From Amphiura filiformis (lineage: Eukaryota > Echinodermata > Ophiuroidea > Amphilepidida > Amphiuridae), in the NCBI RefSeq assembly GCF_039555335.1, contig NC_092628.1, forward strand, positions 80,192,315 to 80,256,314: a stretch of DNA of 64,000 bases, read 5' to 3'. Positions within the stretch are counted from its first letter, which is position 1. Each line of letters opens with the position of its first letter. Made by a program: the position numbers and the translations under genes. Under the pieces are notes generated by a model. It was not told where the DNA came from. It was given only the letters and a program-made list of their open reading frames with translations, and searched no databases. Positions 1 to 64,000 of the stretch are shown here, piece by piece.

Positions 1-741
1 GCAAAAAAAAATTATGAATATCCCTTGATTTTTTGTGGAAAAAGAAAAATCAAAACATACATTTTGCTGTCAACCTTGCAGACTCTTTTTAATATACTTT
101 TGAATCTCATTTGGGCTAAAGATCCATCTTCAAGTGAGTGAGCGGCAAATAACAACACATTTTACATGCGTGTTGGTCATATAATGAAAGGCAGAAAAAT
201 AATGAATAATGAATAATGAGTTACCTCACTTGTTTTCAGAAATTATGTGACGGGAAACTCAAAATTGACTGTTAGGGGCCTTATGTCCCACAAAAAATTA
301 TAGTAATAAATGAATGCAAAATCAGAACAATAACGCAAACTACGTTTTACAAATATAATTCTTTTCTGCAGGTTATATCAATCAAGCACAGAAGTTATGC
401 AAGCCTGAAGCATAATTTTAGCCCAATCCACAGCAAAGCATGTTTTTCCTTGTGGTCTCTCTGGTACCTTGAGCAAATCCAGCTAATTATTGTATTAGTC
501 AAATTTTGATAACTTTCTTAGTAAAAGAAATTCAGACAAACAAAAATAGACCAGACTGTCCAACAGCGCATGTACAATTCAGGTATTCAACCTGGTGAAC
601 TCTGACCCCATGTCCTGACCACAACAATGAGTCAGCCATGCAGACAAAGATAAGGCAGTGAAATGCTTTATCACCTGGTTGTGTTGTTATATATTTCACA
701 ATATTACACATGGTTTGTGATTGTTTGCAGGTGTACAAACT

Positions 742-773
<32 letters not shown>

Positions 774-1893
774 ATTTTGAAGAACATAAAATATTATAAA
801 ATATATCAAACACTCTGATGTTTAGAGTCCGATATGTTATAGGCTAAATCAATGTTTTTGTCTAAATGTATCTGGCTTAGTTAATAATAATATACTACCA
901 ACTAATAATATGCCAATTTAAATAGTCTGTTTTAAAGTAAAGCCCACCCTATGCGTATCCAGAATAATGTTGTTCTTGCTGTTATTGGAATTCCGATGGC
1001 TTGCTTTCTGATGACCCCTAATTTCGCCCTAAAACATCTTTTTTTTTCTTATTTAAATACCTGTCCAAAATGTTATTTCATAAACAAAATACCTGTCCAA
1101 AATATTGCTTATATGCAGCACCATATACTAGTAGACTGTCTACTAAGCCTTGAATGCCAAAGAAAGTGATTCCTACTTTGCTATACCTAGTTTTCAGTTT
1201 CATACTCATCGAAGTTGTGTTTCTAACTAGATACAGTACAGGTAGAACAAAGGGACAAAATCAGGTTCTTTATCATATGAAAACATCAGGCAATGACCAT
1301 TTCCTGAACCTTTTATAACATACGGTACTTTTATTCATTTTGTCATATTTTACTTAAAATCAAAGGATCAGACTTTTGCATGAATACATTTTTCGCCCCC
1401 AAAACTCAAGAGGCATTACCGTATTAAGCTTCAAATTGACCAAAAATCGCAGACCTACGTCTAAATTCCGAGTTCGAATTAAATATCGTAATATTGGTAT
1501 TTAAAGAACTATCAAAAAGTAAATTATAATACATCTCTACATCAAAATGTATTTTTTAAACAAATGCAATTTTATTCCATATTATTATTTACTGATAAAT
1601 AGTGGAACACACGGTGAAATGACTGCGGCCATTTTGAATTTCAACCCGGAAATTGAACTGGATGTCATTGTCAAACTTTGCAAATGAACCGGAAGTGCAA
1701 TGTATTTCCCGGCTTTGGCCTATTTCTAAGCTTATTGCATTTTTTACATTTTTAGAACACACCGGTGCATTTTTTTGTTGCTGTCATAACCTGCGCAAGG
1801 TTAATGCAAGAATGTTAACTGTGGATTTTACAGATAATGAAAATTGCATATCCAATTGTTAATAAATTGCTTAAAAGTGAAGGGTAAGTCATT
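1..1893. other. No gene seen; AT-rich noncoding DNA
   Basis: I see no exon with convincing splice sites or family resemblance here. If NLK continues on the minus strand, this is probably intronic or downstream NLK sequence, but no NLK exon 2 was recognised. A run of about 30 A residues lies at 743-772. Confidence 0.5.
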
Positions 1894-2322
1894 CTAATTC
1901 TCGCTATTACGCAATAAGAGCGCCGCCAGCGGTTTGCGATGTAATCGTGATGTATCATGGGAAAAGGTCGACATCCAAGTCCGCATAATACTGAATATTA
2001 CCATGCTATTACATAGGAACACGTGACAATATTTTTTAGTTTGTCAAAATAAAGGTGTTACACGCGAATCGATACTCAATAATACTTAATAATGTGATTT
2101 GAAATGTGCACAATTAATTTTTTCTCTATCGATTTGCGTGTAATACCGTATATATTGACAAACTAAAAATATTGTCACATGTTCCTATGTAATAGCATGG
2201 TAATATTCAGATGCGCCGGACTTGATGTCGACTTTTCCCATGATACATCACGATTTTCCCATGATACATCACGATTACATCGCAAATCTGCTGGCGGCCC
2301 TTTATTGCGAATAGCGAGAATT
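1894..2322. mobile_element. Long palindromic (foldback) MITE
   Basis: Two arms of roughly 165-180 bp are near-perfect reverse complements. The left arm starts AATTCTCGCTATT (1896) and the right arm ends in its complement at 2322. Both arms contain the stretch around 'CCATGCTATTACATAGGAAC'. GTCATT flanks both sides (1888-1893 and 2323-2328), a possible 6-bp target duplication. A 21-bp piece of the right arm is duplicated in tandem (about 2235-2277). No coding sequence is present. The superfamily is unknown. Confidence 0.8.
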
Positions 2323-3058
2323 GTCATTTGGTATTTTTGAAATGAAAAATGTTGCAAAAAACAAAGAAAACAGCAGTATTGATGAAGTTGAAGCCCCACT
2401 CATATATAGATGTAGCCAATTTATATATTGTCAGTGTCAGTATGTAAATTACAATTTGAATGTTAATGCCTTAAACTACATGGCTTTCGGCTGAGCCACT
2501 AGCATGCTATTTATTAATGTTAGCTCATCTATGACAATGACAAAGGTACCAAAATCAAAATTTTGATGATTTTTACGATCATCCGGATGAGCATATCACT
2601 GAATGGGAATTTAACCGAATTTAACTGGCCATAAAATGTCACAGGCTTTCAAATTAAACTTCCCAATCCAACAGAAAGAACAGAAATCCAATTCAATTGT
2701 CTTCCCTACCAACATGTAATGATGGAATGACCTAGCTCTTCAGGTTTTTACTTTATTACATTTCCCTAATTACCAAAGTAATGAGCAAATAGAAACCTTG
2801 GGAATTAATACCAATGTCAATGTATACAACTGTGAGTCCATATGTTGTTGGTTTACTAAAGTCAGATGTGAAGGTCAGGCTAGATCTGTATTTAAACATC
2901 ACTCAATGTACATGTTTGTGAAAATCAGAATAATATCTACACGTACAATTTAGCAATGTACAGATCAATGCTCATATTAAACCTGGCCTGATTACCTAAA
3001 ACTTGATTTAAATTTTAAGCATATAAATATAAAGTCTAGATATAAGGCGACGAAAAAA
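2323..3058. other. No gene seen
   Basis: AT-rich sequence with no exon, RNA gene or repeat recognised. Confidence 0.4.
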
Positions 3059-3311
3059 GAAAACCCTGTTCTACGGGCCCGACCGACCCAGATCTTGGGA
3101 AAATTGGGAAAAAAATTTCCTGTACAAATGAATGCCGACTGAAATTTCGGAAATTTTAGGAACAATTTTTTTTGTATTTTCTCAAATTGCAAATTATTTA
3201 CAGATTTTGGTTATTTTTTGGGTCATTTCCAAAAAAACCAAAAAAAAAAAAAAACAGGCTGACCCGACCGACCCTACTTGAAAGGTCCTTCCGCCCGTAG
3301 AACAGGGTTTC
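3059..3311. mobile_element. MITE with ~20-bp terminal inverted repeats
   Basis: The left end reads AAACCCTGTTCTACGGGC and the right end (3293-3311) is its reverse complement. The repeats extend inward with GACCGACCC near the left end and GACCCGACCGACCC near the right. The interior is A/T-rich and noncoding. A GGTCGGGCC/GGGTCGGTGGGG fragment near 47600 may be a relic of the same family. Confidence 0.7.
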
Positions 3312-5171
3312 TTTTTTTTTTTCAAGCCTAATGGTATGAATTCTACTTCTTGGTTTGGTCATGCCATGGTTTGGTATAAACGATGTGTATTAAAAAAAAA
3401 ACTTTGTAAATTAATTGTCCCAATTCCAATTTATCAGTTCAGCTTCCGCTTCATATCAATGATCACCAGTTCCAAAGAAATTGTGACAGCCTTCAACTTT
3501 ATCAAACAAAATTTTTATCACAGAAAAGTTCAGGTCATAATTTCAAACATAATGAGAATGAAGCAGGACTCGAACTAGTGCTTTCAGAATTGAAAACATC
3601 TCCCCTGGCTGACTTTTACTAGGGTCAGATGTACTTTTACTAATTTAGGCACTTTTTGGCCTATTTTAGTGTATTTCTTTAAACCTAAACTTAAATCAGA
3701 TTTTGGAATGCTCATGTCACCCAGCTGCAATCTTTTTTCAACCTCCTGTGGTTCAAATATTAAAAGCAATCGTTTTCACTATGAAGTACCTGCACAGCAT
3801 TTTGTTTCAGAGCATACAAACGGCACAGAATTCAGCTCTATTTGAATTATTTACTGGAACAGATAATCAAATTTTGAAATTTTGATCCCATGAATAATAG
3901 TTGCAGGTGTTGAAGATGTACAGTTAGCTTCCTTTGCTTGATACAGAGTTCAACAGGGAATGTCAAGTATTTGGAATTGGAATTAATCATTTAGGCCTAC
4001 CTTTTATTTGGGAGATACGAAAATGGTATGTTTGTAGAAAACACTAGCATTTACGATGGAAGTGAGAATTTCCGAGAAAAATAAGGGAGGTGGATGGATG
4101 TGAAAATGTGCCTCCAAATTTGCCAAAGATTTTTGCCCCCACAAAGTGTTATTTTCAGTGATTTTTATTTTATTCAGACTGGGGGAACCATGGTTAAAGC
4201 CCAAACTGTATGGTAAGCCCACACTGGAGCTAGATCTGTGCATTGCAATTCACGGCAAAAATACTGTAATTGTCTGTAATAAATGCTATTTTTTGATAAG
4301 GCATTTATTAGAAGCAAATTTTAAGTGGAATAAAGCTTTAAAATCGGGGCAAAAGTATATGGCATGAAAAAGTTTGCATTCCTGGTTACTTTGTCATTGA
4401 AAAAATTATGAGGGAGGGGTTAGTGGGGTGCATCTATTTACAGCCAATACAGTCCAACTCTATTAAGACATGAATCTGAACTGGAACCCTTAAAATTGTT
4501 ACACCTCATCATGAATGATCATCACCAATGCTCGGACTGCCTCGGAGATGAAGTTTGCATCACAACTGGTATAAAGTAGACTCATTTCTTTCCACAAAAT
4601 ATATCTCAATCCATATACAATGGTTCATACCACCAGTGCATCTGTGATATGTATTATTTTGTCAAATCTAGTATTTTCGCCTGATGTGCCTATAGTTTAA
4701 ATACTGTATCCATATTAATATTCTTCAATTATGAATTCAAAATGAATATACTTATCAAAGGGAAAGTATGAAATTGTGAGCATAGTATACACATCACCTT
4801 GGCATGCCTGGAATCCCTTCTCTATCAGCTGGTACAGGAGAAGACTGAGACTCCCACTCAATGCCACCTCTACTATTACCTCACAATTCATGTATGGCTT
4901 ACCTGTGGAAATGAGGCTTGGTATTTTCAGATGATGCCATTACAGTATGACATCCTTCTGAATCATTTTTGTGGTCTAGCTAACTATTATGACACACACA
5001 GGCCTAGATTGTGTTTTGCTTGCTGTGTGATGTAGCATCAATACACACACTCACACACTTAAATGTGCAAAATGTAGTGTGCTGGGGGATTTCAATACTG
5101 CTGAAGTAAAAATGGACGGTCTACCTGGATATGGGCAAAGTTCAAAGCTTAATAGTCCTCACTAATTCAAC
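3312..5171. other. No gene seen
   Basis: Noncoding AT-rich DNA. Short open frames here show no recognisable family or paired splice sites. Confidence 0.4.
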
Positions 5172-5466
5172 TTAAGGGGGTACTACACCCCGGCCCTGCC
5201 AAATTTTGCCTATTTTTGCATTTTTCTCAAAAGCGCATTGGTGACAAGTGAGATATGTATTATAGGGGCAAGTACTACAACTACTGCACTGAAAATTTTA
5301 TTTCAGCACAGACAACAGTTGTGGAGTTACAGTCAAAAATGAGGGAAAACCAATATTTGATCAATAAATCAATAACTACTTGGCTTGAGTTGCTGAATTT
5401 TCAGGTTTTTTTGAGAAAAATGCAAAAATAGGCACAAAATTGGCCATGGGTGTAGTACCCCCTTAA
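5172..5466. mobile_element. TTAA-flanked MITE, family copy 1
   Basis: The ends are TTAAGGGGGTACTACACCC and its complement GGGTGTAGTACCCCCTTAA. The repeats extend inward over 'TATTTTTGCATTTTTCTCAA' and its complement. TTAA at both borders is what piggyBac-type elements leave as a target duplication, so this is probably a non-autonomous piggyBac-like element (inference). Related copies lie at 27312-27661 and 27920-28834. Confidence 0.78.
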
Positions 5467-5642
5467 ATGCACTGTAGTGGAATAATTGGCTATATTCAGT
5501 GAAATCTCTTACATTTTCAATGAACAGTTTTTATGTTCCCCCCCCCCATCACCGGACCCTGATCTGAATTAGCAATCCTACTTCCCAGGAACAAAGCCTA
5601 CAAAAGCTTAGGGCCCCGCTTAGGGCTTAAATAGCTTAACAC

Positions 5643-5835
5643 ACCTCGAGTCACCAGCACTAGTAACCAGCACTAGCTTTGAAGTTCAGCGTGTTCTGCG
5701 TTAGCTCAGCGTTACTTGGTGCGTGACACACTTTTACGTGCACGATCAATATGCCACATATGTACAAGCAAGAAACCACGCTAAGCCAACGCAGCACACG
5801 CTGAACTTCAAAGCTAGTGCCGGGGGACTCGAGGT
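5643..5835. mobile_element. Foldback MITE, ~193 bp
   Basis: The outer ends are ACCTCGAGTC and GACTCGAGGT. Inner arms CTAGCTTTGAAGTTCAGCG (from about 5673) and the complement (to about 5818) make most of the element self-complementary. The end motif GACTCGAGGTAGATA recurs alone near 6773, probably a fragment of a second copy. Confidence 0.72.
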
Positions 5836-6966
5836 AGATATACCGACTATATAAAGTGATGAAGCTCACAACAGGACCAGTGCTCTTCATATGTCTAAAC
5901 TTCTTTTTGCTGAACCATGAAATGGTATCAGCCTACATTAGTGTATCTTACTTACTTACTTACATGTACTTACTGACTGACTAACCAGTTGGTCTGAAAT
6001 GGACATTTGCCACAAGGCATGAACTCGGGTATGTTGGGTCCTTTTCATATCTAGATATCCCACGAATGTATGACCCCCTGGGTGACAGTTATATGCCACA
6101 ATGGTTCAGCTGTGGTGCGGCAACCGCTCTAGTTAATAAATGATGAAGACCTCAATGTACCTCCCCTTCCACCAACCCTTATCTCCCCTTCCACCAACCC
6201 TTTATCAAGGCTACGGTAATGAAATTCCGACTCCTCAGAGTCCTCTCATTACCGTTCTCGCAAGTACGGCCTCTATATTAAAAGGTATTAAACGGTGTCC
6301 CGTTATATTCAGAGGGGTAACAGCATGCTGTTCCCCTAAAACTGCTGCCCTCTATGTGTTAACGTGGCTGTGTTGCACGAGAAACTGAATGAACATTATT
6401 TTTGCCCTAATATATAGGCACAGATTTAGCATTCACACATACAGACCTGCATCATGGGCATTGAACTTTGCCCTTCTTTATTTGACTATGAGAACTGCCT
6501 AAGGAAGTTTACCTACAGGTTTAAAATTATTTTATTCAACTTATGGACAAGTGGTTGGGTGATTAATCGTTAGTGATTGGGAGTGAGCTCACTCAGGCAT
6601 ATTTGTGTTATGAATGGCCATCCACACCACAGACTGACCAAACAAACTGACCTCATTCTAATCATAGTACAGTTTTACTAATGAGATATCTTGTATACTA
6701 AAGTTTTAAGGATGCACAGCTGATAATTGAGCTAATCAGCCATTACTATCTTTAGCCATCGTACCTGTACAGGACTCGAGGTAGATAGGTCATTTTCAAC
6801 ATTTAGGCCTATACATACAACCAGCTAATTTTGCAAGATATTTTATTTTTTGTAGAAATTATTTAGGGGTCGAATTTGGAACAAGTGGGATTTTTGGTGT
6901 GTCAGCGACAGCACATGCTACACATGAATAATATAGGGGGACTCTGAGGGGGATGTGTCCCCTGGT
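5836..6966. other. No gene seen; minor simple repeats
   Basis: Contains a short CTTA-type repeat at about 5948-5985 and a duplicated TCCCCTTCCACCAACCC motif (6162-6203). No exon recognised. Confidence 0.4.
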
Positions 6967-6974
6967 GTACTAGG

Positions 6975-7337
6975 CAGCCCTCGAATTAAGGATCTGAAGC
7001 GGCACGGCAACTTTTTAGGGCAAGTTGATAATTGCCTTGGCTTTTCAATGAAAAGGCAAGGCAGCATGGCAGTTTGTAATATTTCAAGAGGGCATCATGG
7101 CCACTGTTGAAAATTTGAGAAGGGCACCAAAGTAATTTCTCAAAAGTGAAGAAAACACACACAAACATAGATTGATGATTTTATAATGAAGGGGCAGGGC
7201 TGGGGCACCGACGGCAACTTCATTAGAGGGCACGGCAAGTGACTGCTTTGGGTAAAGGACATACGAGGGCAATACGGCAGTGGGGATGGGCACCCACGGC
7301 AAAATGCCATGGGTGCCGTGGGTTAATTCGAGGGCTG
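6975..7337. mobile_element. hAT-type MITE with perfect 8-bp target duplication
   Basis: Terminal inverted repeats are CAGCCCTCGAATTAA and TTAATTCGAGGGCTG. The 8-mer GTACTAGG stands immediately outside both ends (6967-6974 and 7338-7345), the target duplication expected of hAT elements. The 363-bp interior is noncoding and rich in GGGCA/GGCAA words. The intact duplication suggests a fairly recent insertion. Confidence 0.85.
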
Positions 7338-7449
7338 GTACTAGGACTAGCTGATTTTGAGAGCACATACAGCGTAAAGTTCCCCGTAAATCAGCTAAAT
7401 CGGTTGTCTATAAACAATCACAACAGGCCAGTAATCTGATTGGCCGATT

Positions 7450-7660
7450 ATGCGTCAAAGTTTACTTCGAGGACTGTTAAATGTCAAAAATATAAATTCT
7501 TCATCATTTGCCATAAAATTTGTACTATAACATAAATTTAAAAAATCAAAATTATTTGAAATCAGGAAGGACATTTCTCGTATTCTGAATGTAATTTGAT
7601 GTGTCTGATGTGCTCTCATCTCCCACAAAAATGCTGTGCAAATGTTGCTATCCAATTATT
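7450..7660 (-). repeat. Dispersed repeat, pair of 29520-29695
   Basis: The segment containing 'TTACTTCGAGGACTGTTAAA', 'TTTGCCATAAAATTTGTAC' and 'GTCTGATGTGCTC' matches, in opposite orientation, 29520-29695. Both copies are diverged and noncoding. Confidence 0.65.
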
Positions 7661-8772
7661 TAAGCAATATAGGGCTTATAAAATTAATGATTCAGTTTTA
7701 GCTTAGCACCATAAATTGGATGATCCTCTTTCTCCATCCGATTCTGACCCAGAGAGAAGAGGTTGTTCAATAAGCACAATCAGAAATACATTGTATCAAC
7801 AGCAATGGGTCAAATAAACAAAAAAATAATGTATTGTTTTCTTTCAACAAAAAAAGCGCTTGGCCGGGCACATTCAAGCGAGTGGCTACATAGTGAACAC
7901 CATATTTAGATTCATCAGATACTACCAAAAAATAAAGAGATTCAGCATTTAGATCTTGTTTCGGATGTTTCTATAAATTTTATACATGTATGACTATGTA
8001 GCTTTCAAAAAGTTGAACTTGGAACTGTACGAATATTCACAAATTAAAGATGACTAAATAAAAGATCATATAAATTCACGATAATATACTATAGTGTGGA
8101 TCTTGTAAGTTATTTTTGGAGAAAAAAAGTTCACCTTTGCCAAATACTATCAAAAACACACAACACAAACTAAAATTTTGTTTTTAACAAAGTTTATGGC
8201 TACGTGCTGCATTAAAAATGAAGAGTGTGCATATTAATTAGCTGTCAAGTTTAAAGGCTGAATAGTTTCCTGTGTATAATTTGACCTAGCATTGAATTGA
8301 ATATGGGTCCTGAATGATCCTGCTGACTGATAATAAATGTAATCTACACCTTGTGAAAGCAAACTAGTGTGCTGAAAATTTAAAGAGCCAGCGTAGTATA
8401 TGGTTGGCAATCAGCTGTGTGCTGATTTAAACAAAGAAGATTTCATATCCGCACTGACCCGACGACCGACCATGACGCCGGTATGACCGCACTCACATCA
8501 CAACAGACAAAGACTCGAACATTTTTTTATTCGCGATTATTTTCATGGATATTAATATTGGTGGAAAATTAACAGATAAATATGATGGGTTACAGATTTA
8601 TCAATTGCGTTTTTGGTAAAATGATCGAATTTATAATATAGTGATGACATGCCACGTATATTTTGTGTGTGTTGGCATATCGGTTATTTCTGGTTTCACA
8701 AAGGCATTGTTCTGTCAAGAGTCAATACGATGTGTGCTAGAGTGAACGAGTAATGAATGAAAACAAACTTAC
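7661..8772. other. NLK intron 1, proximal part; no other gene seen
   Basis: Follows the donor of NLK exon 1 on the minus strand. AT-rich; no second NLK exon recognised. Confidence 0.5.
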
Positions 8773-8951
8773 CAAACTACTCCAAAAGCTCCATATCCAA
8801 TCGGCCGATCAGGTTCAAAATCTCGTCTTGACACTGTGGTAGATGTTGCTGCTTGATAATAAGGTTGTGTTGCACTCAAGATGGCATCATGAGGTGCAGC
8901 CCCGCCTGTAAAAGCCGCCATCTGAGCGATGCGAGATCCGCACACTGCCAT
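8773..8951 (-). CDS. NLK: Nemo-like kinase, first coding exon
   Basis: NLK is a proline-directed Ser/Thr kinase of the MAPK-like group that acts in the nucleus and cytoplasm on TCF/LEF, Notch and other targets. This exon encodes 59 complete residues. The start is set at the Met opening MAVCGSRIAQMAAF, which matches the usual NLK N-terminus (a Met 21 bases further upstream is in frame). The last part, FEPDRPIGYGAFGVVW, is the start of the kinase domain with the glycine-rich loop (GYGAFGVV). The exon ends within the Trp codon at a consensus donor (gtaagt, 8772-8767), phase 2. The spacer between start and kinase domain is only about 45 residues, without the His/Ala-rich tracts seen in vertebrate NLK. 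Later exons were not found in the window. Confidence 0.9.
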
Positions 8952-9420
8952 TCCCGTAACCTTCCCGTGCAACTCTCGTAAGATGCGACCTCCGCAGGGC
9001 CTCTCGCCGGCCGGCCGCTCCTATGGCTCTCACCGCAACCTCGATCGAGAGAGAGCAGCGGAGCCTAGCTCGATTTCAGCATAAAATCATGACTGGAAAT
9101 TGCACTAGAGCAAATATGATGTAATGGGTAAGATGCATATGTGGGTAGGGGCTACCTCACTGATCTCTTTCTTGCAAAATTTAAGCCATAAAGTTGGCAA
9201 GCCCCGACGTATACAAAGTATCGTGTACCCACGGTCATGTACACACACGCTACACACACATTGAACAATGAAAGGGTAAGGGCAGTTCACTGGTGCCCGA
9301 TGTTATCAAGCGTCTGACACAATACAAAAAAGCCAAGAGTAAAGGAGCCAAGGGTTCCGGCCACTAAAAACCAATCAATTATGAGATCTCGTTTGCAGTA
9401 TAATCTCGCGAGAATAAGTC
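8952..9420 (-). promoter_or_regulatory. NLK 5' region with CCAAT and TCTCGCGAGA motifs
   Basis: Upstream of the NLK start on the minus strand lies GC-rich sequence (GCCGGCCGGCC at about 9007-9017), unusual for this window. Further out are CCAATCA (9371-9377, plus-strand reading) and the perfect palindrome TCTCGCGAGA (9404-9413), a core-promoter motif known from metazoan housekeeping genes. Together these suggest the NLK promoter and 5' UTR, but no start site can be fixed from sequence. Confidence 0.5.
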
Positions 9421-9884
9421 GGCACGAGCCAAAGAAACAGGTGCATGCAAATATAGAGAGCAAAAGAGGAATAGGAATGGTTGCGCACCTTTTCTGGAGA
9501 ACAATGATACAACAATTAACAAAGAAAACCGAAAAGGTAGGAGTGACAACAAAGGAAGCACGTGCGAAAGTTCACCTGAATTGCAATTTTGCACCAAACA
9601 TCGAATTTTGCTGTTAACCCAAGCAAAGCAAAAAGTTGTAATATTTTCTAGCTTTTTCTCGTGGGAAGATCAGAAGAAACTTTATTCCACTATGGTAATG
9701 ACGGGGGTAATGAGAACCTAATTGTCTGTGATGACTATAATTATCTCAGTGTTTAATTATTTAATGGGGGTAGGCCCTATGTAACGTTTAAAAAAAAGTA
9801 TTAACAAACAACAAGTCAGTCAGGTACTCAGGTAAGCTGTTTGCATTTATTGACCAAGTCAATCAGACTTCAGTTTAGACTATG
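9421..9884. other. No gene seen
   Basis: An open frame spans part of this stretch on each strand, but neither resembles a known family or has codon-like composition. Treated as noncoding. Confidence 0.4.
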
Positions 9885-10290
9885 CCATAGTCGAATTTTG
9901 ATAAAAAATATGTTATTATTATTTAATCATGATGAACACATTCCGTTAAACTCAAAATTATACTGATGTTTATTAAACAATGTTAAAATTAAAGTGTTCA
10001 ATAGTAAAATGGTCATAAAGAGTTTATATAATTAGTCATTTTAGTGACAATAAAAGTTATCGAATTCAACATATCTTGCATAATTATAATGGCTCACTTC
10101 AATACTAAACAATAATTGTTTAGTAATTATTCTGATTTTGGAATCTACCAGTTTATTGATCGCGAAAGCCCGAGTAAAGCTAACAAACAGGGAGTATGGT
10201 GACTGAAAATATCAGATGTGAAAATCTATCAATTAGCTTCAATTGCACACAATTTAATACAAATCAGCATTTTAAATGTAATAGACCCCC
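9885..10290 (+). repeat. Dispersed repeat, pair of 37770-38530
   Basis: Starts TAGACTATGCCATAGTCGA and includes 'AATCATGATGAAC', 'ATAATTATAATG', 'CCAGTTTATT' and 'GTGAAAATCTATCAATT'. The same series of blocks occurs in the same order and orientation at 37770-38530, where about 320 bp of extra sequence separates the last blocks. Noncoding; probably an old transposon. Confidence 0.7.
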
Positions 10291-10704
10291 TTGAAGTCGA
10301 ATATACCCGATGAGCGTAAAAGTCGTACCCGATACCCCTTAAGTTTTTTTAGGTCCGGCTACCCAATCAGAATTTTTTATCTCGATGGTAATACGCATCA
10401 AGATAGAAAAGTTCTTGATTCATCAACTGACTTCTTGCGGTCTTGCTTCCATAGAGAAATTAGCTGATAGAAAGGCGACATTTTGAAAAATCTTACACTG
10501 AGTAGCCAGGTAAATTTTCACTAATCTCATCGTTGCAAACCACAAATTCATCTCTCATTTAAAAGTGTGTTCCCACAATTAAGCACTCCAGGTCTCGAAG
10601 TCTTCATTGTCGAGGATGATCTGTTTAGCTATGGCAGTAACGTAATTCAAGTGAAACATTGAATGGTACGAAAGTTGCAGGTCAAAAACTTTTGACTTTA
10701 GTTC

Positions 10705-11035
10705 TGAGCGGGCCGTACAAGAAAAGAGACCTATTTATGGACCCGTACAAGGCAAAGAAAAGATACTGGGCCCGTAAAAAGCAAAGAAAAGATACCATGG
10801 CCCGCAAGAGTTCATGAGTCTGTAAAAAGAAAAGAAAAGACACCTTGATAGGCCCATAAAGAAATGAAACCTTAGTCGGCCCGTAAAAGCAAAGAAAATA
10901 TAGCATGATAAAAGTTGATTACAACTTTACAAGGTATCTTTTCTTTATTTTTTACGGGCCCCTTTGAGGTGCACTTTCTTTGCTTTTATGGACCCATTAA
11001 GCTATGGTATCCTTATCTTTTACCGGCCCCGGGAG
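10705..11035. repeat. Degenerate short-unit repeat with inverted copies
   Basis: Five or so degenerate units of about 45-50 bp carry GGCCCGTAAAA followed by GCAAAGAAAAGATACC (10708-10905). After a short spacer the same unit appears in inverted orientation (GGTATCTTTTCTTT...TTTTTACGGGCCC, about 10932-10961, then again to 11031). The region could fold into a large imperfect hairpin. It lies just upstream of the Penelope-like element and could be part of its 5' region. Confidence 0.6.
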
Positions 11036-11248
11036 CAATGCACCCTCTCTAATCTCCCCTCACCCCTTGTCGGCGGCACTGCTCCCTTCCCGTCTTTTAG
11101 TTATAGCTTTTTTTGGAGCATGTTCAGGCCGTCGCACATCCCGGAGTCACACTGGGCTCATCTCATCTCACCAACTGATGTTCAACATGTTCAAGAAGAG
11201 AAGCAAGTGGTAGGTGTCACAAATACTTGCTATGAGGAGGATAATTGA

Positions 11249-12935
11249 GTAAGTCTGCTTAATCATCCCCTCTTGAAACGGGAAAGTATTTTCACACCCA
11301 ATGCTGGTCAAGATCCTTTTCTTGATGCTTATATCACTGAAGTGAAGGCTGACATTATCCAAGGGATAAAGCCTAAAACATATCGGAACATCTCGCGTGA
11401 TGAGAATAAGGCTCTGCATGATATCAAAAATAATCGGAGTATTGTTATCAAGGAGGCTGATAAAGGTTCTGCTGTAGTCATCCAAGACAGGGAAAGTTAT
11501 GTTCATGAGTGTTTGAGACAACTCAACAACTCTGATCACTACCAAAAGCTTGATCATGACCCCACCACTACATTTAGCAAGCGTGTATGTAAAGGTCTTA
11601 ACAAAGCCTTGGAAGTGGACCTAATAGATCATGATCACAAGGTTGCTCTCACTCCCAAACGTCCCAAACCAGGTAGATTTTACACACTGCCTAAGATTCA
11701 CAAGCATTTTGACACTATACCACCTGGCCGTCCTATTAGTTAGTGCCAATGGCAGCGTCACAGAAAGGGTTTCTCTTTCATTGACCACCATCTCAAACCA
11801 CATGTCTCATCCTTGCCATCTTATGTTCAGGATGACATGGACTTCCTACGCAAGATACAGGCTGTTAATGCACAAGGGCCCCTTGCGCCTAACACCATGC
11901 TTTGCACTATGGATGTTTCAGCCCTCTACACTAATATTCCGGCACAAGAGGGTATAGATGCATGTCGTTCTTTTCTTGAACCCGCATATTCTTCTGACCA
12001 ACTTGATGCTTTTTGTGACCTCATGGATATTGTTCTTACTTGCAATAATTTCACATTTGACGGCACAAACTACAAGCAGATATTTGGCACCAGTATGGGT
12101 ACGAAAATGGCGCCCTCTATGGCTTGCCTTTTCATGGGCCGTCTAGAAGAACGTCTGCTCTCCTCTATATCCAAGAAACCCCTCATGTGGATGAGATATA
12201 TCGATGATATTTTCTTTCTGTGGACACATGGTCCGGATGAACTTCAGCACTTTGTAACCTTGTGCAATTCTTTCCATCCAACAATTAAGTTTACCTCTGA
12301 ATCCTCTATCAAGGAAATACCCTTCTTGGATGTACTGGTATCCATCAGAGATGATACTCTCCATACGGACCTGTACTCTAAACCCACTGACTCACACCAG
12401 TTTCTTCACTGGACTTCCTGTCATCCCAAGCATACCAAGTCAAGTCTTCCGTACAGCTTGGCTTTCCGGTTGAATCGTATCTGCTCCTCTCCCGAGACGC
12501 TTCAGAAGAGAAAAGATGAACTTGAAGGCTTTCTTAAGGCCAGAGGTTATCCTGGCTCTGTTATCAACAGGCAAATCAGCAAAGCTCTAGAGATTCCTAG
12601 ATCTGACGCTCTAGTGCCTCGTACGCCAGACTCTGATAATCCAGAACGCATTCCTCTGGTCATCACTTACCATCCATCGCTTCCTAAACTTTCTCAGATA
12701 CTTCACAAACACTTGCGTATCTTGCATTCTTCTGATAGATGTAAGAAGGCTATTCCCAACCTACCCATGGTCGCTTATCGCAGAAGTACTAACATCAAGG
12801 ACATGATTGTACGTTCATCCCTGCCTCCAGACCAACCTCCTCCTAGAGGCTCTATTGCATGTGGATCTTGTAAGTCATGTGAACATGACCTCCACCCGGC
12901 CTACCTGTCAAACATACTAAGGAAGGATCGTCTTT
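11249..12935 (+). pseudogene. PLE reverse transcriptase, frameshifted
   Basis: The RT is spread over two frames. The first part (11249-11743) encodes FTPNAGQDPFLD and later LPKIHKHFDTIPPGRPI, then stops. The frame shifts near 11743 and again near 11786. The second part, open from about 11790 to 13003, carries the catalytic palm: motif A at CTMDVSALYTNIP (about 11903-11942), GTSMGTKMAPSMA, and YIDD (12197-12208), the RT active-site box. After the RT lies the linker to the endonuclease, with GSCKSC as a Cys pair. It would copy the element's RNA into DNA at a nick. No upstream in-frame Met is convincing, so the N-terminus is truncated or eroded. Confidence 0.88.
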
Positions 12936-13284
12936 CACTAGTTCTTCCACAGGTGAAAGCCATGACATCCACAAACACATCAGTTGTCAGAGTGAGAATG
13001 TGATCTATCTCATCACTTGTGCTAATTGCCAAGTTCAGTATGTGGGAGAGACTGGTCGTAGCCTGTCAACCAGACTGGGTGAGCATTGCGCCGATGCTCG
13101 CCTTAACAGAAATACACCAGTAGCCAAACATTTCAACCTCCCAGGACATTCTGCTAGTCACATATCTGTCATGGGTATTGACAAACCCCCAAAGACTGAC
13201 ACGTTCATGCGAAAGAAACTTGAGAAAGACTGGATCTCTAAACTTAAGACAACCCAACCACTTGGCTTAAATGTTAAAGATTAA
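12936..13284 (+). pseudogene. PLE GIY-YIG endonuclease domain
   Basis: After a frame change near 12930 the sequence reads SENVIYLITCANCQVQYVGE, then TGRSLSTRLGEH, ending at a TAA (13282-13284). VIY and YVG are the GIY and YIG boxes, followed by the conserved Arg (TRLGEH) and a CxxC (CANC) typical of PLE endonucleases. It would nick target DNA to prime reverse transcription. The domain itself looks intact, but it is separated from the RT by a frameshift. Confidence 0.88.
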
Positions 13285-13375
13285 CGTGCCAGTGTATCCT
13301 TATTTGGCCTATGGATCTTACTTGCGTCAACACATGTATTTGACATAATACATGTACATGTAGGCCTACATGTTT

Positions 13376-14300
13376 GATGGGTCAACTCACATGTGGCTTT
13401 CACACCACTGTAGGCCTCCCTCCTTGCTTGCTTGTATAGACCTTTCACTACCTATTTTGGCATATTTCATGTCAATTTGTTACGGTATTTCACTGTTCTT
13501 TGGTTTTAGTGATTTGTTGGCTTTCCACTGTCATCTAAAGGTCTTTACACGCACTGTGAATTGGTTTTATCATGCACGGTCCACATGAGCTCATATGCAT
13601 TTACTTTATCTGTTTTTCTACTTCCAAACCTACCCCCCCTTTTCTGCATGCATACTGCCATTTTATTATATATGTGACCTTCCTCAACTTGTGTTTTGAT
13701 TCAGCAATTATTGGCTTTTCACTTTTCTTAACACATGTATTATGCAGGCCTACATGTATAATATTTATTGCACCATGCATATCTTTTCTAATTACTTTTT
13801 CATTTACTACTGGATCTACATGTATTGTACATGCTTGATGTGTCAATTCACATTTGGCATTCTCACTGTAGGCCTCCTTGCTTGCCTATGTTTTTCCATC
13901 TTTTAGTAGACCTTGTATCACTACCTATTCTAGCATATTTCATGCTAATTTGTAACAGTATTTTACTGTGCTTTGGTTTTAGTGATTTTGGCTTTACCAC
14001 TTCACTGCAGGCCTATCCACATGAACTGCAGTTACCCTTTTTTTTCTACCCCACCCCCTCTTTCTGTATGCATACTACACTCTAATATTTGAGACTTTCC
14101 TCAACTTGTGTTTTATTCAGCAATATTTGCTGTATTTTTTTTTCTCTCTTTTAACATTATATGTATTTAAAATAATTGTTTTGTAATATGCATGACTCTT
14201 CTCTTTTAAATTTGAGTGACATTGGCCCACTTATCTCCCTCTATTCATTCTCTTCCTCTTCTATTGACTACGACCCCTCTTGACATCTACTTCCTGTCAA
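13376..14300 (+). repeat. 462-bp tandem duplication in PLE 3' region
   Basis: The block at 13376-13837 (opening GATGGGTCAACTCACATGTGG, with CTTTGGTTTTAGTGATTTG) repeats from 13838 (GATGTGTCAATTCACATTTGG, with the same CTTTGGTTTTAGTGATTT). The copies are diverged. Both are T-rich and noncoding. Confidence 0.7.
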
Positions 14301-14530
14301 TTAGGACAATACCCTATTGTCCTGTGGTCGTGCTTATTTACATAATGCTTTCCAGTTTCTCACTGTAGTAAACTGTGCTTCATTGAAGTAAGACATGCTT
14401 ATTTTGCTCTGAGCTTATCTTGTTTGCTACTGAGTTCTATTTGAACTTGCCTTCAGTTTTTGACTTGAATTTGTTTTTAAATTACAGCATGTAGTGTTTG
14501 TTGTTTGCTTTTATATTTTGTTGTCTGTCC

Positions 14531-14563
14531 CTGAAGAAGAGCAGTTTATCTGCTCGAAACGTC
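14531..14563 (+). ncRNA. Candidate hammerhead-ribozyme-like motif
   Basis: CTGAAGA (14531-14537) is followed, after one A, by GAGCAG, loop TTTAT and CTGCTC (a perfect 6-bp stem), then GAAAC (14556-14560) and GTC. This matches the hammerhead core CUGANGA-stem II-GAAA, with an extra A before stem II. PLEs are known to carry hammerhead motifs with minimal stem III. Here no clear stem I is visible and stem III would be almost absent, so function is unproven. Confidence 0.4.
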
Positions 14564-14599
14564 GGTTGTTTTTTGTCCGTTTAGTGTTTGACTGCTATG

Positions 14600-14870
14600 T
14601 ACACAGTGATTTTCATCACTTCCAGTGTACTGTTTTCCTGACACTTTTGTGGGCTCTGGAATTGGCAATTTTTGGCCATCGAACTTTGCTTATTTTGTGC
14701 CTACTCTGGATGTTTGGTTTAGCGTGTCTGTTTATATGCACAGTGATTTTCATCACATGTTCTAGTGCAGTTTTGTATTACCATTGATCCTTGTTGTTTT
14801 TGCAGGTTTAGCACTTTTGTGAGCCTTGGAACTGGTAATTTTTGGCTATCGAACTTTGCTTACTTCCTAT
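14600..14870 (+). repeat. Direct repeat in PLE 3' region
   Basis: 'ACAGTGATTTTCATCAC' and 'AATTTTTGGCCATCGAACTTTGCTTA' (cited in parts) occur at about 14601-14695 and again, slightly changed (AATTTTTGGCTATCGAAC), at about 14739-14862. The copies are spaced about 140-165 bp. Confidence 0.6.
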
Positions 14871-15076
14871 GCCTACATTTGCTGGTTTTGGCCCCCCCCC
14901 CCCTGCATATTGTCTAGTCTGTATTTTACTTGTTTCCCCACATCAAGTTGGTGTACCTTGCTCGTTTTCCTTTCTGTTGTTTATATTCAAGGTATCCTCT
15001 TGTATCATTTATTGATCCTTGATGTGTTTTGTGTCCTCGTCCGTTGGATTCACCATTACCCACTTTTTAAGTCAAG

Positions 15077-16035
15077 AACAACAATCTGAATGCATCAGTA
15101 ATATTCATCGATTTCAAGAAGGCATTTGATACCATCCACCGTGGGAAAATGCTTGACATAATGAGAGTATGGAGTCCCAGAGAGGCTAGTGGCTGCCATA
15201 GGATGATGTACCATCATACTATAGCTCATGTCACCTGATGGTGTCACTAAGGATTTTGAGATCCAAGGAGGAGTTCTGCAGGGAGACACTCTGGCACCAT
15301 TCCTCTTTATCGTATATAGTCCTTGATTATGTTTTTTAGGCAATGGAAGGCAATGAAGAGCGACTTGGCTTTACTCTGGAGCCCAGGAAAAGTAGGCGAA
15401 TATGCCCGCACACAATCACAGACCTGGATTTTGCAGACGACATTGCTCTTCTAGCTGACAACCTCAAAGACGCACAAGAACTGTTACATCTTGTTGAAGC
15501 TGCTGCACAGAAAGTAGGACTAGGAATCAATGCCAAGAAGACCAAGGCAATGCTGTACAAGGAAATTCCGTCTTCAATAAAAACACTGGACGGAAGCGAA
15601 TTAGAGATAGTGCATGACTTCAAATATCTAGGTCAGAAAGGCACTTGCTTGGAAAGCATGCAACAGCTTGGACAAGATCTGGAAAAGTAATCTGCCAAGA
15701 GCTCTAAACATGGACAATAACAACCAAAATGAGAAAAGCTTTGGATGGCTGCTATGTATCCGTCTCTTGCGGAAGGCACTAGATATCTCATGGCAAACTC
15801 ACACCACCAACAAAGAACTATGGGAATCTGTTACCAATCTCTGAGAGGCTCAGGATTAGAAGGTTGAAGTTTGCACGGCACTGTGCAAGAAGCGATGAGG
15901 AAGCAGCTTCAATTGTTCTTATGTGGCAGCCCAAACATGGAAAGAGAACAAGAGGTCCACCCAAGAAGGAATATATCAAGATGTTGGCAGATGATACGGG
16001 ATTAACAGGCAGGCAACTTTACACAATCTAGCAAA
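15077..16035 (+). pseudogene. Decayed LINE (non-LTR) reverse transcriptase and C-terminus
   Basis: Starts inside the RT with VIFIDFKKAFDTIHRGKML (motif A) and runs through GGVLQGDTLAPFLF. A frame break follows near 15320, then LDFADDIALLADN (FADD, the active-site box, about 15426-15440) and KKTKAM (15343-15690 stays open). A further break follows, then sequence like KSNLPRALNMD, LPISERLRIRRLKFARHC and HGKRTRGPPKKEYIKMLADD, the C-terminal tail common to several marine-invertebrate LINEs. The 5' part is absent and at least three frame breaks are present. The clade cannot be settled from this fragment. Confidence 0.82.
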
Positions 16036-16039
16036 TCGT

Positions 16040-17860
16040 AGACCTGCCCCCCCACACACACACATACACACACAAATAACGTAATTGTATACATGTAGTA
16101 GGCCTACCATACATTATTAGGTTGAAATCGTTGTGTCTTGCATGGGGCTCTAACAACAAAAATTTACAAAATGTCAATCCATAATCCCTTATTACCTCGA
16201 CCACTGTTATTAAGCGAATTTTCCGTTTCTTTTGCTCATATTCAACTGCCCCTCCCCCTCAAATGAATGAAATTCCGAGATTAGCAAATTCTGGTCGTCT
16301 TGGTCGAAAAGTAGGCCTACATTAGATGTATTTTTTTTCTATTATGGTGTCATGCATTTCCTTCCCATTGCTGAACATATTGTAGTGTTACTGCTGGAAA
16401 AATACTAGACGGGCCAAGTGAAGAGGGCTATCCAACATGAATATCTACAGGCTTGAAGCCTGTGCTGACTGAAGGTGAGATGCTATCCACATTTTGGATA
16501 AGTCACGTTTAAGCATTTTCTAAAAATAAAGGTGACCAAACTTAATATGTTAATTAATAATAATTGCATAAAAATTCTTATTATCCAAAGCAACAATTCC
16601 CCGACAATGTAATGTCAGTGGATTCATTCCAGTGAACCTGAGAATGGTCAGCCTCAGGCCTGGTCAACCTGATCACCAGGAATACTGCCCTCTAGTTCAT
16701 TAACAGTATTTCCTAGTCTCACGGGCCAAACAATAGAGGGCAGTGGTCAGTTTGGTGGAACGGGATGCCAATTTTCAGGGATAGTTTAAAATTGTATTAA
16801 CCATGTTTTAACATGGTTAATACACAATTTTAAGCACAATTTAATACACAATTTAATACACAATTTTAAGCAGTTAAAACTGCTTAAAAGTGAAGGATTC
16901 AAATGAAAAATTTGGGTTGGCATTTCTTATTCTTTTTTGTGTAAAAGTTGGTGGAAAATCTAGAAAAATCATAATTTGGCAAAAATGTCAAAATCGGATC
17001 AATTATATAATCAGATTTGTTGCTGAAACCAACCCAAAATGTGCATTTCTCTTTAGTTTTATAAACATTACTGGCTGTTCAGTAATACAGGTATACAAAG
17101 GGAAAAAACGATCACCCGACCCTATCTAAAATTTTCATGTAAGGGCAACATAACAATCTTAACTTGTTTGCCATATCTTTAGAGGACATACAACAGGGGT
17201 GTGAATGACCACAGATAAAAAAAATCTGAAAAAGTCTGAAATTTGGAAAGCTCACTATTCTTTTTTGTACAGAGGAAGTGCAGAAAAAGAGATAAAAATC
17301 AAGATCAAAAAATATGAATTCAGATTTTAATCTGAACTCTCACATACACCCCTGATACAAAACGACGTCAATCATGACAGAGTCATCCTCATTTAAATAA
17401 AACAACACTTTTTAAGAGTACTTTAAAGAAAGACTGGTAAAGACACTTTTTGTGTTTGAGTAATTTATTCACATTATTCACCCCAACTCACTCAGATCTG
17501 ACAAGAGACATTGTTTGATACAAAATGATGGTGTTTTCATAATGCTTCTGTGATATCCTAAGCACCTTGGAACTTTGGAAAAAGTGCACCTTGGAAAAGA
17601 TACAAAATGCATTGAGGCATTTTAACAATGAAACTGATGTACTTTGTTCTTTTCCCAGCATAGTATTGAAGCTCTGTGATTGAAGCTAAACTAAATGATG
17701 GAAGGAGTACCAGAGAACATAGTGTTCTATGGGGAGAAATTGGAACCCAGATAAACTGGATTTCATCAGCCTGTTAGTTCAGGCCAAAGATGTTTTACTT
17801 TAGTAAAACCTAGATGAGCTTATCTGTATACCGCTGCGTGGTTTCGAACGTAACCGTCCC
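16040..17860. other. No gene seen; small simple repeats
   Basis: Holds a CA-rich stretch (16050-16078), a 24-nt palindrome TTAACCATGTTTTAACATGGTTAA (16797-16820) and a short AATTTAATACAC repeat after it. No exon recognised. Confidence 0.4.
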
Positions 17861-17876
17861 GGCTGAAATCCAGAAA

Positions 17877-17910
17877 TGACGTCATTTGTTCTGGTGTTGC
17901 CACTTCCGGG
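17877..17910 (+). promoter_or_regulatory. CRE and ETS motifs, promoter-like
   Basis: A perfect CRE palindrome TGACGTCA (17877-17884) is followed 17 bp later by CACTTCCGGG (17901-17910), an ETS-type site. An open frame with ATG codons follows at once. This clustering is typical of a TATA-less animal promoter. Confidence 0.4.
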
Positions 17911-17948
17911 TAATGCGGGAGAAGAACATGCCTTTTACAAACAAAATG

Positions 17949-18062
17949 GCCAACAAGTCCCGGCCCCTTTCCAGCGAAAATACAGCTTATTTAGCCAATG
18001 TGAACATGGGGTCATCACCAGAAATATTTTCCTATCATATTGGACTAACACGTCAGCTACAT
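17949..18062 (+). CDS. Possible orphan first coding exon
   Basis: An open frame starting MANKSRPLSSENTAYLANVN lies just after the CRE/ETS cluster; an in-frame Met at 17928 is also possible. A weak donor (gtatttc) follows CAGCTACATG at about 18062, and the frame ends at 18125. I do not recognise the protein and found no second exon downstream on this strand. The peptide composition is plausible for coding sequence, but the call rests mainly on promoter context. Confidence 0.25.
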
Positions 18063-18125
18063 GGTATTTCACGATATAACAGTAATAAAAAGAAAACTTC
18101 AAACGTTCGTTCGTCGGATTTTTGA

Positions 18126-19637
18126 CGAAGTGACCAGCTCTAATTACGTCACTATGTAAACAACATAGAGGTATAAATAATTAATTAGGTAATACCAAAT
18201 ATGGAGGTATCCAAAAGTATGCTAATTAGAACAGGTTAGAAGGCACGACAAATCAGAATACGATCCTGGTATCCAATTCTATGCAAATGAGTTGAAGGAG
18301 GTTACGTGAACATGTACAATAATGCGACTCTTGTGTATACCGACCTCTGTGGTTCAGGCCCATCATCTCTCACCTTTCAGGTTGGGGATAAGACCATAAT
18401 CAGTACTTTGAGAAAAAGCTTTGCCCCATTGCCACTCTATGTAGGTTTAGCATTTGTATAGCATAGCATGAATGGTAACTGAAGATGCCACATTAGTCAG
18501 AGGCAATCATTTACAGAAATGAGTTACAACAGATGAGGCATGACTTTTTGAATGACCCTCAATATTACAACTGCTACCGAATGCATTTTGGTCAAATTTC
18601 TCCTGACATACTGTGTGTGTTTAGGGAGCACACAACTAAATCAATGCGCCACTTGTGCTGCTCTTTGGACTAATAATCAGAAAGAGTAGCAAATTTTAAA
18701 GCCTGTGCATATCAAAAAATGGGCAGAAACATGTTTGCAGTGTTGAGAGCATGTCAAAAACAGTGAGGGTGCTGTTTAGTGGCTCCTACCAGGAAAACAA
18801 GTTAAACTTTCATCGATTTGCAATCGACTGGTTATTATAAAATATCTCAAAAAGCGCCGTACAGGCATCAAAAAGAGCAAAGAAAACTGGTGGTTTTACA
18901 CATATTTCAATGGGACGATTATTTAGTGGTGTGTGCCCTTTAAACAAAGTCAAACACGCTGTATCAAAATGATTGGTACCCATAAGTTTCCAGTGATTAT
19001 GAACATGACTGCGACATAAAAATGCAACATTGAATCCACATCATTTCTTGATTAGTGTCATAATCACTCGTATAACAATACATTATGGTCATTTCAAGAG
19101 GATACAATATTGCATTTGGAAGCAGTTTTCAATAACCATCAAAACTAATGGGTACTATCATTTTTATACAGTTTGTAGTTACTTACGGAAGGACTACTTA
19201 GTGTAAATGTCCTGTTAATATCTCTGTATGTTACAAGTTCATCTTCATGTTTGTAACACTAACCGACTGGCATCTTAAGAATAATGACTTAAAGTTCAAG
19301 TTCATCACTATGACCAGCTCTTACAAAATGAGCATAAAGTGGGCTCCTTTCTTTGGTCTTCAGAACTCAATATTTCCCCCCACAATGTCTTTTGTTTTCT
19401 AATGAATTTTGTCATGATTAATAGACTGTATCAAAATCTATAGTGCCCTGGCGACTTTATGCTCATTTTGTGGGAGCAGGTGATTGTGAGTTGAGGCTTT
19501 CTGGCTCTCAACTCTCAAAATATTGGTCAAGAATCAAGTTACACTGCAAACTACATATACACCATGTATGACAGGAGTGTTCTGACATAAATGCAAAATT
19601 TGTACTGGTATACATTATATTGAATTCATCCAGTCTC
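18126..19637. other. No gene seen; MRPL18 3' flank
   Basis: Noncoding by inspection. The 3' UTR of MRPL18 (minus strand) would lie in its right part, but no clear AATAAA signal was identified. Confidence 0.4.
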
Positions 19638-19853
19638 TCATCTGTCCAGTTTCTGTTCCGCATCATTCTCATAATTCTTGAATTCTTTGTCTTTGATTTC
19701 ATCACATTCTTTGTGCACCCTTTGCAATTCCTCTTCACAATCCATGCCTAGGTAGCTAGGGAAATAGTCGTCAGGTTTAGTGTCATATCTGTAAGTCTCT
19801 GGCTCCTCCAAGATGATTCCTCCATCTGTTATGCCTTTTACAAATGCATCAAC
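19638..19853 (-). CDS. MRPL18: MRPL18 coding exon 4
   Basis: Residues 174-244 and the stop. Begins VDAFVKGITDGGIILEEPE, the end of the conserved domain. It then continues with a Tyr- and acid-rich tail (YDTKPDDYFPSYLGMDCEEE) not found at this length in human MRPL18. Confidence 0.9.
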   Translation of the reverse strand, partial: VDAFVKGITDGGIILEEPETYRYDTKPDDYFPSYLGMDCEEELQRVHKECDEIKDKEFKNYENDAEQKLDR

Positions 19854-22800
19854 CTGAAGACAGAAGCAAAAAAAAAAATGTGTATAAATCAAGGACACCA
19901 ACATCCAGTTCTCAGCAAGAGTTATAACAGGCCTTGCCATTTGAGGCGAGCGATCGCTCTCACTCGCCACCGCTCGCCCAAACTCTATTCTAGTGAGCGA
20001 TTTTCCATTCACAGTGGCGTAGCGGGTAGCCAGGGGGAAAACTGCCCAAAATTTTTTTTCAGGGGACGGCAAAGAGTAAAATGACCTTAAAATGACTAAA
20101 AAGGAGACAAAAATTTGACAAATAGGGACAAAAATTTGGCTTTGCCCCCTCACACTACTGTCCACTCGCCATAGACACTAAATAACGCTGGCTGCGAATC
20201 TCTCAAAATTGAATCAATTTACATTCAAGTTTCAGCACTTTTAATGTATTTAATTTATCAAAGATGGCAATGCTCGCCTAGCCAGTGGCATAGCTACGGA
20301 GGGGCAAGGAAGGGCGTTGTCTTTATGGGGCATCAAATCAAACTCGGCATTATCAAAGTGCCTCCTCCAAGCGATGAAAGTCAACATTTTCACATGCTGC
20401 GCACACATTTCAACATAAATACTTAGAACCATTTTAAGACCAAAGTTCTACCTGATTTATAACCAAAATTAGTGATATTTATGAAAATTTTGACTACTTG
20501 CCTAGCATCATGTTAGTGAGTGATTAACCACTCGCCTTTAAAATCTAGATTGCAAGGCCCGAAATAAATGACATTACACAACAATTATGGTTAGCGTGAG
20601 GGAACTTAAACTAAGATAAGAGCCACACTACCCCTGCTTACTACCACTATTCGCCAGTGAAGTGGTTACCTAACTCCCTAGTAACCAGGCCCTTGCAACT
20701 CCTATACCAACGCAATACAAAAAGGTGTGGACACCGTCGGCTTCCCCCATGTATTATCCGCCGGTGCCATTATCATGTGACTGAAGAAAAATGCTGCTGC
20801 CACCACAGAATTAGAGACAGAGAACCAGGACTCGACCGCCATCTTGATACATTATGAATATATGAATATATAATTAGAGAAAAATGCTGCTGCCAAAAGC
20901 GATATAGGCTACCTAAACAGCGTATTTATATCAAGACTTAGTTTTTGTCACTGTCCTCACATCGATGAACGGAGTCTCTAGTCCATAGCACTACATGCTC
21001 TATTCTTCGTCCATGCTAGTAACAGGATCATGCACCTTTTGGAATTGGTAATGCATGCCATAGACTTTGTGTTGTGATCATTTCGATCATGGTGCAGAAC
21101 TCAAATGTGTGATCCAGTTGACACAGTGATAATCGGATTACACGTAACACTTTGTTGGCAAATACATACCGTTTCATTGTCCCTCATTGGTTCCTTAGTT
21201 TTCCAACACACATGGTTGATCCCTGATTGAAGGCACCTGTGGGCCATGATCCTGCCTATATTATGAGCTGCTGCAACATCACTGGAACTGTATAAAAATT
21301 TACGAATGCTCCACTCCTTTGTTGAAGCACCGAGGACTTGAAAACCATTCCTATGCTCCAGATGACATTGTGTTTCCCTGTTCTTCACTTCAAAATGTAA
21401 TCTGTAATACAACACAACATGGAAAATTATATTGATGTCAAAGTACTCCCAACGGACGAGGTACAAAACACACCAAGAATCAAAGGATGATACAAGAGGA
21501 TACTAAAAGCAGAAAGATTTGAGCCAGGTATACCAACTTGATGTGGGGAACAAGACAAAGACAAAATTAGATAAAAACTAATGCAGTACATGTAAACCAT
21601 AAAGGTGGACACTGCACTTTTGTCTACCATCCCTGTCTGTGGTTTTGGATTTTTACTAGTGCAGTATCAATGTACACTCCATGGTTTAAAACCTGCATTA
21701 GTTTTGATCTAATTTTGTCTTTGTCTTGTTCAAGTTGGTATACCTTGCTTGGATCCTTCTATTTGATGTCATATAAAATAGAAGAAAATGTGCATTACTC
21801 TGTTAAATAAATACAATTTGCATGATCATTAGTTTAGCTTCCTGCTAAATGTATTATTCAACTGAAAGGTATAATCAAGAATATTTTACAGCATTATGTA
21901 TTGTATACAGTTCCAATTGTTATATGGAGTAAATTATATTAAATGTATATTTTTTATTATTTGTATTGGGTATGGTAGTCAAAAATATACCTATTTTGTG
22001 GTAGGTTCAATAAGTGTAAAATAAAATATATAGACACATATGTAGGCCTACATCACTTCCGGGAAATGTCAACAAGCCGTTTCGCGGGAAAAGCAGTGGA
22101 CCAAGACACTTGTGATCAAACCATCAGCCCAGATGGCGAAAGCTAAAGTAGGGAGTTACTTTTTTATTGGATATGCCTAGCAAAATGTTTGAATTATTAA
22201 AATCGATTCAGTGATTGATGTTTGTATGTTTTTTGGAGTAATGTTTTATCTTAAAGATGTCTTACTTATGCCAATATTGTTTATGGAAGTTGCTTAATCC
22301 CCATCCTCGGTCCTTGATGGCTATTCCCATTTTCTCTAGGTTTCTTGGATTGCGATTATTGAAGTCTGCAGCCACTTGGTCATTCTCTGACAATGCATCA
22401 GTTTCTTCTACTGCACTGTTGCTTTCTTTTGGACTGACTTCACTGGAGTATAACCTCTGGATGGCATAGTTACATAACCTTGTGTGTTCGAAACCTGAAA
22501 GAAAAAAAACACACAATTTTTGCTTACTTTGTATCATCTCACCTCAAGTGACTACAGTAATGTCAGGTTTTCATTTCAAAGAACTGACTATACTGCAGCA
22601 CTTCGGCTCAATAATTATGAGCCCTTATGCATAAATCAATTAATACTGAAAGTGCATGGACATGGTCACAGTCTACCCAGCTAAGAGCTCATTCCATCTA
22701 AAAAGTGGCTCAGTTTTATTTCTAAAGAATGGTTGCGCATTCATGAGATGCTAGTTCTATTGTGATAATTTCTGTTGTGACATACACATGACATTTAATT

Positions 22801-25244
22801 CTCTATCAATTGAATGAATATGATGAATGAATAGAAATGATGGACATCAAGGTTGCGTTGCCGAAGTCATGATGTACCTAAACCACGGAAGAAATACAAA
22901 TAAACTTTAAATTAATCTAGATGTAGGTACAAAAGGCAAACCTTGTCCAAGGTAGTTAACACATTTGCTGGTCAGCCAAATTGGCCCAAAAAACACACAA
23001 GGTTGCTACGCTGGGCGGTCCATTTAATTTAATTTAATTTTGAGCCCAAATACCCGGCACTCCAGTCTCAAATGTTTCAAAATCAATGAACAATTACCAA
23101 TCAGTATAAAAATGAACAATTCTTAATCTTAGGCACTTGAAACTTGATTATGAGTATAGCGTCCACCGCCCGCGTTATGAATTTTGTGCCGCGTTTGAGA
23201 TGTAAAATCTGAAAATAATTCATTATTTTGCAAATTACTACTAAACCAGAAAGAAAATTTGTTCTGCAAAATTTTTAAACCCCTTTTTTTGTATTTGAAC
23301 CCTTCAAAAACTATTAGAGAACTATTAGATGAATCCATCTAAATATTTTAGCATTAAAAATATACAGGTTTTTGACCCTTGCTCTATCCAATTATTTCAA
23401 TTATACCTTTGGGATACCAGGGTAGGCTAGATGAGAAATGTTTTTACCAGATGGACATTGTTGATGTTGTAAATAATTTAACTAGGAAAGACCTAGTTTT
23501 GACAAATTGGTGCCAAAAATTTATTTCATAATGTTCTGCATGATTGTTATTTTTGTATTTAATGAGTCAATCCTCCCCCCATTTCCCCTATCCTCAAATG
23601 TATACGGAGCGGGTAGTACAAATTGGAGTGAAGAAGACCGGCAGGGTATACTTCGGAACACATTTAGTTTGTTTTAAAACTTGAAAAACAAAAAGCAAGA
23701 TAATTATACTTTTATAAATGTTTATGTGTGTTTGTGACATTATATTGCGAATGGCGATACCCAATAAGAATGAACAAAAGCGCATAAGCATTGGTTAAAG
23801 GCCGCTGATAATGAAACCTTGAAAATAATGAATAATGAAATAGTTGCCTCATTATGAGCTGAAAAAAATGGGACGCTAAACTCAACATCAAGTTTCAATA
23901 GCCTTATCAAAATTCCAATTTTTTATCATTTCATATTCATATAAATTTCACCCAGCACTAAAATTTGCCTAGCTTAGTATAACCCTGAAAACACGATACA
24001 TATTTTACATCGCAAATTAAAAGAAAAGATAGGTCAAGGAAACGTACCGGTACATAAATATGTTGTCTCTCTCTGCACTTGACTTACATGACTTGACCCA
24101 AATATATATTTTTGTGATGAGAGCATCGCACATGGAATTTTATGCCATTTTGTTTTGCATTAAAAGGGCATTTCATGACCGCATCACATCATCCCCCCCA
24201 ACCACGTTTCTCAAAAAAAAGTTGAGATTTTATACCACTGGAAACCTCTGGCTACATAATGTTTATAAATTAATTATATTAATGTACAAACAATTTCTTG
24301 CAGATTAATTCGTTCTGCAAAAATATGAAGAAATTTGAATGCAAAATCGGAATCAAAAGAAATTTTGGGCATAATTTTTTTTAGTGGACACCATGACTGA
24401 GTAGACACTTATTAGGTATGCCAGGCAAACACATTTGCTAGTCAGCCAAATTCGCCGACAATGTCAAACAATGCATTTTTACATAGAAATTTAAAACAAC
24501 TGGCGAAGAAAGAAACCTACATAAATATGTTTTCTATACTTCACTTGACCCAAATATATGATTTTTTATGGTGATAAGTCACTTTCGCACATGGAATTTT
24601 AGAGGATTTTGATAGCAGTTCCATTAAAAAAGCTGCTATCATCATAGAAACACCCCGAAATGCCGTTTTGGGGAATTTTGCTAGCTGAATCTTTTTGACA
24701 TTGTTTGATGAAAGTCAATCTTTGACAAGATGTAACTTTGCTACGGAAAGTGCTATGAAAAAAAGGTTTTCAGTTTTGGCTTTGTTTACTCAAGGGCTTT
24801 AATTTGATATATAAAATGATGCAGTTTGATGGCAAATTTGAATTCACATAGGCCTACCTACACTTATTGTACTGATAAAATAAAAATGTCATAAAAAGAT
24901 GATGCTTTTCAGTTTTGGCATTCTTTTATACTCAATAATTTGATATCGGTATATAAAATGATGTGGTTTGATGACAAATTTGAATTCACCTTTTGTGCCT
25001 ATGTATTTCATTTTCGGTGTATTTCAGTGATACAGTATAAAACAGTAAATTATGTAACTTGATTGAAAAAAAAAAATTATAAGCTTACTAACAATTATTG
25101 TGTTATTAATATTTGCTACAGAAAATCGATCAAAAGTGTGCTGCTGCTTACGCAACAACATGTAAAGAAGAAAAGGGAATTCTTACCACTTATATGACCA
25201 CGTTTTAAAACCAGCACTATTCGTCTAGCAAGATCTAATGCCAT
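19638..25244 (-). CDS. MRPL18: Mitochondrial ribosomal protein uL18m, four-exon gene
   Basis: Structural component of the mitochondrial large ribosomal subunit, uL18 (L18p/L5e) family. Coding exons on the minus strand are 25244-25187, 22494-22266, 21401-21170 and 19853-19638. All junctions are GT..AG and phases agree (1, 2, 0), giving 244 residues. The N-terminus (MALDLARRIVLVLKRGH) is basic and amphipathic like a mitochondrial targeting signal. Conserved blocks are NRNPRNLEKMGIAIKDRGW (66-84), ASTKEWSIRKFLYSS (about 121-135) and GRIMAHRCLQSGI. The last exon carries GITDGGIILEEPETY, the usual uL18m C-terminus, followed by about 50 extra acidic residues. The human protein is about 180 residues, so this one is longer at its C-end. 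Confidence 0.93.
19930..20559. mobile_element. Inverted-repeat element in MRPL18 intron 3
   Basis: The left end GGCCTTGCCATTT...GGCGAG is matched by the inverted right end CTCGCC...GCAAGGCC. The arms are diverged and GCTCGCC/CACTCGCC-rich. Two CAGTGGCGTAGC-like motifs (20010 and 20283), common at hAT-element ends, lie inside in direct orientation and may mark an older nested insertion. Confidence 0.5.
20560..21169. other. MRPL18 intron 3, remaining part
   Basis: No second gene or clear repeat seen. Confidence 0.4.
21170..21401 (-). CDS. MRPL18: MRPL18 coding exon 3
   Basis: Residues 96-173, the core of the L18 domain (HLEHRNGFQVLGASTKEW and the helix around GRIMAHRCLQSG). The acceptor is tattacag and the donor gtatgt. 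Confidence 0.93.
21430..21560 (-). repeat. Copy of PLE 3' tail in MRPL18 intron 2
   Basis: On the minus strand this reads CCCCACATCAAGTTGGT, then GTATCCTCTTGTATCAT and CCTCGTCCGTTGG, matching 14934-15048 downstream of the PLE. A weaker partial match (CAAGTTGGTATACCTTGCTTGG) follows on the plus strand near 21732. Confidence 0.65.
22070..22147 (+). promoter_or_regulatory. ETS/E2F-like cluster before a short ATG exon
   Basis: CACTTCCGGG (about 22055-22064) and TTTCGCGGGAAA (about 22079-22090), ETS- and E2F-type motifs, stand on the plus strand inside MRPL18 intron 2. About 40 bp later ATGGCGAAAGCTAAA is followed by gtaggg, a possible donor after only five codons. This looks like a promoter with a minimal first exon, but no downstream exon was found. 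Confidence 0.3.
22266..22494 (-). CDS. MRPL18: MRPL18 coding exon 2
   Basis: Residues 20-95 and part of 96. The acceptor follows a T-rich tract (tttctttcag) and the donor is gtaaga. Contains the invariant-looking NRNPRNLE block that made the family recognisable. Confidence 0.92.
22495..24029. other. MRPL18 intron 1, no further gene seen
   Basis: AT-rich intronic sequence. A short shared motif ACACATTTGCTGGTCAGCC (22960) recurs near 24430. Confidence 0.4.
24030..25000 (+). repeat. Degenerate direct repeats in MRPL18 intron 1
   Basis: ACATAAATATGTT...CTTGACCCAAATATAT...CGCACATGGAATTTTA occurs at about 24053-24140 and again at about 24520-24602. Separately, TTTTCAGTTTTGGC...ATATAAAATGATG...GACAAATTTGAATTCAC occurs at about 24766-24846 and about 24905-24988. 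These look like old tandem duplications of a noncoding element. Confidence 0.55.
25187..25244 (-). CDS. MRPL18: MRPL18 coding exon 1
   Basis: Encodes residues 1-19 plus one base of codon 20. The donor is gtaaga. Most of the targeting peptide lies here, with four Arg or Lys and a single Asp. Confidence 0.8.
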
Positions 25245-25387
25245 GTTTCTAACTCAACTGAACTTCTTTCATGCACAAATATGCCATGCATGTGTGTCCA
25301 GAAAATGATTGTATAGTGCTTATATTCCAGTTTTTTTGTGCGATTATGTTTTATATGCTATGCACCTTCTCCTTTAAATCCTATGTG

Positions 25388-25395
25388 TGACGTCA
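25388..25395. promoter_or_regulatory. CRE palindrome upstream of MRPL18
   Basis: A perfect TGACGTCA stands 144 bp upstream of the MRPL18 start codon, a position consistent with CREB/ATF input to its promoter. Function is inferred from motif and position only. Confidence 0.45.
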
Positions 25396-25734
25396 CCTAA
25401 TTGATATTGAATTGCATTAAAACTATTGGAATATAGTAATCGTTTATATTGGAGGCGCTCTTTGCAGTTTAAAAAAATTGACCCTGAAATTGACCTGGAA
25501 ATTCACTAATATTTTCGCTTTCAACCACTGACGTCTAGCGTCTGTTGTCATGGTAAGCAAAAAATAAGCAATTTACAACAGTTATTGTTTTGACTGGAAG
25601 TTTTGTTCTCTCTATAACATGTGTACTATAGTACGAATTTTTATCTCATCCTCATACCTGAGTGGAAAGCCTTGAAATTATAAGCTTACTCCACAGCTCC
25701 ATTCATTTACATTATAAATTCATGTTATGTATTG

Positions 25735-26175
25735 TTATTTTAGCCCCTGTCTTACTCGAGAACTCTAGCTTCGAATTTGCACACAATAGTTGTAAAATGC
25801 ATTCGATGCTAGTGCCTTGCTATCGTTTTTCGGTCGGACAGCGGTGCAATTTTTTGCAACAGGTTTTAAATTTATTCTGTCTGATGTCCGTTAAATGTCA
25901 TGTTGTTGAAATTTGGATGAAAGTTATTTCGATGAGTCAACTCTATCTTTTGAGCAAGATTTGCCTATTTTGAACGGTCTAAAATTATGCTGAAGTGTAA
26001 TTTTAGCAACATTTTTGATGCGATCGCCTGTTGTGATCGGTTGTGTTTACTTCTGAACTTCCATTGCTTTACACAGTGTCATGCTTCAGCGAATCCGACT
26101 AGATTTTGAATGCAATGGTCTCTAGCCTAGAATGTGAAGCTATCGGTGAGCAAATTCTTGGCTAGACCTCTCGAG
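25735..26175 (+). repeat. Segmental duplication, uninterrupted copy
   Basis: Contains GAACTCTAGCTTCGAATTTG and, 240 bp on, TGTGTTTACTTCTGAACTTC with CATTGCTTTACAC. The same blocks recur in the same order at 27800-27870 and 29143-29362. Confidence 0.75.
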
Positions 26176-26181
26176 CAACCC

Positions 26182-26315
26182 CTGTTGTGCATCTATCATC
26201 TCATATAACATGGGCGACATCATTATGATTATCGCCTTGTTGTTTTAGTACACAAAAATAATGATGTTGTGTGTTATATGAGACGATACATCATACATGG
26301 ATAGATGCACGACAG
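26182..26315. mobile_element. Small foldback element
   Basis: CTGTTGTGCATCTATC at the left and GATAGATGCACGACAG at the right are near-complements. The inner ATCTCATATAACA is matched by TGTTATATGAGA. Total length 134 bp, noncoding. Confidence 0.6.
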
Positions 26316-26376
26316 CGATTAAAATACCTTTATTCTCATTCTTCAACAATAAAAACACTTCAATTCAAATAAATAT

Positions 26377-26890
26377 ATTAAAGTCATAATGTACGATCTT
26401 TTTTCAGAATTTACCTTTATTTTTTTCAAAACCGATTTTTTGGCATATTTGTAATACTTACACATGTTATAACTTAAATCTATGAGCAAACTGTCAAATT
26501 CGTCCTATTTGTAGTAAACGGGGCGATTCTGTTGGTCCGACATAAAGTCATAATTTTTTTAGATTATGACTTTATGTCGGCCACGATCGCAAACCGTAGT
26601 CTCGTACAAAACTAGCTTGGTTACGCTCCCTCCACATGTGGAGGGAGCGTGAACTAAACTGGCCGCGTGAGAGACTAACTCTGAGGCCGCACTCACTGTC
26701 CTGATCCAAATAGTGCGATATGTTTCGAGTGATAGAGGTGAAGGTTTATTCTGGTGTTTCTTTGCAAATTCCCAATGTTTTTCAAGCGTCCAAATGTATT
26801 GGGAACTTTCATAATGATTGCATATTATCATTTTAGAAGAAAAAAAGAAAAATCTAAAAATTTAAAAAGATCGTACATTAAGGCTTTAAT
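26377..26890. mobile_element. MITE with palindromic core
   Basis: The ends are ATTAAAGTCATAATGTACGA and the inverted partner ending TCGTACATTAAGGCTTTAAT. Inside are two further palindromes: CCGACATAAAGTCATAAT (26537) facing its complement (to 26580), and the perfect 28-nt palindrome at 26623-26650 (ACGCTCCCTCCACA facing its complement). The 514-bp element is noncoding. Confidence 0.68.
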
Positions 26891-27040
26891 CATGAGTATA
26901 CCAAATTTTAATCAAATTAAAGCCTACAAAGAATTACCTACATATAGGGCTTAGAATCGATCAGTCCCGTTGTTGCTAGCATCTCCGATTGGTTCAAATA
27001 GCACATACAACTTACAAGTATCGCCTCAACACACACACTA

Positions 27041-27229
27041 GGGCTGGAAAAAATGCAACATTTCCCGGGAACATCATCAAAATTTCCCTCCAAGTTTGCA
27101 AAATTTCCCTCCACTTGAAAATGTTTCCATTATTTCTTATTGTATTTCTTTGTAGAAGACAAAAATTTCCCTCCAAATAGCAAAATTTCCTGGGAACATG
27201 GTTCCCAAGTTCCCCACTTTTTCCAGGCA
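27041..27229. mobile_element. Possible short MITE
   Basis: GGGCTGGAAAAA at the left and TTTTTCCAGGC at the right are inverted. A second imperfect pair (TTTCCCGGGAAC and GGGAACATGGTTCCC) lies inside. The interior repeats 'AAATTTCCCTCCA' several times. Confidence 0.5.
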
Positions 27230-27311
27230 TAAATTTACTGTTAAGTGTGTAATAACGTATCATATCACAAGACTAAGAACCAATAAGATTGCAGGAACTT
27301 TCTTAAAGTGT

Positions 27312-27661
27312 TTAAGGGGGTACTACACCCCTGGCCAATTTTGTGCCTATTTTTGCATTTTTCTCAAAAAATTATAGCACATTGGTGACATGTAAGATAT
27401 GTATATTGGCAAAGACTGAAAATTCAGCAACTCAAGGCAAGTAGTTATTTGATTTATTGATCAAATATTGGTTTTCCCTCATTTTTGACTGTAACTCCAC
27501 AACTGTTGTCTGTGCTGAAATAAAATTTCCAGCGCAGTAGTTGTAGTTGTAGTTCTTGCCCCTATAAATATACATATTTTACTTGTCACCAATGTGCTAA
27601 AATTTTTGAGAAAAATGCAAAAATAGGCACAAAATTGGGCAGGGGTGTGGTACCCCCTTAA
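27312..27661. mobile_element. TTAA-flanked MITE, family copy 2
   Basis: The ends TTAAGGGGGTACTACACCC and GGGTGTGGTACCCCCTTAA, with inverted subterminal TTTTTGCATTTTTCTCAAA, match the element at 5172-5466. Slightly longer (350 bp). Confidence 0.8.
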
Positions 27662-27919
27662 GAATATATATTATTAATATTTTGCAGATTTCTAAATTAC
27701 AAATTAAGCCTACTCAGTGCTAACTGTCCAGCGCATATTATTTTCCTGTTTCCACAAAAGGTTGTGCACATGTGATGTTGTGCGCATATATATGCAATTA
27801 TTCAAGAACTCTAGCTTCGAATTTGAACACGAAACGCATTCGATGCAAACAATCTTTGCCCCCCTGCCCCTTTACACATAGTATACATACATACATACAA
27901 GATTTTGGGGAACCCGAAT

Positions 27920-28834
27920 TTAAGGTGGTACTACACCCCTTGTGACTATTTTTGCATTTTTCTCAAAAATTAATAACACACTGGTAACAAAAGTTATGTA
28001 TATTATAGGGGCAAGGAATCCAGTTACTACACTGGAATTTCAGTGACTCAAGACAAGCGGTACGTTATTTATGATAAGAAAAGAATAAGATGGAATGTAC
28101 CTCATTTCTTAGCATATACAGGGTGTCCCAGAAGTAACTTAACATTGTGAATTTGCCATAACTTGCGTTGGGTTAATAGTGTTGTTACAAAAACTGCACA
28201 GTATGTAGATAATTCTTTTAGAAATGTTATAAATGATACCAAACATGCCTACATGTATGTGGTCATTACCTTAAGGCAATAGGCATGAAATTGACAGATA
28301 TCTACCATACCGTAAAACCCACTTTTATGAACACAAAATAAGTCTCGTCATTTGAGACGTGATGACACAATATAACGTGTTATCGTTTTAAAATCTGTTT
28401 TGTTTAATTTTGCTATGTTTGTTTGCTTCATAATTTGATGTCAAATTTCTTAACAACTTGTAATTCATGTGCTTGAACAAAGCACATATGAGCTTGCTTT
28501 TGTGGGTTTGATACACACATATACAGTCGCACAGTAAGGTCAAGGGGTCATCAATAATGCTGTTTTTGGTATCAGAATAATTCTAAAAGATCAATCTATG
28601 TGAATATGTTGTCCATTTTGGTATGAAGATATGGCAAATTCACAATGTTAAGTTACTTTTGGGACACACTGTATAATGAACCACTTGTCTTGAATTACTG
28701 AAATTTCAGTGTGAAGTAATTGGATTCCTTGCCCCTATAATGTACATGACTTTTGTTACCAGTGTGTAGTTATTTTTTTGAGAAAAATGCAAAATTAGTC
28801 ACAAAATTTACCAGGGGGTGTAGTACCATCTTAA
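27920..28834. mobile_element. TTAA-flanked MITE, family copy 3, with nested insertion
   Basis: The ends TTAAGGTGGTACTACACC and GGTGTAGTACCATCTTAA plus the subterminal TTTTTGCATTTTTCTCAAAA pair mark a third family member. Its middle is split by the element at 28119-28671. Confidence 0.75.
28119..28671. mobile_element. TA-flanked (Tc1/mariner-like) MITE, nested
   Basis: CAGGGTGTCCCAGAAGTAAC at the left and GTTACTTTTGGGACACACTG at the right form inverted repeats of about 45 bp. TA stands outside each end, the target duplication of Tc1/mariner elements. The interior of about 460 bp encodes nothing recognisable. Confidence 0.75.
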
Positions 28835-29519
28835 AACCTTAAAATGTCTTATCATATAATGCGAGTGCAGCGAGCAGGAAATTTTGCATATTTTGTGTTC
28901 CTACATCTTTTTAGGGGGATATAGAAACAGTGCCCAAAATATCTGTGCCAAAAAATCGCTTCCCCCCCTTCCGACCTACCAAAAATAGCTTGACCCCCTT
29001 TTGACTTGCCAAAAAATGCTTGCCCCCCTCCTTTTGGCCTGCCAAAAAATCTTTGCCCCCCCCCACCTACATGTATAATTCACCACCCTGGGAGTACACA
29101 TTTATTGCACCACCCCTTATATTTTGAGTAAAGACTGGCTATTTTGAACAGTCCAAAAGTTTGTTGAAGTGCAATTTTAGCAACATATTTGATGTGATCA
29201 CCCGTTGTGATATTGGCTGTGTTTACTTCTGAACTTCCATTGCTTTACACGGTATGGTATCATGCTTCAGCGTTCCGACTAGATTTCGAATGCACCGGTC
29301 TCGAGCCTTGAATGTGAAGCTCATCGGTGAGCAAATTTGTGGCTAGACTTCTCAAGCAAATATGCACATAAAATCACTGTTTGTCCAGCACGCTTCAGCT
29401 TGGGTGTTTGGAATTCCGAAAATCAATAAAAAAGGTGGGGGTTTAAAAGCCTGCAGACTTTTGAAAATCATAATGAATGTACAATTTTAACGGTAAGTTA
29501 ATACAACTTAAGGGCTCAA

Positions 29520-29695
29520 ATAGCGACATTTTCTCATATTTTTTGTGGGACCTGTGAGCACATCAGACATTATCGAAATGCATTTTTAAAACAAGGAATG
29601 TCCTGATGATATCAAATTTTTTTTTTTTAATTTGCGATATAATGTACACATTTTATGGCAAATTTAACAGTCTTCGAAGTAAATTGTATAAATCT
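29520..29695 (+). repeat. Dispersed repeat, pair of 7450-7660
   Basis: Shares GAGCACATCAGACAT, 'AAGGAATGTCCTGATG' and 'TTATGGCAAATTTAACAGTC' with the complement of 7450-7660. Confidence 0.6.
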
Positions 29696-29711
29696 AATGA
29701 TATGTACTTTA

Positions 29712-30507
29712 AGGGGGCTTTCATTTTCTTTGGAATGAGGGGTCATGAATATACTGGGGGTGGTCAAAGAATTTTTAGACCAAAAATTGGAGGGTTATAA
29801 TTTTTTTACACCAAACATAGGGGGGTAGCTGGTGACTCAAAATTTTTGTACATTAGGTTTCACTGCCTGAAGAGATTTGATCAAAAATTGAATTCCCTCC
29901 TGAGGTTGGTATCTGTCAATGAGGTGACCAGATCACCAGGCTGGCATTGTGGCTAGAGGCAGTTTATAACACAAATGGGTCAATGAGATACATTAAAAAT
30001 GACCTTGTGTGGTATTTAGTTTCCAGGAAGTGAAATTTGCCTGAGTGTATTTGTGGTTAAATGTTGATTTCTTACTACAAGAGTTATTACCGTTGATTTG
30101 GTTGAAAAAGGAGGTGAGACATGATCAATTCTGTTCAGGTAGTGAAGCCTAATGATGTTGCTGGCACATTATTTTAACTTACGATCAAAATGTGCGCACA
30201 GGTTTTAGTTATATGATGCTAAACTTTTGCGCGCTCCGCGCACTTTCTTTGCACTTACAGTCCAGATTTAAATAGACTCCACGCACATTCTTCACACTTA
30301 CGTTTTTGCGCACTCTGCGCATTAGTTCCAGCAAGCAATAATTTGTCTTGAGTCTGTGTGGACGGAAGGTGGGGGTCATAAAAATTTTGGACCGAGGTAG
30401 GTGGGTCATAACCAAATTAGCCCGTGATGGAGGGGGGTCATAAAAAAATTGACTGGTCACCGACATATTCATGACCCCCCCTCTTCCGAAGAAAATGACA
30501 TCCCCCT
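29712..30507. mobile_element. Inverted-repeat element upstream of STK36
   Basis: The left end AGGGGGCTTTCATTTTCTT, then GGTCATGAATAT, is matched by ATATTCATGACC and AAGAAAATGACATCCCCCT at the right. The length is about 796 bp. The interior repeats GGGGGTCATAA-like words and GCGCACTC. No coding sequence. Confidence 0.65.
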
Positions 30508-30751
30508 ATGTGTATGTAGCTGGGATGAAAAGCCGACAATCAATATTGAAAATTTTGACCTTTCATATTGAAGACATAGTTTTCTTTCCCAAAAGACCTA
30601 AATTTGTTGTTTCTCTTGATTCTTTCTTAGATTTTCTTTCATCAGGGAAAACAGAGACTAAGTTTAAAATGTTATTTTCAGCTTTATTGTGTTCTTGGTT
30701 CTTGTTTTTGTACTACATAACATAGCTTGTTTTTTATTATCTTTCCTACAG

Positions 30752-30803
30752 ATGTGACCGGTGGAATGTGAGAAGTACCATTCAATTCAACACAATATTC
30801 ACA
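30752..30803 (+). other. STK36: STK36 5' UTR in first coding exon
   Basis: A good acceptor (ttatctttcctacag, ending 30751) precedes the start-codon exon, so at least one upstream noncoding exon is likely. It was not identified. Confidence 0.5.
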
Positions 30804-30887
30804 ATGGATAATTATCATGTGTTGGAGATGATAGGGGAGGGGTCTTTTGGTAAGGTCTACAGAGGCAGAAGGAAATACACAGGAAAA
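30804..30887 (+). CDS. STK36: STK36 exon with start codon (residues 1-28)
   Basis: Opens [19 protein letters not shown], which matches the family N-terminus and fixes the start. Donor gtaagt, phase 0. Confidence 0.93.
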
Positions 30888-33800
30888 GTAAGTCAAACTC
30901 AAACTCATCAAATAGACTAAAGAGGAAAATATTTGGTGCTTGAAATTCTAGGCCCAAGGACACAGGATGCAAATTGTTTTGAAATAGGATGGGACTTTTT
31001 CCAGCTTTTTGTTTGGTTTCATATTTGGCATGATTGCCCCTTTTCCTACAGGAGACCTGAGATCCAAATAGAGGTCATCAGTGTGACATCATATCCCGCA
31101 TCATATCGGCCATCTTGTAGGTAACTCAATGTAATTACCTTTAAGTATAAAAGAAATGATGTGATAACCAAGAGATGAGTACACAGATTTACACCATGAC
31201 AATAAAGGGAAATACAACCGTATTGATTTACCAGCTTTTACCACAAGATGGCGAAAAGCTGATGGCCTCTATCACTCAGAATACAGATTCAGTACCTACT
31301 CATTGACAACATGTTTATAGCTTTAGTAATGCTAGGAAGTTAAAGTGGACTGTCATATTATTGTAAATTTCAATCAGTGTCATATCTAGTGATTTGATTT
31401 CATCCGATTTATTTCTTCCATCAACAGGTAGTTGCATTGAAATTCATTCCCAAAGTTGGCAGGAGTGAAAAAGACCTTGAAAACCTGCGCCGTGAGATAG
31501 AGATCATGCGTGAACTTCATCATGGCAATATCATTGAGATGCTGGATAGTTTTGAGACAGCCAAAGAGGTAGTTGCTGTGACAGATTATGCAGAGGGAGA
31601 ATTATTTCAGATTCTAGAAGATGATGGCAACTTACCAGAGGAACAAGTGAGTGCAGGGTTTCAAATAGGATTCATAAAATTTGTTGTTTAAAACATTGTT
31701 AATCCCCATTCTGTAGAGTTGGGTTTGGGACACACTGCACACTCCAAAATACACACGCACCCCTACACATACTGACTGCAACATGCAGGGGTGCGTGTGC
31801 AATCGCTTTCAATCAAAGACACACACACACTCTACATTCCAACCGCAGACCACTCGGGCATTGGAGACCATCCTTGGTTAGTGGAGGTCTGCAAACGACC
31901 GTAAATGCATGTATAACATATTTGCCAAATATGTCCTCTATCCTTATGTAAGAGATAACGTCCGCAGTTACTAGATTAAATTCCATACCACAAAAATACA
32001 AAAAAATGGTGAAAAGGTCCTCGGTATGTCGATTGAGTACAAATTCTGACGTCCACGTTTGCATAGTCCTAAACAACGTCCATGTTTGACAGCGATTGCA
32101 TGTATGTATATGAAAATGCACCCCAACACACACACAAACAAACACAATCAAGGAAAAAAGGGAAGGAAAAATATATTCAAATAATAATGCTCCTTTGAAA
32201 TAAAACATGTTGGACAAGAGAATAGCCAAAAGCACACATGACAAATATAGGTCTATCTTTCTAATAATAGCTTTTACTGATGTTGTATCATCCAGAACGG
32301 GCATCAACAAGTTATTGAGTGTGTATGGCCTGTGATGGAATACATTAGTATATAATGAAAGGATTTCAAAGCAAACAAAACATAACATTAGTTTTTTCCA
32401 TTTTGGTTGCTTTACAGGTGCAGGTGATAGCATGTCAGTTAGTTTCAGCACTGTACTACCTACATGCCCATCGTATCCTACATAGAGATATGAAGCCACA
32501 GAATATACTTCTTGGCAAAGGAGGAGTGGTTAAATTGTGTGACTTTGGTTTTGCCAGGGCTATGAGTATCAATACATTAGTATTGACATCTATCAAGGTA
32601 AAATATTGTCAACTTAATTCCATTTTTTTCCTTTTATATTAGCCAATTATATAATGAATTGAGGGATACAATATTATACTGTATGAGTATATTGGCAGAT
32701 AATGGTTGTGTTAACAGTATTTTGCAGTTTTGTTTCTTGTGTAATTACACTTATCTATTCACATTGTTTAAAACAAGATAATATAGGCTTCGAAATGTTT
32801 TACAGTGTGAAATAATTAATGTATAGCAACAAAAAGCCACATTTTAATACTGGTCTTGGTCACACTGTTCCACTCAAAGTTGAATACATACCTATGCTGC
32901 TGGTTTGCTTATACCCAGCATTAGCCCACAAAGCAACATGCTCATTATTGACCCATTGACCCAACTTTAATTAAGAATAATGTTCAAAGTTTTTTTTTGT
33001 TGTTGTTGCAGGGCACACCACTGTACATGGCTCCTGAGTTGGTAGAGGAGAAACCATATGATCACACTGCTGATCTCTGGTCTCTGGGATGTATTTTGTA
33101 TGAGCTGTTTGTTGGTACACCACCCTTTTACACCAATAGTATATTTCAACTTGTCAGCCTTATCATTAAGGTATTTATATGGGATTTAGAAACAAATTAT
33201 ATGGATCATTGTTCTTGATGTTGCAGGATCAGAAATCTATGATGATGTCTTTTGTTCATTTAATTGTCCTAAGAATAAGTTTGGAGTTCAAAAGCACTTC
33301 AATACTGGTTAAAGCCTGTTATAGAATACATAATCTCCCTAATAATATAATCTCCCTGATTTGTTTAGGTTTGAAAAATCGGTACAACTAAGGACAACAT
33401 GTTTTAGTGGAGTAGTTAGAATTTTTGGTAAAATGAAAGATTGAGTATTTGTTAGCTTTGATTTTTGTGGTAAATATACATCGCAAGTCATTTCATGAGT
33501 TGTCGCAATCATTTTATAAATTTCTTTTTCAGGACCCAGTAAAGTGGCCAAAGAATATGAGTCCTGAATTCAAGGTAAGAAATGTTTGTTGCTCTTATTT
33601 ATTTACTTACTTGTTAGCTGGTTTCTTAATTAACTCAGGTCATAATTGACATAGTGCTATTTGATATTAACATGATGCAAACATTTTTATGAAGCTGCCG
33701 ACACTCTGATATGGGAGGAAATGGAACCTTTCTTGTTTAAGTCAGCAGTTTAATGCAGAGTGAACAAGACAAATCAATTTAGGGCATTCTCATTCTTCTG

Positions 33801-36800
33801 GATATGATATCATATTGAGAAATAACATTCATTGCTTCATCTCTTTTTTAGATTTGCCAATGTTGTTGGTTATTTGTGTCTTGTTTTTGTAAAATTTAAT
33901 CTAAGTTTAAAAAAAAATGAAACAAGCATAGAGGTACTCATCATTCTTTTTCCCCTTTGTTTGAATTGTTTTTGTCAGGACTTTTTGCAAGGTTTGTTAA
34001 CCAAAAACCCCAGTCGGCGGTTATCATGGCCAAACTTGCTTCATCACCCATATGTAACAGACGGAGTCACAGGTAAGCAGGATATGAAATTATTGTATGT
34101 TTGGAAAACAAACTCCATAGATTGTTACTAACATGTCTAAATTCCTGTATAAAATCTGTGATGACAGTTGGTGAAGTAATGTGGCATATAGGCCTATTCA
34201 TCCTGATAAGCAGTTAAAATGCTACAGGGAAACAAGTGACCTGAAGCATGTTCTTTTTCATCTGATGGTGAGCAAAACTTTCATCAGACCAACCTGCAAA
34301 GTCTATTTCCATTTGGTATAGAAGTCTTACTCTATGTACGTAATCTGCTCCTGTGAAATGAGCTTACAATGTTGAATTGATTTTGTTTGTTTGAAGACAC
34401 CTTTATTGGCAGTGGCATGTACTTTGTGAATGGGGACATAATATGCTGTACTCTGTATTCAATTCTGTCCCCATTCACAAAGGACATACCACTGCCAATG
34501 TTTCTTCAAATAAAGAACATCAACTCAATAGTTGGAACACCTTGAAAATCCCAATTGTGACTATACACTCATTTCGTGGGAGCAGGTCACATATTATCAA
34601 TCCTTTACAAATATTTGAGGTGTTTTAATTTGCCTTGACAAAGAGGTCATACTGGTTTCCTTTAGGGAACAACCCAAAAGTTCGATGAAGCCCTATAAAC
34701 GAAAGTCCTTTCGTTAGAAGGCTAACCCCCTCCCCTCTAACGTAAGTGACAATTATCGAAAATTCCAACCGTACCCGTATTCATATAGGATACAGGGGCC
34801 GTCGCTATATGGTGCATGGGGTTGTGGAGGGGTGTGACTAGGATATGCTACGATATTGATCATGTTTATGGAAGAAACGAATATTGCATTCTATTTTAAA
34901 ATATTTTTCTTCATTTTCTTTTTTGGAACGGAAAAAAATAGGACTTTAAAAAAAGTGGTATCAAATTGTCGACATCATTCGCCAAAGATTAGAAAAGGTT
35001 GCCAGAAAACGTTTAAATGTCAGGTTATATAAAGGGTATATAAAGGGTAAGAAACATTTTCCTATTCAACTTTTAAAACATTTTTGATAACCTCCTGCAA
35101 ATATTCTAACATAATGTTCTTTAAAAAATATTTTACAATAACATTTTGAAAACATTTTAGAAATAGTTTTGTTATGTGTCTTCATATATAACGTTTCAAA
35201 ACGTTTTCATGACCTTTTTATAACCAGGGGGATGAGACTGCTTGAGTCAGGTTAAATGTCGGGACCTAGGTCACAATTTGAGAAAAGATGATATACCACT
35301 ACGGCCATTTGCGGAAGTAACAAGCCACGCCTTGTGATAGCAAGATGATTAATATCCTGCATATTATATTATGCCTCATCAGTTACTTCATATAGCTGAT
35401 TTACTATAGAATAGTTCTTATACCATAAAATATATTTAAAATATTTTATCATATTGATTAAATGTGACCAAATGCCGGGAAATAATCTGACCTATGTCAG
35501 TTCAGTTCGTAGAGATGATATTTTCAGTCGCAATTCCCAGATATCGAAGTTCCCTGGTATAACCTGACAGTTTAATATTATTAAAAAAGTTTTTACCAAA
35601 ACCAAAACCCCAAAATAACATGCTTGCTGGGGTGTCAGGACGTTTCGCCCCACACCAGTACATACCACTACCAGTTCGCCCCAATACACGTACATACTGC
35701 GACCAGTTCGCCCCAATACACGTACATACCACGACAAGTTCGCCCCAATTGACTCACTGTGTAAACTGTAAAGTGCCGTGAATGCAGTGCATGCGGTCAT
35801 ATGGCCAATCAATACAACTTCCAATTGTTTGCATTTATATTCATGTATTATGGAATAATCAATACGACCTATTCATATAATAATAATTAATACGGTATTA
35901 TAGTAAACATTATAGTATTATTATTATTTTCTTATGATAACAATAAAAAATAACTATCATTTTAATATTATTAATAGTACTAGTATATATTAATCATATC
36001 GTAATTATTATTATATTATTGAATCACTTTACATTGTGTTGTTTAATTTGTTTATTTACTGTAGGCCTATGTCTTTGTAAACAAATTAATTTTTGACGGA
36101 TGTTCTATGAATTTTATGCCATTAAAATGTATTTATGTATTTTATGAATTTGTCATGTTTTTACAATCCATTCACGTTAAGTAACTAATACTAATGTATA
36201 TTTTCAGTAGACAGTATGCAGTGCTGTTTTTAAATAAATGTTGAGTATTTGTAACAATTTGGCTGGTGATATATATAAACGTGTAATGCTATGAATTTGT
36301 TTAGAAACCCATGTGATTCAGCCCGAGATTCAGTTGAGCTGACTATGTTTATGTTATGAAAACATTTTATTTTTGATCATGTACTTTTCCATCCATATGG
36401 GTTTTTGTTACTTATCTATTTTATCGAGTATGTTTTTACGACCCGAGAATTACGGGCGTGTTTTGAAATGTGACGTAGGCCTATATTGGGAGGCACGCGA
36501 AGAAGAAAAAAGTTGGGATTTTGTTTGCAAAACTGATTAAAGCCCAGTAGGCCTATTAATGATTTCGGTCAAATTTTAATTTGGTTATCCTTTGGCAAAA
36601 TATTATTAGTAACGAGCTCCTTTACCCACATCCAAAGACCCGTCCTTCTTTTTTTTTGTGGAAAAAGTCAGATCTGCAGGCAGCCAAAAGATTTAATGGT
36701 GTCTTGCAGTGCATGCAGCATGCGTTTGAACGTACATTGATTTCTGACGTTGTAGGCATACTAAACCTTTTAAAAACAACTATTTTTATACACCCTCCAC

Positions 36801-39800
36801 CCCAAGTTACACAACGCACACCTTCATGAACAGTATTGAACAGAATAAAAGAATTGAGCGCGAATTGGAAAATGTTACTTTTATGCGCGCATAAATCCGA
36901 ATGTGTTTTCTTTCCGCTATAATTCAAATGGAAAATATTTCCCATTTAATTCTTTTACAACATAATATAGGGCCTAAAGCCACGATTTCTCCGTGTTACG
37001 AAATTAAAATCCGTGTTACAAATTGGACGATTTCCGTGATTTTCCGTTTTCCAATAATTATAAAGCACTGAAAATTGAAAACAAACATGTTTTATAAGTG
37101 TATTTTGTATTACCCTTTACTGTAGTAGGCCTAGAATTAATGCTAAAATGGGTTGTTTAATGGTTGATTACTGCCAAATAATCACTTTTCTTTGTTTTAT
37201 TTTGCAAATCAACACAACAGTTAGACATTTTACACAGTTTTTACAATTTTGTGGCATTTTCAAATTTCCGTGGGCAAACCCGATTTCCGTGAATATTTCC
37301 GCTTTTCCGTATCACGGAGAAATCGTGGCTTTAAGGTAGCTGTGTACTCTCAGATACGCATGTAGTAAAAGTGCCATAACTTTGTTATTATTCACGCAAG
37401 ACATATAAAAGTATACATTTTTATGAAGGCAAGACATCAATGAATATCAATATAAGTACAGTTTTGGTGTAAAAACTACAATTATGAAGAAAATCACAAA
37501 AAAGTGAATTTTTGGCAATTTAATTATACTACAACAAAAGAAATATACACTCTTTCCAAAAATTTTCGTTTTTCTTTTTTCTTAATCTTGAGGCACCATT
37601 AACGGTTTTTTTAGTTTTTTGATATTGGCCTTATTTTTGAGATATTGACCATATAAGGCATCAAAATGAACTTTTTAAAATTCACAAACGCCTATTTGCA
37701 CAAAATGATGCCTAAAATCGAAATAGACCAAAATATAAAAAAAATAAGAAAACCGTTTCTTAAATCGATCTAGACTATGCCATAGTCGATTTTTGATAAA
37801 TAAAAATGTTATTAATCATGATGAACGCATTCAGTTGAACTCGAAATTATACTGATATTTAGTAGGCCTACATCAAAATACTAGTATAAAATGGTTATGA
37901 AAAGGTTTAGGCTACCGGTATATAATTATATTTGTGACAGTAAAAGTAAAGTATAGGCCCTACGTAGGCTTATATTATTCAATGCAACATATCATAATGG
38001 CATAATTATAATGACACTTCAATACTGAACAATTCTAATTTTAGAATCTGCCAGTTTATTATCCGAAAAACCGACTATGGACTTTCACTTTTAAGCAGAA
38101 GTTTACCCCGGGACTCTCACACTGTCAATCATACTTGTGTATCAATAAAATCTAACCACAAGACTAAGCATGGTGGTACAATACGCGCTAGATGCATACG
38201 TTCATCCACCAGCACAAAAGCGCCGCATTCCCTAGATAGTTGTGTACCATGTATAGTTATAATGGTACCAGTACGCTGTCGGGAGGATTTAAACAATAAC
38301 GAGATCTGGGCGACCAATCACAAGCCAGATTCATTTTTAAAGATGCATTACATCATCACCAATTTTAGTTAGGCCAGAAATTGGCCTAACTCTCAAGGCA
38401 AAGTCAGTAGTCCACTTGGGAAGCTAACAAACAGAGGGCGTCACGGTGACTGAAAAAGATCAGTTGTGAAAATCTATCAATTGTGCACTCATTAATTAAA
38501 TCAGAGTTTTAAGCTTAAATGTAATAGCCAGAGTAGTGCACAATTGGCAAGTGGACTACGGAGAAGTCTAAAATCGATCATGCTTTTTATGATGAGCATA
38601 AATGCTTACCTATAGATCAGGGACGGATTTAAGCAGTGGCCCGGTGGCCCGGGGCCAGTGGATTTTGCATCGGGCCAGTAAACTTCCAACAACGCTGGCC
38701 CGGCGGCGTTATTTCTTTCTGCAACCATAATGGGCGCAATGCGATAACACATAGTACATACATGTAATTATAGGCCTATGAGGCTAGATATAACACGAGT
38801 TTATTACCATTATTATTTCCTCTTACTTAATAAAATAAAAAGCAATCGATAGAATTAAAATTCTACAACGGTTTACCTGGGGTTCAACCCACAATCTATG
38901 TATCCATAGTCCAATGCCTACACGACTGTGCTATGATTCACAGTGCCAGAAAGGTGTTTGTTTATGATACTTATTGATTACGGAATAAAGTGCATACACA
39001 CAATATACTATTACTAGTATATTAGTACTATTAAATACGATATAATCCTAACCCCAACCCTAACCCCTAACCCTAACCCTAACCCTAATCCCCCTAACCC
39101 CACCCCCCTACCCCTAACCCTAACCCTAATCCTACCCTAACCCTAACCCTTACCCTAAACCCTAAACCCTAACCCTAAACCCTAAACCCTAACCCTAAAC
39201 CCTAAACCCTAACCATAACCCCTAACCCCTAACCCGTACCCTAACCCTAACCATAAGACCCTAACCCTGACAATAATTAACCTTGCCTCGGACTATGCGG
39301 TTAGTGGTATATTGCGGCCCATTATGGTTGCAGAAAGAAATTAAGCGGCCCGGCGGGCCACTAGATTTTTGAGCCAACACATAATGAGACAAGATATAAT
39401 CAGTCATGGACATTATATACACAGTTTCTGCTCCACCCTGTCACCTGTAATTTATATCTTTATTCAATGATTTTTTGTATATTCTTATTCTTGCATTGCT
39501 AGCAAGTTGGAAATATACGGCCCCTTTTGACGGCGAGTAGGCCTACGTAGCCTACTACTTCCAACACTTTCCTACTTTATTTGAAGATGATAGCGATACC
39601 GCAAATACCGCATATTGAACCTTTGTGAACTTTTGGAACTAAAAAAGTGACCAGTAACTACGAGGGCAACATGCCCCAGGCGCCACACATTATTATGTTT
39701 TGGATCCAATATTTTCACACATCAAGCACCCAGATTTGGAAGTTATACGAAGTGGTCCTTTGTTACCAAAAATAAATAGATGTTTGAATTGGTGAATTGG

Positions 39801-42800
39801 CGCAATGGTACCTGCGTTGCATATTTTAGTATGAATTCAATAAAATAAATACCGTAACCACTCGATGAACAATTAAGACAGGTATACTCGACTGACAAAT
39901 TACATTGATTAACATTTTGAGCAAGTTTGAATGGGGTGAAACTGAGTTCGCTCTTACTTTCAGAAAATCTAGAAAATTAAATTAGAGGAATTAATTATTT
40001 GCGGTCATGGGTATTTCGGGGGCAAAATTGTGATATAAAATTGGATCGATTGAGCCCATTGGTCGAGCATGGTACCAAGATTTTCAAACGCCGTGGCGTT
40101 TACTCAGAACAGCAATTTTGTGTATTCGGCACTCTGTCGTGTTCATAACGATATAATCATGATATTCCGGGAATAATTATGCCAGCTTATGTATTAGCGT
40201 ATGATATAAATCAATAAAATAAGGCCGACATTTGTATTAACATCATCGAGTTAAAACATCCCGCCTTAAAATTGTTGGCATATTGAGAGGATTAGGACAC
40301 ATCGCATACAATGTAAGATGTCCCGTGGTGTTTAAATCAATCATAATTAGTCTGTGATTGACAGGCAAGTTGCAGAAATTAAGAACAAAATGAATCATGA
40401 TAACTGTCAATTACAATGTACAATATATCTGAAACATTATAAAATTATGATTATATAATTAAAATAATAGCATTTCAATTAAAGATATATATAATAATAA
40501 GTTATTGTAAAGAGTTGTAACGCCATATCAAGCTATATGAGGATGAATATATAATTATCTGAGACTAATATTTAAAAATTGTTATATCTTTGATTATTTT
40601 AGAACATCACAGTTTAGAATGACCAGAAAACTTTCCTGACAGTTGTTACTATAATAATATTTGGCAAAGAATAACCAAATTAAAATTTGACAGAAATCGT
40701 ATTAATACTGGGCTTTAACCAGTTTTTCAAACAAAATCATTGCATTTTTCTTCTTTGTGGCACTACCTCCGGGTCTTAATCAAATTGAGAGCATACTAGG
40801 CCTACTTGTCAAGCAATCGATCGTACATCAGTGTGTAAGGCACACGGCCGCGGGCCCGGGCAAGTTTTGAAAGTTTTGAACATCTCAAACTTATTTTAAC
40901 TGAGTTTGAGTCGGTAAAATAAAAATACACAAAACTCGCAAGAGTAAGAGTTTTTGTTGTTTTTATTTTCTTTTATATAATGTTTTGTTTTGCCATAGGC
41001 CTATATTATATAAATTATTACACTGGCGATTTATAAGTAATTTACATCATGTTTAACACTACTAGTACTATGCACGCTACGGCAACGTTATACACGGTGA
41101 GTCAATTGGGGCGAACTGGTCGTGGTATGTACGTGTATTGGGGCGAACTGGTCGTGGTATGTAATGTGTATTGGGTGAACTTTTTTGGGGCGAATAGGTT
41201 TCGAGGTGAGACGTCTCGCATTCCTTGCTTAGACAGCTGCTTTAAAAATGAACTTACATGACGTTGCAGGTGGCGAGTGCTGCACTCCATATTGATTTGA
41301 AATAATTTTGAAGAAACCACTGTAAAATGTCAATATCATACTTCGGAAAATACTAAAATTTGAAAATGATATATTAAATCCTTAAAAAAGATCAACTTTG
41401 ACCGATGTTTTAACTACTTTTTTTACAAACGTAATCGGACTTTCTGACCCCTCCCCACTAACGAAAGGACTTTCGTTTATAGGGCTTCATCGAACTTTTG
41501 GGTTGTTCCCTTACAAAGGTCTTTTAAGATCAATGATTAAGATTGTTTGTATTCTAATTATTGAAGATGAATTGTCAAGATATTTCATTTCTTAAGTGGT
41601 AAGTTTAATTTTCTTGTCCCTAGTATCTTCTTCACTGACCAGTCACTTGCCACAGCCATTCACAGAGGAGATGTCAGCTCAACAGAGAGCAGCTAAAGAA
41701 CAAGCTAAGAAATCTAAAGCTGTCACTGTACCTGCAGGGACAACTATTATGAGGAAACTCAAGGGTAGAGAACAAGCAGAAAAACAGGTAAGATGCATGT
41801 CTTGGTGGTACATTTTCATGATTTCAGTTGAAGGTGTGATGACTGAGAGCATAAATCCTTAAACATCAAATAAAGTTGATGATACTATTTAATACAGCGG
41901 TTCCTAAACTGGGTTACAACCCTTGGGGTCACTGCCTCTTTCAAAAGGTCACAGGACTTGCCAGAAATTGTTTTAAAGAATGCATCTCCATGCATTAAAT
42001 GCTGGGTACCATCGTATTGATTATGTAACACCATTTTGACTCATTTTAGCATTAAAATTGAACACTTTTGCACACATTTGTTCCAGTAAAGTTATTCAAG
42101 CCGCCGGTCAGCGGGATGACTTGGAAATTGTGCCCCCCTTGAAAATTTTGCCCAGTACAAAGTTAAGATAAGTTAGATATATTGGATGTTAATAAATAAG
42201 CAGTATGTACACTGGTGTAGATGTCTGATTCTCATGCAAGAGAATATTATTTTTCACACAGTGTGCTATTCTGAAATGGATGACAAAAACATGCCTATGT
42301 TTGATATGATATTGACTATGAACATCGATAAACAAACAATTGCCTCATCAAGTTGATTTTGATTGCTTACAGCCTCAAGACCCAAAACAAGATGCTTGGG
42401 CTAAGAAGAAAGAAGAGAAAGGGGCATCCAATGGTAGCAGCAAACCATCATCAGGAGGAGGAGCTAAAAGTGAGGAGGAACAATGGAGTAATGAGAAAGA
42501 AGTGGAACCTACTCCTAGAACAGACAGGATCTCACATGATTACAAACAGGAATTCCCTAGTGTAGAGGTGGAAAGTAGGAGAGTATTGAAGAAACAAGGG
42601 GGAAATGTCAGAAAGAGTATTGACCAGGTTAAATTACAGGAAGAGGTAGGTGATGAAGCAACTTGTACATGTAGGCAAGACTTATGGGTATTATTACGAT
42701 TAGCCAAGGGATAATAAGGAATAGGAGATTTTGATTTTCAGGATAGCATTAAAGTTAGGATTGGAAATAGTGTCCCTTGCTTCAAATTAACTACCCGTTA

Positions 42801-45800
42801 GTGTGTGGGGGGGTGCAAGCTTGTTGGCATGCACGCTTGAGTAAACAATTTCATTCAATGACTTGATATATTATATTTTGCATTAAAATAATCTTCCATA
42901 CAGGTCACTGGCAGTCTGTCTCACCCACCAGAAATGATCAATTTGTATTTCTAATACACACGAGCGAGTCTTCAAGAAAAATCTGAAATGTGATTATAGG
43001 GCACTGTTACTTCACAAGAAATCTGATCTTATGTAGGATAAGACAAGAAAAGAGGATAAGGTTAAGGACATGGAAATACTTCAATGTTGTGTTTCATATT
43101 TCCGTAGGAGGCTGATAGTGAAGATGAATGGGACACACTGTGTGATGCTACTGACCCTGAATCATGTGATCCTGAAAATGTGTTTAAGATGCTTCAAGAC
43201 AAAGCTTTTGTAAACCACTTATCTACTAGTCTTGAAAGCACTATCAAAGAGGTACTTCAAGGAATGCTAGAGGGCGCTTCAAGGCTTAGACTCATATTAA
43301 GAGTTGTGGGCAACTTGCTGGCTTTTAAAGGGTAGGTACCATATTAATTACTGTGAAAGTGTTGATTTTTATGCGTTAAAGTTTTATCGCTTTGCAGATT
43401 TTGAACTACTTAGCTTGTTTTTGAATTTGTGGTAGTTGTGTTGAGCACGAAAAGCGTGAAAATTGATGTTCCATGAAAATATCCACGTTTACAGTATGAC
43501 TGTATCATGATAAGGAACAACAACAAACAGAAGGGAACTCGGTGATCTTGGCTTTTTTCATAGATGCAAGTTGGGGCAATATGATTTAGATGTAGTAAAA
43601 CCAACAGAACCATCCCACCACTAGGCTCTCTGTGGATCCTCTTATGTTATCTTTTCAGAGGTGTAAGACTGAATCCCACAAACAATCATACTTCAACCGC
43701 ATTGTTCCCTTGTGGAACCAGCTGCCTCTGGAAACCAGATTATCCAATTCCATTTCTTCTTTCAAATATCAAGCTCTGGATTTTTTGAAGTCTCAATTTT
43801 ATTCCAAATTTGTTCCTTCTGATACCTGCACTTGGTTTTCTACTTGCCAGTGCCCAAATTGTAGGCCCATTTAAGGTCTTGACCCTGGCATTCCATTCTT
43901 TTTTCCAAATTATTTAGGTCTTTCCTAGGTGGGATGGTTCTAGAGGTGAATTTACACCTGTTTGTCCCAGCCTATTCGCTGGTCTTTTAACATGTTTTTT
44001 AAAAAAAGCTTTTATATTTATATTTTTCAAAATTTTGATGTGCAATAATTATATATATATACTAGTGATGAAGTCTAATAACTAAATATATAAATAAATA
44101 GAAGAAGAAAGACAGAAAATAGAGGCACTGAGAAATTGTGCTACCTTTGCTGTATGTTTTATGGATACCCACAAATTTTCAGATCCAACCCACTGACCAA
44201 TTGCAGCATTTGGCCAATGAATAGCTCTGAAATGTACAGTCAGCATAGCAAAACAAAGTGTATTTGGCCCTGAAACTCATGTCTTTGTGGCCCACAAGCA
44301 AAATAATATAGTTAAGAACCCTGGAAATCTGGACTAGATTCAATACAATGATTATACCATTAATGGTTTATGGTTTTCTCTCCACAGGTCTGTTGAAACT
44401 TTGATGGAGTTTTGCACTGCTGTAGGTGTTCCTAGTAAAATTCTTGACCTGTTGGATGAACTGAAAGAAAATGCAGCAGTCAAAGAGGTGAGTAGGTTGG
44501 GCTTGGAGAACACATGCATTCATACATGGATTTATTAGGTATGTTTCACCTAATTTCAAATCACTCTGTTTATGATGGATATCAGAAATAGTTACATTAC
44601 AGCTACTACCAAAATAACAGATCATATCTGTACTTACAGTATTTTTCAAAGACCTATCGCACTGACTGACCACATCACATGAAAAAACTAAGTCGTGCCT
44701 GTGTCACACAATGCTACGCAGCTTGTTCAGCAAATGAGGTACCCGATGTGATGACGACTTGATTCAATTAGCCAATCAGAACCCAACTTACTGTTTACAC
44801 AGTAAACAGCGCCAACATTGGGCAGTACGAAAGGTGTTTGCAAATAGGTGTAGTTTTGAATATCCAAACAAAACAAGGAGAGATTGGTCATGAGTTAACA
44901 CTTATTACCCTATACTTTTTGAAACTGACTGGAAGCTACATGTGCGGTTATGGCTGTGTTTACATGGGACTGATGGCTTACTAAAGCTTGTTTCGCTTTA
45001 AGTTGGTTAGAGACATCTAAATATGTCTCTGAATGTGAGAGCGTTCCGATTGTGTTACCTTTACCCACAAGCATATGATTCCGAGAGGGGGACATTCTTT
45101 TAAAGGCTGCTGTGCACCCTAAAACGGGCCTAAAACTGCGCCAAACTGGCAGCAACATGGGGTATAGCAATAACTCTTTATATTTTGTTATTTTCAGCAA
45201 CCATGGTATGCACATATAGTCACTGACCTGGTTGGAATACTCATAGCTTATACAGTGTCAGAAATAGCAGTGGAGATGACTCTTGAAAGGTATACCAATT
45301 CAGAAAATAATATCTTAAAGAGCTTCATGCACATCTAGGGTATGACAGTTTCGTTTGATATAAATACAATACAATAGTGATCCTTGAAGAGATCATTACA
45401 AGTCCCATCCAGTTACAATATTGTTAATATGATGAGGGCCATTAAAGAGATGTTTGATTTAACACCAAGGCATAGGTAAATCCTGCTCATATTTTAATAA
45501 AGTAATAAATTAAATGTTTATCATTTATATGAAGCATTTTATCATCTGCAAAGTCACATAATAATATCTGACCTCAGTAAAAAATAATATAATTTCTGGA
45601 TCTAATACATTACATGTTGAATTTCCCAGAAGGATAAGTAGGTAAATAGAAATTCAACACCAGATTGTCCACATCAGTTGAGCATGTTGAGACTTATTTG
45701 CATCTCTATAATGTCTATAATGACACCATTTTGTTTTTAGAATGCTTAGTGTTTGTTCTGTATTACATGTACACATAATATAATGTACTTAATTTTTTTA

Positions 45801-48800
45801 AATACTTTAGTGCTAAAGAAATATTGGAATCATCTTTGAGGTTCTCTGGTTTGTTACCATGGTTACTGAATATGAAGCAAGACGAGACACTCGCATTGAG
45901 AGCACAGGCCATTTTTGTAAGTATTTTTTGTTTAAAACATTAGACTTCAATTATTGTAGGTAAAGATATATTTGATTCATAAAATTTAATTCAGCATGTC
46001 TCAAGAGCTCAGATTTAATCAATAATGATGGTCCATGCAATACAATAATGTGTAATGATAAAGTGGGTTGATGTTCAAGGGGAAAAAGAAAGTGCTAGCA
46101 TATTTCACAAATGCCGCAGTTGAATCTTGTGTACTAAACTAATTCCTCATGGTGTTTACTGATGTCACTACCAAACTTAAAGTGAAAAAGGTCAGTCTAA
46201 TAGTCATACTAATGTACTGAAGAGCTGATTTGCTATTCTTTTGCCAGATTTTTTGTGAAGCTAAAGAATCACCTCATACTAATTTGTGACATGATTTGGT
46301 CCATGGAGGCCAGAGGCATTTGAAATTGAGATAAAGGAAAATATATATGGAGTAAAAAATTTCTCAACTTTAGAACTAGTAACACACAACATAAGATAAT
46401 GTTGTCATAACATCATAAGATGAAGTTATGACAACGTTCTGACAATATTGTGTGTTGGCTGGGCAATTATAGTGAATCAATTTTCAAAAATGCCTCCTTT
46501 GGCTTCCATGGACCAGATCGTGTCAATTTCATATAATGATTTATGAAAGCAATCAAGTCTCTTTTTTTTCTTGACAGTGTTTTATATATCAATGTGAGAC
46601 AGCAGACAGGTGTCCTCCTGAGTTCTGCTATGGGTTTTATAATGGTGTCGCTACTAACCATGCAGATGTAGTCCCAGCTCTATTAGCATCACTCAAGGAG
46701 GATGAGGCAGTTATGAAGAAACTTCAAAGTACGATAGCAAAATATATATGTACAGGGCTGGATTTACCATAGGGCCAGATGGGCCCGGGCCCAGGGCCCC
46801 CAAAATTGCCCTGTGCAGTGTGCATCTTCCATTTTAGCCGAAAAACAAAAAATAGTGTCAAAAATTGCAAAAATTTTCGCGCTCACTGGGTTATTGTATA
46901 TGGCAAAATTCAGCTTCAATTTGGGCTAAAATAGTTTAAAATTGAAATTTTTTTCGCGCGCTTGCGCGTAAATGTCCTAGTAAAGTAGTAAAAACTTTGC
47001 CACTTGAGTGCCCATGTCTTCCTCACGGTGCGATTGGGGCCTCCAAATTTTGGCCTGGCCCAGGGTCCCCAAAAAGGTAAATTCGGCCCTGTATATATGT
47101 ACAATATTTGTCAGAATTTCATACCTGATGAACAGTAGTGCTAATCTTGATTATTGTTAAAATAAAGGCAGCAATCCAGAGTTCAATGGATCAAAGGCAG
47201 CAATCCAGAGTTCAATGGATCAAATCCAACTTTGGGTCGATCCTTCATGTAATTATTTCGTGTAATCTAATCCTAACTCTAATCCTAACCCTAACCCTAA
47301 GCCTAATCCTAACCCTAATCCTAACCCTAACCCTAATCCTAACCCTAATCCTAACCCTAAACTAACCCTAACTCTAACCCTAACCCTAATTTCGTGTAAA
47401 ATTACATGAAGGAATAACCTCAACTGGTCAGGAATAACCTCAACTTTGGCCATTGTTTGCTCCCCTTCATTTTTTTTAACTTTACTTTTTAAGCTGTAAA
47501 TTTTGTTTGACAAAGGCTTCTTTTTTTTAAATTTATTTATTTTTATTTATTTTTTCTAAATTTTATTATTTTTTTTGCAAAAAAAAGGGGGAAAAGTCAG
47601 GGTCGGGCCTTATTTTAGGGTCGGTGGGGTTACTCCAATCAAACTTTTTTTAGGCCTAATGAAAACAAGATATTCCTGAAAAAAATTGGTGTCAGTTCCA
47701 ATTTACAATGTAATTATTATTTGAATGTAATGTTAAAGATGGAATTACATGAGAAGTTTTGCACTGCAGCACTGACAGGAACATTTAGTGGTAGTTCATT
47801 TATCATTAAATAATTATTCACTTACATACGTGTTTTGGCGCAGCGTCAGCCTTCTATTCTAGCTAAAAACGTTTTAAAAATAAAAAATATGCAAATGAGG
47901 TAACTAATTTGCAAATTTTGCAACAAAAATCACATGGGATCTTAAGACTGCACCTTACCATTGCTTACCACCATCCCACCAAGTTAAATCTCTATACGCC
48001 TCACCACTTCTAATAATGGCAAAACGCCTTTTAAAAATAAACAAATATGCAAATGAGGTGGCTAATTTGAATATTTTGCAACAAAAATCATGTGGGATCT
48101 TAAGACTGCCCCTTTACCACCACCATACCAAGTTACATCTATATACCCCCTACCAGTTCCGAAAAATGGCAAAAAGCGTTTTTAAAAATAGAAAAAAAAG
48201 GAAAATGAGGTGGCTGATTTGCATATTTTGTGACAAAAATAGCATCTGATCTTAAGACTGCTCTTAACCATCACCCCACCAAATTACATTTCTATATGCC
48301 TCACCAGTTCGAAAAATGGCCAAAAGCAATTAACAAATAAATAAATAGGCAAATGTACTGACTAACTTGCATATATCTTGCGACAAAAATTGCATCGGAT
48401 CTTACGACTGCCACTTACCACAACCTCATCAAGTTACATCCCTATACATCTTCGAAATGGCAACAACAAAAAAACACCCAAAAACAATTTTTAAGTTAAA
48501 TATGCAAATTAGCTACCTAATTTACGCCAAAACTTGCGCATCAAGTCTTATCGCATCCACTTACCACCACCCTACCAAGTTATACCCCAATACACCTCAC
48601 CAGCTCCGAGAAACTGCCGCTTACCACAACCTCATCAAGTTACATCAATATCGCCTCACCAGTTCTTGAAATGGCAAAAAAAAAAAAACCATAAAAATTT
48701 TTTAAGTTAAATATGCAAATCGGCTACCTAATTTGCATATTTTAGCGCCAAAAATGCATCAAATCTTAGGGCAGCCACTTACCACCACCCTACCAAGTTA

Positions 48801-51800
48801 CACCCAGATACACCTCACCAGCTCCGAGAAACTAGCCTGGAAGCCAAAGGCATGTAAAAACTAGAGTCAACAGATTCTGAGTACAAGCCGCCGCAGTTGA
48901 CCTTTGACCCCTAAACTTTGACCTTTGGGGTCATAAATATTATTATATTTTTAACATGTTTAGAATGTCGTAAGAATAATTCCTGTTGAATTTGAGCTCG
49001 ATTGGACCAATTTCGAAATTTGACCTTTGACCCCTATAACTTGACCCTTGGGTCACAGATGGGGTCAACTGCTCTTGCATTGTGCTTAGGAAGTCATAAG
49101 AAAGATTCCTGGTGAATTTCAGCTTAATCGGAACTTATACATGGATTTTGATTTTTTTGAATTTTGATTGACCTTTTGACCCCCTTAATGACCTTTGACT
49201 TCAATGGAAAAAAAACCTTACGTACACCGACAAAATGCATTGTTCCAATTTTCATAAAAAAATTCCACTATGTTTAGTTGTTGAGATAAAAATTCTTAAA
49301 GTTATTTAGCTAAAAACAGAAAGTGACCCCTTAATGACCTTTGACCCCCAAAATAAAAATAGCATGCATACATCAGGTAGCACTGATTCATGTATGATGG
49401 TTATATTACTCTGGTCTGTTTACATTTTGAGATAAAATTTTTTCGAACATTTTTGGTTTTTGACCGGAAGTAACCCCTTAATGACCTTTGACCCCAAACC
49501 TGTAGGCATCCTAAAGACCCTGGCTAGTAGCAATGCATGTGTGCTAATGGCGACTCTCTGCTATATATTTTGTAAAGACAGTGATTTTTTGAATATTTTT
49601 AGCTTTCAGACCGGAAATGACCCCCCTTAATGACCTTTGACCTCAATTCTTTTTAGGAAGTTTTAAGCACTGCCACATGTTGATTCATATGCATGAGTCA
49701 CATGATCATTGCATGAAATTTGTGGAAGGAGTAGCATTTTTGTGAAATCACATTTTGACCATTATAGCTAGGTCAAAGGTCACAGCAAGGTCAAAGTCAA
49801 ATGGAAGGTTTGGCATAGCCCAGTGGTCTTTTGGGTCAAGTTTGGTTGAAATCTGTCAATCCCTTGCGGAGCTAGATGCAGTTGCATGATTGGTTGCCAG
49901 AAGAAAGAAGAAGAAGAAACTAGAGTCAACAGACGCTGAATACAAGCCGCAATTTGACCCCTATAACTTGACCCCTGGGTTACGGATGGGGTCAACTGCT
50001 CTTGCACTGTGCTTAGGATGTCATAAGAAATATTCCTGGTGAATTTCAGCTTAATCGGAACTTATACATGGATTTTGATTTTTGAAAATTTTTGATTGAC
50101 CTTTTGACCCCTTTAATGACCTTTGACCTCAATGAAAAAAAACCCTTTTATACACCGACAAAATGCATTGTTCCAATTTTAATTAAAAAATTCTAACATG
50201 TTCAGTTCTTGAGATAAAAATTCTTGAAGTTATTCAGCTAAAAACAGGAAGTGACCCCTTAATGACCTTTGACCCCCAAAATAAAAATACCATGCATACA
50301 TCAGGGAACACTAATTCATGTATGTTGGTTATATTATTCTGGTCTGTTTACATTTTGAGATAAAAATTTTTGAACATTTTTGGTTTTGACCGGAAGTAAC
50401 CCCTTAATGACCTTTTGACCCCAAACCTGTAGGCATCCTAAAGACCCTGGCTAGTAGCAATGCATGTGTGCTAATGGCGACTCTCTGCTATATATTTTGT
50501 AAAGACAGTGATTTTTTGAATATTTTTAGCTTTCAGACCGGAAATGACCCCTTAATGACCTTTGACCTCAATTCTTTTTAGGAAGTTTTAAGCACTGCCA
50601 CATGTTGATTCATATGCATGAGTCACATGATCATTGCATGAAATTTGTGGAAGGAGTAGCATTTTTTGTGAAATCACATTTTTGACCATTATAGCTAGGT
50701 CAAAGGTCACAGCGAGGTCAAAGTCAAATGGAAGGTTTGGCCTAGCCCAGTGGTCATTTGGGTCAACTTTGGTTGAAATCTGTCAATCCTTTGCGAAGCT
50801 AGATGCAGTTGATTGGTTGCCAGAAGAAAGAAAGAACTAGAGTCAACAGACGCTGAATACAAGCCGCGATTTGACCCCTATAACTTGACCCCTGGGTCAC
50901 GGATGGGGTCAACTGCTCTTGTGCATTGTGCTTAGGATGTCATAAGAAATATTCCTGGTGAATTTCAGCTTAATCGGAACTTATACTTGGATTTTGATTT
51001 TTTGAAAATTTGTGATTGACCTTTTGACCCCCTTAATGACCTTTGACCTCAATGGAAAAAAAACCTTATGTACACCGACAAAATGCATTGTTCCAGTTTT
51101 AATTAAAAAATTCTACTATTTTCAGTTGTCGAGATAAAAATTCTTAAAGTTATTTAGTTAAAAACAGGAAGTGACCCCTTAATGACCTTTGACCCCCCAA
51201 ATAAAAATAATTTGCATACATCAGGTAACACTGATTCATGTATGATGGTTATATTACTCTGGTCTGTTTACATTTTGAGATAAAAAATTTTGAACTTTTT
51301 GGTTTTTGACCGGAAGTAACCCCTTAATGACCTTTGACCCCAAACCTGTAGGCATCCTAAAGACCCTGGCTAGTAGCAATGCATGTGTGCTAATGGCGAC
51401 TCTCTGCTATATATTTTGTAAAGACAGTGATTTCTTGAATACTTTTAGCTTTCAGACCGGAAATGTCCCCCTTAATGACCTTTGACCTCAATTCTTTTTA
51501 GGAAGTTTTAAGCACTGCCACATGTTGATTCATATGCATGAGTCACATGATCATTGCATGAAATTTGTGGAAGGAGTAGCATTTTTTTGAAATTTTCATT
51601 TTTGACCATTATAGCTAGGTCAAAGGTCACAGCGAGGTCAAAGTCAAATGGAAGGTTTGGCCTAGCCCAGTGGTCATTTGGGTCAACTTTGGTTGAAATC
51701 TGTCAATCCTTTGCGAAGCTAGATGCAGTTGATTGGTTGCCAGAAGAAAGAAAGAACTAGAGTCAACAGACGCTGAATACAAGCCGCATAATTTGACCCT

Positions 51801-54800
51801 ATAACTTGACCCCTGGGTTACGGATGGGGTCAACTGCTCTTGCACTGTGCTTAGGATGTCATAAGAAATATTCCTGGTGAATTTCAGCTTAATCGGAACT
51901 TATACATGGATTTTGATTTTTTGAAAATTTTTGATTGACCTTTTGACCCTTTTAATGACCTTTGACCTCAATGTAAAAAAACCTTATGTACACCGACAAA
52001 ATGCATTGTTCCAATTTTAATTAAAAAATTCTAACATGTTCAGTTCTTGAGATAAAAATTCTTGAAGTTATTCAGCTAAAAACAGGAAGTGACCCTTAAT
52101 GACCTTTGACCCCAAAATAAAAATACCATGCATACATCAGGGAACACTAATTCATGTATGTTGGTTATATTATTCTGGTCTGTTTACATTTTGAGATAAA
52201 AATTTTTGAACATTTTTGGTTTTTGACCGGAAGTAACCCCTTAATGACCTTTGACCCCAAACCTGTAGGCATCCTAAAGACCTTGGCTAGTAGCAATGCA
52301 TGTGTGCTAATGGCGACTCTCTGCTATATATTTTGTAAAGACAGTGATTTTTTGAATATTTTTAGCTTTCAGACCGAAATGACCCCTTAATGACCTTTGA
52401 CCTCAATTCTTTTAGGAAGTTTTAAGCACTGCCACATGTTGATTCATATGCATGAGTCACATTATCATTGCATGAAATTTGTGGAAGAAGTAGCATTTTT
52501 TTTTGAAATCACATTTTTGACCGTTATAGCTAGGTCAAAGGTCACAGCAAGGTCAAAGTCAAATGGAAGGTTTGGCCTAGTCCAGTGGTCATTTGGCTCA
52601 AGTATAGTTGAAATCTGTCGAAGCATAAGAGAGTTAGGGGCGAACGTGGCAAGTCACGCAAAATGTCACGAGGTTGCCAGAAGAAAGAAAGAAGAAAGAA
52701 TTGAGAAGAGACAGAACAAGCCGACATCCGTCGGCGGCTTGTAAAGAAAGAAGAAGAATTAAGAAGAGACAGAACAAGCCGACATCCGTCGTCGGCTTGT
52801 AAGAAAGAAAGAAGAATTGAGAAGAGACAGAACAAGCCGACATTCGTCGTCGGCTTGTAAGAACTAGAGTCAACAGACGCTGATACAAGCCGCAATTTGA
52901 CCCCTATAACTTGACCCCTGGGTTACGGATGGGGTCAACTGCTCTTGCATTGTGCTTAGGAGGTCATAAGAAATATTCCTGGTGAATTTCAGCTTAATCG
53001 GAACTTATACATGGATTTTGATTTTTTGAAAATTTTGATTGACATTTTGACCCCCTTAATGACCTTTGACCTCAATGAAAAAAAAACCTTGTATACACCG
53101 ACAAAATGCATTGTTCCAATTTTAATTAAAACATTCTAACATGTTTAGTTCTCGAGATAAAAAGTCTTGAAGTTATTCAGCTAAAAGCAGGAAGTGACCC
53201 GTGAATGACCGTTGACCCCCAAAATAAACATACCATGCATACATCAGGAAACACTTATTCATGTATGTTGGTTATATTATTCTGGTCTGTTTACATTTTG
53301 AGATAAAAATTTTTTAAACATTTTTGATAATTTTCGTTTTTGACCGGAAGTAACCCCTTAATGACCTTTGAGCCCAAAACTGTAGGCATCCTAAAGACCC
53401 TGGCTAGTAGCAATGCATGTGTGCTAATGGCGACTCTCTGCTATATAATTTGTAAAGACAGTGATTTTTGAATATTTTTTACAAATTTTTCAGACTTTCA
53501 CCGAAATGACCCCTTAATGACCTTTGACCTCAATCTTTTTAGGAAGTTTTAAGCACTGCCACATGTTGATTCATATGCATGAGTCACATGATCATTGCAT
53601 GTAATTTGTGGAAGGAGTAGCATTTTTTGTGAAATCACATTTTTGACCATTATAGCTAGGTCAAAGGTCACAGCAAGGTCAAAGTCAAATGGAAGGTTTG
53701 GCCTAGCCCAATGGTCATTTGGGTCAACTTTGGTTGAAATCTGTCAATCATTGCGGAGCTACATGCAGTTGATTGCGGTTGCCAGAAGAAAGAAGAAGAA
53801 GAAGAAACTAGAGTCAACAGACGCTGATTACAAGCCGCAATTTGACCCCTATAACTTCACCCCTGGGTTACGGATGGGGTCAACTGCTCTTGCATTGTGC
53901 TTAGGATGTCATAAGAAATATTCCTGGTGAATTTCAGCTTAATCGGAACTTATACATGGATTTTGATTTTTTTAAATTTTGATTGACCTTTTGACCCCTT
54001 AATGACCTTTGACCTCAATGGAAAAAAACCCTTATGTACACCGACAAAATGCATTGTTCCAATTTTAATTAAAAAATTCTAACATGTTCAGTTCTTGAGA
54101 TAAAAATTCTTGAAGTTATTCAGCTAAAAACAGGAAGTGACCCCTTAATGACCTTTGACCCCCAAAATAAAAAATACCATGCATACATCAGGTAACACTA
54201 ATTCATGTATGTTGGTTATATTCTGGTCTGTTTACATTTTGAGATAAAAATGTTTTGAACATTTTTGATAATTTTGGTTTTTGACCGAAAGTAACCCCTT
54301 AATGACCTTTGACCCCGAAACTGTAGGCATCCTAAAGACCCTGGCTAGTAGCAATGCATGTGTGCTAATGGCGACTCTCTGCTATGTAATTTGTAAAGAC
54401 AGTGAATTTTGAATATTTTTAGCTTTCAGACCGAAAAGACCCTTAATAACTTGACCCCTGGGTTACGGATGGGGTCAACTGCTCTTGCATTGTGCTTAGG
54501 ATGTCATAAGAAATATTCCTGGTGAATTTCAGCTTAATCGGAACTTATACATGGATTTTGATTTTTTGAAAATTCTTGATTGACCTTTTGACCCCCTTAA
54601 TGACCTTTGACCTCAATGGAAAAAAACCCTTATGTACACCGACAAAATGCATTGTTCCAATTTTAATTAAAAAATTCTATCATGTTCAGTTCTTGAGATA
54701 AAAATTCTTGAAGTTATTCAGCTAAAAACAGGAAAAGACCCCTTAATGACCTTTGACCCCTTATCTGTGACCACCCTATAGACACTGACTAAAGTTGAGT

Positions 54801-57800
54801 CACATGACTTAACCATGTCATCATCACATGTAATTTGTGGAAGGAGTAGCATTTTTTGTGAAATCAACATTTTTGGCCATAAGGTCAAGGTCAAAGGTCA
54901 CAGCCAGGTCAAAGTCATATGGATGATTTGGCCTAGCCCAGTGGTCATTTGGGTCAAGTATGGTTGAAATCTGTCAATCCCTTGCGGAGCTAGATGCAAT
55001 TGATTGGTTGCCAGAAGAAAGAAAGAAAGAAGAATTGGAAGAAGACAGCACAAGCCGACGTTTGACGTCGGCTTGTAAGAAACTAGAGTCAACAGACGCT
55101 GAATACAAGCCGCAATTTGACCCTATAACTTGACCCCTGGGTTACGGATGGGGTCAACTGCTCTTGCATTGTGCTTAGGATGTCATAAGAAATATTCCTG
55201 GTCAATTTCAGCTTAATCGAACTTATACATGGATTTTGATTTTTTAAATTTTTGATTGACCTTTTGACCCCTTAATGAGCTTTGACCTCAATGAAAAAAA
55301 AAACCTTATGTACACCGACAAAATGTATTGTTTCAGTTTTAATTAAAAAATTCTAACATGTTTAGTTCTTGAGATAAAAATTCTTGAAGTTATTCAGCTA
55401 AAAACAGGAAGTGACCCTTTAATGACCTTTGACCCCCAAAATAAAAATACCATGCATACATCAGGGAACACTAATTCATGTATGTTGGTTATATTATTCT
55501 GGTCTGTTTACATTTTGAGATAAAAAATTTTTGAACATTTTTGATAATTTTGGTTTTTGACCGGAAGTAACCCCTTAATGACCTTTGACCCCGAAACTGT
55601 AGGCATCCTAAAGACCCTGGCTAGTAGCAATGCATGTGTGCTAATGGCGACTCTCTGCTATGTAATTTGTAAAGACAGTGATTTTTTGAATATTTTTTAG
55701 ACTTTGACCGGAAATGACCCCTTAATGACCTTTGACCCCTCATCTGAGCACACCCTATAGACACCGACTAAAGTCGAGTCACATGATATAACCATGTCCT
55801 CATCGCATGAAATTTGTGGAAGGAGTAGCATTTTTGTGAAATCACATTTTGACCATTATAGCTAGGTCAAAGGTCACAGCAAGGTCAAAGTCAAATGGAA
55901 GGTTTGGCCTAGCCCAGTGGTCTTTTGTGTCAAGTTTGGTTGAAATCTGTCAATCCCTTGCGGAGCTAGATGCAGTTGATTGCGGTTGCCAGAAGAAGAA
56001 GAAAGAAGAAGAAGAAGAATTGGAAGAAGACAGAACAAGCCGACATTCGTCGTCGGCTTGTAACTATAGTCAACAGACGCTGAATACAAGCCGCAATTTG
56101 ACCCCTATAACTTGACCCCTGGGTTACGGATGGGGTCAACTGCTCTTGCATCGTGCTTAGGATGTCATAAGAAATATTCCTGGTGAATTTGAGCTTAATC
56201 GGAACTTATACATGGATTTTGATTTTTTGAAAATTTTTGATTGACCTTTTTACCCCCTTATTGACCTTTGACCTCAATGAAAAAAAAAATCTTATGTACA
56301 CCGACAAAATGCATTGTTCCAATTTTAATTAAAAAATTCTAACATGTTTAGTTCTTGAGATAAAAATTCTTGAAGTTATTCAGCTAAAAACAGGAAGTGA
56401 CCCCTTAATGACCTTTGACCCCCAAAATAAAAATACCATGCATACATCTGGGAACACTAATTCATGTATGTTGGTTATATTATTCTGGTCTGTTTACATT
56501 TTGAGATAAAAATGTTTTGATCATTTTTGATAATTTTGGTTTTTGACCGGAAGTAACCCCTTAATGACCTTTGACCCCGAAACTGTAGGCATCCTAAAGA
56601 CCCTGGCTAGTAGCAATGCATGTGTGCTAATGGCGACTCTCTGCTATGTAATTTGTAAAGACAGTGAATTTTTGAATATTTTTAGTAGACTTTGACCAGA
56701 AATGACCCCTTAATGACCTTTGACCCCTTATCTGAGCACACCCTATAGACACCGACTAAAGTCGAGTCACATGATATAACCATGTCCTCATCGCATGAAA
56801 TTTGTGGAAGGAGTAGCATTTTTTGTGAAATCACATTTTTGACCATTATAGCTAGGTCAAAGGTCACAGCGAGGTCAAAGTCAAATGGAAGGTTTGGCCT
56901 AGCCCAATGGTCATTTGGGTCAACTTTGGTTGAAATCTGTTAATCCTTGCGAGCTACATGCAGTTGATTGCGGTTGCCAGAAGAAAGAAAGAAACTAGAG
57001 TCAACAGACGCTGAATACAAGCCGCAATTTGACCCCTATAACTTGACCCCTGGGTTACGGATGGGGTCAACTGCTCTTGCATTGTGCTTAGGATGTCATA
57101 AAAAATATTCCTGGTGAATTTCAGCTTAATCGGAACTTATACATGGATTTTGATTTTTGGAAAATTTTTGATTGACCTTTTGACCCCCTTAATGACCTTT
57201 GAACTCAAAAAAAAAAAAACCTTATGTACACCGACAAAATGAATTGTTCCAATTTTAATTAAAAAATTCTAACATGTTCATTTCTTGAGATAAAAATTCT
57301 TGAAGTTATTCAGCTAAAAACAGGAAGTGACCCCTTAATGACCTTTGACCCCCAAAATAAAAAATACCATGCATACATCAGGGAACACTAATTCATGTAT
57401 GTTGGTTATATTATTCTGGTCTGTTTATATTTTGAGATAAAAATGTTTTGAACATTTTTGATAATTTTGGTTTTGACCGAAGTAACCCCTTAATGACCTT
57501 TGACCCCAAAACTGTAGGCATCCTAAAGACCCTGGCTAGTAGCAATGCATGTGTGCTAATGGCGACTCTCTGCTATGTAATTTGTAAAGACAGTGAATTT
57601 TTGAATATTTTTAGACTTTGACCAGAAATGACCCCTTAATGACCTTTGACCCCTTATCTGAGCACACCCTATAGACACCGACTAAAGTCGAGTCACATGA
57701 TATAACCATGTCCTCATCGCATGAAATTTGTGGAAGGAGTAGCATTTTTTGTGAAATCACATTTTTGACCATTATAGCTAGGTCAAAGGTCACAGCGAGG

Positions 57801-60800
57801 TCAAAGTCAAATGGAAGGTTTGGCCTAGCCCAATGGTCATTTGGGTCAACTTTGGTTGAAATCTGTCAATCCTTGCATGGAGCTACATGCAGTTGATTGC
57901 GGTTGCCAGAAGAAAGAAGAAACTAGATCTGGCTACAGATCTGGACCTAGCCGGGGCCGGAAATGCCAGTCTTAAAGTTTGACCTTTGACCGGCTATTAT
58001 GGATATCTCACACCATTAATGGTGTATCACTGTAGCATGTAGGGGCTTTATCCGTCTTCCATAGGCTGAGATACAGCTACTTTTCCGTAATTTTAAACAT
58101 TTTTTGCAACTGTGACGTTTTGACCTCCTTAATGACCTTTGACCCCAATACAAAAAAACCCTCATATACACCGGGAAAATGCATTGTTACAGTTTAAATT
58201 AAAAAATTCTACTATGCTTAGTTATGGAGATAAAAATTCTTAAGTTATTTAGCTTAAAACCGAAATGACGTCTAAATGACCTTTGACCAAAAAATAAAAA
58301 TACCGTGCATACATCGGGTAACACTAATGCATATATGAAGTTTATGTCACTCTGGTCTGGTTACGCTTTTGAGATAAAAAAAATGAACATATTTGATGAT
58401 TTTTGGTTTTTTTTTTTTTTTTACCCCTTAATGACCTTTGACCTCAAAACTATAGACACCCCAAAGACCCTGGTTAGTAGCAATACATGTGTGCTAATGA
58501 CAACACTCTGCTATGTAATTTGTAAAAACAGTGATTTTTTGAATATTTTTAGCTTTCAGACCGGAAATGACCCCTTAATGACCTTTGACCCCTTATCTGT
58601 GAACACCCTATAGGCACCGACCAAAGTCAAGTCACATGACCTAAGCATGTCACCATCACATGTTATTTGTGGAAGAAGAAGCATTTTAGAGTAAAATCGC
58701 ATTTTTGCCATTGTGAGCAGGTCAAAGGTCAAATGGAGTTCAATTTCATGTCACATGTGGGGACTTGGTCAGTGGTGTTTGTGACCAAGTATGGTCAAAA
58801 TCAGTCAAAGCATAACAGAGCTAGGGCGAAACGTGGCAAGTCACGCAAAATGTCACGTGTTGCCAGAAGAAAGAAAGATCCGATAGCATCACAAGACCTA
58901 GCCGGTGTCCCGGCTAGGTAAGAAAGAAGAAGAAGAAGAATTGAGAAGAGACAGAACAAGCCGACATTCGTCGTCGGCTTGTAACTAGAGTCAACAGACG
59001 CTGAATACAAGCCGCAATTTGACCCCTATAACTTGACCCCTGGGTTACGGATGGGGTCAACTGCTCTTGCATTGTGCTTAGGATGTCATAAGAAATATTC
59101 CTGGTGAATTTCAGCTTAATCTGAACTTATACATGGATTTTGATTTTTGAAAATTTTTGATTGACCTTTTGACCCTTTTAATGACCTTTGACCTCAATGA
59201 AAAAAAATCCTTATGTACACCGACAAAATGCATTGTTCCAATTTTAATTTAAAAATTCTACTATGTTTAGTTGTTGAGATAAAAATTCTTGAAGTTATTT
59301 AGCTAAAAACAGGAAGTGACCCCTTAATGACCTTTGACCCCCAAAATAAAAATACCATGCATACATCAAGTAACACTGATTCATGTATGATGGTTATATT
59401 ACTCTGGTCTGTTTACATTTTGAGATAAAAATCTTTTGAACATTTTGGTTTTTGACCGGAAGTAACCCCTTAATGACATTTGACCCCAAAACTGTAGGCA
59501 TCCTAAAGACCCTGGCTAGTAGAGATGCATGTGTGCTAATGGCGACTCTCTGCTATATAATTGGTAAAGACAGTGATTTTTTGAATATTTTTAGACTTTG
59601 ACCGAAATGACCCCTTAATGACCTTTGACCCCTTATTTGAGCACACCCTATAGACACCGACTAAAGTCAAGTCACATGATATAACCATGTTCTCATCGCA
59701 TGAAATTTGTGGAAGGAGTAGCATTTTTGTGAAATCACATTTTGACCATTATAGCTAGGTCAAAGGTCACAGCAAGGTCAAAGTCAAATGGAAGGTTTGG
59801 CCTAGTCCAGTGGTCATTTGGCTCAAGTATGGTTGAAATCTGTCGAAGCATAAGAGAGCTAGGGCGAAACGTGGCAAGTCACGCAAAAATGTCACGAGGT
59901 TGCCAGAGGAAAGAAGAAAGAAAGAAGAATTGAGAAGAGACAGAACAAGCCGACATCCGTCGTCGGCTTGTAACTAGAGTCAACAGACGCTGAATACAAG
60001 CCGCAATTTGACCCCTATAACTTGACACCTGGGTTACGGATGGGGTCAACTGCTCTTGCACTGTGCTTAGGATGTCATAAGAAATATTCCTGGTGAATTT
60101 CAGCTTAATCGGAACTTATACATGGATTTTGATTTTTTGAAAATTTTTGATTGACCTTTTGACCCCTTTAATGACCTTTGACCTCAATGTAAAAAAAACC
60201 TGATGTACACCGACAAAATGCATTGTTTCAATTTTAATTAAAAAATTCTAACATGTTCAGTTCTTGAGATAAAAATTCTTAAAGTTATTCAGCTAAAAAC
60301 AGGAAGTGACCCCTTAATGACCTTTGACCCCCAAAATAAAAATACCATGTATACATCAGGTAACACTGATTCATGTATGTTGGTTATATTATTCTGGTCT
60401 GTTTACATTTTGAGATAAAAATTTGTTGAACATTTTTGGTTTTTGACCGGAAGTAACCCCTTAATGACCTTTGACCCCAAACCTGTAGGCATCCTAAAGA
60501 CCCTGGCTAGTAGCAATGCATGTGTACTAATGGCGACTCTCTGCTATATATTTTGTAAAGACAGTGATTTTTTGAATATTTTTAGCTTTCAGACCGGAAA
60601 TGACCCCCTTAATGACCTTTGACCTCAATTCTTTTTAGGAAGTTTTAAGCACTGCCACATGTTGATTCATATGCATGAGTCACATGATCATTGCATGAAA
60701 TTTGTGGAAGGAGAAGCATTTTTTGTGAAATCACATTGTTTACCATTATAGCTAGGTCAAAGGTCACAGCGAGGTCAAAGTCAAATGGAAGGTTTGGCCT

Positions 60801-63547
60801 AGCCCAGTGGTCATTTGGGTCAACTTTGGTTGAAATCTGTCAATCCTTTGCGAAGCTAGATGCAGTTGATTGGTTGCCAGAAGAAAGAAAGAAGAAAGAA
60901 TTGAGAAGAGACAGAACAAGCCGACATCCGTCGTCGGCTTGTAAGAATTGAGAAGAGATAGCACAAGCCGACGTTTGACGTCGGGCTTGTAAAGAAAGAA
61001 AGAAAGAAAGAATTGGAAGAAGACAGAACAAGCCGACATTCGTCGTCGGCTTGTAACAAAGTTCACACAATACAAATGTATAAGACCCCATTATTTTATC
61101 ATGATTATAGCATAAGGCAATTTATAAGTCATTTTAAATGATTTTAAATGTGACGATATAAAATTTGTCTATAACACAGGGAGATATAAAATGTAGGGAT
61201 TTGGGTACTTTTTTGTTCAATTTTCACAGAAATTGAAGGATTTTGACCTATGTTTTTGTTTGTCTGTTTACCCCTGGGTCGCTGAAACAAAGAATTATCC
61301 TACTATAATTCACCAGAATCTGTCTGTTTGTGTGTTTGTGTGTTTGTGTGTCTGTCTGTCCGCCTCTTTTCTCGGAGACTGGGGGTCGCACGTTCCTCAA
61401 ACTTGGTGGGTGGGTGCAGCTTGGTATGGGGAAGAACGAGTTTATATTGGTTAGTGGGTCAAGGTCACCCAAGGTCATCCAGGGGTCATATTAGTAAAAA
61501 CTGTTTTTCTCTGAGACTGGGGGTCGCACGTTCCTCAAACTTGACGGGTGGGTGCGTCTTGACCCGGGACAGAACAAGTTTGTATTGGTTAGTGGGTCAA
61601 GGTCACCAGAGGTCATCTAGGGGTCAAATTAGTAAAAACTGTCATATGGGCATGAAACTTGGTGGGTAGGTGCATCTTGACCTAAGACGGAACAAGTTTG
61701 TATTGATTAGTGGGTCAAGGTCACCCAGGGGTCATCTGAGGTCAAATTAGTAAAAACTGTTTTCCGCCTATTTTCTCGGACACTAGGGGTCGCACGTTCC
61801 TCAAACTTGGTGGGTGGGTGCATCTGGACCTCAGACAGAATAAGTTTGTTTCGATAGTGAGCCAAGATCACCCGAGGTCATCCAGGGGTCATTTGAGGTC
61901 AAATTAGTAAAAACTATCGTATGGGCATGAAACTTGGTGGGTACAGTCAACTTTTATAGTCAAATTTTTGGAAGGTCATTTTGGGGTCATCCGGGGTCAC
62001 CCAGGGGTCATCTGAGGTCAAATTAGTAAAAAATGTCGATGCGCATGAAACTTGGTGGGTACAGTCAACTTTTAGAGTCAAATTTTTGGAAGGTCATTTT
62101 GGGCTCATCCAAGGTCAAATTACTAAAAACTGCCAAGGGCATGAAACGTGGTGGGTACAGTCAACATTTAGAGCTAAATTTTGGGAGGTCATTTTGAGGT
62201 CATCTGAGGTCAAATTAGTAAAAACTATTGGCATCAAACTTGGTGAGTACAGTCACCATCAGCCAGGTAATCGCGACAGCCGAGAACCGCCAAATACGGG
62301 TAACCGCCTAGTATTAATTAAATCACCTAATTTCTATCTATACTATAATAATCATAAGCGTTGTCTGTCTGTCCGGCTATGCGTTTCGCCGCGCTTCGCC
62401 GCATCAATCCGATATTTGGGACATGGGTAGGTGCCAGGAAAAGCATGTTGACCGTGTGATTTTGAAGGTCATCGGAGGTCATTGGAGGTCAAGGTCAAAG
62501 GTCAAATTTTTCAAACTTTGTCCGATCGGGCCCGATCGGGCCCAAATTTGGTGGGTGGAATCCTTGATACGAGGGGTATATATGCCTGAAATAAAATCGA
62601 GGTCAACCGAGGTCAAAGGTCATTACGGAGGGGTCAAATTTCAAACTTTGTCCGATCGGGCTCAAACTTGGTGGGTCGAAACCTTCGTATGAGGGGAGCA
62701 TGAAAAACATTATATGGAGGTCATCCAAGGTCAAAGGTCATGGATTTCAAACTTTGTCCTATGGGGTTCAAACTTGGTGGGTGCAATCCTTGATACGAGG
62801 GGAATATATGCGCAAAACAAAATTGAGGTCAACCGAGGTCAAAGGTCATGTAGGGGCTAAATTTAAACTTTGCCCTATTGGGCTTAAACTTGATAGGTGG
62901 AATCCTTTGTATGACTGAGGGGAGCATGAAACAGTATCGCTATCGTGCCAGTGCTCTCACAGCATCTGGGCTCTCATAGCCGCAGGTGCACTAGTATAAT
63001 TAATAAAGGACAAAGAAAGATAAAAGCAAAAGTATGCTTCATTTAGTTAAAACAATAGTAACATCCCTGTTGTGTACAAAAATATAACTCTATACGACAA
63101 TGCAAATCAGGATCAATTTGTGGACTAAGTGCACAGGGAAATGTTGAGTATGTAAATTAAATGGAACAGCCAAAATGCCAATGGGTATGTAATTTAACTA
63201 GAACAGCCTAAAATTGATATCGATATTAATATTGACGTCACAGATTCGATTTGTCACGTGATCGTCAAACCTGTACTAAAGGTGTCAGTTCTGCAGGAAC
63301 TGACACAAAAATGTCATGTAATCCCTTGTTAGATGTCAATTAGACATTTCAGTGGAAAGTGTCAAGTGTAGATCAATTTTTGTTGAGCATCTGATAGCCA
63401 TATTTCTGTCCTTTATTAGATGATCTGCAAGAAGGGGAAGATTTAGCAGCAAGATGGGACCAGTTGTGTGGTATGTCCATTGGTGCCTTAGCTGAACTAG
63501 TATTTCTTCCATTGGGTCTGGATACATGTTTGGAAGGCAAGAGAAAG
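30804..63547 (+). CDS. STK36: Fused-family Ser/Thr kinase, 14 coding exons, 3' incomplete
   Basis: STK36 is the animal homologue of Drosophila Fused. It acts in Hedgehog signalling in flies and in motile-cilium central-pair assembly in vertebrates. Coding exons are 30804-30887, 31428-31646, 32418-32597, 33012-33170, 33533-33574, 33979-34072, 41624-41787, 42373-42645, 43108-43331, 44388-44487, 45198-45289, 45811-45916, 46578-46728 and 63420-63547. Phases agree throughout, giving 672 residues. The kinase domain spans about 4-254: glycine loop GEGSFGKV (11-18), Lys33, HRD 123-125, DFG 143-145 and APE 168-170, all catalytic residues present. Residues 260-405 form a Lys/Glu-rich linker, and 406-672 begin the large C-terminal region. 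The family is about 1300 residues, so roughly half lies beyond the window. Introns 7 and 14 are inflated to 7.6 and 16.7 kb by repeats. Confidence 0.93.
31428..31646 (+). CDS. STK36: STK36 coding exon 2 (29-101)
   Basis: Starts VVALKFIPK with catalytic Lys33 and contains the C-helix ([11 protein letters not shown]) and the hinge region [13 protein letters not shown]. Donor gtgagt, phase 0. Confidence 0.93.
31753..31798. repeat. Hairpin in STK36 intron 2
   Basis: ACACGCACCCCT and AGGGGTGCGTGT are perfect complements separated by 22 nt. The remainder of this intron (31647-32417) shows no gene. Confidence 0.6.
32418..32597 (+). CDS. STK36: STK36 coding exon 3 (102-161)
   Basis: Carries the catalytic loop HRDMKPQN (123-130) and CDFGFARAM with the Mg-binding DFG. 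Acceptor tttacag, donor gtaaaa, phase 0. Confidence 0.93.
32598..33011. other. STK36 intron 3
   Basis: No gene or clear repeat. Ends in a T-rich tract plus gttgttgttgcag. Confidence 0.5.
33012..33170 (+). CDS. STK36: STK36 coding exon 4 (162-214)
   Basis: [20 protein letters not shown] (P+1 loop and APE), then [20 protein letters not shown]. Donor gtattt, phase 0. Confidence 0.93.
33533..33574 (+). CDS. STK36: STK36 coding exon 5 (215-228), 42-nt microexon
   Basis: Encodes only [14 protein letters not shown], between cttttcag and gtaaga. It joins exons 4 and 6 in frame and matches the order of the family kinase domain. Confidence 0.9.
33979..34072 (+). CDS. STK36: STK36 coding exon 6 (229-259)
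   Basis: [20 protein letters not shown] closes the kinase domain with the conserved Arg of subdomain XI. Donor gtaagc, phase 1; the next exon is 7.55 kb away. Confidence 0.92.
34390..34510. mobile_element. Snapback repeat in STK36 intron 6/7 region
   Basis: TTTGAAGA, TTGGCAGTGG and CTTTGTGAATGGGGACA are followed 10-20 bp later by their complements (TGTCCCCATTCACAAAG, CCACTGCCAA, CTTCAAA). The 121-bp stretch folds almost end to end. Noncoding; probably a foldback element. Confidence 0.65.
36973..37336. mobile_element. MITE nested in the large element
   Basis: CCTAAAGCCACGATTTCTCC at the left is matched by the inverted CACGGAGAAATCGTGGCTTTAAGG (cited in parts) at the right. The interior repeats TTTCCGTG several times. 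About 364 bp, noncoding. Confidence 0.72.
37770..38530 (+). repeat. Dispersed repeat, pair of 9885-10290
   Basis: Repeats the block order of the 9.9-kb copy (TAGACTATGCCATAGTCGA through GTGAAAATCTATCAATT), with about 320 bp of unrelated sequence at about 38090-38410. Confidence 0.7.
38619..39375. mobile_element. Inverted-repeat element enclosing telomere-like repeats
   Basis: The left arm (38697-38740) with TTTCTTTCTGCAACCATAAT is matched by the inverted right arm (39311-39359) with ATTATGGTTGCAGAAAG and GGCCCGGCGGGCC. A CAGGGACGGATTTA motif at 38619 resembles a hAT-type left end, but no matching right end was found. Between the arms lies AT-rich DNA and then a block of CCCTAA repeats. Confidence 0.65.
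39042..39272. repeat. Interstitial telomere-like (CCCTAA)n block
   Basis: About 230 bp of CCCTAA units with variants CCCCTAA, AAACCCTAA and CCATAA. CCCTAA is the complement of the canonical animal telomere TTAGGG. Confidence 0.9.
39376..40600. other. Interior of the large TIR element, no gene seen
   Basis: AT-rich, no open frame with transposase resemblance. Confidence 0.4.
41624..41787 (+). CDS. STK36: STK36 coding exon 7 (260-314)
   Basis: [20 protein letters not shown], then a charged stretch ([13 protein letters not shown]) and GREQAEKQ. Start of the linker after the kinase domain. Acceptor tgtccctag, donor gtaaga, phase 0. Confidence 0.85.
41897..42150. mobile_element. Possible hAT-type remnant
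   Basis: CAGCGGTTCCTAAACTGGG is very similar to the left end of many hAT non-autonomous elements. No matching right end was found, so the remnant's extent is a guess. Confidence 0.35.
42373..42645 (+). CDS. STK36: STK36 coding exon 8 (315-405)
   Basis: Low-complexity linker: Lys/Glu-rich and Ser/Gly-rich ([18 protein letters not shown]), then [19 protein letters not shown]. Poorly conserved part of the family, kept because splice sites and phase fit. Donor gtaggt. Confidence 0.82.
43108..43331 (+). CDS. STK36: STK36 coding exon 9 (406-480)
   Basis: [20 protein letters not shown] resembles the acidic DNEW motif region of the family, followed by [20 protein letters not shown], the start of the helical C-terminal region. 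Donor gtaggt, phase 2. Confidence 0.87.
43605..43995 (+). pseudogene. 5'-truncated LINE, 3' end with C-terminal peptide
   Basis: An open frame to 43874 encodes [20 protein letters not shown], then [18 protein letters not shown] and a final CQCPNCRPI. This is the typical C-terminus of non-LTR retrotransposon RT proteins. The rest of the element is missing, as expected for 5' truncation. It lies in STK36 intron 9, same strand, followed by AT-rich 3' sequence. Confidence 0.78.
44388..44487 (+). CDS. STK36: STK36 coding exon 10 (480-513)
   Basis: [20 protein letters not shown], then [13 protein letters not shown]. Acceptor tctccacag, donor gtgagt; restores the frame after the phase 2 junction. 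Confidence 0.88.
44488..45197. other. STK36 intron 10
   Basis: No gene recognised. Contains a short self-complementary GTTTACACAGTAAAC (about 44793-44807). Confidence 0.4.
45198..45289 (+). CDS. STK36: STK36 coding exon 11 (514-544)
   Basis: [20 protein letters not shown], helical. The acceptor is good (ttttcag) and the donor is gtatac, phase 2. Confidence 0.85.
45811..45916 (+). CDS. STK36: STK36 coding exon 12 (544-579)
   Basis: [20 protein letters not shown], then [15 protein letters not shown], helical repeat-like. Acceptor actttag, donor gtaagt, phase 0. Confidence 0.85.
46578..46728 (+). CDS. STK36: STK36 coding exon 13 (580-630)
   Basis: [20 protein letters not shown], then [20 protein letters not shown]. 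The donor gtacga is weak, but the phase 1 junction joins the next exon in frame. A transposon begins only 23 bp into the following intron. Confidence 0.8.
46752..47092. mobile_element. hAT-type MITE with 8-bp target duplication
   Basis: Inverted ends ACAGGGCTGGATTTACC and GGTAAATTCGGCCCTGT (imperfect), with GGGCCC-rich subterminal sequence. ATATATGT stands directly outside both ends (46744-46751 and 47093-47100). Noncoding, 341 bp. Confidence 0.8.
47165..47223 (+). repeat. Two-copy 31-bp tandem repeat
   Basis: AAGGCAGCAATCCAGAGTTC plus AATGGATCA occurs twice back to back. Confidence 0.8.
47241..47413. repeat. Telomere-like repeats between inverted arms
   Basis: TCCTTCATGTAATTATTTCG...TGTAA on the left and TTTCGTGTAA-AATTACATGAAGGA on the right partly invert each other. 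Between them (47266-47391) stand CCTAACCCTAA-type units, degenerate telomere repeats. Confidence 0.8.
47861..48832 (+). repeat. ~150-bp tandem repeat, about six units
   Basis: Each unit carries AAATATGCAAATGAGGT or a variant, 'GGGATCTTAAGACTGC', 'CCACCAAGTTACAT' and 'CCTCACCAGTTC' before AAATGGC. Units start near 47861, 48019, 48170, 48320, 48462 and 48675. They are diverged by point changes and indels. Immediately followed by the large satellite. Confidence 0.85.
48863..61056 (+). repeat. Satellite array, ~12 higher-order units of 0.92-1.1 kb
   Basis: Units begin ACTAGAGTCAACAGACGCTG near 48863, 49919, 50836, 51756, 52863, 53807, 55082, 56063, 56994 (variant at 57922), 58984 and 59973. A truncated junction unit lies near 54443. 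Each unit is largely made of ~146-bp submonomers that share GAGATAAAAATT or AAAGACAGTGATTTTTTGAA, then GGAAGTGACCCCTTAATGAC, then CTTTGACC. Most units end in GAAGAAAGAA-type tracts, often with the hairpin ACAAGCCGAC...GTCGGCTTGT. About five perfect TGACCTTTGACC words occur per unit. Open frames within it repeat from unit to unit and are by-products. The array lies wholly in STK36 intron 13/14. Confidence 0.95.
58896..58919. repeat. Variant hairpin at a unit end
   Basis: ACCTAGCCGG, loop TGTC, CCGGCTAGGT form a perfect 10-bp stem with arms different from the common ACAAGCCGAC type, in the equivalent place after a purine tract. Confidence 0.8.
61057..61360. other. Spacer after the satellite
   Basis: Begins CAAAGTTCACACAATAC after the last GGCTTGTAA; AT-rich, with a TGTGTTTGTGTG simple repeat at about 61321-61352. 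Confidence 0.5.
61360..62260 (+). repeat. Second tandem repeat family rich in AGGTCA words
   Basis: Units contain GGGGGTCGCACGTTCCTCAA, then ACTTGGTGGGTGGGTGC, AGTGGGTCAAGGTCACC, AGGGGTCA and 'AAATTAGTAAAAACTG'. Full copies are spaced about 138-147 bp, shorter in the right part (about 61900-62240). Sequence differs from the main satellite except for the GGTCA words. Confidence 0.82.
62440..62930 (+). repeat. Third tandem family, ~120-145-bp units
   Basis: Units contain TTTCAAACTTTGTCCGATCG, GGGCTCAAACTTGGTGGGT, 'CCTTGATACGAGGGG' and GAGGTCAACCGAGGTCAAAG. Preceded by TTGTCTGTCTGTCCGGCTATG (62361), a boundary-like sequence. Confidence 0.78.
62931..63419. other. End of the STK36 16.7-kb intron
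   Basis: No gene. Ends in a T-rich tract and ctttattag, the acceptor of the next exon. Confidence 0.5.
63420..63547 (+). CDS. STK36: STK36 coding exon 14 (630-672)
   Basis: [20 protein letters not shown], then [20 protein letters not shown] and KRK. Phase 1 entry matches the previous exon and the donor is gtgagt. The frame and helical character continue across the 16.7-kb intron. Family resemblance here is weaker than in the kinase domain. Confidence 0.78.
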
Positions 63548-64000
63548 GTGAGTATAATTTTCCACATGTCTGTTGAAACCTCTGTCCACTTGAAACTGTA
63601 AAATAGAATTAGTTTTGAGAAGAACTAAAGGCATTTTTCTAAATGTCTTAAAGGTTATTTGCCATGCATCGATGGTGCAACATTGATGAAATCTGAACAA
63701 TTATGGAAAATGCCTGTTCTCTGTATAACATTATGAGAATTCCACTATAGTGGATTGTAGAGAATACATGTGGCAGAAATATAATGATAATCAAAAGCAC
63801 CAACATTGTAAAGGTTGACATATTTAGCACTTGGTGTTCATTATTGCCACCATTGTTTTACATGAAGATTGCAAACAAAAACACACATAAAATACAAGTT
63901 TACTGAACATATGTCAAAATAAAGAGGTTCACTTTATTCCCATCCATTAGTAACATGTAAAACTGGAATCAACTTCCTCTTCTGGTCTGACTCTTGATAA
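63548..64000. other. STK36 intron, continuing beyond the window
   Basis: No exon recognised; the remaining half of the protein must lie to the right. Confidence 0.5.

Follow-up and report, generated by a model that had tools for sequence, protein, structure and literature searches.

The locus described here raises the question of how an array of similar units, each carrying about five copies of a DR1-like box, came into being and what has kept the boxes so alike. It lies in a stretch of 64,000 nucleotides of Amphiura filiformis DNA (the window, i.e. the whole stretch that was analysed) and spans positions 48860-61056, practically the same span as first stated in an annotation made from the letters alone (hereafter the first-pass annotation). 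That annotation described a satellite of about 12 units. The 12 units stand, with the refinement that one of them, 53807-55081, is a fusion of two, which brings the number of element bodies to 13; the term satellite was not borne out, as the units appear to be nested mobile elements with paired ends, stacked hairpins and a foreign element nested among them. According to our analysis, the array is probably made up of about 13 rolling-circle transposons of the non-autonomous Helentron type (HINE-like), nested one within another like Russian dolls, and the box would have been kept for propagation. The units are about 0.92 kb long, their central repeats measure about 146 bp, and the element sense is the minus strand. 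The features of the nest are as follows:

48860-61056, minus strand: the whole nest, 12 units read as 13 HINE-like bodies (U1 to U12, with U6 composed of the fused bodies 6a and 6b)
48860-49918, minus strand: U1, the leftmost and outermost unit
49919-52860, minus strand: U2, holding U3 and U4 within its GAA/TTC microsatellite; hairpin 52832-52858 by bracket order
50836-52802, minus strand: U3, holding U4; hairpin 52774-52800 by bracket order
51756-52744, minus strand: U4, an element without interruption; hairpin 52716-52742
52863-53806, minus strand: U5 body, followed by U6 within the U5 microsatellite
53807-55081, minus strand: U6, 6a and 6b fused; hairpin 55050-55076
55082-56062, minus strand: U7, an element without interruption; hairpin 56035-56061
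56063-56993, minus strand: U8 body, with the head ACTATAG
56994-58983, minus strand: U9, holding U10; hairpin 58956-58982
57922-58921, minus strand: U10, of a divergent subfamily; hairpin 58896-58919
58984-59972, minus strand: U11, an element without interruption; hairpin 59945-59971
59973-61056, minus strand: U12 body (to 60944, own hairpin 60916-60942) and two stacked 5' ends

The consensus of a DR1 element is RGGTCA-N-RGGTCA. When up to one mismatch was allowed, TGACCTTTGACC matched 67 times across the window (100 shuffles gave a mean of 0.33 and a largest count of 2); 63 of these matches lie inside the array and the other four in a different repeat at 62493-62848. Exact 12-mers number 57 in the array, 45 on the plus and 12 on the minus strand; 28 of them are the perfect 13-mer AGGTCAAAGGTCA (16 minus-strand, 12 plus-strand) and 27 are GGGTCAAAGGTCA. 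The recognised sites total 64 (49 A-D sites, 12 E sites and three head sites). U1 has an additional submonomer of about 123 bp with two more DR1 sites (48898 and 49021). The plus-strand positions that had been quoted for the unit 50836-51755 (51037, 51183, 51328 and 51476) and the spacings within it were confirmed, and so was a fifth copy in the opposite orientation, AGGTCAAAGGTCA from 51617 with its 12-mer at 51618 on the minus strand. Two sites of this unit serve as examples:

51029-51048, minus strand: site A of U3, reading CCCCTTAATGACCTTTGACC on the plus strand; the box is repeated at 51175, 51320 and 51468
51617-51629, plus strand: site E of U3, AGGTCAAAGGTCA, in the orientation opposite to A-D

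Across the 11 complete elements, successive sites of the A-D series stand 144-156 bp apart, on average 148.1 bp (sd 3.8, n=33), so that the proposed period of about 146 bp is typical but inexact; the accompanying suggestion of phased nucleosomes finds no support in the sequence, with this range of spacings and with runs of four sites broken by element ends. The 13-bp DR1 had been named as the conserved unit, but the conserved block is longer and the 13th base varies between C and T. It extends from -8 to +11 and reads CCCCTTAATGACCTTTGACC, about 20 bp with 86-100% conservation per position among the 49 A-D sites. In 48 of these 49 sites the 12-mer is followed by T or C, which gives RGGTCA on the element strand; this base is specific to the submonomer type (T for types A and D1, C for types B, C and D2) and mostly kept across units. 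An extra TGACCC half-site precedes the DR1 on the plus strand, at a distance of 5 bases in 10 of the 12 B sites and 8 of the 12 D sites, and at 6 bases in 10 of the 13 A sites; none of the 12 C sites carries it. With its DR1 sequence the box reads like a putative nuclear-receptor binding site; a receptor alone does not account for the 8 bases by which the block exceeds the DR1.

The first-pass annotation had made its reading depend on the motif evolving more slowly than the spacer, and this was found to be the case. Our alignment holds all 13 bodies, with U6a and U6b as two rows; main-family counts use the 12 rows without U10 and leave out columns with fewer than 8 letters. Cells off the consensus amounted to 6/671 in the five 12-mers (0.9%) and 495/9550 outside (5.2%); a share as low was reached by 4 of 905 circular mask shifts, and GC-matched windows gave p=0.008. 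Inclusion of U10 yielded 6/730 inside and 762/10380 outside (2/904 shifts as low). Two spacer-variant subsets gave weaker results (10/903 and 68/899 shifts; GC-matched p=0.05 and 0.08), and in view of the latter two values conservation at the recent level does not by itself amount to strong evidence.

When submonomers A-D of one and the same element were compared, in six of the 11 complete elements, the 12-mer was identical at 72/72 in five elements and at 69/72 in U9, while identity was 77-100% in the 8 bases before it and 44-52% in the remainder. Among the consensuses of the submonomer types, agreement was 108/108 in the 12-mer, 83/91 in the 11 bases before, 16/27 in the 3 after and 470/967 in the remainder; these consensuses were made without gaps, which blurs the spacers, and the comparison of real submonomers gave the same picture. 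Between subfamilies, the comparison of U10 with the main consensus gave 0/59 differing positions inside the 12-mers and 157/659 outside, counted without the initial 179 of the 906 columns, in which U10 fails to align; zero differences occurred in 5 of 726 shifts. Informative columns numbered 0/60 inside and 95/846 outside (p=0.0017). Private changes, on the other hand, were not significantly rarer inside (6/671 versus 144/9550, p=0.25), in a test of little power, in which 6 changes were seen where the rate outside would predict about 10 and in which the cells, coming from a single alignment, are not independent. The contrast with private changes was p=0.013 for the differences fixed in U10 and p=0.084 for the informative columns. 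We took variants present in at least two elements to predate or accompany the spread, and those of single elements to be mostly later than insertion. Because fixed differences between U10 and the main family are absent inside the 12-mers while private changes are not significantly depleted there, the constraint on the box appears to have operated during the mobile phase of the elements, and none is detectable at the present locus. That the box changes so slowly from one subfamily to the other leads us to infer selection on the propagation of the element. The box of about 20 bp with its DR1-like TGACCTTTGACC would be held constant during copying because it aids propagation, and after insertion it would decay much as other element sequence does.

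A serious rival does without selection: short recombination or template switching would keep the boxes alike, and their likeness to DR1 would be incidental. That boxes are places of recombination is apparent from U6, where box B of 6b is continued directly by the sequence that otherwise follows box D and the join of 6a and 6b lies inside GACCC-TTAAT, and from the spacer switch between D1 and D2, which begins right at the end of the box. Exchange of the kind seen in the B-D fusion of 6b could also hold boxes alike, an observation that speaks against selection. The DR1 can, furthermore, be written as two AGGTCAA heptads, and prokaryote genomes contained seven loci with DR1 pairs 104-134 bp apart (the distance within a neighbouring element with 118-bp repeats described below, not 146 bp), all seven with at least one DR1 inside a period-7 array. 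However, the base adjoining the 12-mer is type-specific, so that exchange tracts would need to stop within about 20 bp, and the E site on the opposite strand is exact in all 12 elements that possess it. It is doubtful that exchange alone held 20 bp while the spacers diverged by a quarter, and we regard this explanation as unlikely, though it deserves to be kept in mind.

The units have ends like those of mobile elements. On the plus strand, 10 of 12 units start with ACTAGAGTCAACAG, U8 with ACTATAG and U10 with ACTAGATCTGGC. The bodies finish at GTTGCCAGA and are followed by a GAA/GAAA (TTC/TTTC) tract, past which stands either a hairpin such as ACAAGCCGACATCCGTCGTCGGCTTGTAA or directly the next head. 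The order on the minus strand is thus 5' TTACAAGCCGAC..GTCGGCTTGT, TTC/TTTC microsatellite, central repeats, CGGCTTGTA, a possible short palindrome and CTAGT. A 5' hairpin with a subterminal inverted repeat is present, and 11 such hairpins occur across the nest. Two tail hairpins were folded: that at 61026-61056, as one of the ten of the main family, gave -11.9 kcal/mol (z -6.5), and that of U10 gave -12.5 kcal/mol (z -7.7). The 3' palindrome, folded in U10, U2 and U1, stood out from shuffles in U10 only (z -3.5, -0.2 and +0.9, respectively). No Rfam family was found within the window at the gathering threshold. On the plus strand, all 12 heads have an A before them and all 11 tail hairpins have AA behind them, corresponding to T-T on the element strand, and three nested sites close without an obvious target duplication, one of which the tract repeats could mask. 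Of the hallmarks of HINEs, linked subterminal inverted repeats, a 5' hairpin, a microsatellite with tandem central repeats and a T-T target were present; a 3' palindrome was clear in U10 alone.

A canonical Helitron (5' TC, 3' CTRR, insertion between A and T) was considered and rejected, the 5' end being TT or TA here. The 3' end carries a CTAG (CTAT in U8). No tail has an A as its 5' neighbour: on the plus strand, TA is followed by A in all 11 cases, and TAA by A, G or C.

In our opinion the strongest single argument for mobile elements is provided by U10, whose body has 68-74% identity to the complete other elements and whose ends differ from those of the main family and yet agree with each other, as is typical of the terminal signals of mobile elements. 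Its head and its own tail share an 11-bp inverted match, ACCTAGCCGGG (1/2000 shuffles as good), and its 3' palindrome reads AGATCTGTAGCCAGATCT on the minus strand. In the main family, the head of U2 and the last tail of the array match over 9 bp (7/2000 shuffles as good). When heads and tails were exchanged between the families, they matched over only 5 bp (1043/2000 and 1246/2000 shuffles as good), and both ends must for this reason have changed together in the U10 subfamily.

The arrangement of heads and hairpins points to nesting. Hairpins are stacked in groups of 3, 3 and 2, which makes five surplus hairpins against six junctions without one. The tail of U10 is followed directly by another tract and then by a hairpin of the main family, and these complete U9. 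Three hairpins stand behind U4, read as closing U4, U3 and U2, and three behind U12, where the two outer 5' ends (60963-60990 and 61028-61054) were assigned to outer elements; the middle hairpin of this stack, 60963-60990, has a one-base bulge and was seen by eye, being absent from the automatic list. Excision of U10, U4 or U3 plus U4 leaves tails of 82, 78 and 78 bases for U9, U3 and U2, respectively, which match the make-up of the five uninterrupted tails (72-78 bases; the strings were cut at TA or TAA, so that lengths are accurate to one base). Stacked hairpins together with hairpin-less junctions show insertion into the microsatellite of earlier elements. Each new copy would insert either at a T-T step of the TTC/TTTC microsatellite that lies just within an older copy's 5' end or exactly on such an end, and the pile would grow through insertion into its own kind.

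With 11 tails to 12 heads, the hairpins are one short, which speaks against the nest. Counted from the right, all heads pair up except that of U1, to which no 5' hairpin can be assigned; as this is the only head without a partner, U1 is truncated or one tail has been lost. In U6, a deletion joins 6a to 6b, and this is read as the loss of one tail and one head.

Could the units instead have been laid down head to tail in one transposition that failed to stop at its 3' end? Tandem arrays of Helitrons have been ascribed to bypassed termination, as cited in the available text of PMC4067079, and three junctions (U7/U8, U10/U11 and U11/U12) join tail and head exactly as CGGCTTGTAACTA; these junctions fit insertion at the 5' T-T of a neighbour as well as rolling-circle run-on. 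A rolling-circle concatemer is nevertheless improbable, for hairpin-less junctions inside microsatellites and stacked hairpins require insertion, and the divergence, 2-12% among complete units of the main family and 27-32% for U10, is more than a single event would give.

A little less probable still is a true satellite, in which unequal crossing-over spread a 0.92-kb higher-order unit and the DR1 is the oldest part of an ancestral monomer of about 146 bp. Such an origin would be in line with the head-to-tail order in a single orientation, with the exchange at boxes seen in U6, and with adjacent units being slightly more similar than in random order (0.9385 versus 0.9241, p=0.035, U6 and U10 left out), and some unequal exchange among the units is possible. 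Against it stand the stacked hairpins, the hairpin-less junctions, the paired subterminal repeats at the ends of units and the element of a foreign subfamily with matching ends in the middle of the array, as well as U2 and U12, which are 98.1% identical though ten units apart.

The surroundings of the nest contain further repeats with the same half-site:

61300-62336, plus strand: a GTCT-microsatellite neighbour, rich in GGTCA at 10-11 bp spacing, with no DR1 12-mer
62337-62993, plus strand: a neighbour element with a GTCT microsatellite and 118-bp repeats, with 4 exact DR1 12-mers

The second of these is probably another Helitron-like element, judging from its sequence; inverted repeats of 8 and 7 bp lie near its ends (without shuffle control), and its copy at 62611, AGGTCAAAGGTCATTAcggaGGGGTCA, is a nest-like box plus extra bases. 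GGTCA/TGACC occurs 2.4 times per kb in 1-47000, 21.6 times in the nest, 26.0 times in 61300-62336 and 24.4 times in 62337-62993, and is absent from a 150-bp array at 47820-48859. The nest is flanked by probable plus-strand exons at 33.99, 42.3, 43.1 and 63.42 kb. The piece at 33.99 kb, the only one with a database match, resembles a kinase C-lobe (a Pkinase match below the curated cut-off; ULK3 with E=0.0011), and the 42.3-kb piece had no such match. The nest is thus probably intronic in, and antisense to, a host kinase gene, putatively STK36/fused. That host selection maintains the 57 exact sites in 12 kb as an intronic receptor-binding cluster or sink, an idea raised in the first-pass annotation and published for transposon-borne HNF4 sites of Alu (PMC3252374, in the text available), is very improbable, as private substitutions are not significantly depleted in the motif (p=0.25, at low power) and insertion preference accounts for the pile.

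Returning to the nest of HINE-like elements, what the box does for propagation may be approached in two ways. A host nuclear receptor of the HNF4, COUP-TF or RXR class might bind the box in nuclei of the germ line or early embryo and open the donor copy; alternatively, the box might act directly in rolling-circle initiation or in repeat exchange. A more speculative and rather unlikely proposal is that HINE-type elements of this lineage take a host nuclear receptor as their signal to propagate. The set of DR1 sites, most of which have a third half-site nearby (RGGTCA-A-AGGTCA-ttaag-GGGTCA), would then act in the manner of iterons and open the element within germ-line chromatin. The proposal would account for the presence of the same DR1 in a second, unlike element and for the roughly tenfold background density of GGTCA in both neighbour elements. 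If the box enables spread, a rolling-circle transposon lineage would be exploiting a host receptor, the satellite-like cores of Helentrons would become working parts, no longer passengers, and each burst of elements would scatter dozens of strong receptor sites near genes. Independent of any receptor, insertion into the element's own microsatellite offers a simple path from a single transposon to a satellite-like array.

The 20-bp box GGTCAAAGGTCATTAAGGGG had no exact match in viral contigs, a collection without animal genomes, and no pair of DR1s 103-133 bp apart was found there. Two viral loci with DR1s 134-163 bp apart were considered as relatives and rejected; they apparently share one stretch, turned around in one of them, in which the DR1s are 71-74 bp from each other and GGTCA is inverted. 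Because the viral and prokaryote collections contain no animal genomes, absence from them says nothing on the family. Neither the box, the hairpin or a neighbouring repeat string nor receptor sites in invertebrate transposons turned up in the mainly open-access literature covered. A Helitron-like element, reportedly described by Coates in 2010, is said to disrupt (GAAA)n microsatellites in Lepidoptera, which resembles the GAAA-type insertion at this locus; the title of that work does not name the element's own microsatellite as the target. The string TGACCTTTGACC is already present in 14 papers of this literature, two of them on echinoderms.

HINEs with satellite-like cores, insertion of element into element and conserved repeat segments have been described (PMC7492417, PMC12628747). 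For a DR1-like box in HINEs, no earlier report was found in mainly open-access literature; the conserved box and the nesting in the element's own microsatellite set the array apart from the HINEs described. The subterminal inverted repeats of HINEs are defined as 11-15 bp long in the text available (PMC7492417, PMC4067079), and the 9-bp repeat of the main family is shorter. Closest in build is Cg_HINE of Crassostrea gigas (PMC7492417), which according to the accessible sections has a 5' subTIR with a complementary inverted repeat, a microsatellite, satellite-type central repeats, a 3' subTIR with palindrome, a T-rich target and no target duplication. Two segments are common to its otherwise unlike monomers, and it inserts in non-coding gene regions. 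It differs in that the available text mentions no receptor-like box (the term nuclear receptor occurs 0 times), and the elements of the nest differ from it by nesting in the microsatellite of their own kind, by the 3' CTAG and by a subTIR 22-23 bases from the end.

Helitron/Helentron remnants within other elements of C. gigas (PMC12628747) likewise reflect insertion of element into element, and short conserved motifs of satellite repeats were proposed there as possible proliferation signals; in the available text those remnants are truncated or tandemised pieces, and neither regular nesting in their own microsatellite nor a receptor-like motif is mentioned. DINE-1, HINE-Mo of mites and the proto-Helentron of Phytophthora, as far as presented in the accessible part of PMC4067079, share the logic of hairpin and subTIR and the TT preference, and the proto-Helentron also shares the 5' TT and 3' CTAG. 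The latter differs by insertion between A and T, and HINE-Mo by a 3' subTIR 38-60 bp from the end (PMC4067079). Alu and HNF4 (PMC3252374) offer a parallel for a mobile element that spreads receptor-binding sequences, with the sink idea discussed in the text available; Alu, however, is a retrotransposon whose binding was measured, whereas the nest elements carry a putative binding site.

A repeat element that neighbours the nest of HINE-like bodies (61300-62336, +) carries 25 GGTCA half-sites, and of the 24 gaps between them seven measure 10 bp and another seven 11 bp. Both lengths are near one helical turn. DR1 12-mers are absent from this GGTCA-rich repeat. Further features of the window are as follows:

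11249-13284 (+): broken reverse transcriptase and GIY-YIG domain (Pfam)
15340-15690: further reverse transcriptase piece
35644-35749 and 41105-41175: 32-bp minisatellite and its reverse-complement copy
39043-39268: interstitial TAACCC-type (telomere-like) array, first of two
47267-47389: interstitial TAACCC-type (telomere-like) array, second of two
47865-48830: ~150-bp tandem array, unlike the nest repeats, adjoining the nest on its left

Neither GGTCA nor TGACC occurs in the region of the ~150-bp array (47820-48859), and no inverted repeat of at least 7 bp was found between the presumed end stretches of the array. The minisatellite copies, compared via their TRF consensus units, lie 5.4 kb apart and are mutually reverse-complement. 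At 11249-13284, the broken RVT_1 and the GIY-YIG domain sit in adjacent frames, and the element resembles a Penelope-type one.

Two viral-contig loci, retrieved by searching for paired DR1s 134-163 bp apart, appear to share one common stretch (L001, 5930-6087; L002, 402-559), in which three AGGTCAAAGGTCA sites, spaced 71-74 bp, are surrounded by inverted GGTCA repeats.
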